Assembly (NCBI RefSeq): GCF_012927275.1
Contig: NZ_JABBGG010000018.1
Location: 1 to 52,214 of the forward strand
Reading direction: 5' to 3'
From: Massilia polaris
Lineage (GTDB): Bacteria > Pseudomonadota > Gammaproteobacteria > Burkholderiales > Burkholderiaceae_D
DNA: 52,214 bases
This document shows, in pieces, positions 1-52,214 of this stretch (the first letter of the stretch is position 1; each line of letters starts with the position of its first letter). The translations under genes were made by a program, and so were the position numbers. The notes beneath the pieces are model-generated. The model saw only the letters and a list, made by a program, of their open reading frames with translations, had not been told where the DNA came from and searched no databases.

Positions 1-130
1 CATCGTGACCGCTGATTCCGGTGGCGGCCGAAATCGGTCACGATAGACCGGAATGGGTGGTCACGATGGCCAGAATGACCGGTCACGATAGACCGGAATC
101 ACTGGTCACGATGGGCCGGAATACCCACCA
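1..130. mobile_element. IS21-like terminal repeats (one end of an element leaving the window)
   Basis: Four direct copies of an 18-19 bp unit of the form GGTCACGATRGMCMGGAAT lie at 36-54, 59-76, 81-99 and 104-122, a period of 22-23 bp. A further copy in the opposite orientation lies at 1-20. Regular multiple repeats just inside the tip are typical of IS21-family ends, where the transposase binds. The tip is probably the CA at 129-130, because to its right the sequence at once becomes an epoxide hydrolase coding frame read on the minus strand. The istA/istB genes would lie left of position 1. Family assignment is by repeat architecture only. Confidence 0.6.
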
Positions 131-251
131 GCCAACGCGTGGCTTCAAGGCGCCTTTTCAGTTCGGAAATTTCGACTTCCGGGACGTTGACATGAAATGG
201 ATGAATTGTGGGAGGCGTGCCCGTCTGCGGGGCGTTTTCGATCTTGCTCAT
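131..251 (-). pseudogene. Epoxide hydrolase (EHN type), N-terminal stub cut by IS end
   Basis: Reading leftwards from ATG at 251, behind a GGAG-type ribosome site, the frame gives MSKIENAPQTGTPPTIHPFH and continues through VEISELKRRLEATRW. That pattern (HPFHVNVPE, ELKRRLxATRW) is the epoxide hydrolase N-terminal (EHN) domain. The frame then runs straight into the IS21-like repeats at about 130, so only about 40 of an expected 380-400 residues remain and the whole alpha/beta-hydrolase core is lost. Two further damaged EHN genes lie at 21871-22066 and 30236-30634. The one at 22066 also starts MSKIE, so these may be paralogues. Non-functional. Confidence 0.75.
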
Positions 252-352
252 AGAGGACTCCATTTGGCTTCGATTGTGCGGTTAGCGATTGGGCGAGGAT
301 GCAGCCCGTTCCATTACGATGAGCCCCGATTTTCGGCGCTCATTGTTGGTAA

Positions 353-937
353 TCAGTCTAGCGATGCACCGATCGATGAACTATAGAGCGTTCTGATGAC
401 CGTGCAGGGATTCCCTGCCGCGAAGACGCCGGGAGGAATGTCTTTCACCACAACGCTCCCGGCGCCAATGATAGCGCCGTCTCCGATCGTCACGCCCGGG
501 CAGATAACCGCTGCGCCGCCAACCCAGACATCGTTCCCGATCCGAATCGTTTTGCCTGACTCAATCCCGCTGCGGCGCTGTACTGCGTCCATCGGATGGG
601 TTGCCGTGTAAATCTGAACCGCGGGTCCGAACAGGACGTTATTCCCGATGAATACCCTGGCGACATCAAGGACGACGCAGTTAAAATTGAAGTAGACGCC
701 GGCGCCCATGACGATGTTGGCGCCGTAGTCGCACTGGAACGGCGGCGTCACATACGCACTGGTGTTCGCGCCGAACAAGCTCGACACCAGCGCCTGCCTC
801 TCAGTCTCCGGCGCACGAGGAGAAAGCGTATTCAATTGCTGGCACAGTTCGCGTGCCCGCAGCCGTTCCTCGACCAGCTGTGGATCGGCAGAATTGTACG
901 GAACTTCCGCGAGCATTTTTTCTTTCTCGGTGCGCAT
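353..937 (-). CDS. Sugar O-acetyltransferase (Maa/NodL/LacA type)
   Basis: A 194-residue left-handed beta-helix acetyltransferase that would move an acetyl group from acetyl-CoA to a sugar hydroxyl in the cytoplasm. The N-terminus (MRTEKEKML, then [13 protein letters not shown]) matches the Maa/LacA cap that precedes the hexapeptide repeats. The repeats run from about residue 70 to 180 ([34 protein letters not shown]). The family's catalytic histidine is in YTATHPMD near residue 115, and the usual C-terminal AGNPCTVIR is present. Length is normal. The MRTEKEKM start fits the family although no strong ribosome site precedes it. It lies downstream of arsH on the same strand, after a 55-bp gap; no functional link to arsenic is evident. 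Maltose, galactoside or Nod-factor specificity cannot be told from sequence. Confidence 0.85.
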
Positions 938-992
938 CCGGCTTAATTTTGAGGAGAGGGCACTTGGATATTAGCAGAGCAATAGACGGCCA

Positions 993-1712
993 CTATATCC
1001 TCTCGATCTGCTTGTCGATTGCTTTCAGCGTCCGCTCGCTCCGCTCACTATAGCGATCGACCAGGTAATCGGTCCGGCCGCGCAGCAGCAGTGTGAACTT
1101 GAAAAGCTCCTCCATGACGTCGACCACGCGGTCGTAATAGGCCGATGGTTTCATGCGTCCTGCCTCATCAAACTCCTTGTAGGCCATCGGGACCGATGAC
1201 TGGTTCGGAATCGTGACCATCCGCATCCAGCGCCCAAGCAGCCGCAAGGTGTTCACAACGTTGAACGATTGCGACCCGCCACACACCTGCATGACCGCCA
1301 GGGTCCTTCCCTGGCTTGGTCGCATCGCGCCTTGTTCGAGCGGGATCCAGTCGATTTGGTTCTTCATGACGGCGGTGATGGCGCCATGGCGTTCAGGACT
1401 GCACCACACCTGACCTTCGGACCACAATGAAAGTTCGCGCAACTCGACAACCTTCGGATGGTTCTCGGGAACGCTCCCCGCCATTGGCAGCTCGGTCGGA
1501 TCGAAGATTCTGACCTCGGCGCCAAAATGTTCGAGGATGCGCGCCGCTTCTTCGGTCAGGAAGCGACTGAAGGAGCGTTCCCGCAGAGAACCGTACAGCA
1601 TCAGGATGCGCGGCGGATGAGTCTGGTCCCCGACCTGGATGAGTTTCTCCATTGCCGGAACATCGAGTTGTGCCGGCTTGATGTTTGGAAGGTCGTTCAA
1701 GTTTTCCGCCAT
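993..1712 (-). CDS. arsH: ArsH, NADPH-dependent FMN reductase / organoarsenical oxidase
   Basis: A 239-residue flavodoxin-fold protein of the ArsH family, which oxidises trivalent organoarsenicals using NADPH and FMN. The FMN phosphate loop is [16 protein letters not shown] at about residues 35-50. The flavin and oligomer motifs [20 protein letters not shown] and [17 protein letters not shown] follow. The C-terminal tail is charged ([21 protein letters not shown]), as usual for ArsH. The length matches the family. It follows arsC in the same direction with a short gap, so the two are very likely one arsenic-induced transcript read from the ArsR-type operator upstream of arsC. Assignment is firm; the particular arsenic substrate is not deducible. 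Confidence 0.93.
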
Positions 1713-1759
1713 GTTCTGCTTTGGATGTCGTTGAAATGCCTGGGTGGCGAAAATTCGCG

Positions 1760-2239
1760 TTACGGAAGAATGTTGCCGATGCGGTCGAGTTCAGCTTTCA
1801 GCTTGCTTTTATCCTCCTGCAGCTCGGCCAGCGGCAGCGCGAGGAAGGCCTCGATGCGTGCCCGCAGGATTCGGTAAGCCTTAACAAAGGCAGCGTCGAT
1901 TTCTTCTCCCGTGCCGGTCGCATGGGCGGGATCCTCAACGCCCCAGTGCGCACGCAACACAGGACCAAGGTAGGCGGGACAGGTTTCCCCAGCGGCGCTG
2001 GCGCAGACGGTTATGACGATGTCGGGTGTAGCGGGAAGCTTGTCCCATGACTTGCTGTGGTAGCCTTCCGTCGCTATCCCTTCACGCGCGAGGCGGGCGA
2101 GCGAACGAGGGTGGACGTAGCCAGCCGGCTGGCTGCCGGCGCTCATCGCGCGCCAACCTTCCGGCGCCAGATGATTGAACGTGGCTTCGCCCAGGATCGA
2201 GCGGCAAGAATTGCCAGTGCACAAAAATAAAACATTCAC
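1760..2239 (-). CDS. arsC: Arsenate reductase, low-molecular-weight phosphatase (thioredoxin-coupled) type
   Basis: A 159-residue cytoplasmic arsenate reductase. The nucleophile loop CTGNSCRS (C7-X5-R13) opens the protein, and the two resolving cysteines are present at C79 (TVCASAAG) and C87 (ETCPAY), giving the three-cysteine relay of thioredoxin-coupled Ars[12 protein letters not shown] carries the conserved DPA loop. The ATG at 2239 sits directly before the catalytic loop, which fixes the start. It is first in a short arsC-arsH transcript; no arsR, arsB or acr3 gene lies in the window, so the efflux partner must be elsewhere. An ArsR-type operator lies at 2260-2283. Confidence 0.94.
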
Positions 2240-2259
2240 TACAGGCCTCGCGAGTTCGG

Positions 2260-2283
2260 TTCGATAATTCGAGTATAGTCGAA
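2260..2283 (-). promoter_or_regulatory. ArsR-type operator/promoter of arsC-arsH
   Basis: Three TCGA cores are spaced as TTCGA-TAAT-TCGA-GTATAG-TCGAA, 21-44 bp upstream of the arsC start. ArsR-family arsenic repressors bind AT-rich dyads of this kind overlapping the promoter. On the minus strand the same bases include TATACT, a plausible -10. The repressor gene itself is not in the window. Confidence 0.55.
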
Positions 2284-2597
2284 AGGTTGACGAATTCCAA
2301 GGTGTTATGTTTCCAGGAACGCTCCTACGTGAGCAACGCGCACGTGTTAACTGACGAGCCCGCTGCGGACTCCTGGTCGAAATGGGAAGTTTTCACTCTC
2401 GATGCCGCGCTCTTTAGTCTGTGAAATGCGCGGACGCAACCGGACTCGCGGCGATTGCTGATGACTCGGCAGGAGCGAAATGGCGAGTAGCATCTTGCCT
2501 GCCGAAGCGAGGGCCCTTTTTGTCGCTTGCTTATAAGATCGGTCCAAGCGAAGGTTTTTTTGATGGGGCCGGATTGGAAAAACTGAGCGATACGCCA
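2284..2597. other. Intergenic, no gene recognised
   Basis: No convincing coding frame was found on either strand. This is where an arsR would often lie, but I see no winged-helix remnant. A CATCAAAAAAACC tract near 2550-2565 has no obvious role. Confidence 0.5.
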
Positions 2598-2618
2598 ACC
2601 CTGAGCCACACTCAGGGT
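2598..2618 (-). terminator. Stem-loop overlapping the stop codon of the FAD oxidoreductase gene
   Basis: A perfect 8-bp inverted repeat ACCCTGAG / CTCAGGGT with a 5-nt loop spans 2598-2618 and includes the stop codon at 2612. No immediate U-run follows, so it is at best a weak or Rho-assisted end, or a 3' stabilising hairpin. Confidence 0.4.
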
Positions 2619-4000
2619 CCGGGCCGGATGTTCTGGTTGCTGCGGAAAAGGTTGTCGGGATCGTACTTCGCCTTGATTTCCTTAAGCCGGCGGTAGTTCG
2701 GGCCATAGGCTTCGGCGATCCGGTCGCCTTCGTCCTCATTGAGGAAGTTGATATAAACGCCACCGGCCGCGTGCGGCGCCGCCGCCTTGAAGAATTCGCG
2801 TGCCCAAGCCAGGCACTTGGCATCCTCGGCGGGCTCGAGCCAGCGGGTGTGCACGTTCATCGCGTACAGCGCGTCGCGGTGCGGATAGGCCATCTCGTCC
2901 GGGGCGTGTGTATTGGCCGCGCCGCCGAGCAGTCCGAGGAAAATTTCGCTCTGCTCAGATGGCAAATTGCCGGCATACTCGATCACCACGTCGATGGCGG
3001 CGTCGCTTAGCGTGTTGAAGTTGTGGGACTTCCAATAATTGCGCGCGGGCGGTACCAGCAGGGGATCGAAAATTTGCTGCCACGCGACGTACGGCATGGA
3101 GCCGATGTGTTCGCCCACTGGCTCGCCGAAACCGCGCAACTCGGCTACCGCGCCGTTCACTTCTTCTGATGGGAGTGGCGAGAAAAAGGCCAGCGCCACC
3201 ACCTCGCTTCCGTGCACCGCCGCAGGCAGGAATGGCAGGGGCGGGGCCTTGCGCAGCACCGCCCAGACCGAAATATTCTCATCCAGCGCCTCGACGTAGT
3301 CGCGGTATTTCCTTAGCACTGACCTGGCCTGTGCAAATGGGAAGACCATCAGGCCGCCGGTGACCATCGGACCGACTGCATGGAGCGCGAATTCGAATGT
3401 CGTTACCACTCCGAAATTCCCGCCGCCGCCGCGGATTGCCCAGAACAAGTCGGGATGGCTGTCGATGTCGGTGTGCAGCCGCTCGCCGTTGGCAATGACG
3501 ATGTCGGCCGAGACCAGGTTGTCGACCGCCAGCCCGTACTTGCGCGTTAGCCAGCCAAAGCCGCCGCCGAGCGTGAGGCCGCCCACGCCGGTGGTCGAAT
3601 TGATGCCGAGCGGCGTTGCCAGCCCATACGCCTGTGCCTCGTGATCGACGTCGCGCAAGGTCGCGCCGCCCTCGACCCAGGCCCGCATTTTATGCGGGGC
3701 GACCTGTACCGAGCGCATCATGCTCAGGTCGATCACCAGTCCGTCATTGACCAGGGCGCTGCCTGCAATGTTGTGGCCGCCGCCGCGAACCGCCAGTTGC
3801 AGGCCATGGTCGCGAGAGAAGTTGACCGCGGCCCGCACGTCGGCTGCGCCGGCGCAACGCACGATCATGGCCGGGCGCTTGTCGATCATCGCGTTCCAGA
3901 TCTTGCGGGCGTCGTCGTAATCAGGTTGGCCGGGCAGGAGCACGGCGCCCCTGAGGCTGCGCTCGAGCTCTTCGATCTCCATAACGCCTACGGTAGTCAT
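2612..4000 (-). CDS. FAD-linked oxidoreductase, berberine-bridge enzyme family
   Basis: A 462-residue flavoprotein of the vanillyl-alcohol-oxidase/PCMH fold. The FAD-binding domain covers about residues 40-210, with RGGGHNIAG (H76, the usual covalent FAD histidine) and GGLTLGGGFGWLTRKYGLA. IRGGGGNFGVVTTFEF leads into the substrate domain. The C-terminal BBE segment is recognisable as YGPNYRRLKEIKAKYDPDNLF near 435-455. Bicovalent members have a cysteine in the loop after TPxG; here it reads TPLGINSTTGVGG, so only single His attachment is expected. A GAAGGG site precedes the ATG at 4000. The gene stands alone. Such enzymes oxidise sugars or plant-type alcohols, but the substrate cannot be inferred. 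Confidence 0.88.
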   Translation of the reverse strand: MTTVGVMEIEELERSLRGAVLLPGQPDYDDARKIWNAMIDKRPAMIVRCAGAADVRAAVNFSRDHGLQLAVRGGGHNIAGSALVNDGLVIDLSMMRSVQVAPHKMRAWVEGGATLRDVDHEAQAYGLATPLGINSTTGVGGLTLGGGFGWLTRKYGLAVDNLVSADIVIANGERLHTDIDSHPDLFWAIRGGGGNFGVVTTFEFALHAVGPMVTGGLMVFPFAQARSVLRKYRDYVEALDENISVWAVLRKAPPLPFLPAAVHGSEVVALAFFSPLPSEEVNGAVAELRGFGEPVGEHIGSMPYVAWQQIFDPLLVPPARNYWKSHNFNTLSDAAIDVVIEYAGNLPSEQSEIFLGLLGGAANTHAPDEMAYPHRDALYAMNVHTRWLEPAEDAKCLAWAREFFKAAAPHAAGGVYINFLNEDEGDRIAEAYGPNYRRLKEIKAKYDPDNLFRSNQNIRPGP

Positions 4001-4199
4001 GACATACCCTTCGCATTGGTTCGCTGACGATCCTTCATAATAGGATGGCAGGGGCGATTTGCAAGCGGTGTCGGCGCCAACACGTTGTTGTCCTTTTTGG
4101 TCACAGCCGGACCTTGATGTAGGTCCGTACCGGGTTGATCGAACCTTGCTCAGCCTTGGCGGACCGGAACGTCGGGGTCCGGGCCCGCGTTCGGCTACT

Positions 4200-4662
4200 T
4201 CAATCGCATTTCGCTGCGATTTCCTGTGCTGCTCTTTCGATCAGCTTGGCCACGGCCTGTGGCTGCGAAATGTAAACCGAGTGGCTGCCCGGTACTTCCT
4301 CGACGCTCGCGCCGATGCGTTTCGACATGAATTGCTGCGCCGGAGGAGGAATCATCTTGTCGTCTTTGGCGATCAGGTAGTAGCTTGGCTTTGCTTTCCA
4401 CGCCGCTTCGCTCACTGCACCGGTCCGTGCGTCCAGGCCCCAAGGCACTTGGGAGGCGGCCATGAAGTTCGCTTTTTCTGGATCGATATCGCCTGCAAAC
4501 GAAGCGGCAAACTTGGCTTGATCGAGCAGCAGGAAGCCATCGACAGGTTGACCGCGCCACGTAGCGGACCGGCGATCGTCAACTGAACTGCGGCCTGCCA
4601 ATTGAGCACCTGCCTGGACTTGTTGATCCCATTCTCGATACGAACTTGGTCAGCGTTTTCAT
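4200..4662 (-). pseudogene. Alpha/beta hydrolase with large internal deletion
   Basis: The 3' part (about 4200-4575) encodes a well-formed hydrolase C-terminus: GQPVDGFLLLDQAKFAASF, FMAASQVPWGLDA, KPSYYLIAKDDKMIPP and the terminal catalytic histidine region VPGSHSVYISQP. The 5' end survives as ATG at 4662 behind an AGGTGAGA site (MKTLTKFV), the normal start of an exported member. Between them the nucleophile-elbow half (about 150 residues) is missing and the two parts are out of frame. The gene is therefore dead unless an internal start makes a fragment. The same type of damage recurs across the window. Confidence 0.7.
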
Positions 4663-4972
4663 CGTTCTCACCTTCGAATTGTTCGCTTTCGGGATGGTTC
4701 TTGCCACGTTTGGCCGATGAAAGGTCAGGCGCCGGTGGATTTATTTTAGTAGTAAAAGATTTAGAGTTAAAGTAGTCCTTGCGATCTTCTTACTCGCCGG
4801 TCGCCAAGCCTGCTCACGACAGCGACGCCTATTGGGCGCAGGGAGTATCTAAGGCCAGGAGGCCTGCTACATCGGCCTTCCCTCGCAGCTTGCAAAATCG
4901 ACCGACAACCGCCGGACCGTCACACATTTACGTCGATTTCAAATGAAGCAAATGTGCAACACCGCACACCCT
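4663..4972. other. Intergenic, no gene recognised
   Basis: About 310 bp without a supportable coding frame. An AT-rich patch at 4740-4780 (TTATTTTAGTAGTAAAAG) could hold a promoter reading leftwards into the damaged hydrolase gene. Confidence 0.4.
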
Positions 4973-6022
4973 TCAGTGGCGATGCCGGTGATGTATGTCC
5001 GGAGTGTGCGGATGCTTATGCGTGACGGGATCATGGACATGCGGATGAGCGTGCGGCTCATTCCCGTCCCACTCGAAATCGTGTTCATGCTGATGATGCG
5101 CGTCGTGCCGGTGTGCGTGTGCATGTGCTAATGGTTCGTGCGTGTGTTCATGCCCATGGTGTTCGGTGAGATGGAGCCAGATGCCCGCCGCCATCAGCGC
5201 GGAGGCGGCCCAGAACGTTGGAGCAGGATCCTCTCCGAGCATCAGCAAGGACAGCGCTGCGCCGATGAACGGCGCGATCGAAAAATAGGCGCCGGTTCGC
5301 GCAGTGCCGAGGTGGCGCAAGGCAAGAACGAACAGCACCAGGCTGAGGCCGTAGCTGCAAAAGCCGAGCACGCCGGCCGACACCGCAGCGCTCAGCGAGG
5401 GAAGCGACTGTCCCGCCGCGAACGCGAGCGATAGGTTAATGGAGCCGGCAACCAGCCCTTTGATTGATGCGATCTGCACCGCATCACTCGCCGATATCTT
5501 GCGGGTGAGGTTGTTGTCGATCGCCCAGCATAGGCAGGCGCCGATAATGGCCAGGCTTGACCACGGCACCTCGGTGACCCCACCCCGCCAGCTCAACAGG
5601 GCCGTGCCTGCGACGATCAGGAGCATGCCGGCGAAGATGCGGCGATCGAAATTCTCGTTGAAAATGAACCACGCCAGCGCTGCAGTCAGGACACCCTCGG
5701 TGTTAAGCAGCAGCGATGCGGTGGAGGCGGGCGTTACCGCCAGGCCAACCATCAGCAATACGGGCCCGACGACTCCGCCAAACGCCGTCGCACCGAGCAG
5801 CCATGGCAGATCCCGCGCGGTCAGGCTGTCGCCCTGCGCTTGCTTGCCTCCGCTGGCGCTCATGCGGATCAGGTACCAGGACAGCAGTCCGAGGCCGCTC
5901 CCGAGATACAGAAGCGCAGCAAGCATGACCGGCTCGACCTGGCCCAGCAGGGTTTTCGCAAACGGCGCGCTTGCGCCAAATGATATGGCGGCGAGGAGCG
6001 CGTAGATGACACCCTGGTGCAT
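4973..6022 (-). CDS. EamA/DMT-family permease with histidine-rich C-terminal tail
   Basis: An inner-membrane transporter of 349 residues with ten predicted hydrophobic segments in two EamA repeats (from ISFGASAPFAKTLLG through GIWLHLTEHH). After the last segment comes a tail of about 65 residues packed with His (HEHTHE, HAHAHRH, HHQHEHD, HPHVHD, HRHRH), resembling metal-binding tails of cation transporters. Ordinary DMT proteins are about 300 residues and lack this tail. I chose the ATG at 6022 because it has an AAGAAGG ribosome site and begins directly before the first membrane segment; a longer start at 6085 adds an unusual basic leader. It is the last gene of the metal RND operon, which with the tail suggests a role in metal traffic or sensing. 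Substrate unknown. Confidence 0.82.
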   Translation of the reverse strand: MHQGVIYALLAAISFGASAPFAKTLLGQVEPVMLAALLYLGSGLGLLSWYLIRMSASGGKQAQGDSLTARDLPWLLGATAFGGVVGPVLLMVGLAVTPASTASLLLNTEGVLTAALAWFIFNENFDRRIFAGMLLIVAGTALLSWRGGVTEVPWSSLAIIGACLCWAIDNNLTRKISASDAVQIASIKGLVAGSINLSLAFAAGQSLPSLSAAVSAGVLGFCSYGLSLVLFVLALRHLGTARTGAYFSIAPFIGAALSLLMLGEDPAPTFWAASALMAAGIWLHLTEHHGHEHTHEPLAHAHAHRHDAHHQHEHDFEWDGNEPHAHPHVHDPVTHKHPHTPDIHHRHRH

Positions 6023-6088
6023 GAGCTGCCTTCTTGAGTTAAGCGGGCGGGCGGCCGTTGCGGCAACGGCCGCCATCCGAGACATGCC

Positions 6089-6463
6089 TTACTTTACCGA
6101 GAACCGGACGCTGACCACGTTCTTGTCCGCGAACGTGACGGCGGCGACGGCTTTGCTGCCCTTTGTCAGGACGGTGTCGCCTTTTGCAACGAGCATATTG
6201 CCGCCTGCAGCTTCAAGCGGCACTTCGGTCTTCTGCGTTCCCTTCAAGACGGTCAATGTGCCGGTGACGCCGGTAGTCGGCAAATCCTTGCCGTGATCGT
6301 CGACAAAAATCGTGGTCTTGCCGTTCTTGCTGACCAGCTCGAACGATAGGTCGCCGGCGGTCTGCACGATGCCGCCATGCTTGGCCTTGCTGCCATGCGC
6401 CATCGCGTTGCCGGACAGGGCAAGACTCATTGCTACAGCCGCGAGTGCAATCAATTTCTTCAT
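6089..6463 (-). CDS. Small exported protein of the metal efflux operon
   Basis: A 124-residue protein with a clear signal peptide (MKKLIALAAVAMSLALSGNA, cleavage after AMA) followed by HGSKAKHGGIVQ. The mature part is a compact beta-rich domain of about 100 residues (ELVSKNGKTTIFVDDHGKD and TGTLTVLKGTQKTEVPLEAAG). Similar small periplasmic proteins accompany CzcCBA-type systems, where they are thought to bind metal. It lies between the RND pump gene and the EamA gene on the same strand with short gaps, so co-transcription is likely. No catalytic motif is visible; function is inferred from context only. Confidence 0.8.
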   Translation of the reverse strand: MKKLIALAAVAMSLALSGNAMAHGSKAKHGGIVQTAGDLSFELVSKNGKTTIFVDDHGKDLPTTGVTGTLTVLKGTQKTEVPLEAAGGNMLVAKGDTVLTKGSKAVAAVTFADKNVVSVRFSVK

Positions 6464-6518
6464 TCCAGTTCTCCGAAAATGTAGCGGCAGGGAAGGGCGC
6501 CGCTACCTGGCCCATGTT

Positions 6519-9500
6519 TCAATACGCTTGCTGCTCGTCCGAGGCAACCAGCGCCTCCAGCGGCTTGCGTCCCACCAGCCAGAAGATCAACGGTGTCAGG
6601 AGCGAGTCCAGCACCGTGGAACTGATCAGGCCGCCAAAAATGACCACCGCCACAGGATGCAGAATCTCCTTGCCCGGCGCATCCGCGGCTAACAGCAGGG
6701 GCAACAGGGCGAAGGCGGCGACCAGGGCTGTCATCAGAACCGGGGTCAGACGCTCCAGCGAGCCACGCACGATCATCGGCCAACCGAACGTTTCACCCTC
6801 GAACTTGCAGAGGTTGACGTAGTGGCTGACCTTCAGGATGCCATTGCGTGTCGCGATGCCTGCGAGCGTGATAAAGCCCATCATCGAGGCCACCGACAAT
6901 GAGACCCCCGCGATCCACATCGCGATCACGCTGCCCACCAGCGCAAACGGGATGTTGCCCATGATGATAAGCGCAAGCGTGGACGACCGGTAGCGCGAAT
7001 ACAGCACCAGGAAGATCAGCACCAGCGACGCCAGCGACAGGCCGACGATGAGCCGCTGCGCCTGCTCCTGCGCCTGGAACTGCCCTTCGATACGGACGAA
7101 GTAGCCATCCGGCAGCTTGGCATCGGCGACGGTTTTTCGAACATTGGCTATGATGTCGGACATGTTGCTGCCGTCGGAATTGGCATACACGACGATACGG
7201 CGACGTCCGTTTTCGCGCCCGATCTGGTTCGGGCCATCGCCTTCCTCGACGGTGGCAATCGCCGACAGCGGAATGCGCCCGGCGGGGCTGTCGATCATGA
7301 CGCGCGCCATGTCCTGCGGCGTGCGGTGCGCATCGGACAGGCGGACAACCAGGTCGAAGCGGCGCGCGCCATCGATGATCTGGGTCACGCGGCTTCCCTC
7401 CGCCAGCGATTCCAGCGCGGCCAGCACCTGTCCGGCGGCAAGGCCGTGCTGTGCCGCTTTCCGATAGTCGACGTGCACCTTGATCTGGGGGATCAGCACC
7501 TGACGTTCCACCGACAGGTCGACCAGGCCCGGGACCGTGGCCAGGCCGGTTCGCAAGCCGTCGGCAAGTCCGCGCAAGGTGTCCAGATCGTCACCGTAAA
7601 TCTTCAGCGCAATCTGGGCCCGGACCCCGGACAGCAGGTGGTCCAGGCGGTGCGAAATCGGCTGGCCGATCGCTACCGAGGCTGGGATGGCCGAGAGCTG
7701 GGACCGGATGCCCGCCATGATCTCCTCGCGGCTGCGTTCGGACGGCCTGAGGTCGACGTCGATTTCGGAGGAGTGAACACCTTCGGCATGCTCGTCGAGC
7801 TCGGCACGGCCGGTGCGCCTTCCGACCTTGGTCACTTCAGGGACCTGGCCGATCAGGGTTTCCGCCAACGCGCCCATCCGGTTCGCTTCCGCCAGCGAGG
7901 TGCCCGGTGTAAAGGTCATCCCCATGACGAGCGATCCTTCGTTAAACGCCGGCAGGAATGCGCGCGGGAAGAACGGCACCGACGCGGCGGCCGCAATGAC
8001 GACAATCAGGGCAACTGCCAGGATGGTGCGGATGCGGGCGAACGACCAGTCAAGGACGGCGCTATCCCAGGCTTTCAGTCGGCGCACAACGGGGCTGTCG
8101 CCCCGGTGCAGGCGTTTCATGCGCGGCAGCAGGTAGTACGCCAGGGCCGGCGTCACCGTCATCGAAACCAGCATCGAAGCGAGGATCGAGCCGATGTAGG
8201 CAATGCCAAGCGGAGCGAACAGGCGGCCTTCAATGCCCGGAAGGGCAAACAGGGGCACAAACACCAGCACGACAATGATGGTCGCGTACACAATCCCCGA
8301 GCGCACTTCGATCGAGGCGCGCCAGATTACCTCGAGCACGGAAAGGCCACTCTCGCTACGCTGTTTCAGCCGCCGTACGATATTCTCCACGTCCACTACC
8401 GCGTCGTCGACCAGTTCACCGATGGCGATCGCCAGCCCGCCCAGCGTCATGACGTTAATCGACTGGCCAAGCAGGTGGAAGGCCAGCGCAGTCACGCCAA
8501 GCGACAGCGGGATCGCGATCAGCGAGATCAACGTGGTCCGCACACTCAGCAGGAAGGCGAACAGCACGATGGCCACCAGGATGGCGCCGTCGCGCAGCGC
8601 GTCGACCACGTTGCCGATCGAGGAATCGATGAAGTTGGCCTGGCGGAATAGCACGACAGGCTGCGCCATGCCCTTGGGCAGTCCCTGCTTCAGCTCGGCG
8701 AGCGCGGTTTCGATGTCGCGCGTCAGGCGCACGGTGTCGCCGGCGGGCTGCTTCTGGACGCTGATAATGACCGCCGGTTTGCCGTTCAAGCCAGCGTCGC
8801 CTCGCTTGAATGCCGGCGCATAGCGCACGCTGGCAACCTGCTCGAGCAGCACTGGCGTGCCGTTCCGGTAGGCGACAGCCAGTCCCTTGGCGTCATCGAG
8901 CTTATTGGTACGCCCCAGGTTCCTGATCAGGTATTCGCGGCTGTTCAGGTCGATGAAGCCGCCACTGGTATTGGCCGCGAAGCCACGCAGCGCGCCGGTA
9001 AGCTGGTCGAGCGAAATGCCGAACTGGGCCATTCGCGCAGTATCGGGTTCGACCCGAAGCTGGCGCACTTCGCCGCCGATGGGGATGACCTGCGACACGC
9101 CGGGAATCGACAGCAGGCGCGGCCGCAGGACAAAGTCGGCATACTCGCGCGCCTTCATCGGGTCGGTGACCGCGACGTCGATCGGCAAGGCGATCAGCAT
9201 GATTTCGCCCATGATCGAGGAAACCGGACCCATCATCGGCGAGATATTGTCCGGGAGCTGTTCCTTGACGAGAGCGATCCGTTCGGACACCAGCTGGCGG
9301 TTGCGGTAGGGGTCGGTACCCCAGTCGAACTCCGCGTAGACAATCGACAGGCCGACGCCGGAGACCGAGCGTACCCGCGTCACACCAGGCATGCCGTTGA
9401 GCGAAGTCTCGATCGGGAACGAAACAAGTTGCTCGACCTCCTCGGGCGCCATGCCGCCGGCCTCCGTCAGCACGGTCACGACCGGCTTGTTCAGGTCGGG

Positions 9501-9617
9501 AAACACGTCGACCGGGGTGCGCCAGGCGGTGACAGCGCCCCAGATCATCAGGAGCACGGCGGCCGCAAGCACAAACAGCCGGTTTCTCAGGCTAAAGCGA
9601 ACAATAAAATTGAACAT
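6519..9617 (-). CDS. Heavy-metal efflux RND pump, CusA/CzcA family
   Basis: A 1032-residue inner-membrane proton/metal antiporter, the pump of a tripartite efflux complex. It begins [20 protein letters not shown] with the first membrane helix, has the family opening [14 protein letters not shown], two large periplasmic loops and twelve membrane helices. The TM4 signature reads [20 protein letters not shown], carrying the acidic residues used for proton transfer in HME-RND pumps. That motif differs from both the CzcA and the CusA consensus, so Zn/Co/Cd versus Cu/Ag cannot be decided here. It follows the adaptor gene with an 8-bp gap. Full length, no frameshift. Confidence 0.93.
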
Positions 9618-9624
9618 GGTCCGC

Positions 9625-10743
9625 TTACCTGATCTGGTTGATCAGCGCGGTGCCGGACACCACCACGCGGTTATCGCCACTGAGCCCTTTGACGATCACG
9701 ATAGTACGGGCGTCGAGCGCTTTGGCTTCCACCGGCAGTGCGATGAAACGCTGCGCCCCTGACTTGATCCAGACGACCGTCTCGTTGGCCTGGTTGCGGG
9801 CAAGCGCTTCGGCAGGAAGCGCGACGCCTCTCACCCTGGTGCTCAGTTTTGCGAGAACGGTCACAGGCTGGCCGATAGCAAGGCCGAGATCGGCGCCGCT
9901 TGCGCGGAAGTTGATGGGCAGGGCGCCGTCGCGCAGCGAGCGGGCGCCGCCCAGCAGGGTTAGCTTCACCGAGGGCGACTGGACCAGCGTGGCTTCGGTG
10001 ATGCGGCCGGCAAGACCAACATCGGTGGCGAGTGCCTCCACCAGCATACGCCCGGGATCGACGATATCGAACAGCACGTCGCGCGACTCCACGATTTGAC
10101 CGTTCAGGATTGACGCGCTGGCGATCACGCCGCTGGCCGGCGCGGCAATGCTCTCGACACCGCCGATCGATGCGGCTACGGCCCGTTCGCGCCCGATGAC
10201 GCTCGTCAGTTCTGCCCTTGCCGCCTCGATATCCTTGGCTGGCACCGTGCCTTCGAGGGACTCGAGGCGCCGTACCCGGCGTGCGAGCAAGGTCCGATTC
10301 GCGCGAAGCTCAGCCAACTGGGCGGCCTGATTGCCACGCTCGATGGCGCCATCGACCGGGCGGATGCGGGCCAGGACCTGGCCTTTGCGAACCTGTTGCC
10401 CAGCAACCGGAAGGCCATTGGGTCCGGGCTCGATGCGTCCGGAAAATGGCGCCTGGACGCGGCCGCCTGCATTCGGATCCATGCTGGCACGGGCGTTCAG
10501 CTCGACAGTCAGCGGATGGTCCGCCTCCTGCGCCATGATCGTGCGGATCGCCATGCGTCGCTGGGCCAGCTTCGGCACGTTGACGCTGCCGTCCGGCAGG
10601 CGGGCCAGCCCGCCAGTAGTACCCGTGGCCTGATCGTCAAGGTGCTCGCCGTTTGGGCCATGGGCGCCGGGGGAAGCCAGCGCAGGGAGTACCAGCATTG
10701 CGCTCAGGATAAAGCCGGCAAATCGGGTAGGGAAGGATGTCAT
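9625..10743 (-). CDS. RND efflux periplasmic adaptor (membrane fusion protein)
   Basis: A 372-residue periplasmic adaptor linking the RND pump to the outer-membrane channel. The signal peptide ([13 protein letters not shown]) is followed by [14 protein letters not shown] barrel-sandwich half-motif, [32 protein letters not shown], lies near residues 80-110; a helical hairpin ([18 protein letters not shown]) and its partner half ([20 protein letters not shown]) follow. The gene is coupled to the pump gene and to the preceding small-protein gene by gaps of a few bases. Its N-terminal [13 protein letters not shown] is repeated almost exactly in that upstream protein, an unusual sharing. Metal specificity is not deducible. 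Confidence 0.92.
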
Positions 10744-10744
10744 C

Positions 10745-11293
10745 TTATTTTTCCTTGCGGTTCAGGCGGCGGCGTGCAATTACAATCGCGGCGACGATTG
10801 CCGCGGCGAGCGCGGCCCCAATGCCCAAAGGCCAGCCATCAAATTGATCGTGCTCCGCGGTTGGTTCTGTGCGCACGACCAGCGTGCCTTCGAGCAGGTC
10901 GCTTTCGTCGCCGGCGATCAAGGTAAACAACAATGGATGCGAGCCTGGTTTCGAGAGTGCTGCGAGCAATTTCGGATCGTCAATCGCGTAGTCACCGATA
11001 TCCGCATGGAATTTCGCCTGCGCCTTTAAGCCCTTGTACGCGACTTCGAGCTTGCCGTTTAATACTGGCGCGTTGGTCTCGTACCGGTCGATCAGGACCG
11101 ACAGCTCGCCGCCAGCGAGGTGGCCGACCAGCTCGAACGATTCGGTGAAGGTTTCAACCCGCGCTACCGCGGTGCCGCCCGCCGTTGCAGCCGGGCCGTC
11201 AAGGTGCTCGCCGTTGGGGCCGTGCGCGCCGGGCGAAGCGAAGGCCGGGGACATTGCGCACAGGGCGAGCAGGAGTATGTTTATAAATTTCAT
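10745..11293 (-). CDS. Small exported, membrane-anchored protein of the metal efflux operon
   Basis: A 182-residue protein with a signal peptide (MKFINILLLALCAMSPAFA). The mature start [15 protein letters not shown] is nearly identical to that of the adaptor encoded next. A beta-rich domain follows (SFELVGHLAGGELSVLIDRYETNAPVLNGKLEV). One C-terminal helix, WPLGIGAALAAAIVAAIVIA, with a basic RRRLNRKEK end anchors it in the inner membrane with the domain in the periplasm. It overlaps the CzcC-like gene by 4 bp (ATGA) and ends 1 bp before the adaptor gene, so the genes are translationally coupled. It may hand metal to the adaptor, judging from the shared His-containing N-terminus. Not assigned to a named family. 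Confidence 0.82.
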   Translation of the reverse strand: MKFINILLLALCAMSPAFASPGAHGPNGEHLDGPAATAGGTAVARVETFTESFELVGHLAGGELSVLIDRYETNAPVLNGKLEVAYKGLKAQAKFHADIGDYAIDDPKLLAALSKPGSHPLLFTLIAGDESDLLEGTLVVRTEPTAEHDQFDGWPLGIGAALAAAIVAAIVIARRRLNRKEK

Positions 11294-12513
11294 GGAAGAA
11301 TTCCTCGTGCTTGATTAAGTTGGGCGTGTGCCAGGCCCAGCGCAACGCGCTGCTGGCGCACCGCAACATCCGCTTCATGGGTCAGTGCGTTCGCGCGCAA
11401 TACTTCTGCAAGACCCCGTTCGCCGAGGCGGAACGCGTTTTCGATTAGTGATCTGTATTCGTGCAGCGCGGTAGCGCGACTGGTTGCAGCGTCCAGTGCG
11501 GCCTGGGCGTTCGCCAGCTGTTCCTGTGCCAACGACGCGTCCAGCGCCACGCTGGCTTCGGCTTGCGCAGCGTCGGCAGCTGCAGTTGCGATCTGGGTTC
11601 GTGCCAGGGTTTCCGCGGGACGGTTGCGGGCCTCACTGCCGAGTGGGATCTGCAAGGCGATTCCGATGCTTCGGTTCGGCTCGCCCAGATTGCGTTCCTG
11701 CTCATGGCGAAGCGATACGGCAAAGCTTGGCGGAGCGCCGCGTGCCGCTTCGGCCATGCGTAATCCCGCCTGCGCGCGCGATACAGTGGCCCGGGCTGCG
11801 GCGAGGCGAGCGTTGACCGGCTCGGCAACATCGCGCAGCGGCTCAGGTTCCAAGGATGGAAGGTCGGGAAATCCGGTCAGCACCCGGTAGCGCGCCAGTG
11901 CCTCGGCCGCCCTGGTCCTTGCAAGCGCAACGTCGACTTGCGCGGCGTGCACTTCCTGTTGGGCGAGCAAACCGTCGCTGCGTGCCAGGTCGCCAGCCCG
12001 GACCCGGCGCGCCACAGCGGCGGCGAGTTGCTCCATGTGGTGGAGGTGATCGTCTTTCTCCGCCAACACCTCGCGGGCGGCGGCCGCTTCCCACAGCCGG
12101 ATACGGACTTCGCCGGCTACGGCAAGGCGGGCCTGCAGGAGCTGCGCAGACACTTCCTCGCTGCTGCGCGCCGCCCACGCCTCGCGCGTTGTTTTCTGAC
12201 CTGGCAACCAGACAGGCGCAGAGAGCGACAGCTCGGACTCGCGCTGTTCGCGCTGGCTGGGCGAACGATCGTTACGTTGCGACAGGCTGAGTGTCGGGCT
12301 TCCGGCGATCCACGACCGCGCAGTCGAGCGTGCGGCCGCCGCTTCCTCCTGGCGCGCTTCCAATGTGCTGACCTGGGCTGAGCGCGCCCAGGCATTCTCG
12401 ATAACGGTTTTCAGGGTGGCGCCGGTTACGGGCGCGAACGGCGCGGCTACTGCCAGACACGGCAGGAAGATAGCAGCACCGGCAATGCATAAAGACAAGC
12501 GACAAGCGCGCAT
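11290..12513 (-). CDS. TolC-family outer-membrane factor, CzcC-like
   Basis: A 407-residue outer-membrane channel subunit for the metal RND complex. The signal peptide (LCIAGAAIFLPCLAVAAPF) is followed by two OEP repeats rich in Ala/Arg/Glu heptads (IENAWARSAQVSTLEARQEEAAAAR; LRMAEAARGAPPSFAVSLRHEQERN). LPSLEPEPLRDVAEPVNARLAAARATV is the usual inter-repeat linker of CzcC/CusC relatives. There is no lipobox. It overlaps the next gene by ATGA. The gene upstream encodes the CzcI-like protein, so the order is I-C-small-B-A, close to czcICBA. Confidence 0.9.
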   Translation of the reverse strand: MRACRLSLCIAGAAIFLPCLAVAAPFAPVTGATLKTVIENAWARSAQVSTLEARQEEAAAARSTARSWIAGSPTLSLSQRNDRSPSQREQRESELSLSAPVWLPGQKTTREAWAARSSEEVSAQLLQARLAVAGEVRIRLWEAAAAREVLAEKDDHLHHMEQLAAAVARRVRAGDLARSDGLLAQQEVHAAQVDVALARTRAAEALARYRVLTGFPDLPSLEPEPLRDVAEPVNARLAAARATVSRAQAGLRMAEAARGAPPSFAVSLRHEQERNLGEPNRSIGIALQIPLGSEARNRPAETLARTQIATAAADAAQAEASVALDASLAQEQLANAQAALDAATSRATALHEYRSLIENAFRLGERGLAEVLRANALTHEADVAVRQQRVALGLAHAQLNQARGILP

Positions 12514-12526
12514 GGGTTCTCCATCG

Positions 12527-12545
12527 GGTGATCAATAGAATCACC
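12527..12545. other. Short stem-loop before the CzcC-like gene
   Basis: Inverted repeat GGTGAT / ATCACC with a 7-nt loop sits 14-32 bp upstream of the CzcC-like start. It could tune translation or mark a processing point between the CzcI-like and CzcC-like genes. Short enough to be chance. Confidence 0.25.
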
Positions 12546-12593
12546 GAGGGCAGGCGAACGGACGGGACGAAAGCCGCGCCCAGAGCGTGTCGA

Positions 12594-12977
12594 TTACGTG
12601 CGAATCGATCCCTCGGCAGTTTGGCCGGGGGCTGGGGACGGGGGGCGAAGCGGATCGTCCAGATACGGATCGGGAATGAAACGCGAAAACTCGGCCTTCA
12701 AGACCGAAACGAGCTGTTCAGGCGCGCTCGGGAGTTTCGGGACAGAGAGATCGGCAGGCTGCGGCGAGCAAGTGTGATCCTGGGCGTGCTGCGCCGACTC
12801 GTCCGAATCGTCGTAATGGACCGAGCCATCGCCATCGTGATGGTGCTGGACGTGGTTGTCGTGTTCGATCTGGTGCGCCATGTTGGCGCCGCCTCCGGAC
12901 AGGAGCGCGCCGACCTGCAGAGCGAAGCTTTGCAAGGGCAGGCACATCAGAAGGGCGATACAGATGAGTCGACGCAC
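12594..12977 (-). CDS. CzcI-like small exported His-rich protein
   Basis: A 127-residue protein with a signal peptide (MRRLICIALLMCLPLQSFA) and a His/Asp-rich stretch HQIEHDNHVQHHHDGDGSVH near residues 36-55, likely to bind divalent metal. A Pro-rich C-terminus follows (FIPDPYLDDPLRPPSPAPG), a pattern found at the end of CzcI-type proteins that precede czcCBA. As the first gene of the minus-strand operon it may take part in metal-dependent regulation, as proposed for CzcI. There is no two-component pair or MerR gene next to it. Family assignment is by size, position and tail motif. Confidence 0.72.
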   Translation of the reverse strand: MRRLICIALLMCLPLQSFALQVGALLSGGGANMAHQIEHDNHVQHHHDGDGSVHYDDSDESAQHAQDHTCSPQPADLSVPKLPSAPEQLVSVLKAEFSRFIPDPYLDDPLRPPSPAPGQTAEGSIRT

Positions 12978-13089
12978 GAATAATCCTTGGGAATACCGGC
13001 GCGATTATAGCAGTCGGGACTGCCAGGATAAAAATATCGACGTCCGATAAAGCGAAACGGTGACGGCGGCATTCGCTGCAGTTGTCCGA

Positions 13090-14499
13090 TCAGGGGCCGC
13101 CCCAGCCACCGGCCAGCGCCTTATACACGACCACTAGCGATCCCGCCGCAGCCGCCTGCGCCTGCGCCAGCCGGTCGCGCGCCGACAACAGCTCGCGCTC
13201 TGCATCCAGTACGACCAGAAAGTCGGTCATGCCGACGGCGAAGCGCTCGCGTGCAATCAAGGCGGCCTGTTCCGACGACATGACCGCGGCGTACAGCAGC
13301 GCCGCCTGCTGCTGCGAACGCGTGTAGTGGATGAAGGCGCCCTCGGTCTCCTCGAGCGCCGCAAGCACGGCGCGTTCGTAGTTGGCAACGGCTGCATCGG
13401 CCCTTGCATCAGATGCGGCGATACTGGCACGGATGCGGCCGAAGTCCAACAGGTTCCACACCAACTGGGCGCCGAGGTTGTAGGCGTATGACGCGCCCTT
13501 GCCAATGTCGGCGGCGTGCGAGGCGTTCTGGCCGATGGTGCCACCGAGAGTTATGGTCGGGAACCAGGCGCTGCGTGCCACGCCTGCGTTGGCCGCCGCC
13601 GCCGCAAGTTGCGCTTCAGCCAGCTGTACGTCCGGCCGGCGGCGCAAAAGGTTTTCCGGCGTGCCGATGCCGCCCAGGTCGACGACTCTCAGTCCAGGCA
13701 AGGGACGCACTACCTGCAATTCGGCATCAAGCCCGGATGGTGGCAAGCCGCATAGTACCGCCAGCCGGTAGCGGGTACGTGCCAGCGCGGACTCGATGGC
13801 AGGCACGGTGGCGGCAGTTGAGTTGACCAGCGCGCGTGCACGCTCTGTATCCAGCGCCGTGCCCCGCCCGGCACCTTCACGAGCCTCTACCAGTTGCTGA
13901 GCTGCCCGCTGGGTCTCCAGCGAAGCGACAGCCACACGCAGTTGCTCCTGCAGGCCGCGCAGGTTGAAGTAGTTGCGCGCCACCTCGGCGGCGATGCTCA
14001 ACTGGGCTGCGCGATAGCCCGCCTCGCCCGCCAGCACGCCTGCCTGCGCCGCGCGGCGGGTACCGCTCAAGCGGCCGAAGACATCTACTTCCCACAGCAC
14101 ATCCAGCCCGACGGAATAGGCGTTGTCCGTCTTCGGCTCGCCATTACTGTCCTTGGCGCGCACGCGGGCGGCGCCGGCGCCGACGTTCACGGAAGGCCAC
14201 ATGTCGGCACTGGCAAAGCGGCCGGCGGCGCGTGCTTCGGCGAGGCTGGCGGCAGCAGTACGCACGTCAGTATTGGCCTTCAAAGCCCGCTGCACGAGGG
14301 ACGACAGCTGCTCGTCCTCAAATCGCCGCCAGAATTCAGCAACCGGCTCGTCGGTCACCGCCTTGTCCGGCGCATTGACAAAGCCAGCCTGCGCAGGCGG
14401 CTGGTAGCGCGCGAGCTGCGGCGCGTGGGAACAGGCGGCCAGGCACGACAACGCGAGCAGGGCGCCTGCCCGGCCGAGGAAGTAGGGCGCGCGACTCAT
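13090..14499 (-). CDS. RND efflux outer-membrane lipoprotein, NodT/OprN type
   Basis: A 469-residue outer-membrane channel with a lipobox (LSCLAACSHAP), so an N-terminally acylated factor of the NodT/OprM/OprN class. Two OEP repeats are present: VAEFWRRFEDEQLSSLVQRALKANTDVRTA in the first half; LLRRRPDVQLAEAQLAAAAANAGVARSAWFPTITLGG and LVWNLLDFGRIRASI in the second. Both are diagnostic. The gene overlaps the RND pump gene by 4 bp and is the last of a three-gene multidrug efflux operon (adaptor-pump-channel), separate from the metal operon that starts about 110 bp further left on the map. Confidence 0.92.
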   Translation of the reverse strand: MSRAPYFLGRAGALLALSCLAACSHAPQLARYQPPAQAGFVNAPDKAVTDEPVAEFWRRFEDEQLSSLVQRALKANTDVRTAAASLAEARAAGRFASADMWPSVNVGAGAARVRAKDSNGEPKTDNAYSVGLDVLWEVDVFGRLSGTRRAAQAGVLAGEAGYRAAQLSIAAEVARNYFNLRGLQEQLRVAVASLETQRAAQQLVEAREGAGRGTALDTERARALVNSTAATVPAIESALARTRYRLAVLCGLPPSGLDAELQVVRPLPGLRVVDLGGIGTPENLLRRRPDVQLAEAQLAAAAANAGVARSAWFPTITLGGTIGQNASHAADIGKGASYAYNLGAQLVWNLLDFGRIRASIAASDARADAAVANYERAVLAALEETEGAFIHYTRSQQQAALLYAAVMSSEQAALIARERFAVGMTDFLVVLDAERELLSARDRLAQAQAAAAGSLVVVYKALAGGWGGP

Positions 14500-17400
14500 G
14501 ATTCCCCCTTTTTTGGTGGCTGGTCGGCATCGTCAATGCCGGCATGGAAGGGATGGGCAGCGGCGTCCACGGCGCGACGCACTTCGGCCGCGTGTTCACG
14601 TCGTTTCGCCGTGCCCTTGCGCACCATGCTGTAGAACACCGGCGTCAGGAAAATGCCGAAGAAGGTCACGCCGACCATGCCGGAGAACACCGCAATCCCC
14701 ATCGCGCGCCGCATTTCACTGCCCGCACCGCTACCAAGGATCAACGGGATCACGCCGGCGCAGAACGCGATGGACGTCATCAGGATAGGGCGCAAGCGCA
14801 GGTGGCATGCCTCCAGCACAGCCTCGACCATCGGCATCCCGCGTTCCTCCAGCTCCTTGGCAAATTCCACGATCAGGATGGCGTTCTTGCAGGCCAGGCC
14901 GACCAGTACCACCAGGGCCACTTGAGTGAAGATGTTCAGGTCACCCGTCTGCCTGAATGGAGGGAAATGCGATAGCCAGACGCCAAATAGAGCGCACAGG
15001 ATACACATCGGCACGATCAGGATGATGGCAAGTGGCAGGCTCCAGCTTTCATACTGAGCGGTGAGTACCAGCACGACCAGTACCACTGACACGAGCAGCA
15101 CTGCTGCCAGTGTGGGGATCTTGATGCCGAAACCGGGCAGCGTTACGTCACGGGTCAGGCGGTCCTGGTAGGTCAAATCGGTCCATTCGAAGCCCATTCC
15201 TCGGGGCAGGCCCTGGACCATTTTTTCGATCTCGTTTTCCGCCTGGCCGCTGGAGAAGCCGGGCTTCGGCGCGCCGTTGATGTCGGCAGCCGGGAAACCG
15301 TTGTAGCGCGTGACGCGCGTCGGTCCGAACGTCGGCTGGATCTGCATGACTGCGCCCAGTTGCACCATCTGGCCGGCATCATTGCGGGTCTGCAAGCGCG
15401 CGATGTTGTCTGAATTGGCACGGAAGGGCGCATCTGCCTGCACCACGACCTGGTAAGTCTTGCCGAACCGCGTGAAATCGTTCACGTACAGCGAACCAAG
15501 GTTGATTTGCAGCGTGTCGTAAATCGACTGTAGCGGCAGCCCCATTTGCTTGGCTTTGGTACGGTCGACATCAGCGAACAACTGGGGCACATTGATGTCG
15601 TAGGTGGAGTATGGCGTCGCAATCGTCGACTTAGGGTTGCCGTAAATCGGCCCCAGCAAGCCCCACACGCTGCCGTACAGCGCCTGCTCGCCCTGGCCGC
15701 CGCGGTCTTGCACCATTAGCTTGAAGCCGCCGGCCGCACCCAGGCCGTCGACAGCGGGCGGTGGGACGACAAAGATGCGCGCACCCTGCAGTTGCTGCAT
15801 GGCGCCGTTCACTTTGCCCAGGATGGCGTCCTTCGATAAGGCCGCCGATGTGCGGTCCTCGAATGGGGCCAAACCAAAGAACACAATCCCTTCGTTCGGC
15901 GCAGCGGAGAATCCGGCAATCGACAGCCCGGGGAAGCCGATCGAATTCTCAATGCCTGGCACCTTGAGGGCGATATCGCTCATCTCGCGGATTACCTTCT
16001 CGGTCCGGTCCAAGGTGGCCCCAGCGGGCAGTTGCGCCACGCCGATCAGGTATTGCTTGTCCGGCGAAGGAACAAAGCCGCTCGGCACGGCCGCGAACAA
16101 CACCGCAGTCAGAACCAACAGAATGCCGTATACACCAAGCGCCAACGACTTGCGCTTCAGGAGGCCCTCCACGCCTCGACTGTACTTCTTGCTCTGGCGC
16201 TGGAAGAAGCAGTTGAACCAGTGGAAGAAGCGGCCAAACAGCTTGTCCATCCAGATCATCACCTTGTCCTTCTGTGCATCATGGGGGCGCAGCAGCAGGG
16301 CAGCCAGGGCGGGTGACAGGGTCAGCGAGTTGATTGCCGAGATCACCGTCGAAATGGCAATGGTCGCAGCGAACTGCTTGTAGAACTGGCCGGACAAGCC
16401 AGGCACAAAAGTCAATGGGATGAACACGGCGCACAGTACCAGGGCGATAGCGACGATCGGGCCACTGACCTCACTCATTGCCTTGTGTGTCGCTGCGTGT
16501 GGCGTCAGGCCGTCGGCAATGTTGCGCTCAACGTTCTCGACCACGACAATGGCATCGTCCACCACGATACCAATCGATAGCACCAGGCCGAACAGGGTCA
16601 GCGTGTTGATCGAGTAGCCAAGCAACAGCAGCACGCCAAACGTGCCGACAATTGACACGGGCACGGCCAGCAGGGGAATTATCGAAGCACGCCAGGTTTG
16701 CAGGAAGATGATCACCACCAGTACCACCAGCAACACGGCCTCGATCAGCGTGATGACGACCTTTTCGATCGATGTCTGTACGAAACGGGTCGGGTCATAG
16801 ACAATGTCGTAGTCCACCCCTTGCGGAAAGCTTTGCTTTAGTCGGGCCATGGTGGAGCGCACGTTGTCCGACAGCGCAAGCGCATTCGAGCCTGGCGACT
16901 GGAAGATACCGATTGCCACAGCCTCCTTGTTGTTCAACAGGCTGCGTAAGGCGAAGGTACTGGCGCTCATCTCTACGCGACCAATATCCTTGATCCTTAC
17001 TAAGGCTCCGGTGCCGGTGTCGCTGCGGATAATGATGTCTGCGAAGTCCTCCTCCTTGACCAGGCGTCCCTGCGCGTTGATGGCCAGCTGGAACTCTGTA
17101 TTGTTTACTGCAGGCGGTGAACCGACGACACCGGCGGCAACCTGTGCATTTTGCTCACGGATCGCTTGCACTACATCGCCCGCGGTCATATTGCGTGCGG
17201 CGAGTTTCTGCGGATCCAGCCATATGCGCATAGCGTAATCGCCGCCGCCAAAGAACAGGACCGTGCCCGTGCCAGGGATGCGCAGCAGTTCGTCGCGCAC
17301 ATTCAAGTTGGCATAATTGCGCAGGTAGAGCGTGTCGTGGCTGTTATCCCGGCTGACCATATGCACCACCATGGTCAGGCTGGACGACTGCTTCTCGGTG

Positions 17401-17789
17401 GTAACGCCAATCTGGCGCACGATGTCGGGCAGTCGGGGCAGGGCGCGGTTGATGCGGTTCTGGACCGCCGTTTCAGCTTGCTCCGGTACGGTACCGATCT
17501 TGAAGGTGACAGTGATGCTCATGCTGCCATCGGCGGTCGCCTGGCTCTGGTAATACAGCACGTTCTCCAAGCCATTGATCTGCTCTTCCAGCGGTGCCGC
17601 CACCGTTTCCGAAATCACGCGGGGGTTAGCGCCGGGGAACTGAGCGCGCACCACAATCTGTGGCGGTGCCACTTCCGGATATTCCGAGATCGGTAGCTGG
17701 AAGATTGCCAGCAGCCCGGTCATGAAGATGAAGATCGAGATAACGGTGGCAAGGCGTGGGTGCTCAATGAAATACTTTGAGATGTCCAT
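14496..17789 (-). CDS. Multidrug efflux RND pump (HAE1; MexF/AcrB type)
   Basis: A 1097-residue inner-membrane drug/proton antiporter. The start MDISKYFIEHPRLATVISIF and the family motifs LPISEYPEVAPPQIVVRAQFPG, FALRSLLNNKEAVAIGIFQSPGSNAL and TM4 GLVLSIGIVVDDAIVVVENVER (proton-relay Asp pair) are intact. Twelve membrane helices and two periplasmic domains are present. The C-terminus extends about 40 residues beyond AcrB with a charged tail ending PPKKGES. The MDISKYFIEHP start and the asparagine-rich hairpin resemble MexF/BpeF-type pumps. It follows the adaptor gene after a 9-bp gap. No local regulator gene of LysR or TetR type is seen next to it. Confidence 0.93.
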   Translation of the reverse strand: MDISKYFIEHPRLATVISIFIFMTGLLAIFQLPISEYPEVAPPQIVVRAQFPGANPRVISETVAAPLEEQINGLENVLYYQSQATADGSMSITVTFKIGTVPEQAETAVQNRINRALPRLPDIVRQIGVTTEKQSSSLTMVVHMVSRDNSHDTLYLRNYANLNVRDELLRIPGTGTVLFFGGGDYAMRIWLDPQKLAARNMTAGDVVQAIREQNAQVAAGVVGSPPAVNNTEFQLAINAQGRLVKEEDFADIIIRSDTGTGALVRIKDIGRVEMSASTFALRSLLNNKEAVAIGIFQSPGSNALALSDNVRSTMARLKQSFPQGVDYDIVYDPTRFVQTSIEKVVITLIEAVLLVVLVVIIFLQTWRASIIPLLAVPVSIVGTFGVLLLLGYSINTLTLFGLVLSIGIVVDDAIVVVENVERNIADGLTPHAATHKAMSEVSGPIVAIALVLCAVFIPLTFVPGLSGQFYKQFAATIAISTVISAINSLTLSPALAALLLRPHDAQKDKVMIWMDKLFGRFFHWFNCFFQRQSKKYSRGVEGLLKRKSLALGVYGILLVLTAVLFAAVPSGFVPSPDKQYLIGVAQLPAGATLDRTEKVIREMSDIALKVPGIENSIGFPGLSIAGFSAAPNEGIVFFGLAPFEDRTSAALSKDAILGKVNGAMQQLQGARIFVVPPPAVDGLGAAGGFKLMVQDRGGQGEQALYGSVWGLLGPIYGNPKSTIATPYSTYDINVPQLFADVDRTKAKQMGLPLQSIYDTLQINLGSLYVNDFTRFGKTYQVVVQADAPFRANSDNIARLQTRNDAGQMVQLGAVMQIQPTFGPTRVTRYNGFPAADINGAPKPGFSSGQAENEIEKMVQGLPRGMGFEWTDLTYQDRLTRDVTLPGFGIKIPTLAAVLLVSVVLVVLVLTAQYESWSLPLAIILIVPMCILCALFGVWLSHFPPFRQTGDLNIFTQVALVVLVGLACKNAILIVEFAKELEERGMPMVEAVLEACHLRLRPILMTSIAFCAGVIPLILGSGAGSEMRRAMGIAVFSGMVGVTFFGIFLTPVFYSMVRKGTAKRREHAAEVRRAVDAAAHPFHAGIDDADQPPKKGES

Positions 17790-17798
17790 GGCGCCTCC

Positions 17799-18983
17799 TT
17801 AACCCTTGGCCGGAGCGGGCGGGGTGGGCGGCGGGGCGGGGATGGGCATGCCTTTGTCATCCACTTTGAGGACCTGCGGGGTGACGGGGGCGCCGGGGAA
17901 GGCGCGCAGCAGGCCGTCCACGATCACCAGTTCGCCTTCCTTTACGCCTTCGACTACGCGCATTCCATCGATCAGTGCGCCGGGCTTCACTTCGCGCTGC
18001 TCGACGATATTGTTCTTGCCGATTACCAGGACCACCTTGCGCGTCTGGTCGGTGGTCACGGCGCGGTCAGCGACCACGGTGGCGCTGTAGTTGCCACTGC
18101 CGACCAGTTTGAGGCGGACAAACAGGCCGGGGGTGAACAGGCCATCCTTGTTGTCGAACACGGCACGTCCTCGCAGGGAAGCGGTGGCCGGGCTGAGGCG
18201 GTTGTCCACGAAGTCCATCTTGCCCTGGTGGGGGAAGCCTTGTTCATTGGCCAGGCCGAGGTAGATTACGCTGGGAGTATCACGCGAGGAGGGGCGGGTG
18301 CCTTCGCGGGCAGCGCGCATGTATTTGAGGTAGAGAGCTTCGCTGGCGTCGAAGTAGGCGTACACGCGGTCGGTGGACACCACTGTGGTCAGAACCGGAT
18401 CGCCCACGTTGACCAGATTACCTTCGGTGACATTGGCGCGCGAAGTGCGGCCGTCGACCGGCGCGGTGATCTTGGTGAATTCGAGGTTCAGGCGGGCCTG
18501 GGTCAGCGCAGCCTCGCCAGCGCGGATTGAAGAACCGGAATTAGCCGCGGCAGCTTTCAGCTGATCCAGTTCTTGTGCGCTGACGCCGCGCACGGCCACC
18601 AGTTTCTCAGCGCGCGCCAGTTCAGATTTACTTAGCTCCGACTGAGTACGTGCAGATTGTAGCTGTGCTTCGGCTCGTGCCACTTCAGCGGCGTAAGGCC
18701 GGGGATCGACGGTGAACAGCGGATCTCCCTTCTTGGCCAGTTGCCCCTCCTTGAAGTGGACGCGGACCAGGGTACCTGCCACACGCGATCGCACGTCCAC
18801 CGTGTGTGGAGCTTCCAATCGGCCGGTGAATTCATCGAATTCCTGAACCTGTCGCTTGACGACCGGCGCGACCGAAACGGTCGGTGTTTGATCGGCTTGC
18901 TTGGAGGGATCATCCCTCGCACCGCAAGCTGTCAGTGCAGCCAAGACGATAAGCGGGACGAGACGTGCGGCTAGAGCATCCAT
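17799..18983 (-). CDS. Multidrug efflux periplasmic adaptor lipoprotein (MexE type)
   Basis: A 394-residue membrane fusion protein. I place the start at the ATG at 18983, which has an AGGAAGG ribosome site and leads directly into a lipoprotein signal, LVPLIVLAALTACGARDD. A start at 19064 would add an implausible polar leader. The biotinyl-lipoyl halves are RVHFKEGQLAKKGDPLFTVDPRPY and ITAPVDGRTSRANVTEGNLVNVGDPVL. A coiled hairpin lies between them, and a beta-barrel domain with the MexE-like FVDNRLSPATASLRGRAVFDN follows. The C-terminus is Pro-rich. First gene of the adaptor-pump-channel operon; its promoter must lie within 18984-19080. Confidence 0.92.
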   Translation of the reverse strand: MDALAARLVPLIVLAALTACGARDDPSKQADQTPTVSVAPVVKRQVQEFDEFTGRLEAPHTVDVRSRVAGTLVRVHFKEGQLAKKGDPLFTVDPRPYAAEVARAEAQLQSARTQSELSKSELARAEKLVAVRGVSAQELDQLKAAAANSGSSIRAGEAALTQARLNLEFTKITAPVDGRTSRANVTEGNLVNVGDPVLTTVVSTDRVYAYFDASEALYLKYMRAAREGTRPSSRDTPSVIYLGLANEQGFPHQGKMDFVDNRLSPATASLRGRAVFDNKDGLFTPGLFVRLKLVGSGNYSATVVADRAVTTDQTRKVVLVIGKNNIVEQREVKPGALIDGMRVVEGVKEGELVIVDGLLRAFPGAPVTPQVLKVDDKGMPIPAPPPTPPAPAKG

Positions 18984-19081
18984 GGCGAGAACCTTCCTAA
19001 CTGCGTGATACAGCGGATAACGGATTCTTACGGGGTCGCGCCCCAATTTATCATAGATGTGCAATGTGCAGCGGACTAAAG

Positions 19082-19305
19082 CTAGCCCTTCATTAGCTCC
19101 GTTGCCGCCTCATCGATCAATGCCGCCACGTCGACCGGCATGGACGCCAACGAAGCATGGCTTGCTTTCAAGGAACTGATCTTTCTGGCATCGAGCCGAT
19201 CCGCCATGCGGGGGCCGTATCGACGAACACAGACTGTTTAAGGTCATTCCGCAAAAGATCGAGCGTTTTTGCGACGATGGGATAGACTCGTTGTGCGACC
19301 AACAT
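19082..19305 (-). pseudogene. Degenerate small gene, unrecognised
   Basis: From ATG at 19305 the frame reads MLVAQRVYPIVAKTLDLLRN and continues to about residue 42. Then, one frame over, SLKASHASLASMPVDVAALIDEAATELMKG runs to a stop at 19082. Both halves look like protein and together would make about 74 residues, suggesting one frameshift near 19160. It reads away from the rof-like gene. I do not recognise the family. Weak evidence. Confidence 0.3.
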
Positions 19306-19338
19306 TTCTTAACCCAAGCCATTTTCATGGACGGAATC

Positions 19339-19575
19339 ATGGACAAGCCTTATGAACCTATCTCCTGTGCGATCCACGACGAATTCCTGGCGCTTGCCAG
19401 CCTGCGCCGCAGCTGCGAGCTGACCGTGGTGCTGGCCGATGGAAGCGAGGAGACGGTGCGCGGTTTGATCGCGGACGTGTACACGCGCGAAGGCGCGGAG
19501 TACTTGCAACTGCGCGATGGTCCCACCTTCCGGTTGGACCAGATACGCGCGCTGGACGGCAAGGCGCTTGTTTGA
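19339..19575 (+). CDS. rof: Rho-binding antiterminator, Rof/YaeO family
   Basis: A 78-residue Sm-like protein expected to bind Rho and block termination. YEPISCAIHDEFLALASLRR resembles the Rof opening (YxPIxCxxxDxLE). The strand pattern LTVVLADGSEETVRGLIADVYTREGAEYLQLRDGPTFRLDQIRALDG corresponds to the Rof beta-barrel with the terminal LDxI motif. I chose ATG at 19339, preceded by GGACGG; in-frame ATGs also occur at 19327 and 19291. It is isolated, divergent from the efflux operon and from ohrR. Identification is by pattern, moderately sure. Confidence 0.72.
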   Translation: MDKPYEPISCAIHDEFLALASLRRSCELTVVLADGSEETVRGLIADVYTREGAEYLQLRDGPTFRLDQIRALDGKALV

Positions 19576-19692
19576 ATTCGCGCAATGGGCGTGCGCATCA
19601 CCAGGCCCGCGGTAGCGGCACGTGGCGCCTTCCATGTCATGCCAGCACGGACAGCATGCAGCGTTTGGTTTGGTTTGAGTGAAGAGCGAAGG

Positions 19693-19706
19693 CGAGGGCG
19701 CCCTCG
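19693..19706. other. Perfect 14-bp palindrome after ohrR
   Basis: CGAGGGCGCCCTCG lies just beyond the ohrR stop at 19715. It can form a GC-rich hairpin, but no U-run follows on the minus strand, so it is at best a weak terminator. Confidence 0.3.
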
Positions 19707-19714
19707 GCGGTCCG

Positions 19715-20181
19715 CTATTTGCGCTGCGCCTTGGCAAAGTTGTTGCGCACCTTGAGCACGGCGTCGCGCGTGGCCCCGAACTCTGCCAAACTCAAGCCGC
19801 TGGCTTCGAAGAGCTCGGCGCTGTACGCCCGTTCGCGCAAGGCGCGGCCTTCCTTGGTGAGATTGACCAGCACATGGCGCTCGTCCGCGCTGTCGCGCTC
19901 CCGGCTCACATAGCCCGCGCTCTCCAGCTTCTTCAGAATGGGCGTGAGCGTGTTCGATTCCAGAAACAGCTTCTCGCCCAGCCCGCTGACAGTCTGGTTG
20001 GCTTCCTCATACAATGCCACCACGGTGATGTACTGGGTATAGGTCAGTCCCAGCCCATCCAAGAGTGGCTTGTACCCTTGCCGAAGGTGATGTTGGCCGA
20101 ATAGACGGCGAAGCACAGGAAGTCCGCGAGTTTCCGCGCTTCCGGCTGAGATGCCTTGGTTACCTTGCTTGCTTTGGTCAT
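19715..20181 (-). pseudogene. ohrR: OhrR/MarR-family peroxide sensor with single-base frameshift
   Basis: From ATG at 20181 the frame reads MTKASKVTKASQPEARKLAD then FLCFAVYSANITFGKG, which carries the reactive cysteine of OhrR (LCFAxYS). At about 20074-20077 (AAGGGTACAAG) one base appears missing. Adding one restores GKGYKPLLDGLGLTYTQYITVVALYEE and the winged helix LESNTLTPILKKLESAGYVSRERDSADERHVLVNLT up to the stop at 19715. The family needs the Cys-bearing N-terminus for sensing, so as written the gene makes either a 40-residue peptide or, from an internal start, a truncated repressor without the sensor Cys. A sequencing error in a G-run is possible. It neighbours msrA and ohr, its usual target. 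Confidence 0.82.
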
Positions 20182-20196
20182 GATGATTTTTTTGTT

Positions 20197-20239
20197 CGCG
20201 TGGTAGCGTATAACTACTTCACCACGCGGATGCGATTCA
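20197..20239 (-). promoter_or_regulatory. Promoter/operator region of ohrR
   Basis: Between msrA and ohrR lies an 8-bp inverted repeat CGCGTGGT (20197-20204) / ACCACGCG (20221-20228). Just upstream, 20226-20239 reads TGAATCGCATCCGC on the minus strand. The sequence TGAATCGCGTGCGA at 21371-21384 upstream of ohr matches it at 12 of 14 positions. Shared sites at ohrR and ohr are expected for OhrR autoregulation. The hairpin is not a terminator for msrA because an A-run, not a U-run, follows it. Confidence 0.4.
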
Positions 20240-20245
20240 ATCGGA

Positions 20246-20752
20246 TCAGGCGCGCTGAGGCAGTTTCCAATCAGGGCGTATGAAGTGGCAGGTGTAACCG
20301 TTGGGCATGCGCTGCAGATAATCCTGGTGTTCCGGCTCGGCTTCCCAGAACGGGCCTGCGGGCACGATCTCGGTCATCACCTTACCGGGCCACAGGCCGG
20401 AAGCGTCCACGTCGGCCACGGTGTTCTCGGCCACGCGCTTTTGCTCGTCGTCCAGGTAGAAGATGGCGGAGCGGTAGCTGGCGCCGACGTCGTTGCCTTG
20501 GCGGTTGGGAGTGCTCGGGTCGTGAATCTGGAAGAAGAATTCCAGGATCTGGCGGAAGCCGATCTGGCTCGGATCGAACACGACTTCGAGCCCTTCGGCG
20601 TGCGTGCCGTGGTTGCGGTAGGTAGCGTTGGGCACGTCGCCGCCGGTATAGCCGACGCGGGTGGACAGCACGCCGGGCTGGCGGCGTAGCAGCGCCTGCA
20701 TGCCCCAGAAGCATCCGCCCGCCAGGGTGGCGGTCTCAGTTTGCACTTTCAT
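20246..20752 (-). CDS. msrA: Peptide-methionine (S)-S-oxide reductase MsrA
   Basis: A 168-residue cytosolic repair enzyme that reduces the S form of methionine sulfoxide with thioredoxin. The catalytic motif GGCFWG is at residues 12-17 (Cys14). The family blocks [55 protein letters not shown] and EPEHQDYLQ follow in order. The ATG at 20752 is favoured by AAAGGGTG before it. It lies between ohr and ohrR on the same strand, making an oxidative-stress cluster; 64 bp separate it from ohr. Length and motifs are normal. Confidence 0.95.
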
Positions 20753-20816
20753 ATTGCACCCTTTCATTTTTGCATCGGTCGATGGTGCGCGCGAACGCGC
20801 ACCGGGTTACAGCACA

Positions 20817-21272
20817 TTATGCGGTAGTAACGTTCAGCGTCACGTCGATGTTGCCACGCGTCGCTTTCGAATATGGGCAGATTGCATCGGCGGCGTGCGC
20901 GATCTCGGTAGCCAGCGCGTGGTCGAGGCCGGGCACCACCAGGTTGATACGGCCTTGGATGAAGTAGTCGGCGCCACCCAGGCCCAGGTCCACTTCAATA
21001 TCCACAGCCGTGTCCGCAGGCAAGGTCACTTTCATCTCCTTGGCGGTAATGCCGACGGCGGCGATGTAGCAGGCCGACCAGGCACCGGCGAACAGTTGCT
21101 CGGCGGTCGGGTGCGGTGCGACGGCTTCGAGCGCATAGACGGTGGCGGCACTGTTGCCGGGCACGGACAGATTGATGTTCAGGTTCCCTTCGTGGTCGCC
21201 AGCGATGACGCGGCCGTCTGCGGACGTGGTGCGGGTTTTGCCGGTCAGCAGGACTTTTTGAATTTTGCTCAT
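20817..21272 (-). CDS. ohr: Organic hydroperoxide resistance protein (Ohr/OsmC family)
   Basis: A 151-residue thiol peroxidase that reduces organic and lipid hydroperoxides. The peroxidatic cysteine is C68 in GAWSACYIAA and the resolving cysteine C132 in AICPYSKATRGN, the standard Ohr pair. TSADGRVIAGDHEGNLNINL marks the Ohr rather than the OsmC branch, although an insertion before C68 makes it slightly longer than the usual 140 residues. Candidate OhrR sites lie upstream at 21300-21386. Two more Ohr-type genes lie at 38039 and 38660. Confidence 0.94.
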   Translation of the reverse strand: MSKIQKVLLTGKTRTTSADGRVIAGDHEGNLNINLSVPGNSAATVYALEAVAPHPTAEQLFAGAWSACYIAAVGITAKEMKVTLPADTAVDIEVDLGLGGADYFIQGRINLVVPGLDHALATEIAHAADAICPYSKATRGNIDVTLNVTTA

Positions 21273-21299
21273 GGTGAACTCCTAAGTGGTTAAAGTTGA

Positions 21300-21386
21300 T
21301 CGGATCCGATGAAATCTGATGCGATGTGAGGAGTATAGCGGGTTCAAAACGAATGTCAAGCGGTTGCGAGTGAATCGCGTGCGATT
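21300..21386 (-). promoter_or_regulatory. Candidate OhrR operators upstream of ohr
   Basis: Two perfect dyads occur: TCGGATCCGA at 21300-21309 and AATCGC-GT-GCGATT at 21373-21386. The block GATCCGATGAAATC here resembles GATCCGATTGAATC on the minus strand upstream of ohrR (about 20232-20245). OhrR proteins bind dyads at their own and the ohr promoter, so a shared motif supports one regulon. Binding is inferred. Confidence 0.45.
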
Positions 21387-21612
21387 TATGATTGATCGAG
21401 TTTGACCTGACCCCAACAGGGTCCTGCTTACGACCGGCGTAGTTCGCGCCGCAAGGCGCCAGCCTACTTCCGGCACATAAGCGCCCGCATCAGAATGGCA
21501 GGAAGAGGGCGCAATTGCACGGATAGGCAGCAGGCCGAGCAGACAGTTGCCTGATAGCGCGGAAAGTCTGCTTGTCAATGAGGACGGATCCTGGGGCAGG
21601 GATGATTTACCT

Positions 21613-21741
21613 GCTGACGTGTTCGATTATATCGAAAGTTTCTACAATCCACGCCGGCGTGCTCGGCTATATCAGCCCAGTACAGTTTGGAAATCTAAAA
21701 TGCGCCTGGCGCAAGTGTCCGTGACGATGGGGAAGGCCAGG
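21613..21741 (+). pseudogene. IS3-family transposase OrfB, 3' remnant
   Basis: DVFDYIESFYNPRRR in one frame continues one base over as LGYISPVQFGNLK, together matching the extreme C-terminus of IS3-family OrfB (FYNPxRRHSxLGYxSPxxFE). A stop follows (CAWRKCP then TGA). The catalytic DDE core is absent and there is a frameshift at about 21655. What lies between 21387 and 21612 is not recognisable. Confidence 0.75.
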
Positions 21742-21870
21742 CTTGCCCTGCTCACAGCAGTGGTATTCCGGTGTCATCAACCGTGCCGCAAGCAGGCAAA
21801 CAACAGAGCGCATCGTGTGTCTTACCTGCTTGCTGTGGATGAACGCATCCACGTCGCTTCCGCTAGCAAG

Positions 21871-22066
21871 TCATGCGCGCAGCGACCTGAAGCTCGCGCG
21901 AACCTCTTCTGAAAAGATCTTTGGCTGTTCCCATGCGGCAAAGTGCCCGCCTTTGTCGAGCTTGTTGTAGTGGATGAGCTTGGGGAACGCCCGTTCCGCC
22001 CAACTCCGCGGGGTCGGATAGAGCTCGTCAGGGAAGACGCTGACGGCAACTTTCAATTTTGCTCAT
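21871..22066 (-). pseudogene. Epoxide hydrolase (EHN type) reduced to its two ends
   Basis: ATG at 22066, behind AAGGAGATAGCC, begins MSKIE. Within two codons the sequence jumps to the last 60 residues of an EHN epoxide hydrolase, one frame over: KVAVSVFPDELYPTPRSWAE, then LIHYNKLDKGGHFAAWEQPK, containing the terminal catalytic His (GGHFAAWEQP). About 320 residues are gone, including the nucleophile. The joint lies at TTGAAA, a plausible microhomology since the sister gene start also ends in GAAA. The Tn3-like element is inserted directly upstream of its ribosome site. Confidence 0.78.
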
Positions 22067-22076
22067 GGCTATCTCC

Positions 22077-22799
22077 TTATAGAGGCTCGGCCGGGATTCG
22101 TGTAAAAATACTCAAATTACGCTGTAACTGACTGAAGATCGCCTCGTACACGCCACACGGAATGAAATGGCTGAACAGCGCGATGTACATGTCGGACACA
22201 TGGTAATAGCCAATGCCGCCATACCCGCCGTAGCGGATGTGGTATTCGGAGAGCAGGTTTTGCTCGTACATATTCCACTTGGTCCCGTCGGCCGACGCGC
22301 GCTTCCCTGAGCCACAGTATTTCGGCAGCAGAAATTTGTTGTAAGCGTTGATGACCTGGACGATAGCTTTTTCAAGCCGCTCCTCGGTGATGTGGTGCAG
22401 GTTGAGCCAGGCTACCTGCTTGCGGCTCAGGTCCTTGACCGAGCGCGCGGTTTGCGTCGCGCCGAGGTTGCAGCCATAGCAGAACAGCGTTGTGATGAAC
22501 CGCTTGCGCGGGTCGTCGACCTTGGAGTCAAATCCGGACAGCGGACCGAACTGCTTATGCAGGTCCAGCCAGCCCTCCGACTCCACCAAGATGTCGAGGA
22601 TGTTTTTTTCGGGCAGCCGCGCGGTGAGAATTTTGTCGATCTTCTCCAGCGCCTCCGGCTTGGCGTCCTTCGCGTGCTTGCGCAGGATCAATTCGGTACC
22701 GACCAGGTCGACATGCTCATTTTCAGGCAAGCCGGCGTCGACGCGTGCGGCGGTTGCCGCAAGCGACGTTTTTAGCGCCGCTGAGGAGATGGCCACCAT
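22077..22799 (-). pseudogene. Tn3-family transposase TnpA, internal fragment joined to the end repeat
   Basis: About 215 residues match the central part of Tn3-type TnpA: FITTLFCYGCNLGATQTARSVKDLSRKQ, then RASADGTKWNMYEQNLLSEY with the first catalytic Asp, and IGYYHVSDMYIALFSHFIPCGVYEA with the second. After VYEA the frame runs straight into the inverted terminal repeat (IFTRIPAEPL) and ends at a TAA formed by the target duplication. The C-terminal region with the catalytic Glu is therefore deleted. The N-terminal half (over 500 residues) is also missing: upstream of the ATG at 22799 the frame is closed by a stop. The transposase is inactive. Confidence 0.88.
22082..22117 (+). repeat. Left inverted terminal repeat
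   Basis: Begins GAGGCTCGGCCGGGATTCGT and continues GTAAAAATACTCAAAT. It differs from the right end at positions 5, 6 and 31. The flanking TTATA is at 22077-22081. Its inner edge is translated as the tail of the truncated TnpA. Confidence 0.88.
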
Positions 22800-22921
22800 C
22801 TTGGGGCATCAGGTGCGGGTGGAAATCGGTTGAAATCATCGCGAAGAAGATGTGGCATCGGGGCGACCGCATCACCGGGCGCGATATCGCATGTCAATAA
22901 GAGTGTTTAGCAATTCGGCGC

Positions 22922-22940
22922 TGGAGCGCTCGACGCTCCA
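22922..22940. other. Candidate resolution site core between tnpA and the recombinase
   Basis: Perfect inverted repeat TGGAGCG / CGCTCCA with a 5-bp centre CTCGA. Tn3 relatives with a tyrosine recombinase place the recombination core next to that gene, as this one is. The arms are shorter than typical cores, so this is a suggestion from position and symmetry. Confidence 0.35.
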
Positions 22941-23052
22941 ATTGTCGTGCTGGTGCACTTAATGCAGCAGCAACTTGCAGCGATTTCTGCCTCCTGGAAT
23001 CCGCCGATAATGGGGGATTTGGGAAAGTGAAAAAGTCTTGGGCAAAGCGAAC

Positions 23053-23910
23053 TCAGGTCGGCTTGATCCGCGAGCGCAGCAGACTTCCGGCCGCGTTCTC
23101 TTCAAACAACCCTGCCTCCTCGATGTACCCCTGCACCGTCCCGTCGTGGCGCCAGCCGCCTTGCTTTTTGATATCTCGGAAGTCGGCGCCGGCGCGGTGC
23201 GCGCTGGTGGCCATGCCACGGCGCAGACTGTGACTGGACAGGTCCGGCACATAATCGAGCTGCGCCAACGTCGCGCAGTCCGCGAGGACCGTGTTGACGC
23301 TCCCTACGGCCAGAGCAATGCCGGCCGCCTTGCCCCACTTGGTGACCGACCGGAACACCGGTCCGGCCGCGATGCCTGCAGCGTCCAGCCAAGCGCGCAG
23401 CGCCTTGGCTGGACAGCATGGCCCGTCGCTGTATGGGATCGCCTTGGTGATGCCTTCCCCCGTTTGATCGGTCTTCGAGCGCGGCAGCGCGATTTCGATG
23501 CCCTCCCGCCTCCAAAGGACGTGCTCGACCTTGATGCCTACCAATTCACTGCGCCGGAAACCGCCGAAAAATCCGACCTGTAGCAGCGCGCTGTCGTGCG
23601 ACGCCTTCAGCGTTGAGATGTCGGCCAGTCGCGCCACAATCAACTCCAGATCCTCGATCGGCAGCGCCTTGGCCTTTTTCTTCGGGCGACCATGCGTGCG
23701 CGCGACGCCGGCCAGTGTTTTCCGGACGGTAGGCGTCGATGTCGGGTCCGCAAAGCCCTGGTGCGCGTGCCACTGCGACAGCGCCGTCAGGCGCAGCGCC
23801 AAGGTGCGCGGGTTGAGCGCGATCACCCATGCCGACGCAATGTTGATTTCCGTCAACTGCTCACTAAGCAGAAAAATAAGCCTATCAGTGCAACTTCGTT
23901 GAAAATACAC
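23053..23910 (-). CDS. Tyrosine-type site-specific recombinase (probable transposon resolvase)
   Basis: A 285-residue integrase-fold protein. The catalytic set is complete: Arg in GFFGGFRRSELVGIK, Lys region LPRSKTDQTGEG, HSLRRG (HxxR), WRHDGTVQGYIEEAGL with the W/H position and the tyrosine. The N-terminal DNA-binding part is short: only LNPRTLALRLTALSQWHAHQG and the region up to GRPKKKAKALP are recognisable, and the first 30 residues look unrelated (MYFQRSCTDRL), so the true N-terminus may have been lost. It lies beside the tnpA fragment in the same direction, as in Tn3 elements that resolve cointegrates with a tyrosine recombinase. Confidence 0.82.
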   Translation of the reverse strand: MYFQRSCTDRLIFLLSEQLTEINIASAWVIALNPRTLALRLTALSQWHAHQGFADPTSTPTVRKTLAGVARTHGRPKKKAKALPIEDLELIVARLADISTLKASHDSALLQVGFFGGFRRSELVGIKVEHVLWRREGIEIALPRSKTDQTGEGITKAIPYSDGPCCPAKALRAWLDAAGIAAGPVFRSVTKWGKAAGIALAVGSVNTVLADCATLAQLDYVPDLSSHSLRRGMATSAHRAGADFRDIKKQGGWRHDGTVQGYIEEAGLFEENAAGSLLRSRIKPT

Positions 23911-24341
23911 GCATTGTCACGAGTTGATCGGGACTCGGATGAGTCCCGAAGGTCGCCGGTCAGCGCCGTACCCTAGAATCTCGGATTTCTACGATGCGAA
24001 TCATGTGACAAAGTGAATTTGGATAAACAAACCGGCCGCAAAAGTAGACCGAAGATGCAGGAGCTTGGGGCCAAGACGAACTTCACTTGACCGCGCGCGC
24101 CGTTGGCGATCGAGAGAGATTAGGACCTGGATCCGTTATCTCGAGTTCCAGCCCGGCATCCTGACATCCGCATCAGACCCAGGATGACTCTTTGAGTGAG
24201 GTCACGGTCGAATCCCGCGCCGGGATGCGGCGGTGGGTGTGCACTTAACACCCGGTAGTTAAGGCCATCCGGAGTAGAACTAGTCACCCGACGCTTCTTT
24301 ACAAGATACACTGAAACATTAACCTTCCATCGGAGGTTGGC
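23911..24341. other. Non-coding stretch inside the transposon, with a stem-loop
   Basis: No supportable gene. A 7-bp hairpin CGGGACT / AGTCCCG with a 6-nt loop lies at 23929-23948, just upstream of the recombinase gene. It could be part of a recombinase binding site or a transcription barrier. The rest shows no recognisable motif. Confidence 0.4.
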
Positions 24342-24834
24342 ATGGCGACCTGTCAGCTAAGAAGCAACTTCTCACCCGGGATGAAAGCCTGGTTTACCAA
24401 TTACTGGCGGGACGCGGCAAGGTGGAGCTCAACATTGCCAGGGTTGAGCGTTACTTTGTCCCCTTCGTATCCTTCCTTTCGGACGATCAGGCCCCGCGCG
24501 TCCAATATGGCGCGATTGTTCACAATAGGACGGACGTGTTGGGGCCGAGACCGTGGCCGACTTGCTCGTTATGCTCAACGACATGACCGGCCGGGCGGCC
24601 AAATTGAAAGTCGTGTTCTATGGTGGACTCGCCCGCAGAGACAACTGGGCCGCATTGCCTCCTTGTGCTAAGGCGGCTTACGTGGTGTTTGGTCCACGGC
24701 GGCTATCGTCAAGACTCTGCAGAGACAATGGCGGCCTCGTGTCCGCGGTAGGCAACAAACTTTCCGGGTTTCGTCCACCTCGAAAAAATTCAAAGTCGGC
24801 ATTGAGTAATCGTTTTCGCATGGAGGTTAAAGGA
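24342..24834 (+). pseudogene. Decayed reading frame upstream of the GGDEF-EAL gene, unrecognised
   Basis: Behind a GGAGG site the sequence around 24350-24540 reads GDLSAKKQLLTRDESLVYQL then LNIARVERYFVPFVSFLSDD in one frame. One frame over it continues as ETVADLLVMLNDMTGRAAKL and VVFYGGLARRDNWAALPPCA, running into the regulator gene without a stop. Both stretches look like protein, implying a frameshift near 24545. The second part is in frame with the regulator, so a long fusion is formally possible, but the regulator has its own GGAGG/AAAGGA site. Family unknown. Confidence 0.4.
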
Positions 24835-27357
24835 ATGAAGGATGAACGCATCGAGCGTGCGGCAATTGTTTTAGTCATCGATGATGATCCCTTCATTCGG
24901 TTGCTCGTACGCGACTGCTTGGAAAAGACCGGCCTGGCGGTATATGAGGCCGTTGATGCTGCGTCGGGGTTAGCCGCGATTGGAATGCACACACCTGACA
25001 TCGTCCTGCTCGATGTCGTGATGCCAGGCATCAGCGGCTTCGAAGCTTGCCGCCAAGCGCGCCAGCTCCCCAGCATGCAATTCTGCCCCATCGTTATGCT
25101 TACCTCCCTTGAGGATACGGACTCGGTCACGCAGGCCTACGAGGCTGGCGCCACCGATTTCATCAGCAAGCCTATCAACTGGCAGCTGCTCCAGCATCGG
25201 GTACGCTTTATCTTAAAGGCATCTGAATCATTTCGTTCCATACAGAAGAGCGATTTGCAGCTGGCTAATGCACAACGGATATCGTCGGTCGGCAGTTGGG
25301 AGTGGAACATCAATGCCGACACCGTGTCTTGGTCGAATGAGATGTATCGTATCTGCGGCGTGCGCCCTGGGACCTACGGTAAAAACTATCAGACCTTTCT
25401 GGCGCTTGTACATCCAGCGGACCGGCTACAGGTCGAGGCGGCAGTACGTGATGCACTCGATCAAGGGCCGCCATACGACTTGGAGCATCGCTTATTGCTA
25501 GCTGACGGCACCGAACGCCATGTGCATGGGAAGGGCGATGTCGTGTTCGACCTCGCTGGCAAGGCTATTTCGATGAACGGAATGTTGCAGGATATCACCC
25601 AGCGCATGCTGGATCAGCAACGCATTCATTATCTCGCTAACTATGATGCACTGACTAGTCTCCCTAACCGCAATCTTTTGGAGGATCGCATGCTCCAGGC
25701 GATCACCCAAGCCAAGCGCAACAGCGACGGCATCACCGTTCTGTGTCTCAATTTGGATGGGTTCAAGTTCGTCAACGACAGTTATGGTCACGCCGTTGGC
25801 AATAGCTTGCTCAAGAAAGTTGCCGTTCGCCTTAAGGAGGCTGTCCGCGAGTCCGATACCGTTGCATGTCTCGGTGGCGATGAATTTGCGCTAATCTATC
25901 CCGGTTTGGTCAACAACAGTGACGTGATGCGTTCGGTGCACAGAGTCTTGGGCCTGTTCGCTGAGCCATTTATAGTGGACTTGCGTGCTATTCACGTCAC
26001 TGCAAGTATCGGTGTCTGTCTTTATCCCGATGACGGTGAAAACGTTGGCGTATTGTCTAAGAACGCCGACGTGGCCATGCACGAGGCTAAAGAAAGTGGT
26101 CGAAATTGCTATAAATTCTATGCGCAGGAAATGGGACGTCGTATTGACCAATATGTGGAAATGGAGAACGCCCTGCGAGTGGCGCTCGACCAGAATCAAT
26201 TCGAGGTCTACTATCAGCCCAAGGTCAATCTTCGCAGTGGAAAATACTGCGGGGTAGAAGCGCTGATCCGTTGGAACCATCCGCAGAATGGCATGATCCA
26301 GCCCGGCACCTTTATTTCCCTGGCTGAGAAGTCGGGAATGATTTGCCCGATTGGGGAATGGGTAATGCGCACGGCCTGCGCTCAGGCCAAGGAGTGGTGT
26401 GAAATGGGTTTTGATGACATATCGGTTGCGGTCAACCTCTCGGCATACCAGTTTAGTCACGAAAACGTGGCGAACCTCGTGTCGCGCATACTCTCCGATA
26501 CCGGACTAGGGGCCCATTACCTTGAGCTTGAATTGACCGAGAGTATGCTTATTAGCGATAGCGACAACATGCTTATGGCTCTGCGCGAAATTAAGGCAAT
26601 CGGCGTCACACTCACACTCGACGACTTCGGAACCGGCTATTCAAGCCTGGCTTACCTGAAGCGATTTCCCTTCGACGTCATCAAGATTGACCGCAGCTTT
26701 GTCCGCAATATAACAACAGATGCAAACGACGCGTCGCTGACCAAAACTATCGTGTTGATGGCCAAGTCCTTGAAAATGAAAACCGTCGCCGAGGGCGTGG
26801 AAACGCAGGGGCAGTTGGGCTTCCTCAGTTCAATCAAATGCGATGTCGTGCAAGGCTTTTACCTTAGCAAACCGATCAACGCGGCCGCTCTGACTGAACT
26901 GCTGCGCAAGCAGAAGGGCCATCCCGTTGTGCCGCGTGAGTCCGTGCCTGAACGAACCATCTTGCTGTTGGATGACGAACCACATGTGCTAAGTGCGCTC
27001 AAGCGCGCTTTTCGCAACGAAGGTTACCAGATACTTCAGACCACGTCCGCAATCGAAGCCTTCGAACTGCTGGCCATGCATCGCGTCCAAGTGATCATCA
27101 GCGACCAGCGCATGCCAATCATGTCCGGCACGACCTTCCTGTCCAAGGTAAAAGAACTGCATCCTGAAACGATCCGTATTATTCTTTCTGGCTATACAGA
27201 ACTCAACTCGGTCATTGACGCAATCAATCATGGCGCCGTGTATCGTTTCTTTACGAAACCGTGGGACGATCAGAATCTGCGCGATCAGATTCGGGAGGCA
27301 TTTGAACACCAGTGGCTGCTTCATGGCAGGCCGCATGAGCATTTATTGCAAATGTAG
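24835..27357 (+). CDS. REC-PAS-GGDEF-EAL-REC c-di-GMP regulator
   Basis: An 840-residue cytoplasmic protein with five domains. An N-terminal receiver (about 9-127; phospho-acceptor D60 in VLLDVVMPG) is followed by a PAS domain (150-258). A diguanylate cyclase domain (263-430) has intact GGDEF at 347-351 and an RESD I-site at 338-341. A phosphodiesterase domain (440-690) has intact EAL at 475-477, plus LTES, DDFGTGYSSL, KIDRSF and EGVET. A second receiver (708-825; D757 in ISDQRMP) ends the protein. Both c-di-GMP domains keep their key residues, so it could make and break c-di-GMP. Two receivers suggest control by the kinase encoded 39 bp downstream, which has its own REC and HPt. Start at 24835 chosen for AAAGGA and because the receiver begins nine residues later. 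Confidence 0.92.
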   Translation: MKDERIERAAIVLVIDDDPFIRLLVRDCLEKTGLAVYEAVDAASGLAAIGMHTPDIVLLDVVMPGISGFEACRQARQLPSMQFCPIVMLTSLEDTDSVTQAYEAGATDFISKPINWQLLQHRVRFILKASESFRSIQKSDLQLANAQRISSVGSWEWNINADTVSWSNEMYRICGVRPGTYGKNYQTFLALVHPADRLQVEAAVRDALDQGPPYDLEHRLLLADGTERHVHGKGDVVFDLAGKAISMNGMLQDITQRMLDQQRIHYLANYDALTSLPNRNLLEDRMLQAITQAKRNSDGITVLCLNLDGFKFVNDSYGHAVGNSLLKKVAVRLKEAVRESDTVACLGGDEFALIYPGLVNNSDVMRSVHRVLGLFAEPFIVDLRAIHVTASIGVCLYPDDGENVGVLSKNADVAMHEAKESGRNCYKFYAQEMGRRIDQYVEMENALRVALDQNQFEVYYQPKVNLRSGKYCGVEALIRWNHPQNGMIQPGTFISLAEKSGMICPIGEWVMRTACAQAKEWCEMGFDDISVAVNLSAYQFSHENVANLVSRILSDTGLGAHYLELELTESMLISDSDNMLMALREIKAIGVTLTLDDFGTGYSSLAYLKRFPFDVIKIDRSFVRNITTDANDASLTKTIVLMAKSLKMKTVAEGVETQGQLGFLSSIKCDVVQGFYLSKPINAAALTELLRKQKGHPVVPRESVPERTILLLDDEPHVLSALKRAFRNEGYQILQTTSAIEAFELLAMHRVQVIISDQRMPIMSGTTFLSKVKELHPETIRIILSGYTELNSVIDAINHGAVYRFFTKPWDDQNLRDQIREAFEHQWLLHGRPHEHLLQM

Positions 27358-27396
27358 GGCACCACGCCTAGTGGCTTAACCTCGTAGGAGACCGTC

Positions 27397-29913
27397 ATGA
27401 CATCGTTGGTGCGATCGGGGATATTGGCACTGCTCCTGCTATTGGCGTCGGGCTTTGCGATGGGAGATGGACAACAGGCTCGGGCATTAGTGGTCGGCAG
27501 TGAGGAGGAATTCCCTCCATTCTCCACCGGAACCACCAGCGCGACAGCCGGAGGATTCACTGTGGAATTGTGGAAGGCGGTGGCCAAGGAACAGGGCCTG
27601 ACCTATACCTTGAGGGTCGCTCCCTTCAATCAAATTCTTCAGGAATTCAAGGACGGAAAAATCGATGTTCTAATCAATCTTGCACAATCTGAGAAGAGGC
27701 GCCAATTTTCCGATTTTACTGTGCCTCATGTGACAGTCAATGGTGCAGTATTTGTACGGGCGGGCGAGTCTAATATCAATGTTGAATCGGACCTGACGGG
27801 AAAATCGATAATTGTTGTGCAAGCCGATTTGGCGCATGACTATGCGTTGTCCCAAGGTTGGAAAAATCGGCTCGTGATCGAGCCGACGGCTACGGATTGT
27901 TTTAAACTCTTGGCCTCGGGAAAGCATGATGCGGTACTTATTAGCAAGTTGGTGGGAATGCAAACACTACAGGCATCTAATATTCACAATGTCAAGCCGT
28001 TGGATATCAAAGCTGGTTTTGCACAAAAATTCTCGTTCGCCGTAAAAAAAGGGAATGCCGAATTGCTCGCAAGCATCAATGAAGGCATGTCCATCGTAAA
28101 ATTAAACGGTACCTACGACCACATTCACGACAAGTGGTTTGGCATCTACGAAGTGCGCAAAGTGTCGCTGCGCGATGTCTTACCGTATTCGATTCCGGGG
28201 CTGATTTTGGTCCTAATACTGCTGGGCTATGTCGCGCATCGACGTCGTATTGAAAATATGCTGCGTCACTCGAATGAAAATCTGGAGGAGCGGGTTGCGT
28301 TGCGCACGCGGGAGCTCGAAGTGGCAAAGGATTTTGCTGAATTGTCGTGTCGCGCCAAGGGAGATTTTCTTGCTAATATGAGCCATGAAATTCGCACACC
28401 GATGAATGCGGTTATCGGCATGCTGCATCTGACATTAAAAACCGACCTCAAACCAAAACAGCGCGACTATCTGGAAAAGATAAGCGTGGCCAGTAATCAT
28501 CTGCTCGGCATCATCAACGATATACTCGATTTTTCGAAGATCGACGCGGGAAAGCTGGATATCGAGGTAATCGATTTCGATATAAAGGGGCTGCTTCAAA
28601 ACGTACACGATCAGGTATTGTTCAAGGCGCTGGAAAAGAGCATGCGCGTACGTTTGGAAATCGATCCGAACTTACCTCGTTACCTACAGGGAGACCCGCT
28701 GCGTCTGACGCAAGTACTGCTCAACTTCGCCAATAATGCGGTTAAATTTTCAGTCAGCGGCGAGATCGTTATCGCCGCTTCGGAGAATAACGCTGGGACC
28801 GATGACAGCTTGGTCCGTTTTGAAGTACGCGATAGCGGCCCTGGCATCAGCAGCGACGAACAGGAGAAATTGTTCCAGCCGTTCCAGCAGGCCGATACGA
28901 CGACCACACGTCGCTACGGCGGCACCGGTCTCGGACTCGTCATCAGTAAACAGTTGGTGGCGATGATGGGCGGTACCGTCGGGGTGAATAGTAAGCTTGG
29001 TCAGGGAAGCATTTTCTGGTGTGAGATACGTTTTGCGTTTGGCCGCGCGCCGCTCGGAAATGACGATATGCGCGCACGGAAAAACACACCCTGTTTGAAC
29101 GGGATGCGTATTTTGCTTGCGGAAGACAACCTGCTCAACCAACAAGTGGCAGGCGATCTGTTGGAGGATGCGGGCGCATTGGTCACAGTCGCATGCCATG
29201 GAGCCGAGGCGCTGGAACTGTTACGGGAGAAGTCTTTCGACTGTGTTTTAATGGACATTCAGATGCCGGAGATGGATGGTCTGGAGGCGCTCAAGTGCAT
29301 CCGAGCAGATCCAGCCCATCGCGACCTGCCAGTGATCGCGCTCACCGCCAATGCACGTAGCCAAGAGCGCGAGCACTACATTGCCTCGGGTATGGATGAC
29401 GTCATCAGCAAACCGATAGACGCCACGCTGTTATTTGAGATTCTCTTGAAGTGGGTAACCTTGCCGGAATCTGGGGCGCAAGTGCAGGCACCCGCTCCAG
29501 CCGGACCGCCAACCGAAATTGCGAACCAGCCGGACCAGCCCATCGATGTCACACCGCTGCTTGGACCGCAGGATTTCGATTTGTCGGTATTGTCCAAGCT
29601 TTGCGTCGATAATCCACAGCGCTTAGAACGCTATGTCGAAGTGTTTATTGACTCGTTGCAGCACGCTATAACGGAGATCAACGTGGCATTGGAGGAGCAA
29701 GATAGTGCGGCGATCAGTGCATTGGGTCATAGAATCAAGTCAACAGCCAGCACCGCCGGCGCCACAGGTTTGGCCGATCTGGGACGCTTGCTGGAAGCGA
29801 CGCGAACAGACGCTAACTTGGAGCTGGCAAGCGAACTTATTGCTCGACTTCCAACTTACTTGGCGGTAATCAAGTTATTGGCCGAATCGCATCAAATTCG
29901 GATGTCTCCATAA
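27397..29913 (+). CDS. Hybrid histidine kinase with periplasmic solute-binding sensor (SBP-HK-REC-HPt)
   Basis: An 838-residue inner-membrane sensor. A signal-type helix ([15 protein letters not shown]) is followed by a type-3 solute-binding domain (about 28-252; [35 protein letters not shown]) facing the periplasm. A membrane helix covers 264-281. The kinase core has H330 in [10 protein letters not shown], the N box NFANNAVKF and DSGPGIS plus [14 protein letters not shown] receiver has D620 in LMDIQMP, and a C-terminal HPt has H778 in [10 protein letters not shown]. This is the BvgS/EvgS architecture without a PAS domain. The type-3 domain suggests an amino acid or similar small ligand. A GTAGGAG site precedes the ATG. 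The HPt could pass phosphate to either receiver of the upstream c-di-GMP protein. Confidence 0.93.
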
Positions 29914-30066
29914 AACTGTATAAAACTGCCGGCCGATTGTAGGGATACAGGTGCAGCCGGTATGGATCGGATAGAGGGCCATCCCTTGTCATCTCACCAC
30001 CACCCGGAAAAAAATGGCATCGACCAACGCCATGTGAATCTCAATAAATCAATGAGTTGCAGAGGG

Positions 30067-30102
30067 ATTTGGGTATTTTTACACGAATCCCGGCCGGCCC
30101 TC
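30067..30102 (-). repeat. Right inverted terminal repeat
   Basis: Read inward on the minus strand it begins GAGGGCCGGCCGGGATTCGT, matching the left end. TTATA at 30103-30107 duplicates the target. The 150 bp between the kinase stop and this repeat holds no recognisable gene. Confidence 0.88.
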
Positions 30103-30235
30103 TTATAGGTATGCTTGAAATTATTCCATACACTCTACAAAGTTCCAAGGCCCCCTGATGGCGTGTGGACATCAGGGAAGCTGGCCGATCGCTCCGGGTG
30201 CGGTCGCCGCCACGCAATCGGACTGAAGGCCGGAA

Positions 30236-30634
30236 TCAGCTCAGCGCGCGGAAGAAATCGCGGACGTCCGTGATGATGGCCAGCGGTTCTTCCCAAGCCA
30301 TTGGCGCTTGGTCGGCGTCGTAGTCTTCGGGCGCTGGCGTACGGCCGGAGGTGCGCCAGAAATTAACGCCGGTCGTACGCAACGGGGTAGAGAATCCATA
30401 GCCCGGCAAAGAGGGCATCACCAGGTCGAAGGCATCGGCGGGATCGCCGCCGTACGCGCCCGGATCGGTGAGGGGATCGATCACTTTCCGATACTCCCAG
30501 AATGTCCAGGGCCAGCCGTGTGAAAGGATCAGCGGCTTGGGATTCGCTCCCTCGTCGACCCAACGCGTCAGCTTGAGACGCACGCGCAGGTCGTTGAGCA
30601 CTTTATCGGGCACATCGACGCGAAATGGAGTCAT
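30236..30634 (-). pseudogene. Epoxide hydrolase (EHN type) with two in-frame internal deletions
   Basis: ATG at 30634 with AAGGAG upstream starts MTPFRVDVPDKVLNDLRVRL, an EHN N-terminus. After KLTRWVDE the protein skips about 70 residues to NPKPLILSHGWPWTFWEYRK and VMPSLPGYGFSTPLRTTGVN. After FWRT it skips the region with the nucleophile (GGDWG) and lands on PMAWEEPLAIITDVRDFFRAL, the C-terminal end. About 132 residues remain of some 390, all in frame. The nucleophile is absent and the terminal GHF has become PMA, so it cannot be a hydrolase. An in-frame remnant of this kind may still be translated. Confidence 0.78.
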
Positions 30635-30643
30635 AGCTCTCAC

Positions 30644-30980
30644 TCCTTGCGGAAATCCGGAAGAGCCTGCCGCAGCGATAGTGAATCATTCCGAAAAGCA
30701 TGTCAGGGGTAGGGGGCAGAGAGCGGGCCGGACTGTTAAAGAACTACGCTTTAGTGTAGGCGCTCGCAAGGTGATTGCAAGCGAAGCCAGCCCTCTACGT
30801 CGTGAACCAGCTGCCTCAATCGCACGAAGAGTCCCGGGGATTTGTAATCCAATGTATCTGAATCCGCGCGCGGTACAAAACATTGCAGAACACGGTACGT
30901 GCCGACACACGCCCGATACGCGGGCACGGTCTAATGAAGCCAGTGCATCGTATGCAATCCAAGCCACCACTGGAGAAACT
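30644..30980. other. Non-coding stretch with two-component-type motif
   Basis: No gene recognised. TGTATCTGAATCCG at 30853-30866 and ACAAAACATTGCA at 30875-30887 resemble sequences upstream of the SDR gene (TGTATCTGAAGCG at 33456; TGCAATGTT nearby) and near the kinase remnant (AACAAAACATTGCA near 36798). These may be response regulator sites. Confidence 0.35.
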
Positions 30981-31406
30981 CGTGACCGAAACATCAAGCC
31001 ATCCCCGACGACGCCAGTTTAGTACAGCCGGCGCCATCCTTGCAGTTTCACAGCCCGGCTCGATACCGTCGGCGCTTGCGCAAAGTACCCGCCCGGAGAC
31101 GTTCATGACGTCGACATTACGTATCGCATGCGCGGGCCTGGCCCTGTCGTTTGCAGCACACGCCGGCGCGACCGACCTCTGGATAAATAGCGACAGCAGG
31201 AGCAGGGAGTCCTTGCTCGGCTCAGTCGTCCTGCTCGAGGTTGGGACAACCAATACGTGCATCGTCTGCAAAGCGCAGCCATTGCCAATGCGGACCCCGA
31301 CGGAGCTTGCGCCGCGTCGCGGCGATCCCGATTTTTATGAGTCGGTCAACCGCAGGCGCGAAGGCCAGCCCGATGTCGCCTTCAGCCCGCCGCCCATCGC
31401 CGATGT
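30981..31406 (+). pseudogene. Chimeric remnant starting with a twin-arginine signal peptide
   Basis: A GTG at 30981 opens MTETSSHPRRRQFSTAGAIL followed by AVSQPGSIPSALAQS, a twin-arginine (Tat) export signal with AxA cleavage. Within a few residues a second signal-like start appears (MTSTLRIACAGLALSFAAHA, ATG at 31105), then low-complexity sequence with no recognisable domain up to the kinase fragment. It seems to be the 5' ends of two secreted-protein genes joined by deletion. No function can be given. Confidence 0.4.
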
Positions 31407-31640
31407 CAGCTGGCGTGCGATTGCCAGTCCCAAGCTGGTACCGCAGGTATCACGGTTGCGTGACGCTTCGAGCCGGTAGAACGGTGTGAAACGTGTCGGC
31501 AGTTCGGGCGGAATGCCCGGACCGCCATTTCAAGCCCCAACATACGGTCGCTCTCGTTGAAACGGGCCGTCAGCATCAGGATCGACATGTTGCCGTAGGG
31601 GCGGGCGCGCGGGCATCGGTTCCACATGTTGAATCTGGTA
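31407..31640 (-). pseudogene. Response regulator and sensor kinase fragments fused
   Basis: On the minus strand a piece of an OmpR-type receiver, NMSILMLTARFNESDRMLGLEM, is followed one frame over by GPGIPPELPTRFTPFYRLEA then SRNRDTCGTSLGLAIARQ, the ATP-binding G-boxes of a histidine kinase. The latter closely resembles the kinase at 35850-36703 (FYRIETSRNRDTGGTGLGLA). Everything between, including the regulator DNA-binding domain and the kinase N-terminus, is gone. Confidence 0.65.
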
Positions 31641-31689
31641 CGGTGCGGCGCCGGCCCATAGGGCGGGAATCCAGGCGAACTATTTCTGA

Positions 31690-31739
31690 TGATGCATCAA
31701 AATTAGCACCAAAAGATACTATAATTGATGCAGTCAATT
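31690..31739 (+). promoter_or_regulatory. vapBC promoter with flanking operators
   Basis: A consensus -10 TATAAT is at 31720-31725. A perfect palindrome TGATGCATCA (31690-31699) lies near the -35 region, and AATTGA-TGCAG-TCAATT (31723-31739) overlaps the start region. Both share GATGCA, as expected for operators bound by a VapBC complex. A GGAGG site follows at 31741. Confidence 0.5.
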
Positions 31740-31750
31740 TGGAGGTAGTC

Positions 31751-31942
31751 ATGCGAACAACAGTTAATCTAGATGATGAATTGCTCGCAAGAGCGCACGA
31801 CATTACGGGTCAGACGGAGCGTGGCGAACTCTTGCATGAGGCACTTCGTGCGCTGATTGAGCGCGAGGCTGCCCGTAGACTGTCTCGGTTGTCCGGAAGC
31901 ATGCCTGGCGCAAAAGATATTCCACGTCGTCGCGGTGGGTGA
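31751..31942 (+). CDS. vapB: VapB-type antitoxin
   Basis: A 63-residue ribbon-helix-helix antitoxin: MRTTVNLDDELLARAHDITG, then ERGELLHEALRALIEREAAR is the typical VapB (DUF2191) N-terminus. The basic/aromatic-poor tail SGSMPGAKDIPRRR normally wraps the toxin. GGAGG lies 6 bp upstream of the ATG. It ends 1 bp before vapC. It should repress its own promoter together with the toxin. The pair sits in an otherwise decayed stretch, which fits the persistence of toxin-antitoxin modules in eroding DNA. Confidence 0.88.
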   Translation: MRTTVNLDDELLARAHDITGQTERGELLHEALRALIEREAARRLSRLSGSMPGAKDIPRRRGG

Positions 31943-31943
31943 C

Positions 31944-32315
31944 ATGATCCTCGTTGACACATCGATTTGGATTGACCTTTTGCGTGGCTCGGGCCCATTG
32001 GGCGAAATGTTAAGCAGGAATGAGGTTCAAACGCATCCGTTTGTGATTGGAGAACTTGCCTGTGGCAGTTTGCCTGACCGCCCAACCACTCTTAAGCTAT
32101 TGCTGGAATTGCCGTCGGTGCGAGTTGCCGGGAACAGCGAAGTTCTATTTTTCATTGAGAAACATAACTTGATGGCTCGTGGGGTCGGCTATGTTGACAT
32201 GCACTTGCTTGCATCAGCAGCGCTAGACGCATGCAAACTCTTCACCCGCGACAAACGATTACACAACATCGCTGATGAGCTGGCACTCGCTCACGTAGTC
32301 CAGCGAAAAACCTAA
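31944..32315 (+). CDS. vapC: VapC toxin, PIN-domain ribonuclease
   Basis: A 123-residue PIN-domain endoribonuclease. Acidic metal-binding residues are visible in MILVDTSIWIDLL (D5), IGELACG (Glu), GVGYVDMHLLASA (Asp) and LFTRDKRLHNIA (Asp). The length is normal. The ATG at 31944 follows the antitoxin stop at once, so translation is coupled. VapC enzymes cut tRNA or rRNA; the target here is unknown. Confidence 0.9.
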   Translation: MILVDTSIWIDLLRGSGPLGEMLSRNEVQTHPFVIGELACGSLPDRPTTLKLLLELPSVRVAGNSEVLFFIEKHNLMARGVGYVDMHLLASAALDACKLFTRDKRLHNIADELALAHVVQRKT

Positions 32316-32353
32316 TCTTCGCGTCATCGGTTAAGCCGGTAGCCGGGTAGTCG

Positions 32354-32830
32354 CTAGGGTGCCTTGTCAGGCAGCAGCCCAAGTTGAAGTAGCCCTGTCA
32401 TCCAATCCTCAGTGTGCCATGTTTGGGCAATTTTTCCGTTTCTTACTTCATGTATGTCTACAGCCTGGATCGACAGCTTTCGGCCAGTGCCGCCGTGGCC
32501 CATGAAAAAACCTCGATGGGTGCCTGTTATTGCCGAGCGAACTACTACCATGTTGCCATCGCTCACAATCTGCAGTATTTCAATTCGGAAATCTGGAAAT
32601 GCTCGCTACAGTCCAACCATTGTCTGGCGAGCTCCCAGCGGGCCCGGCGGCGTATTTGGCGGCGACGGGATATCTTGCCACTCATCCGCCAGGAGGTGAT
32701 CGAGCATCTCCGGTTGGTGGCGGTCAAACGCCTCATACCACCTCACAGCGATTGCCTCTGACGTTTTTTCGGCAGCATGGGCGGGCACAAATGACAGAGC
32801 AAGAAGAAAGAAAATGGCAATAAATTTCAT
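32354..32830 (-). pseudogene. Exported SnoaL-like ester cyclase interrupted by one in-frame stop
   Basis: From ATG at 32830 the frame encodes a signal peptide (MKFIAIFFLLALSFVPAHA) and a SnoaL-like start (AVRWYEAFDRHQPEMLDHLL), then meets TAG at 32606. Directly after, in the same frame, it continues RAFPDFRIEILQIVSDGNMV, then FFMGHGGTGRKLSIQAVDIH and QTWHTEDWMTGLLQLGLL, the rest of the NTF2-like fold. The full product would be 158 residues. A single nonsense mutation or sequencing error explains it. A GTG at 32566 could restart only the second half. Confidence 0.75.
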
Positions 32831-32909
32831 AGGGTTCTCATTGGTAGTTCGAGGAAGGCGAGCTTTGTTTTTTCGGTATTCCGGTCGCCATTGATAGCGT
32901 TGGCACTGC

Positions 32910-33297
32910 TTGGCATCAGTGCCACATGTACGTTGGGATGCATCGCAAGGAATCCTTGATCGATCTCATCAGCAGAAAGTCGTGAATGGCGCCCAATCTC
33001 AGCATATTGTCGGATTCGGCGTAAGAAAGATTTGAGACGACTTTGACATCCCATCCCAGCTTCCTGGAAAGATATCTCGCCATTTCGTCATAGACGGGCA
33101 TCCCTTTTAACGACAATGTGGCCGCCGTGACAACAATCGGCCAGCGGCGGGAAGGTGAGCAGTTTCGGTGCTGGCTCCGATGCAAGCGGAATGACTGCGG
33201 GCGGCCGCCCAGCTTCGGTGCCAGTTTGCGCCCATGCGGCGACGCTGAACACAAGGTTTGCTGTGGCGGTGGCAAGATGTTTGAAGGGGAGAGGCAT
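32910..33297 (-). pseudogene. Decayed periplasmic binding protein (PhnD-like), several frameshifts
   Basis: From ATG at 33297 an exported start is visible (ATATANLVFSVAAWAQTG). One frame over, MPVYDEMARYLSRKLGWDVK then VVSNLSYAESDNMLRLGAIH resembles the first lobe of PhnD-type phosphonate binding proteins (a Y-x-x-M/L-R-x-G-x-I/D pattern). A further shift gives EIDQGFLAMHPNVHVALM, which could come from the last part of the protein. The pieces are short and the assignment is tentative. Confidence 0.4.
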
Positions 33298-33455
33298 ATC
33301 TTTTCCTTTCGGATGGAGGTGGTTTCAACTCCTGCGCCTGCCGCATTTCTTTTGCAGGGCAATAGGGGGACTGAGCAAGTGCTTGCGGTCTCACATCCAG
33401 AATGCGTGCCGAGTGTATCGACAGTGTAGCCATGGAGCCGGGTTGTGCAATGTTA

Positions 33456-33489
33456 TGTATCTGAAGCGCCTGCGTACTCATTGCGATAC
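33456..33489. promoter_or_regulatory. Possible response-regulator sites upstream of the SDR gene
   Basis: TGTATCTGAAGCG (33456-33468) and GCGTACTCATTGCGATAC (33472-33489) form a spaced pair. They resemble GCGTCTCATTGTAG at 36763 and CGTATCTCACTGTAT at 36878 near the damaged kinase gene. A common regulator is possible; nothing proves it. Confidence 0.3.
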
Positions 33490-33631
33490 ACATCCCCGGC
33501 ACTTGCTGCCTATAGTTGTCTGCAATGGACCGCGACCGCGCGGCCCCATTCCCCGCTGTGCGGAGACGGACACTGGCTGCTCGTCAGCAAGGTGTTTGAG
33601 GCCGTGCGCTGCAATCAACTTAGGAGAGAAA

Positions 33632-34441
33632 ATGAATCATCCACACCCCGGAACTGCCGTCATTACCGGCGCCTCGACCGGCATCGGCGCCCTGTACGCC
33701 GAGCGCCTTGCCGCACGCGGCTATGACCTTGTGGTGGTCGCGCGCAACGGCGAGCGCCTGCACGCGCTCGCCGAACGCTTGCGCTCCAGCACCGGCCGCG
33801 AGGTGCGCGCCGTGACCGCAGACTTGACCAAGGAGGCCGACCTGGCAGCCGTTGAAACCCTGCTGCGCGGGGATGGCACGATCACGATGCTGGTCAATAA
33901 TGCAGGCGTCGGCGCCACGGCCCCGCTGCTCGACTCCGACATCGTCAAGATGCAGCACATGATTGCGCTCAATATCGTTGCGCTGACGCGCCTGACTTAT
34001 GCCGCCGCGCCGGGTTTTGCCGCACGCGGGCAGGGCACTTTCATCAACATCGCCTCAGTCGTCGCCATTGCGCCTGAAATCCTCAACGGCGTGTACGGCG
34101 CGACCAAGGCCTACGTGCTGGCGCTGAGCCACTCGCTGCGGCATGAACTGGCGCACAGGGGCGTGCGTGTGCAAGCCGTGCTGCCTGGTGCGACGGCGAC
34201 TGATTTCTGGAAAGTGGCGGGCACCCCGGTCGAACATTTGCCCCAGGAAATCGTGATGCGTGCCGATGCCATGGTCGATGCCGCCCTGGCCGGTCTCGAC
34301 GCCGGCGAATTCGTCACGATTCCCGCTTTGGAGGACGGCGCGAAGTACGATGCCTACGAGGCCGCGCGCTTGGCGATGCATGCTGAACTGTCGACCACAG
34401 TCCCGGCATCCCGCTACGGGATTACCCTGGCAGCGGCCTGA
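33632..34441 (+). CDS. Short-chain dehydrogenase/reductase
   Basis: A 269-residue classical SDR. The cofactor loop TGASTGIG is at about residues 12-19, and VVVARNGERL carries the basic residue after strand 2 that favours NADP(H). NNAG (about 89-92), a Ser in INIASVVA and YGATK (YxxxK) complete the active site. AGGAGAG precedes the ATG at 33632, so I start there although the frame is open upstream. Length is normal for oxidoreductases of the YqjQ/DltE-like group. A cupin-domain gene follows 2 bp after the stop, then a thioredoxin-like gene, so the three look co-transcribed. Substrate unknown. Confidence 0.9.
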   Translation: MNHPHPGTAVITGASTGIGALYAERLAARGYDLVVVARNGERLHALAERLRSSTGREVRAVTADLTKEADLAAVETLLRGDGTITMLVNNAGVGATAPLLDSDIVKMQHMIALNIVALTRLTYAAAPGFAARGQGTFINIASVVAIAPEILNGVYGATKAYVLALSHSLRHELAHRGVRVQAVLPGATATDFWKVAGTPVEHLPQEIVMRADAMVDAALAGLDAGEFVTIPALEDGAKYDAYEAARLAMHAELSTTVPASRYGITLAAA

Positions 34442-34443
34442 TT

Positions 34444-34716
34444 GTGGCAGAACTTGCCATCGGAGTCCGGGTCGATTGCGGCCCACGTGCATCGATCCCG
34501 AAGCATGCGCCTTCAGGCGTCGGGATCGGCAAAATGCTGGCGGGCGTTATGGAATATGATGGCGATAGTAAGCCGGTGATCCTCAAGGCGGGCCCGTCGC
34601 TGTATATCCCTGCCGGTGCGATACATTCACCCCGAAACCTGCGCAGCGGCAATGCCGCTGGACAGGCCACTTGCTTCGTCAAATATGGCGAGCCTTTTCT
34701 GGTACTCGACAAATGA
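34444..34716 (+). CDS. Cupin-domain protein, probably truncated at the N-terminus
   Basis: A 90-residue single cupin. RVDCGPRASIPKHAPSGVGIGKML and AGPSLYIPAGAIHSPRN contain the two cupin motifs with the metal-binding His residues, although the first motif has lost a His (normally PxHxH). Relatives usually carry a signal peptide and about 40 more residues before this. Here only a GTG start 2 bp after the SDR stop is available, without a clear ribosome site. It overlaps the next gene by ATGA. Possibly a remnant kept by position; possibly a short functional protein. Confidence 0.6.
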   Translation: MAELAIGVRVDCGPRASIPKHAPSGVGIGKMLAGVMEYDGDSKPVILKAGPSLYIPAGAIHSPRNLRSGNAAGQATCFVKYGEPFLVLDK

Positions 34717-35807
34717 AAATGCCTTCACCGATCGCGCACAAAAAGTGCACCCTCCCGTTCATCGCCAGCGCCGTGTTCGTCGGGTGCGCGCTGGCCATTG
34801 CAGGCGCGTCCTCGGCGGCCGCTGTGTCGATTCGAAGCAACTTGCCGACCGAAGGGACCATGGCCGGCTTCGCTGGCGCGACCACCTGGCTCAATTCCGC
34901 GCCGCTGTCGGCGCAACAATTGCGCGGCAAGGTGGTGCTGGTCGACTTCTGGACCTACTCGTGCATTAACTGCATCCGCAGCATGCCTTATGTGCGCGCG
35001 TGGGCCGCAAAATACCGCGACCAGGGCCTGGTCGTGGTCGGCGTCCACACGCCGGAGTTCAAGTTCGAAGAGGACTTGGTGAACATCAACGCCGCAGTCC
35101 GGCGCTTTCGGATCGACTTTCCGGTAGCGGTCGACAGCAATCACGCGATATGGCAGGCCTGGGGCAACCGCTATTGGCCGGCCTTTTACCTGGTCGATGC
35201 GAACGGCAAGATCCGCTACCACCAGTTCGGCGAGGGCAGCTACGACAAGATGGAACGCGCGATCCAGTCGCTGCTGGCGGAAGCACGCGGCAGCGCCGGA
35301 GACACCAGCCTGGTGAGTCCGGCGGCGGGTGCGGAAGAGATGGCGCCGCATTTGGCCAGCGTGCGGTCCGAAGAAACGTATGTCGGTTACGGCAAGGCGT
35401 CCAATTTCGGCGCCACGCCAAAGCTGCGCGAAGACCGCCCGCAGTTGTATTCGGTGGACCGGCTCGACCTGAACCAGTGGGGCTTGTCGGGCCGTTGGGT
35501 GGTAGGCCGGGAAAGCGCCGTCGCCGATCAGGCTGGCGCGGGGCTGGCGTATCAGTTCAGCGCGCGTGACCTGCACTTGGTGCTTGGGCCCGGTATGCCG
35601 GGCAGCAAGGTCAGGGTCAAGGTGACGCTCGACGGCCGTGCGCCTGGCGCCGACCATGGCGCGGACGTGGACGCCGATGGCAATGGCCTCATTGATGCAA
35701 CCCGCCTGTACCAATTGGTGCGGCAATCGGGCCCGGTGCGTGCGCGGCGCTTCGAGGTACGCTTCATCGACAAGGGCGCAGAGGCGTTCGTCTTCACCTT
35801 CGGCTGA
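34713..35807 (+). CDS. Exported thioredoxin-like protein (TlpA/DipZ C-terminal type)
   Basis: A 364-residue periplasmic protein. A signal segment (FIASAVFVGCALAIAGASSAAA) precedes a thioredoxin fold with DFWTYSCINCIRSMP, active-site cysteines C84 and C87. VVVGVHTPEFKFEEDLVNIN and WPAFYLVDANGKIRYHQFGEG follow, the features of the DipZ/TlpA group. The C-terminal 150 residues (LRGLSGRWVVG-type sandwich with DARRFEVRFIDKGAEAFVFTFG-like end) match the beta domain of DipZ without its membrane part. Start ATG at 34713 overlaps the cupin stop. It may handle thiol redox in the periplasm. No deletion is evident. Confidence 0.88.
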   Translation: MKMPSPIAHKKCTLPFIASAVFVGCALAIAGASSAAAVSIRSNLPTEGTMAGFAGATTWLNSAPLSAQQLRGKVVLVDFWTYSCINCIRSMPYVRAWAAKYRDQGLVVVGVHTPEFKFEEDLVNINAAVRRFRIDFPVAVDSNHAIWQAWGNRYWPAFYLVDANGKIRYHQFGEGSYDKMERAIQSLLAEARGSAGDTSLVSPAAGAEEMAPHLASVRSEETYVGYGKASNFGATPKLREDRPQLYSVDRLDLNQWGLSGRWVVGRESAVADQAGAGLAYQFSARDLHLVLGPGMPGSKVRVKVTLDGRAPGADHGADVDADGNGLIDATRLYQLVRQSGPVRARRFEVRFIDKGAEAFVFTFG

Positions 35808-35849
35808 GCCGGAGTCGCTCCCAGCACGCGTTCAGCGCGCGCTGGCCGG

Positions 35850-36703
35850 TCAGCCGGCTTTGCGCATGCCCAGATTCGCTTCCAGGCCGCCACCTTCACG
35901 CGTGGCCAGCGACAGTGTCGCGCCCAGCGCTTGTGCCAGCTGGCGCGCGATGGCCAGCCCCAGTCCGGTGCCGCCGGTATCCCGGTTGCGCGATGTCTCG
36001 ATCCGGTAGAAAGGCTGAAACACCGCTTCCAGCTCGGTGGCGGGTATGCCGGGGCCGCGGTCGAGCACTGCGATCTCGAAGCCGCCGTCCGGCTTGCGCC
36101 GCAGTTCGATATCGGCCTGGCCGGCGAACTTCAGGGCGTTGTCGATCAGGTTGCACAGCACCCGGCGCAGCGCGCGCGGCTTGGTCAGGATGGGCGTACC
36201 ACATTCGCCGCTCAGCGTCACAGGCTTGCCTGCATCGGCATAGTCGGCGGCGACGCTGGCCAGCAGGGCGTCGAGGTCCACCTTGCAATCCTCCTCGACC
36301 GCGTTATGCAGCGTGCGCGCGAACGATACGCCTTCGCGCACCAGCGTTTCCATCTCGAGCAGGTCGCGCTGCAGCTTGCCGCGCTCGGGGCCATCGTCCA
36401 TCAGGTCGGTGCGCAGGCGCATGCGGGTGATCGGTGTCTGCAGGTCGTGCGACACCGCGGCCAGTATCTGCATCCGCTCGGCCACGTTGGCCGCGGGCAG
36501 GCGGTCGAGCAGCGCAACTGAGCTGGCAACGTCGCGTTCCAGGTTACCCATCATCATGTCGGTCGCGACCTGGTAGCGTTCGTAGAGGATGGCGCCGAAG
36601 GTGAGCGCATTCAACAAACAGGAAAATCAGCGCGGCCAACAGGCGTTTGATGGTTCCTCCGCCGGCATGCGAGGCGGGGAGCACGGCCTGATCATCATGG
36701 TTC
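35850..36703 (-). pseudogene. Sensor histidine kinase lacking TM2/HAMP, with frameshift near the start
   Basis: From ATG at 36703 the frame gives MNHDDQAVLPASHAGGGTIK and a membrane helix RLLAALIFLF. One base seems missing at about 36616, after which VLNALTFGAILYERYQVATD continues one frame over. After ASSVALLDRLPAAN the protein jumps to VAERMQILAAVSHDLQTPIT, the phospho-His box. The sensor loop, second membrane helix and most of HAMP (roughly 150 residues) are missing. The rest is sound: N box LCNLIDNALKFAG, DRGPGIPATELEAVFQPFYR, GGTGLGLAIARQLA. No partner regulator gene remains nearby except the fragment at 31407-31640. Confidence 0.78.
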
Positions 36704-36762
36704 ATTTGCGTATTCCGGAAAGTGTGCGATGAGACCTTATACACGCGCCCGCAGCAAGATTT

Positions 36763-36923
36763 GCGTCTCATTGTAGCCATCTCCATAGCCGGCAACAAAA
36801 CATTGCAATGGTCCTTCCCCAAGCCATCAACGGGATGCGCCGTCCCGCGGCGCAATCCTAACTTTCGGGCATGGATTCGTATCTCACTGTATGTGGCGCC
36901 CGCCCCGGATACGAGACATTACG
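36763..36923. promoter_or_regulatory. Repeated two-component-type motif between kinase and DUF4148-like gene
   Basis: GCGTCTCATTGTAG (36763-36776) and CGTATCTCACTGTAT (36878-36892) match at most positions. GGATACGAGACATTACG (36907-36923) is an inverted copy (CGTAATGTCTCGTATCC). The latter two form a dyad around about 14 bp. They lie between divergent genes, the kinase and the exported DUF4148-type gene. Likely binding sites of an OmpR-type regulator; binding not shown. Confidence 0.4.
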
Positions 36924-37015
36924 TTGGCAGCGATCGCTGACATGGAGGCGATACATCCGGAACGTCTAATGGATACATCGAAGCAACGATGCTCGACTCA
37001 TCCAAGGAGAACACC

Positions 37016-37318
37016 ATGCATAAGTTCAACGCCGCCGCAGTCCTGATCCTTTCCGCCGTCGTTGCTACCGGCGCCACCGCCGCCGGCACCCATGACGCCG
37101 CCCAAAGCGTCACCCGCGAACAAGTGCGCGCCGAAGTGCTGGCCGCACGCGCTGCCGGCACCCTCGACATCACCGAAGCAAACTATCCCCGCGAATACCC
37201 GACCGTATCGACCGTCACCCGTGCCGAGGTAATGGCTGACGTGATTCGCGCCCGCGCCGCCGGTGAACTGGACGTGACCGAAGCGACTAACCCGTTTCCC
37301 GACGCAAACTGGAACTGA
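37016..37318 (+). CDS. Small exported DUF4148-like protein
   Basis: A 100-residue protein with a signal peptide (MHKFNAAAVLILSAVVATGA) and two copies of a 30-residue helical unit: SVTREQVRAEVLAARAAGTLD then TVTRAEVMADVIRARAAGELD, each followed by a TEANYP/TEATNP turn. DUF4148 proteins of Burkholderiales have this layout. AAGGAG lies before the ATG at 37016. Its end (DANWN, stop at 37318) overlaps the start of the tautomerase fragment at the shared sequence GGAACTGA, so the stop codon may come from a deletion joint. Function of the family unknown; often found near two-component genes. Confidence 0.75.
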   Translation: MHKFNAAAVLILSAVVATGATAAGTHDAAQSVTREQVRAEVLAARAAGTLDITEANYPREYPTVSTVTRAEVMADVIRARAAGELDVTEATNPFPDANWN

Positions 37319-37956
37319 TCGAGGGCGTCACCGACTTGCTCACACGCGTGCTGAACAAGAATCCGGCAACCACCTTCGTCATCATCGACGAAGTTGAGAC
37401 CGACAGCTGGGGACTGAACCGCGAAAACATCACGACCGCCATCGAGAAATTCGGCGCCATCGATGCGCTGGTCAACAACGCCGGCATCTTCTTCCCGAAG
37501 CCCTTCATCGATTACACGCCGGAAGACGTCAAGTCGCTGGTGCATACCAACCGGGAAGGCTATGTGTACATCAGCCAGCTGGCAATCAAGCAGATGCTGG
37601 CACAGCAGCGCGGCGGCAGCATCGTCGCCATCTCGAGCAGCCTGGTCGACAACCCGATCGGCGGTTTCACCGTCGCCGTTCCGATGATGACCAAGGGCGG
37701 CATCGATGCGATGAGCCGCAACCTGTCGATGGAATATGCGAAAGACGGCATCCGCGTGAATGTGGTGTCGCCCGGCGTCGTCGCTACCCCGCTGCACAAG
37801 GATAATCCGGTCGATTTCCTCAAGACGCTGTCGCCGATGGGACTGATTGCCACCGTCGAGGACATCGCCGATGCCGTCGTCTACCTGACCGAGGCGAAAC
37901 AGGTCACCGGCGAAGTGCTGCACGTCGATGCCGGCGCTCATAACGGCAAGTGGTAA
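37305..37956 (+). pseudogene. Tautomerase-SDR chimera
   Basis: The first 40 codons read ELIEGVTDLLTRVLNKNPAT then TFVIIDEVETDSWGLN, the C-terminal two thirds of a 4-oxalocrotonate-type tautomerase without its N-terminal Pro1. Without a frame change this continues as RENITTAIEKFGAIDALVNN and a full SDR C-terminus: NNAG, the catalytic Ser in VAISSSL, RVNVVSPGVVATPLHKDN and HVDAGAHNGKW. The usual active-site YxxxK has become MMTK in VPMMTKGGIDAM, and the TGxxxGxG cofactor loop is missing. The only start in frame is a TTG. It is a deletion product that could be translated but should be inactive. Confidence 0.78.
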
Positions 37957-38038
37957 GCGGCCGATACCGCTTGCGCCCGTCCGCCACCGCATCGCGGCGG
38001 ACGGGCGTAATCAAACATACATGTAAAGGTAGCTCACT

Positions 38039-38464
38039 ATGTCGATTCAAAATGTTCTGTACCGCGCCAACGCCCGGGCAACCGGCGGCCGCGCCGGCCG
38101 CGCCGTGTCCTCCGACGACGTGCTGGACCTCAAACTGACGACGCCGAAAGCACTGGGCGGCGCCGGCGCGGTCGGCACTAATCCGGAACAGCTGTTTGCT
38201 GCCGGCTACTCGGCGTGCTTCATCGGCGCGATGCAATTTGTCGGCCACCGCGACAAGATCGCGGTGCCGGCTGACGTTTCGGTCGAAGGCACGGTTGGCA
38301 TCGGTCCGATCGCAACCGGCTTCGCCATCGAAGTCGAGCTGAAAATCTCGCTGCCGGGCATGGATCGCGCCGTAGCGGAAGAGCTGCTCGCGTCGGCCCA
38401 TATCGTGTGCCCGTACTCGAATGCGACACGCGGCAATATTGATGTCACGCTGATCCTCGTCTGA
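38039..38464 (+). CDS. Ohr-type organic hydroperoxide peroxidase, paralogue 2
   Basis: A 141-residue OsmC/Ohr protein. Peroxidatic C60 lies in [11 protein letters not shown] and resolving C124 in [13 protein letters not shown]; the [10 protein letters not shown] block is standard. The N-terminus [20 protein letters not shown] is the Ohr form. TAAAGGTAGC precedes the ATG. It follows the chimeric SDR by 82 bp and precedes another paralogue. Compared with ohr at 20817 it lacks the insertion before the first Cys, so it is closer to canonical Ohr in length. No ohrR gene is adjacent. Confidence 0.92.
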
Positions 38465-38659
38465 TTCTGACCGGCGCGTTGCCTGGCCACCTGGCCGTGA
38501 TGAACGCCGCGCCGTTCACCAAGCCGAAAGCGGCGCCGATTGAAGTGGAGCGCGGGCCTGATCCGCTCGACGCTGAACGGATCAGTCCGATGTCCCGACA
38601 AGATGCAGTGACAGTGCATGCAATCCCGATTCACCCACCCCTAAATTGAAAGCAATATC

Positions 38660-39079
38660 ATGTCTTCGAATTCGACCCAAATCTATTACACCGGAAAAAC
38701 CCACACCACCGGCGGCCGCAAGGGCGCATCCCGCAGTTCGGATGGCAATCTGGATATCGAGCTGTCGCCACCAGGCAGCAACGGCAAGGGCACCAATCCG
38801 GAGCAGCTGTTTGCGGCCGGCTGGTCGGCTTGCTTCATCGGCGCCATCGGCAAGGCGGCCGGCAAGCTGGAAGTGGCACTGCCGGCCGGCTTGGCGGTCG
38901 ATGCCGAAGTGGACCTTTGCAACACCGACGGCGCGTTCTTCCTGCAGGCCCGCCTGAACGTCCGCCTGCCCGGCCTGGGGCCGGACATTGCGCGCGCACT
39001 GGTAGACCTGGCACACCAGACCTGCCCATATTCCAAGATGAGCCGCAACAACATCGAGGTGCAAATCAATCTGGTCTAA
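38660..39079 (+). CDS. Ohr-type organic hydroperoxide peroxidase, paralogue 3
   Basis: A 139-residue OsmC/Ohr protein. C58 in FAAGWSACFIGAIG and C122 in HQTCPYSKMSRNN form the peroxidase pair; an extra C87 (DLCNTDG) is present. IYYTGKTHTTGGRKGASRSSDG is the Ohr N-terminus. It is tandem to the previous gene with about 195 bp between, which hold a short unrecognised frame (MNAAPFTKPKAAPIEVERG). Three ohr-like genes in one 20-kb stretch is unusual; the differences at the tails argue against a recent duplication. Confidence 0.92.
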   Translation: MSSNSTQIYYTGKTHTTGGRKGASRSSDGNLDIELSPPGSNGKGTNPEQLFAAGWSACFIGAIGKAAGKLEVALPAGLAVDAEVDLCNTDGAFFLQARLNVRLPGLGPDIARALVDLAHQTCPYSKMSRNNIEVQINLV

Positions 39080-39149
39080 GCGCAGCGGCGCTCACTCCCG
39101 ACAACGCATTCCTGAGACGACGACGACGCGCTCGCATACCCGTCGGCTG

Positions 39150-39450
39150 TTCTTCCCCAAACCCAGCATGCATGTTGGGATTGGCTGCGCTTCGATGGCG
39201 CGAAAAGCCATCTGGCTCTCGACACGTTGTCCAGGCTGAATCAGATCGTGGGCTGCTGGCCGGATAACGGGCCGGCCGGTGAGCCGGACAAGCGGCCTTT
39301 CATTGAGCGGTTCCACACTGATGATGACGGTAACGACCTTCATTGCGCCATCCGCGGACAGATTGCGATGTGTGCCGATGCGCCGGCGTCATCGCCGTAT
39401 CAGAAATGTGATCGCGAAAAAATAGGGGGCGCAGACGCCACCCCGGCATA
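39150..39450 (+). pseudogene. Integrase-core transposase fragment (tentative)
   Basis: One frame reads CWDWLRFDGAKSHLALDTLS, then IVGCWPDNGPAGEPDKRPFI followed by ERFH. Spacing of DNGPAGEP and PFIERF resembles the last two acidic blocks of rve/DDE transposases. After ERFH it turns into unrelated sequence up to a stop at 39451. No start or other domain is visible. The rest of 39451-39800 has no recognisable content. Confidence 0.35.
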
Positions 39451-39798
39451 GCCCGAAGGGCGATCCTCGGCTCGTTTCGGGCCGTCGACAAGCTCCTGCG
39501 GCAACGGGCCGTTCGCCCCATCCAGTACTTCGCATGAGCGCTGAATATTGTCTTCACGGAAGGCGATGTGCTGGCCGGCCCATGCGTGCGATGGGACCGC
39601 ACGCGGAACCCGGCCTCGATCGGCAGCTACGCGCAAACGTTGTCGAACAGGGCGGCGCCCCTGGACTGATTTTCGTGGCCAGCCGAAATTCGCATGCATT
39701 CTGCCGTTGCGCTGCACTCGCGTGTACAACTGCGTTAGAAGTGCGACACAAAAGCGCTCTGCCGCGCGCGCTCCGCCATGCCGGTCAATCACCTCGGA

Positions 39799-40010
39799 TC
39801 GCAGCTTGGAAGCGGCTCACCGGCCGGCAGGTGGTAGGCAAAGGAACTTGCGATGGCACCGGATTGAACCGCAATTACGCGTTTGCCAGGCTGCTGGCGC
39901 CGAATAGCACCCCGACGACAATCTTCCCGGATGGAAGAGTTCAGGCTGGAATGATGTTCACTGCTGAAGTCGCGCGCACCTTCGCAATCAAGTCGATGAA
40001 GTGCTTCACA
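39799..40010 (+). pseudogene. DsbC/DsbG-like thioredoxin-fold fragment
   Basis: The frame AAWKRLTGRQVVGKGTCDGT, then LNRNYAFARLLAPNSTPTTI followed by FPDGRVQAGM matches the end of DsbC-type disulfide isomerases (RNxxLxxxLGVxGTPTxxFxDGRxxxG) with the cis-Pro region STPT. The catalytic CxxC half and the dimerisation domain are absent. No start codon or ribosome site. Confidence 0.5.
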
Positions 40011-40092
40011 GCCGCATTGTGCGCCGAACCGCCGCGACGTCGCGGGCAGGCTGTGTTACCTTCCGGTTTTAATCTATATAAGGCAACTAAGA

Positions 40093-40758
40093 ATGCGTAC
40101 TCCAATCGTGATGATGATGATGCTGGTGTCCTCGCTGGCAGCCTGCTCCAGGCCGGCCGCAACCGTGCAAGCGGACGCACCTGAACAGACAAGCTCCGCC
40201 GCATCGGCGCACGTGCCGGCAACAACAGCGGCAAGTCCGCCGGCAGAAACGGCGGGAACGCCAGCGTCAACTACGCCTGTAACCCCGGTGGCGGATACCC
40301 CAGCCGGCGCTTCGGCAGGACGGATCGCCAGGCCGGTCTTGTCGGCCCAGGGCTACGGCCCGGTCAGGTTCGGCGACAAATTGAGCGCCGTCGAACAGAA
40401 GCTCGAAGAGAAGAGCGTGCCACTCGGCGAGAACGATCCGGCATGCAGCTCCGTTCGCTTCAATCAAGTGCCGGGCGCGCGTTTCATGGTCGAGAAGGGC
40501 ATCGTTACGCGCGCCGACGCCGACGCCGGCACGCCCAACGAACTGGGGCTGGCCGTCGGCGATACGCTGGCGCAGGCGAAGAAAAAATACCCGGCGATCG
40601 AAGTCGGTCCGCACAAATACCTGCCGGCGGGCCATTACCTGAGCGTCAGGAGCGACAGTCCGAAGGCTGCGATCATCATGGAAGAAGACGGCAAGCACAT
40701 CACGAAAATTCGTGCCGGCCTCGAGCCTGCCGTGAGTTACGTCGAAGTCTGCCTGTAA
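40093..40758 (+). CDS. Lipoprotein of unknown function
   Basis: A 221-residue exported protein. The lipobox SSLAACSRPA gives a mature Cys at about residue 18. A Thr/Ala/Pro-rich linker of about 65 residues follows (ASPPAETAGTPASTTPVTPV). A folded domain covers about 82-221: YGPVRFGDKLSAVEQKLEEK, then TRADADAGTPNELGLAVGDT, LAQAKKKYPAIEVGPHKY and ITKIRAGLEPAVSYVEVCL. The pattern of a short GxVRFGxxLxxVE helix and later GxTLAQAKKKYP appears in stand-alone bacterial lipoproteins with no known role. TATATA with AAGGC precedes the ATG. Both strands around it are broken genes, yet this frame is intact. Confidence 0.78.
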   Translation: MRTPIVMMMMLVSSLAACSRPAATVQADAPEQTSSAASAHVPATTAASPPAETAGTPASTTPVTPVADTPAGASAGRIARPVLSAQGYGPVRFGDKLSAVEQKLEEKSVPLGENDPACSSVRFNQVPGARFMVEKGIVTRADADAGTPNELGLAVGDTLAQAKKKYPAIEVGPHKYLPAGHYLSVRSDSPKAAIIMEEDGKHITKIRAGLEPAVSYVEVCL

Positions 40759-40821
40759 GGCGAGATCGGCGGCTCGCCTAATCGACTTTGCGCGCCACGC
40801 CGCGGTGCGTGGCGCCATCGT

Positions 40822-40968
40822 TCAGTGGCCGGAAAAATTGTTTTGGGTGAAACCACATCTTTGAGCGAAACCTTGAGCGGCGCTCTGCCGAAAAGGGCGC
40901 CGGTACTCTCGACTGAACTGTGACGGGCTTTCATCGCCCACCTCGAAGGCGACAGTGGCCGCTTCCAC
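40822..40968 (-). pseudogene. AraC-family regulator, C-terminal HTH fragment
   Basis: The minus frame reads VEAATVAFEVGDESPSQFSR and continues EYRRPFRQSAAQGFAQR, matching the second helix-turn-helix of AraC/XylS proteins (AxxVGYESPSQFSREYRRxFG). The first helix and ligand domain are missing. At about 40968 it joins the 5' side of the KfrA-like gene, which is read the other way. Confidence 0.6.
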
Positions 40969-41034
40969 GTTACCGGTCAACGGCAGGCAGAAGCGCTGAA
41001 TCGATTCTGGGAAAACCTGAGGGAAAAGAGCAGG

Positions 41035-41865
41035 GTGACGATCAATCACCCGGACCTTCCTGATGCGCTGAAGGTGGCAACCGGTGAGCTTGTCGCCACA
41101 CTCTGGCAGACCGCTCAGGAAGCCGCTCATGAAGGCCTTGCCTCATTTCAAAGCGAAGCTCAGGCAAGAATCAGCTTGGCGGAGGATGCGGTGTCGAGGT
41201 CGACGTCCAACCTTAACGCGGCCCGCGCCGACCTCGTTGCATTGGAAGATGAACTCCGTCACGCGCATGATCAGATCGAACTCCTGCGTCACGAAAGCAC
41301 ATCGCTCAATTCGACCAATGCCGCGCTCGAAGGACAACTCAAGAGTGCGCGAGCCGATCTGGAAGGTAGTCTTGCGCGACTTGATGCCTCTCGTCACGAT
41401 TTTGCGGTCGAGCTCGACAAGGTACGATTGTCTGTAAAGCAAAACGAAGCGCGCCTCAGCGCCACCGAAGCCAGAGCCCTTGTCGAAATCGATCGCGAAC
41501 GAATGGCCGCGAGGCAGGCTCGCAAGGCATTGGAGGCCGCACTTTCGGAAAAGAAGGCGGCTGTTGATCGTTACAGGGAAGAGACAATGTCACTCCAAAA
41601 GCAGCTGGCAACCTTCAGTCACCAGAATGGCATGCAGGCAGGCGAACTACGTGCCATGACAGCCAACCTGGAGAAATCACAGGCCGAACTCGACCGCTTG
41701 CACGCACAGTTGGGCGCGGCGGGCGCGGAGGTTTCCGCGCTGAGAGCCAAGAACGAGATTCTGGATGAGCAGAAATCGAGCTTAGCGACATCGAAAGAAT
41801 CGGTGGCTCCCGGAGGTCAGTCGCGGACTCGAAAGCAGACGAAAACGACCACTCAATCCGCTTGA
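41035..41865 (+). CDS. KfrA-like coiled-coil protein, N-terminus probably lost
   Basis: A 276-residue protein that is nearly all coiled coil from residue 35 to 245: QSEAQARISLAEDAVSRSTS, LVALEDELRHAHDQIELLRH and QAGELRAMTANLEKSQAELD show Ala/Leu/Glu heptads. A short Lys/Arg/Thr tail follows (GGQSRTRKQTKTTTQSA). The start, ITINHPDLPDALKVATGELVATLWQTA-like, corresponds to the end of the KfrA N-terminal DNA-binding domain. In-frame sequence upstream (FWENLREKSR) would add more of it, but the frame merges with the AraC fragment. The annotated start is a GTG at 41035. KfrA proteins bind their own promoter on plasmids; chromosomal ones occur in islands. DNA binding may be lost here. Confidence 0.68.
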   Translation: MTINHPDLPDALKVATGELVATLWQTAQEAAHEGLASFQSEAQARISLAEDAVSRSTSNLNAARADLVALEDELRHAHDQIELLRHESTSLNSTNAALEGQLKSARADLEGSLARLDASRHDFAVELDKVRLSVKQNEARLSATEARALVEIDRERMAARQARKALEAALSEKKAAVDRYREETMSLQKQLATFSHQNGMQAGELRAMTANLEKSQAELDRLHAQLGAAGAEVSALRAKNEILDEQKSSLATSKESVAPGGQSRTRKQTKTTTQSA

Positions 41866-42264
41866 TGGCAATGGACCCGTTTCCGGGTTGGTTCGCTGGC
41901 CGTTTTCATAGGGACGAGCCCGCGATCAGCACCAGTTGCATTGGCACTTTTACTTCACAACATTCGGGAATTGGCACTTTTGCTTACACCAATCGGGCAC
42001 TTTTGCTTCACCAGACGATTTTGGGCGAGGCGGGATTAGGGCACACTCGTCATCGTCATTTGACATAATATAAATTATGCGAAGACCAGTAGCTTACCAG
42101 CCGTTGCGCTATACCGTGCCGTCCGTTTGCATATAGTTGGAACTCAAACGTGCATAAAGTCGGACCTGGGGTGCTCGCGTCGGCTGAACCGGATTTGCTA
42201 CTCGCACGGACGGCCACTTCTGAGCACCGCCTTTCCATAGCGGACTGAGGTGTATTGGTGTTGC
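41866..42264. mobile_element. IS21-like end repeats in an otherwise empty stretch
   Basis: Three direct copies of GGCACTTTTRCTTCAC-like units begin at 41943, 41973 and 41996, separated by 23-30 bp. This resembles the multiple-repeat ends of IS21-family elements, with a sequence different from the repeats at 1-130. No transposase gene is adjacent, so it is an orphan end. The rest of the interval up to the GIY-YIG gene has no recognisable feature. Confidence 0.45.
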
Positions 42265-42999
42265 CTATGCCTTACGCAGTGCTTTTTCAACACGGGCGTA
42301 CATTTTCTCGAAGGACGAACGACTCTGATCCCGTTTGTACTTGGCGATGTAGTCTTTGATCGCCGCCTTCGCCTCCGGCGCGCGACCTAGCTTCACAAGA
42401 ACCATTGTGTATCTCTCGAGGATCGCGAGATCTCCGGAAAAGCCGAACTCGGCATTTTCGTCATCAATTAAGTCGCCAACCAGATCCAGTTCGAACTTGA
42501 TGAAGGCATATTCCGCGATCGCCGCAATGGCCGCAGCGTACTTTTCAGCCGCTTGCGCCGGAGCGTCTTTCTCAAGCTCGCGTGCTAACTGAGCCAGCGC
42601 CCGATTCGCGTTTCGCAGTCGACGGAATTGGTCAATCGCACCGTAATCCGAGCGCCTAGCCATGTTAATCCAATTGACCAAAGTGGCGACTTCCTGCGCT
42701 AGCCACTGACTCTCCAGGCGTTCAGCCTCATCCGCACTAAGCCCCTCGATCAGGACCTTTACCTCGTACTTGCCGCCTGTCCTCCGTTCGACGTAGCGAT
42801 GCCACAGAGGGTGTCGGTCGTCGCTCCACGCGCGACGGCCCGCGCCCTTGCCGATATAGAAGATGTTTCCGTCTTGATCCAGATGCGCATAGACATACGA
42901 TTCGCGCGGATGGCTCTGATTGGCGTCAGGATCCGCGCGAAGGCGCCCGGGCGGCGCGTCGACGAGACTAATGCCGTTGTTGTCGATCGAAATATGCAT
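42265..42999 (-). CDS. GIY-YIG nuclease-domain protein
   Basis: A 244-residue protein. The GIY-YIG domain lies at about 33-115: ESYVYAHLDQDGNIFYIGKG contains the two half-motifs (YVY and FYIG). RHPLWHRYVERRTGGKYEVK and LSADEAERLESQWLAQE include the catalytic Arg and Glu positions, and LVNWINMAR ends it. The C-terminal 120 residues are helical and Ala-rich with TPR-like spacing (AEKYAAAIAAIAEYAFIKFE, ILERYTMVLVKLGRAPEAKA), suggesting a protein-binding part. It is the first gene of the defence-like segment but is about 110 bp beyond the end of the abortive infection gene. Likely an endonuclease; target unknown. Confidence 0.78.
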   Translation of the reverse strand: MHISIDNNGISLVDAPPGRLRADPDANQSHPRESYVYAHLDQDGNIFYIGKGAGRRAWSDDRHPLWHRYVERRTGGKYEVKVLIEGLSADEAERLESQWLAQEVATLVNWINMARRSDYGAIDQFRRLRNANRALAQLARELEKDAPAQAAEKYAAAIAAIAEYAFIKFELDLVGDLIDDENAEFGFSGDLAILERYTMVLVKLGRAPEAKAAIKDYIAKYKRDQSRSSFEKMYARVEKALRKA

Positions 43000-43107
43000 C
43001 TCGCCCCTCGATTGCTATTGCGTTTTTAGTGACAAATCTTGCGTCATTGCTCGCCAGCGATTGCGCGTTAGGTAAACAAGCGCTCTAACGTATTGCTCAC
43101 ATCGGTG

Positions 43108-44361
43108 TCAATTTGGTAGCGTGAGTTGACCGCGCTCGTGATACGTTTCAGAGACAAAGTCAATGAAGGCAACCGCGGACGCTACCGCCAATCGAGCATG
43201 CCGAGCCTGGAGCCCCCTGTGCTGTCCGTCCCGTCCGTGTCCTGATCCATAAAGGCCTCGCAGTTGAGCAAGGTTATGAGTTACTTGGGTCAGGTTCCGG
43301 AGGATGAGACGAATGTTTTCCGCCCCCTTTGCTTCATCTGTTATATTTTCAGGCACGAGGCGCAGCTCCTTACAAAGCAGCTTCGTCAAATCGCCTAAGT
43401 CAGCCCCTCTGGAATACTCGATTCCACGCTTGGACAATATGCTTTTGCAGCACGATTCGACTAATTCCTTAGCGGTGCCGATTGCCAACGCGGGATCGCG
43501 TTCGATGGAATGTTCAAGCCTCTCGATCTCTTTCTGCATCCATCCAGCATCGAGAGCATCTGCAACTGTGCGCGCCCGTGAAACCGCGCGCTGGCCGTTC
43601 GAAAGCAACTGACGGAAGGAGAATCGTTGCCGACCCGCGATCTTTTCATCCTCGAAAAGCTCCCACGCAACCGGTCGCAATTGGTCGTTAAATTGCTTCA
43701 CCAACGAAAGTGCCGCATCGCGATCTGGTCGTACCACTGGATGAACCACCTCGCAGAGAAATCGAAGGAACAGCTCGGCGCGGCAGCTCAGCAAGTTAAA
43801 GCGAGGGTCGCAGAATACCCAATCGTCATCCCAGTCCGTGGGGTTGTTGATACGATGCTGCCAAATATCGCCTGACGCGTCTGGGAACCGATGATCGGTT
43901 GAAGGAAAGGACTTCAAATCGTATAACCGCGCGAGAAATGCGACCTCATCGAGCCGGCCACTCCAGCTCACGTTGTCTAGCGCAAATCCATCTATAATGG
44001 TTCTTCTAACTTCCTCCGGCAATTGACCAGGAGCGGCGCGCCAGTCTGGGCAAGTTTCGACTTGGGGAACAATCTTTACCGAGTAACTATCGCCGGTAAA
44101 TTGCTCAATTACGGCGGCCAGACGCTTAGATATCTGCTCTTCAATAGTCTGCCGTCTGGAACCTAGTTTCGCGTAGTCGCTGGCGTCGATGCTAAAGCTA
44201 ACCGTCCATAAATTTATGCCGCCATTCCAATTATCCCACCCCGTGATCTCCACGCGTGCTGGTGCCCGCCTGACCAATTCGGCCGCCTCAGTAAACCCTT
44301 CTGCACTTAGGAGATTGGTGACCGTTGCGAGCACTTGTTCAAATTCTTGGCTATTTTCCAT
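43108..44361 (-). CDS. Abortive infection-type protein (Abi-C domain)
   Basis: A 417-residue cytoplasmic protein. The C-terminal third has the Abi_C pattern found in AbiJ and similar defence proteins: IERDPALAIGTAKELVESCCKSIL, LRNLTQVTHNLAQLRGLYGSGHG and LQARHARLAVASAVAFIDFV. The N-terminal part (to about 240) has no motif I recognise; it includes DNVSWSGRLDEVAFLARLYD and a Trp-rich region WQHRINNPTDWDDDWVF. I use ATG at 44361; a GTG at 44406 is also open. It is the last of five minus-strand genes after the helicase and a small gene, with a gap of about 120 bp. Confidence 0.72.
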   Translation of the reverse strand: MENSQEFEQVLATVTNLLSAEGFTEAAELVRRAPARVEITGWDNWNGGINLWTVSFSIDASDYAKLGSRRQTIEEQISKRLAAVIEQFTGDSYSVKIVPQVETCPDWRAAPGQLPEEVRRTIIDGFALDNVSWSGRLDEVAFLARLYDLKSFPSTDHRFPDASGDIWQHRINNPTDWDDDWVFCDPRFNLLSCRAELFLRFLCEVVHPVVRPDRDAALSLVKQFNDQLRPVAWELFEDEKIAGRQRFSFRQLLSNGQRAVSRARTVADALDAGWMQKEIERLEHSIERDPALAIGTAKELVESCCKSILSKRGIEYSRGADLGDLTKLLCKELRLVPENITDEAKGAENIRLILRNLTQVTHNLAQLRGLYGSGHGRDGQHRGLQARHARLAVASAVAFIDFVSETYHERGQLTLPN

Positions 44362-44483
44362 TTGGCAGTTGTAGCGATTCAGACTATGGGAGAACGGTTG
44401 CAGCACGCAAAACTTGGCCTAAACGGGGTCACCAGTGACCTGTCTAGAGGTCAGACTCACGCGTCGCGCTCTGGAACAAATGC

Positions 44484-44765
44484 CTACGAAGCGTTGATGT
44501 GGAGGCTGGAATAGAACTCCAGGTTTGCCCTGCCCCGCGCCCGCTCAAGTCGCTTAGCAGTTTCAGCTGGTAGCAAGACGGCTGTGACCTCATTAATCAC
44601 AGCGCCTTGTTCGGCCCTGCAAAATTTAGCGAACAACTCGCCGAATTTTTCTACGAAAGAATATTGAGCCTCGGCGGCGTCAACCGCATACCCAATCCAA
44701 ACCATTAAAGTATGCCCCTCCCCTGTCGCGCCGTAATCAGCCCAGACCGTCCAGATCGTCTTCAT
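44484..44765 (-). CDS. Small protein of unknown function behind the helicase
   Basis: A 93-residue protein with no signal peptide: MKTIWTVWADYGATGEGHTL, then AEAQYSFVEKFGELFAKFCR. Predicted alternating strands and helices without a known motif. Its ATG lies 1 bp beyond the helicase stop, so it is translationally coupled to it. It is probably a partner or immunity-type subunit of the helicase cluster, but that rests on position only. Confidence 0.65.
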   Translation of the reverse strand: MKTIWTVWADYGATGEGHTLMVWIGYAVDAAEAQYSFVEKFGELFAKFCRAEQGAVINEVTAVLLPAETAKRLERARGRANLEFYSSLHINAS

Positions 44766-44766
44766 A

Positions 44767-47265
44767 TCAGCTCAGGGAAACAGTATATGTTCCGAAAAAC
44801 TGATCGGGGTGCAGCTTAAACTTGTACATCTCTTCAAGTACAAATTCGGGAGAGGCAAAAACGGGACCGAGTTGCGCGAGCTTTTGCATGAACTGGACGA
44901 GAGCGACGCCCAGTGCCGTACAGCCGGCCTGCGTCAGCACCCGCGTCTGCGGCGGGTAATTTGCATCGTGGTCAACGGCTGTGACTTTTGCGACCACAAG
45001 TGATTCAAACCGCTCGGCGAATACTGGATAGTTAGTTTGGGACCACTGCATACTGTCGTGCAGTTGACCCGAATCCTTCTTGTGAAGTGTCTTCAGGTTT
45101 TCATTTTTCGCTTCGATGACTAACGCGCGCGGGCCCCAGAACCAAAGGCCGTCCGGTCCGTCGCTAAATTCTTCGTCAGGCCGTGACGCTTCGGCCCCCA
45201 ATGCTTCGCCAAGCCGCATCAACGCGGCCTCCACCTTCTTGGATTTCTGATTTAGATCTAGTGCATTTGCAATTCGTTGGGCCTCGATCACTGCAGCGTT
45301 CGGATTGGCAAACTTGCCGAACCAGACGCACACCTTCTCAGCGACGGTTTTAGCGCCGGGCATAGCCGGTTTACGAGGGAGCGACGGGGGAATCGCAAGT
45401 GTAACGTTGTTCTCGCGCGCTGCCTGCTGGATGGCCATCGCTTCAACAACATCCGATAGATAGGTAATCCGCGAGAGGCGCTGAAGATGGATGCCAAGCT
45501 CATCACCCGTAAGCTTCGCCGTATGAATTGCCTTCTGAAGTAGCGGTTTCGCGTCGGCAGACATATTGTTGGATGCCATAACGTGGGCACGCCGCTCTTG
45601 TTCTGCGAGTTCGATCGTGGCCACCGCGATCTCTGGATTCTTTTTTGCGACGTCACGGACCTTTGCGTTGTAGTACTTCTTCCATCCCGGATCGCGATTG
45701 AGGCACTGTCCAATTACCTGACGAATCGCGGCATCGGGTTTGCCACCGCTCGACTTGCGGACCATATCAGCCAGCTCGATGCAGAGATTAATTTGATTGC
45801 GTGAGTCGTGAGTCATCGCACCCAGCACGTCCTTGCGACCGACGTATGTGGTCAGATCCTGTCCAGCCAGGAGTACCACGGCAAAATCAGCATGTGATCG
45901 CACCGGTCGCCCCATCCCCTGCTCTATCCGGAAAATTGTTCGATTGCGGACACCACCAGGTGTAACGGACATCGTCGAGTCGACCTTATCGATAAGTCCC
46001 GCACCGTAGGGCGTGCCGTCAATGACGAGTACTCGACAAGCGTCATCAGGAAGGTCCACGCCATCAAAACGCTGAGCGAAAACCGCGAAACGCGTACCCG
46101 ACCCTGGATTCTTTAGCCTGCGGACGCCTTCCGCAAAATTATCGTCTTTAAAATAGGTGGCACCCTTAGCTACCCAGTCCTCAGCCAGCTGACCGCTGGA
46201 TGTAAGAACCACCACGTTATGGGTTTTCGAAAGATCCGCGCAAAGATCCATTACGTAGGCCCTGTCGAGCTCCGGATCAATCAGCGACGGCGCGAGAATC
46301 ATTCGTTCTCCGAGGCCCCGGTCAGAGGGTGGCAAAATTGGATCAGATGCTGCCGCAGCTGAAACCCCTAGCTCGCGTGTCAGAAGCGAGTCGTCGGCCA
46401 ACGTAGCCGACATAAACAACCTGTGCTCGGCCTGGGCGTAAGCACGAACCTGTTCTGTGGGGAGAACCTCTGGGCTAATTTCTAGCTTTGTCCCGGATAT
46501 GACGCATCTGCAAAGCGGCAATATCCCGCTGAGATAGGGCCAGACGAAGATGAAATTCTGCTCGGCAGCGTACCCATGTAGGATTTGTTGAATCTCTTGA
46601 TAGGAATCGGTCCATATCCAATGGGGGACCTCCAGCAAGGCGCCAGGATCACCGCTCTCCACATCCATCCATTTGGTGCGGTGATAATTGCTGCAACACG
46701 GCGCCAGTACTTCGATGAGCCGGTTGTAGGCTTCTCCGGTTACTGTCAAAGTGAACTGCTTGCGGATATTTTCAACACCAGCATGAGCATCGTCGAGCAC
46801 GATGGCATGGGGCACCAAGTTGACCTTCGGGTTGGCGAAAGTGCTGCGTGCATTGAACAGCTTCTCATATGTGCAGACCATTACCGCGTCGCCCCGGGCG
46901 CACTCTTGGGGAGGGTACGTTTCACCGCCCAAGTAAGCCTTAGCCGGAATGCCGAGCCGGGCGGCTTCCTCGAGGACTTGATCGATGAGTTGGGAAGTCG
47001 GGCAAAGAAATACCACCGGTTCACCCGTGACGCGCATATACCCGTAAAGGTACAGCAGGCCGACCGTCGTTTTGCCCGCGCCGGTGCTTACCTTCAGCAC
47101 CGAATCCTTCTGGCCGCTCCGCTCCGTCAGAGCACGCATCGCTTCCCGCTGAGCGGGGCGTGGCTCCGTGTGCGTTCCTTTTACGTCGAGCGCGCCATAA
47201 AACTTTTCAAGGTCATATACGACCTCTTCTTGCTTTGCTCCGATCAGGCTGCCGAAATCAATCAT
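44767..47265 (-). CDS. SF2 DEAD/DEAH-type helicase with C-terminal PD-(D/E)XK-like region
   Basis: An 832-residue protein. Helicase core: Q-motif-like PRPAQREAM, Walker A STGAGKTT (60-67), DDAH box (158-161), SAT (286-288) and motif VI QGMGRPVRS (449-457). A helical region follows. Near the C-terminus DGLWFWGPRALVIEAKNENL has an acidic residue (D705), then E718-x-K720, with a Gln at 734, a layout like PD-(D/E)XK nucleases. It would unwind DNA or RNA and may cut it. It is the central gene of the five-gene cluster and is coupled to the small gene downstream. I do not match the full domain order to a named defence system. Confidence 0.82.
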   Translation of the reverse strand: MIDFGSLIGAKQEEVVYDLEKFYGALDVKGTHTEPRPAQREAMRALTERSGQKDSVLKVSTGAGKTTVGLLYLYGYMRVTGEPVVFLCPTSQLIDQVLEEAARLGIPAKAYLGGETYPPQECARGDAVMVCTYEKLFNARSTFANPKVNLVPHAIVLDDAHAGVENIRKQFTLTVTGEAYNRLIEVLAPCCSNYHRTKWMDVESGDPGALLEVPHWIWTDSYQEIQQILHGYAAEQNFIFVWPYLSGILPLCRCVISGTKLEISPEVLPTEQVRAYAQAEHRLFMSATLADDSLLTRELGVSAAAASDPILPPSDRGLGERMILAPSLIDPELDRAYVMDLCADLSKTHNVVVLTSSGQLAEDWVAKGATYFKDDNFAEGVRRLKNPGSGTRFAVFAQRFDGVDLPDDACRVLVIDGTPYGAGLIDKVDSTMSVTPGGVRNRTIFRIEQGMGRPVRSHADFAVVLLAGQDLTTYVGRKDVLGAMTHDSRNQINLCIELADMVRKSSGGKPDAAIRQVIGQCLNRDPGWKKYYNAKVRDVAKKNPEIAVATIELAEQERRAHVMASNNMSADAKPLLQKAIHTAKLTGDELGIHLQRLSRITYLSDVVEAMAIQQAARENNVTLAIPPSLPRKPAMPGAKTVAEKVCVWFGKFANPNAAVIEAQRIANALDLNQKSKKVEAALMRLGEALGAEASRPDEEFSDGPDGLWFWGPRALVIEAKNENLKTLHKKDSGQLHDSMQWSQTNYPVFAERFESLVVAKVTAVDHDANYPPQTRVLTQAGCTALGVALVQFMQKLAQLGPVFASPEFVLEEMYKFKLHPDQFFGTYTVSLS

Positions 47266-47406
47266 AAAAATATCCTAAGTCTGGCTCACGACTATCACAC
47301 TGCCACGTCGTTGTGCGGCCCAATCGACTAGCGTGGGTTGACACGTCTCGCTCATCGTGTTGTTCGAGCGCTGCAAGCAATATGGGGGAGAAATCTCAAC
47401 AGTTTC

Positions 47407-48504
47407 CTACTTCACTAGCCGGAGTCCGGTAGCCGGCGCAAGGTCATACATGGAGGACAGTTCGTGATAGTGCAGATGAAGAATTTTCGCGAGTTCTTCG
47501 TTCGTGTAGTCCATGTCTTCCACCATATTCCGCACGAGAACATCCATCACCGAAGTCTTCTCAGGCTCAAAATCGACAGCAGAAGGTTCACGCAGCCGGA
47601 AATTACGTATCGACATCTGCCGCCACAAATACCCTGCCTTGTTGCGGTCTATCCGTCCTAAATCCGATGCACGATAAATCATTGCCGCCATGGATACTTT
47701 CCAGACCGGCTTCATGTACGCGGCCTTTTCTAGCGTCAGTCCCTGCAACTCTGGGCCGATGTCACTTGCAGGCATGAGTAAGGCTGACGCAAACCGGTCT
47801 GCCTCTTCTTCCATATTGGGGCTTGGATAGGCATGCATCACAACGTGCCCGAGCTCATGCGCCAAGCTAAAACGCATTCGATCGGCCGGCTGGTCTTTGT
47901 TCAGAAAAATTATTGGCGGCAGCCCTGGAATTCGATAACTCACGCCATCAATTTTGGCGTCGTTAAGCGGGCAATGTACAACCAGGCATCCGGCACGTTC
48001 GACATGCTCGGTTAATGAACGCAAAGGACCGCGGGGCAGGAGCCAGGCACGCCTTACATTATTCGCGACCGCCTCGGGGTCCCCTCCCATGTCGTCAAGA
48101 TCGTAGAACGGGAGAGGAAGCTCGGGGTTCAATTCGACGGCAGACAAAAATTTTCTCACGTGCCCAATCCGAATGTTCAACTCGGCGATGACGCGATCAA
48201 GTACCTTTTGCGGGACCGAAGCCTTCTTCCGGTACATCGGGTGGGCGCTCATCGGCGCACCATATTCGCGTTCGGCCTGGTAAAAAAACGAAACAGGGCA
48301 TTCTAGCGCGAGCGCCAGCCGTTCCTGAACCTCATAAGTGCAATCCTTGATGCCCTGTTCTATTTTCGACAGGGCACCTTGAGTGATACCGGCCAATGCT
48401 GCCAATTCCGACTGGCTCAATGAGCGCATTCGACGTCGCAAACTTACAAGCTCACCGCGCAGGGGCCGGTCTAGTTCAACCGGTCGAAACATCTTGTTTA
48501 CCAT
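47407..48504 (-). CDS. XRE-family HTH protein fused to ImmA/IrrE metallopeptidase
   Basis: A 365-residue protein. The N-terminal Cro/CI helix-turn-helix is RMRSLSQSELAALAGITQGA, then LSKIEQGIKDCTYEVQERLA (about 25-70). The central domain carries the zinc protease motif in RMRFSLAHELGHVVMHAYPS (HExxH) and the following EEEADRFASALLMP (third ligand), as in ImmA/IrrE. The C-terminus is an uncharacterised helical region. ImmA-type proteases cleave XRE repressors to start a response, so it may sense damage or phage and control the cluster. It overlaps the upstream gene by 29 bp; 141 bp separate it from the helicase gene. Confidence 0.88.
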   Translation of the reverse strand: MVNKMFRPVELDRPLRGELVSLRRRMRSLSQSELAALAGITQGALSKIEQGIKDCTYEVQERLALALECPVSFFYQAEREYGAPMSAHPMYRKKASVPQKVLDRVIAELNIRIGHVRKFLSAVELNPELPLPFYDLDDMGGDPEAVANNVRRAWLLPRGPLRSLTEHVERAGCLVVHCPLNDAKIDGVSYRIPGLPPIIFLNKDQPADRMRFSLAHELGHVVMHAYPSPNMEEEADRFASALLMPASDIGPELQGLTLEKAAYMKPVWKVSMAAMIYRASDLGRIDRNKAGYLWRQMSIRNFRLREPSAVDFEPEKTSVMDVLVRNMVEDMDYTNEELAKILHLHYHELSSMYDLAPATGLRLVK

Positions 48505-49084
48505 CTTTCGATTTATTTCTTGGTTTTACGATGCGGTCAGCTACTGATCCGCCATTTTCCGGTGCGGGTGGTTCTGCGAACGGGATGACGTTTTGCACGA
48601 CTGGATCAGCGCCGAACAAATCGATCATCCAGGCGACCGCCTTGCGGTGTCGCTGCACTAGCACGATACGTTCAATTTCGGTCTCGGATCTATCCAGCTG
48701 GTAGACCATATCGAGCCTTGCGACCCCATCAAACATGTCTTGGGTCTGGTCAACATAAGCCAGCGCGCTCTTTGTCGGATAATTCCGCGACAATAGCTTT
48801 TCATCAGCTTTCTTCATCCGAATGAAAATATTGCCACCAACAAGGAGTCCTCGGTACGCCTTCATCTTCTCCTCGAAGGTAATACCCTCCCGGCCATCAA
48901 AAACCCGCTTCGAATGCACCAGCATCTGGTTCCATACCACATTCGCACGTACGCGCTTACACTGCATCGTCGGCGCGAACGGCCCCTCCTTCCAGTCACG
49001 CCATGCATTACGCACGACCGTAACGAACTCTTCTTGGAAAGGGCGTACTGCCTCTTCGGCGACATCGCGAGAAATGACCGGCAT
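48476..49084 (-). CDS. Protein of unknown function, first gene of the helicase/ImmA cluster
   Basis: A 202-residue soluble, charged protein. Visible features are VTVVRNAWRDWKEGPFAPTM, VRANVVWNQMLVHSKRVFDG and KAVAWMIDLFGADPVVQNVI, with a disordered, Pro-rich tail. The ATG at 49084 is preceded by GAGAGGTT and I prefer it to the open start at 49147. It overlaps the XRE-ImmA gene, so the two are likely made together. It is not recognised as a known family. Its position before an ImmA protease suggests a sensor or substrate role; this is inference. Confidence 0.7.
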   Translation of the reverse strand: MPVISRDVAEEAVRPFQEEFVTVVRNAWRDWKEGPFAPTMQCKRVRANVVWNQMLVHSKRVFDGREGITFEEKMKAYRGLLVGGNIFIRMKKADEKLLSRNYPTKSALAYVDQTQDMFDGVARLDMVYQLDRSETEIERIVLVQRHRKAVAWMIDLFGADPVVQNVIPFAEPPAPENGGSVADRIVKPRNKSKDGKQDVSTG

Positions 49085-49319
49085 ATTGCAACCTCTCATT
49101 GATTTCAATGAGGCAATGCTAACAGTCAACGACAAAAAGTACAACAAATTATTACCAAAATTATTCCCGTCGAGTCAAATCGCTAGCGGTTAGGTAAGGC
49201 GAAAACACGATTTCGCTCTCAACTTCTTCCTCTGATATGCTCCGCTCACGGCCTTGAGCGTTCAGCAAACGAATCCTGTACACTGACTACAACTGCGTCT
49301 TTAGATCGAACAACGCGAC

Positions 49320-49433
49320 ATGGCGCTCACGAAACACCCTCCTTCCGCGATTGTTACGCAATATAAGGCTGCTGCTGCCGCTCGCCGTGCGAAGATCGCT
49401 GCAACGATCACATCCGATGCTGAAGAGGTGTAG
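49320..49433 (+). CDS. Very small open frame before the structured repeats
   Basis: ATG at 49320 opens a 37-residue peptide, MALTKHPPSAIVTQYKAAAA then ARRAKIAATITSDAEEV, ending at TAG 49431. Codon use looks coding-like (Ala/Arg helix, basic), but no strong ribosome site precedes it. It lies about 90 bp upstream of the tandem stem-loop units on the same strand. It may be a leader peptide or chance. Confidence 0.3.
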   Translation: MALTKHPPSAIVTQYKAAAAARRAKIAATITSDAEEV

Positions 49434-49520
49434 CCGAGCTCAGGTCGAATTCGGGCCACGCTAAGCGGGAAAGCAATACCGCGAGATCGACAACACCAGT
49501 TGTTCGGCCCTTCGGGGATT

Positions 49521-49760
49521 AACATTCCAGAATTCGCGACAGCCCGAAAAAAGAGGTCTGTTTGAAATCAATGAAACACGGCCATTCTTTTTCAAACACA
49601 GCGTGAACTTCAGGCGAAAGTTTTCTGCCCCTCCTCTATCAACATCCCAGAATTTGCGATGGCAAAAAAGAAAGTCGAAAAGTAACCAAAACGCAGAGTG
49701 TCTTCGGTTGAAGGCAATGAAACAATGCGATGATAATTTTCACCGAAGACTGGGCGAAAA
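49521..49760 (+). repeat. Two tandem ~120-bp units forming stem-loops with covarying stems and a conserved loop
   Basis: Unit 1 starts at 49521 (AACATTCCAGAATTCGCGAC), unit 2 at 49641 (AACATCCCAGAATTTGCGAT); both end GGCGAAA. Each contains a hairpin. In unit 1 TGTTTGAA (49559-49566) pairs with TTCAAACA (49591-49598). In unit 2 GTCTTCGGT (49700-49708) pairs with ACCGAAGAC (49742-49750). Stem sequences differ in a compensated way, while the loops share CAATGAAACA and the TGAA/TTCA closing bases. That pattern indicates selection on RNA structure. The units lie between the ImmA/helicase cluster and the nitrilase operon and overlap the terminator of the latter at their right edge. Strand of transcription is not known; given as plus because the hairpins are described that way. 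Confidence 0.6.
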
Positions 49761-49780
49761 AAAACGGCCGCGTGGGCCGT
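49757..49780 (-). terminator. Rho-independent terminator of the nitrilase operon
   Basis: On the minus strand ACGGCCC-ACGC-GGCCGT is followed directly by eight T, a textbook intrinsic terminator, 19 bp beyond the stop of the small Ala-rich gene at 49799. Confidence 0.88.
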
Positions 49781-49798
49781 CTCGATAGGCGATGCGTA

Positions 49799-50149
49799 TT
49801 ATCCGAGCACGCCCAGCCGACGCAACGAGGCCGCGACCTGACCTTGCGCGTCCGCAATTGCCGAACGCCGCGAGGGCTGTGCGGGCGTAACGCCACCCTG
49901 AGCAAGTGCACGTCCGACGACACCAGTTGCCGCTACACCGGCCGGGCTGGCGGCTGCGGCGCGGACAATGTCTACCGCCTGCACATGAACTCCCCCCGTG
50001 GCTGTAGCGCGGCTACTGGATTTGAACAAGGCGGCACCCGCGGCCGTCCCACGCTTGACTTTAGCTTGCTGGACAGCGTCCATAACGGGGGCTTCTTCGG
50101 CAAACGGCTTTCTGCTGCCGACGTGAAAAATGAGTGGTTTGGTTGCCAT
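49799..50149 (-). CDS. Small Ala-rich protein paired with the nitrilase-fold protein
   Basis: A 116-residue basic protein rich in Ala, Gly and Val: MATKPLIFHVGSRKPFAEEA at the start, then AGAALFKSSSRATATGGVHV and IVRAAAASPAGVAATGVVGR. No signal peptide or known motif. It starts 12 bp after the nitrilase-fold gene in the same direction and ends at a strong terminator, so the two form one operon. The regular spacing of Ala/Val suggests helices that may bind the partner or RNA. Not recognised. Confidence 0.68.
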   Translation of the reverse strand: MATKPLIFHVGSRKPFAEEAPVMDAVQQAKVKRGTAAGAALFKSSSRATATGGVHVQAVDIVRAAAASPAGVAATGVVGRALAQGGVTPAQPSRRSAIADAQGQVAASLRRLGVLG

Positions 50150-50161
50150 AATGGGTCCAGT

Positions 50162-51868
50162 CTATATCCAACTAGGCCGGTCTGCAAGAAAAAGGGGAAC
50201 TACCGTGCGCAAGGTCAGCTGGCGCGACAACTCTTTGTCCGACCGGTTGTCCAGCGTATTTTGGTGCTTTTTCTTCGATTCCAAGGTCAGCATCATTGCC
50301 AACGCGCCACTCGGCAACCCGATCTCCTGGGTCCTGCCGCCGCCGTCGCGCCACAGACCGATCGATCTGGCGGGCTTTGCCTCCAGCCAGTTTGAACGGT
50401 CAACCATCGCCGCGCAGGTGAATGACAGCACCGCGGAGCCGGGATCCTCGGCCAGGACCGTGGCATAACGGCCGGGCCATCGCACCGCGAGCTGGGGCCC
50501 GTCCATCAGCAGCGCGATCACTAGGTTGGGACCGACCGCCCGGATTGCGCTCATCGCCGGATCGGTGCGTGCTAGGTCCTCGCAAATGAGGGTGGCCAGC
50601 GACATGTCCCGGCGCAAGCCAAAAAATGGCAACTGACGCTGGCTTACGTCGATGTCCTCCCACCACTTATCGTTTCCGGGGGAGTTATCAAAGTTTAGTC
50701 CGTAGCGATCCGTCTGCCCACGGTCGAGGCGCCAGCGATGGTGTTTGTTTTGCTCACCCATGGCCACATGCCCGTCCTCTTGGAACACGAAAGTCAGTGC
50801 TCGGTTGAGCTGGTTTTCCCCGGCTTCCGAATCGAGCACCCCGGTAATCAGGAATTCGATGCCCAGCTCGGCCGCCGCGAGTGCTTGTACCAGTTCACCA
50901 GCCAGCGCGCTCGACAACGCACACTCGGGAAGAATAACGCCGGTCGGGACTGCGCCGGTTTCCATTTGAGCCTGCTTAATAAGCGGTATTACCAAGTCAT
51001 CGGCAAGAAGTTGGCCGGTGAGCGGCTGTCCGTCCAGCGTGAGCCACGTCTGGTTCAGCTTGAAATATGCTGGCACATGGTTATCTGCCAAATTTTGCCG
51101 CGGGGAACTCAACTGGAAGCTACGGCCATGGATTGTGAACGGAAACGGAATAAGCAGCAGCCGAAGGTCATATGGCGCCGCCGGCTGCGCCTGATCACCT
51201 CCCAGCCGCTTGCTCGAGAGGATCCATGATGGTTCGAGGACGGAGATCGGCGCTAGCAGGGCCAAATAGTGGCTCAGTGAGCGGATCGTGCAGCCGACCG
51301 AGGAAGTAATTGCTTTGGGTAAGACGATGGCGCGGTCAGGCGGTACCATTACGCACAGCGAATGCGGTGCATGTGGCAACATGACCGACGCATCCGCCTC
51401 GGTGAGCGCTGCAAACGCCATAGAGGCGAACATATTCAGAGATGCATTGTCCGGGGCCACGTCCCAGCCCATGCCGGCGCAAGCTTCGTCAGCGATCGCA
51501 AACAACGCCAAGAGGATTTGTACTAAATCCGTATGTTCACGAACGGCACTCACCCGGACGTCGGAGAAGGTGGTTACGACGGCTTGCCATAACGAATCGA
51601 CCGGGCCCGGGACCATATCATCGTTGGCGTTCCATACGCGCGCACAGTTAGCGATCTCCGTCAGGCGAATCGCGTGTTCATCAAGTTTTTGCCGGTCGGG
51701 ACTCGCCATTGTGTAGCAGCCGGACCTTTCAATAATGGTTCCAACCACAGCAAATAGGTCTACCGGCCAGCTGGGACAGCTCTCAAGGTTTGTGGACGGC
51801 GCTGCCTGGGAGTTAAAGGCGTCCGTTCCTTCCGGCAATAATTGCTGAATCAGTTCAATAACCGTCAT
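50162..51868 (-). CDS. Large protein with C-terminal nitrilase-fold (carbon-nitrogen hydrolase) domain
   Basis: A 568-residue cytoplasmic protein. Residues about 232-500 form a nitrilase-like domain with the catalytic triad in place: E315 (VILPECAL), K375 (EQNKHHRW) and C429 (LICEDLAR). LIALLMDG-type strand VIALLMDGPQLAVRWPGRYA and LSFTCAAMVDRSNW follow. The N-terminal 230 residues are helical (WPVDLFAVVGTIIERSGCYT, LLALFAIADEACAGMGWDVA) and unassigned. Nitrilase domains of this type are fused to some defence reverse transcriptases (DRT type 1). Here no RT is present in the window. With the small downstream gene and the nearby stem-loop units the context suggests a defence role. Reaction and substrate are unknown. 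Confidence 0.78.
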   Translation of the reverse strand: MTVIELIQQLLPEGTDAFNSQAAPSTNLESCPSWPVDLFAVVGTIIERSGCYTMASPDRQKLDEHAIRLTEIANCARVWNANDDMVPGPVDSLWQAVVTTFSDVRVSAVREHTDLVQILLALFAIADEACAGMGWDVAPDNASLNMFASMAFAALTEADASVMLPHAPHSLCVMVPPDRAIVLPKAITSSVGCTIRSLSHYLALLAPISVLEPSWILSSKRLGGDQAQPAAPYDLRLLLIPFPFTIHGRSFQLSSPRQNLADNHVPAYFKLNQTWLTLDGQPLTGQLLADDLVIPLIKQAQMETGAVPTGVILPECALSSALAGELVQALAAAELGIEFLITGVLDSEAGENQLNRALTFVFQEDGHVAMGEQNKHHRWRLDRGQTDRYGLNFDNSPGNDKWWEDIDVSQRQLPFFGLRRDMSLATLICEDLARTDPAMSAIRAVGPNLVIALLMDGPQLAVRWPGRYATVLAEDPGSAVLSFTCAAMVDRSNWLEAKPARSIGLWRDGGGRTQEIGLPSGALAMMLTLESKKKHQNTLDNRSDKELSRQLTLRTVVPLFLADRPSWI

Positions 51869-52083
51869 TTCATACCCGTAGTAGACACTGGCTGTCGTGG
51901 CCAGCTCAGCGCGATCGCGGCCAAAGGCTCGACTATAGCCGAAGAGGTGCTAACAGGGAAATTCCAGCAACCTTAGCCCCGAACGCCCCCATCCTGTGGC
52001 GAAGAGAAAGCACGCTACCAACGGAAGCGAATTTGCCAACTGCTGAATGTTAAGAAGCGACTGTGCCAACATCATGTAGGGTT

Positions 52084-52137
52084 CGGGGGGTAATCCCCCC
52101 GCAAAAAGAGCGTGTTTAGAAGTAGAATTTTCTACTT
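52084..52137. other. Two perfect hairpins at the left edge of the IS3 element
   Basis: CGGGGGG-TAAT-CCCCCCG (52084-52101) and AAGTAGAA-TT-TTCTACTT (52120-52137). The second lies within the probable left end of the IS3-like element, which may begin TGTTTAGAAGTAGAATTTTCT at 52113. The first could be a transcription block outside the element. The stretch 51869-52083 has no recognisable gene; it should contain the promoter of the nitrilase operon. Confidence 0.4.
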
Positions 52138-52155
52138 ACGAACAGAAAGCTCTAC

Positions 52156-52214
52156 ATGAAGACGTCCCGCTTTACCGACAGCCAAATCATCGCCATCCTC
52201 AAGCAGGCCGAAGC
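52156..52214 (+). CDS. IS3-family transposase OrfA, cut by the window end
   Basis: The last 20 codons read MKTSRFTDSQIIAILKQAEA, the well-known helix-turn-helix start of IS3-family OrfA (FTDSQIxAILKQAEAG). The remainder, including OrfB, lies outside the window. The element points rightwards, away from the nitrilase operon. Confidence 0.9.
   Translation, partial: MKTSRFTDSQIIAILKQAE

What the first reader, a model, noticed from the sequence alone, without database searches (positions are those of the whole stretch)
22077..30107. Tn3-like transposon with a two-gene c-di-GMP phosphorelay as cargo
Seen: near-identical 36-bp inverted ends, a perfect 5-bp duplication TTATA, a tnpA fragment abutting one end, and a tyrosine recombinase. 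The cargo is a REC-PAS-GGDEF-EAL-REC protein (GGDEF, I-site and EAL intact) and an SBP-HK-REC-HPt kinase 39 bp apart. Tn3 elements usually carry resistance or catabolic genes; a full sensor-to-c-di-GMP relay with two receivers and an HPt is unusual cargo. It could move a lifestyle switch between strains.
Basis: partly seen in the sequence, partly recalled or inferred. Interest (0 to 1): 0.85.

Follow-up and report, generated by a model that had tools for sequence, protein, structure and literature searches.

The report
Stranded transposon carrying a signalling relay
An 8-kb jumping-gene element that has lost its own transposition enzyme has carried a sensor gene and a second-messenger enzyme gene into this bacterium's genome; the vehicle is of an ordinary kind, the cargo is unusual.

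Summary
Window 22082-30102 is a Tn3-family element: 36-bp inverted ends (33/36 identical) and TTATA duplicated on both sides. A paralogous target site elsewhere in the same genome is empty and reads through with a single TTATA, so the 8 kb arrived as one unit. The element is non-autonomous: its tnpA is an internal fragment (92% identical to residues 522-738 of a 983-residue uninterrupted relative) without the second catalytic Asp or anything after it, and is the only Tn3-transposase match in the genome. The tyrosine recombinase lacks its N-terminal part. An uninterrupted tnpA beside the same kind of end exists in another genome of the family; a 36-kb sister stretch in the same genus carries metal-efflux genes. 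The cargo ORFs are intact: a REC-PAS-GGDEF-EAL-REC regulator and an SBP-HisKA-HATPase-REC-HPt kinase, 39 bp apart. No close relative of the pair was found in the genus. It resembles RocS1/RocR; a 48% regulator relative sits beside another HPt kinase on a Burkholderia plasmid. Signalling is inferred, not tested.

The parts
22077..22081 (.). left target-site duplication TTATA
   Evidence: sequence; single copy at the empty paralogous site
22082..22117 (+). left inverted end (36 bp; similarity to the right end runs to about 22135)
22134..22778 (-). tnpA internal fragment, abutting the left end; 92% aa identity to residues 522-738 of the 983-residue TnpA stretch in L040
23053..23910 (-). tyrosine recombinase ORF, TnpS-like; about 253 C-terminal residues are homologous, the first 84-104 residues of the relatives have no counterpart
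23911..24834 (.). spacer; four stop-to-stop frames of it scanned without a credible Pfam match
24835..27357 (+). c-di-GMP regulator, 840 aa: REC(D60)-PAS-GGDEF(I-site RESD)-EAL-REC(D757)
27397..29913 (+). unorthodox sensor kinase, 838 aa: periplasmic SBP_bac_3 - TM - HisKA(H330) - HATPase - REC(D620) - HPt(H778); TM judged by eye
30067..30102 (-). right inverted end
30103..30107 (.). right target-site duplication TTATA

Best explanation
A non-autonomous Tn3-family transposon. Shown: an element bounded by a Tn3-type inverted pair was inserted as one 8-kb unit, with 5-bp duplication, just upstream of an OsmC-like start codon. Shown: its own tnpA and recombinase are remnants. Inferred: a relative with the same ends supplied TnpA in trans, or tnpA was deleted after insertion; either way this copy is now immobile unless helped. 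Cargo mechanism, inferred from architecture and residues: a ligand (amino-acid-like by fold family) bound by the periplasmic Venus-flytrap domain controls autophosphorylation at H330; phosphate passes to D620, to HPt H778, and on to D60 and/or D757 of the neighbouring regulator, which sets the balance of its GGDEF (synthesis) and EAL (breakdown) domains and so the cell's c-di-GMP level.
For: Ends and duplication. Joined flanks align through the junction with G000:C27 (L073 2202-2378) carrying one TTATA. The tnpA fragment is 92% identical to residues 522-738 of a 983-residue TnpA stretch without stops that lies beside the same kind of end in G269 (L040) and passes the NCBIfam Tn3 transposase cut-off (693.7 against 500 bits). 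The second Asp motif HGDTH is at 756, beyond the fragment; L040 aligns to Tn4430 transposase. One PF01526 match in the genome, this fragment. Both cargo ORFs are open and hold the phosphorelay and catalytic motifs that I looked for. A regulator relative, 48% over 98%, lies next to a HAMP-HisKA-HATPase-REC-REC-HPt kinase on a Burkholderia stagnalis plasmid, which supports pairing. Nearest solved sensor domain: 3h7m 'Sensor protein', then amino-acid-binding proteins; BvgS further down.
Against: The empty site is a paralogue in the same genome, not an orthologous site in another strain. No relative carrying the same two genes together was found, so their partnership is not shown by conservation; in the Burkholderia case the gene order is reversed, the sensor differs, and its second receiver lacks the Asp-containing motif. 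Recombinases near other such ends are only 34-36% identical to this one, and the 76-82% relatives on plasmids have no tnpA within the stretches shown, so the vehicle may be a mosaic. Lower GC3 of the cargo (63 and 58) against 11 window genes (68-82) suggests foreign origin, but three genes at 43108-48504 have 56-60. No expression or biochemical evidence.
Confidence: 0.78

Rival explanations
1. The two signalling genes are old residents of the locus and the inverted ends are remnants of separate insertions that happen to flank them.
For: tnpA and recombinase are decayed, as in old debris.
Against: Identical TTATA on both sides and a paralogous site that reads through with one TTATA; no match of the kinase sensor above 30% identity among the rows for the 16 other genus genomes.
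Confidence: 0.05
2. The element is still mobile in nature: a helper transposase with matching ends, entering on a plasmid or present in relatives, mobilises it and spreads the relay.
For: Uninterrupted tnpA with matching end in another genome of the family (L040); matching end cores in 10 of 294 family genomes, own included; the ends are well kept (33/36); Tn3-derived elements without a transposase gene were caught transposing (TIMEs, PMC4133298, abstract and section 21 part 1).
Against: No other Tn3 transposase match in this genome, one copy only, no close relative of the cargo in the 17 end-bearing stretches examined, no match of the left end in 72,556 plasmids.
Confidence: 0.3
3. The relay does not work as a pair: the kinase feeds other regulators and the GGDEF-EAL protein is set by another kinase.
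For: No co-occurrence of exactly these two genes found; the closest sensor domains (55% and 51%) are in proteins with other outputs, PAS and GGDEF (L187) and PAS (L188).
Against: 39 bp apart and co-oriented in one element; an HPt kinase lies next to a regulator of this architecture in B. stagnalis. In L111 a 39% regulator relative directly follows a kinase-like (HATPase) stretch, HPt not shown there.
Confidence: 0.2

Closest known systems
TIME, TIME-COMP and other non-autonomous Tn3-family elements (PMC4133298; abstract and section 21 part 1 read)
   Same: Tn3-type ends, 5-6 bp AT-rich duplications, no working transposase, foreign cargo
   Different: those are bounded by miniature elements or carry a resolvase; here the left end is followed by an internal tnpA fragment, so it looks like an internal-deletion derivative; no miniature element recognised
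Tn4651-type Tn3 elements with TnpS/TnpT resolution (PMC7157771; passages read)
   Same: tyrosine recombinase; its relatives on pADP-1 and a Janthinobacterium plasmid stand divergently next to a DNA-binding protein gene, the TnpS/TnpT layout
   Different: recombinase truncated and no partner gene recognised; no named TnpS was compared
RocS1/RocR and ArrS/ArrR, BvgS-type sensor kinases paired with EAL response regulators (PMC12051241, PMC11841396; passages read)
   Same: SBP_bac_3 type sensor, HisKA-HATPase-REC-HPt relay, response regulator acting on c-di-GMP
   Different: one SBP domain and no PAS match in the kinase; regulator has PAS, GGDEF and a second receiver; carried on a transposon
Diguanylate cyclases on ICEs and genomic islands (PMC10672970; passages read)
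   Same: c-di-GMP enzymes as mobile cargo that can change motility and biofilm
   Different: those vehicles are ICEs or islands and the cargo in the passages seen is DGCs; here a Tn3-type unit brings a sensor kinase together with a regulator

Membership tests
Tn3-family transposon (insertion) | terminal inverted repeats of about 38 bp and 5-bp target duplication | tested here: met
   33/36 identical ends; TTATA both sides; single at empty paralogous site
Tn3-family transposon (autonomous) | intact DDE transposase of about 1000 aa | tested here: not met
   fragment of 217 homologous residues; profile 1-156 of 389; only match in genome
Tn3-family transposon (autonomous) | functional resolution module | tested here: not met
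   recombinase N-terminal part missing, no divergent partner gene recognised in the spacer; activity itself not tested
TnpS/TnpT (Tn4651) resolution type | tyrosine recombinase homologous to TnpS with divergent TnpT | tested here: inconclusive
   relatives at 82% and 76% have divergent neighbours; no named TnpS/TnpT sequence was compared
TIME-COMP | a miniature Tn3-derived element at each end | tested here: not met
   one inverted end on each side and no further internal copy; only two matches in the genome
BvgS/RocS-type unorthodox kinase | periplasmic SBP sensor, HisKA, HATPase, REC, HPt in one protein | tested here: met
   Pfam
Roc-type c-di-GMP relay | HPt of the kinase passes phosphate to the EAL regulator's receiver | not testable with these tools
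   needs two-hybrid or phosphotransfer

The most novel reading that the evidence does not exclude
This family of Tn3 ends works as a general trans-mobilised carrier in the host's bacterial family (probably Burkholderiaceae in the GTDB sense, inferred): copies that have lost tnpA still move large modules, metal efflux in one genome and a complete ligand-to-c-di-GMP switch here, so that a lifestyle decision circuit spreads as transposon cargo.
Probability: 0.2. Interest if true: 0.65.

Novelty: new variant of a known kind. Interest (0 to 1): 0.42.

Why it matters
Tn3 passengers are described as resistance, metal, catabolic, virulence and toxin-antitoxin genes (PMC7157771, passages). A clean insertion with an empty site, carrying a complete sensor-to-second-messenger relay, suggests that behavioural control circuits can be delivered as a transposon unit, and gives a defined pair of genes on which to test whether a newly arrived relay changes c-di-GMP in a naive host.

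Tried and rejected
Literature: Tn3 family + diguanylate cyclase + transposon + passenger (0 papers), diguanylate cyclase + Tn3 + passenger genes (0), a six-term query (0); these cover open-access text only.

Among the 14 best rows of a regulator search over the loci held by then, only L111 gave a near full-length match (39%). It says little about the pair; a scan with the sensor domain alone would have been better. The order-wide regulator search (1 of 399, self, at E 1e-200) scored only 2 candidates in each of the 21 genomes listed, so its silence is weak evidence.

I suspected a decayed cheD-like gene between recombinase and regulator; Pfam gave nothing credible in four stop-to-stop frames (one match at E 0.11), so I dropped it. 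The left end searched in 72,556 plasmid records gave no match at E 0.01. Promoter- and terminator-like sites over 24200-30107 were no more frequent than in shuffles (6 against 5.3; 5 against 5.4). No structure prediction was run.

Full report
What was checked. The finding describes an 8-kb unit at 22077-30107. The sequence gives TTATA at 22077-22081 and 30103-30107. The 36-base ends 22082-22117 and 30067-30102 agree at 33 of 36 positions, and the similarity continues inward to about 55 nt at 84%. In the whole genome (4,522,469 bases, 30 contigs) a 36-base pattern with up to 3 mismatches matches only these two places, in opposite orientation, and the pattern read backwards matches nowhere. This is beyond chance.

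Proof of insertion. Searching the genus with each flank apart showed that the own genome holds paralogous copies of the neighbourhood (OsmC-like gene and epoxide-hydrolase-like gene), the most useful on contig C27. When the left flank up to and including TTATA is joined to the right flank after its TTATA, the product aligns in one piece with L073 (G000:C27) 2202-2378, 156 of 224 alignment columns identical with 48 gap positions; the first 32 columns, which hold the OsmC start region and the single TTATA, agree at 31. The paralogue is therefore an empty site with one TTATA. In the 16 other genus genomes no listed match reaches the bases next to the junction (left query 3052-3082, right query 1-287), so no orthologous site was available.

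Anatomy of the vehicle. The tnpA piece (22134-22778, minus strand) matches the Tn3 transposase DDE profile only over positions 1-156 of 389. It is 92% identical to residues 522-738 of a 983-residue stretch without stops in L040, a contig of another genome of the family, G269; its start codon was not fixed, but it passes the NCBIfam Tn3 transposase cut-off. In L040 the same kind of end follows within about 50 bases. The window fragment keeps the first Asp motif (SADGT, 685 in L040) and lacks the second (HGDTH, 756) and what follows; L040 aligns to Tn4430 transposase, and that these motifs hold catalytic Asp residues is recalled. The deletion edge lies at the inner edge of the left end. PF01526 matches nowhere else in the genome at E 0.001. 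The tyrosine recombinase ORF (285 aa) aligns over residues 32-284 at 82% and 35-284 at 76% to recombinases of a Janthinobacterium plasmid and pADP-1, beginning at their residues 85 and 105, so its N-terminal part is gone. In both plasmids the recombinase stands divergently to a 'DNA-binding protein' gene, the layout described for TnpS and TnpT (PMC7157771, passages). No such partner was recognised here. Against a simple descent: neither plasmid stretch shows a tnpA, and recombinases near other such ends (L036, L038, L044, L046, L078) are only 34-36% identical to this one, so the element may be a mosaic. It is a non-autonomous, internally deleted Tn3 derivative.

Relatives of the vehicle. A 24-base core of the end (up to 2 mismatches) occurs in 10 of 294 genomes of the same family, own included. 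In G012, same genus, two such ends lie 36 kb apart with AATAGA outside both (read). The whole stretch was fetched; a tnpA query finds in it only a C-terminal piece, residues 889-983 at 61%. Of 10 of its proteins scanned, three pass the CusA/CzcA efflux cut-off, one the heavy-metal P-type ATPase cut-off, and one matches cation diffusion facilitators below the cut-off. Seventeen end-bearing stretches (234,503 bases, several lying mostly outside the element) hold no close relative of either cargo gene; the matches are 27-37% and domain-level.

The cargo. Regulator: 24835-27357, 840 aa, REC-PAS-GGDEF-EAL-REC, with GGDEF, an RxxD inhibitory site five residues before it, EAL, and receiver aspartates D60 and D757. 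Kinase: 27397-29913, 838 aa, SBP_bac_3, HisKA (H330), HATPase, REC (D620), HPt (H778); phospho-site numbers follow from the motif positions. Third-position GC is 63% and 58%, against 68-82% for 11 other window genes measured; four further window genes at 43108-51868 have 56-68%, so composition is suggestive only.

Distribution of the cargo. By DNA, the best match to the two-gene stretch outside itself in 17 genus genomes is 69% over 620 of 5,361 bases, in the kinase core. With the sensor part of the kinase, 15 of 17 genus genomes have matches at E 0.001, but outside the own gene these reach 30% identity and 60 bits at most, against 627 bits for the gene itself. In the order, 3 of 399 genomes match at 1e-30: own, G537 (55%) and G595 (51%). 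In the class, 1 of 369 at the stricter 1e-50, own only. In G537 the sensor is in one protein with PAS and GGDEF domains, in G595 with PAS domains, the latter next to an ORF that looks by eye like a response regulator with an HD-GYP output (not profile-tested). Among plasmids the best regulator match is a B. stagnalis protein, 48% over 98%, preceded by a HAMP-HisKA-HATPase-REC-REC-HPt kinase (overlapping by 4 bases) and a periplasmic binding protein gene. So an HPt kinase beside REC-PAS-GGDEF-EAL-REC is seen elsewhere, but with another sensor, the opposite gene order, and a second receiver without the Asp motif.

How it most likely works. The sensor domain's nearest solved relative by sequence is 3h7m, a 'Sensor protein', followed by amino-acid-binding proteins; BvgS is also found. 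RocS1, ArrS and BvgS are described with two periplasmic-binding domains, PAS, HK, REC and HPt, and RocR and ArrR as REC-EAL regulators (PMC11841396 and PMC12051241, passages). By analogy, ligand binding sets kinase activity, phosphate goes H330 to D620 to H778 to D60 and/or D757, and the regulator's net c-di-GMP output changes. All steps after 'the genes are intact' are inference. The direction of the output cannot be told: both catalytic domains keep their signature motifs, and the best NCBIfam matches of the regulator are phosphodiesterases, all below their cut-offs.

Verdict. The element, the duplication and the cargo are real, and insertion as a unit is shown. Mobility of this copy today is not: no transposase was found. 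Mobilisation in trans is possible, as for TIMEs (PMC4133298, abstract and section 21 part 1), and an uninterrupted relative of the transposase exists. Carriage of diguanylate cyclases by ICEs and islands is known (PMC10672970, passages); carriage of such a relay by a Tn3-type unit was not found in three searches of open-access text.

Noticed in passing
21878-22077 and 30236-30643: The flanks hold broken pieces: the first codons of an OsmC-like gene run directly into the 3' part of an epoxide-hydrolase-like gene on the left, and an epoxide-hydrolase-like gene with internal deletions relative to its paralogue lies on the right. The left junction is about 27 bp outside the element.
   Followed up: partly
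own genome C27, C2, C23, C1 (L073-L076): Several diverged copies of an OsmC-like and/or epoxide-hydrolase-like neighbourhood in one genome, suggesting repeated duplication.
   Followed up: partly
G012:C1 4656435-4692427 (L036, L037): 36-kb stretch between the same kind of ends with AATAGA on both sides, carrying metal-efflux genes and only a C-terminal tnpA piece.
   Followed up: partly
G269 contigs C6, C9, C11, C13, C14: Assembly contigs stop within a few bases of these ends, as expected if several copies of the element are present in that genome.
   Followed up: no
31857-32315: PIN-domain protein downstream of a short ORF that looks by eye like a VapB-type antitoxin: possible VapBC pair in the right flank.
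   Followed up: no
23911-24834: About 0.9 kb between recombinase and regulator with frames interrupted by stops and no credible Pfam match; possibly a decayed gene.
   Followed up: partly
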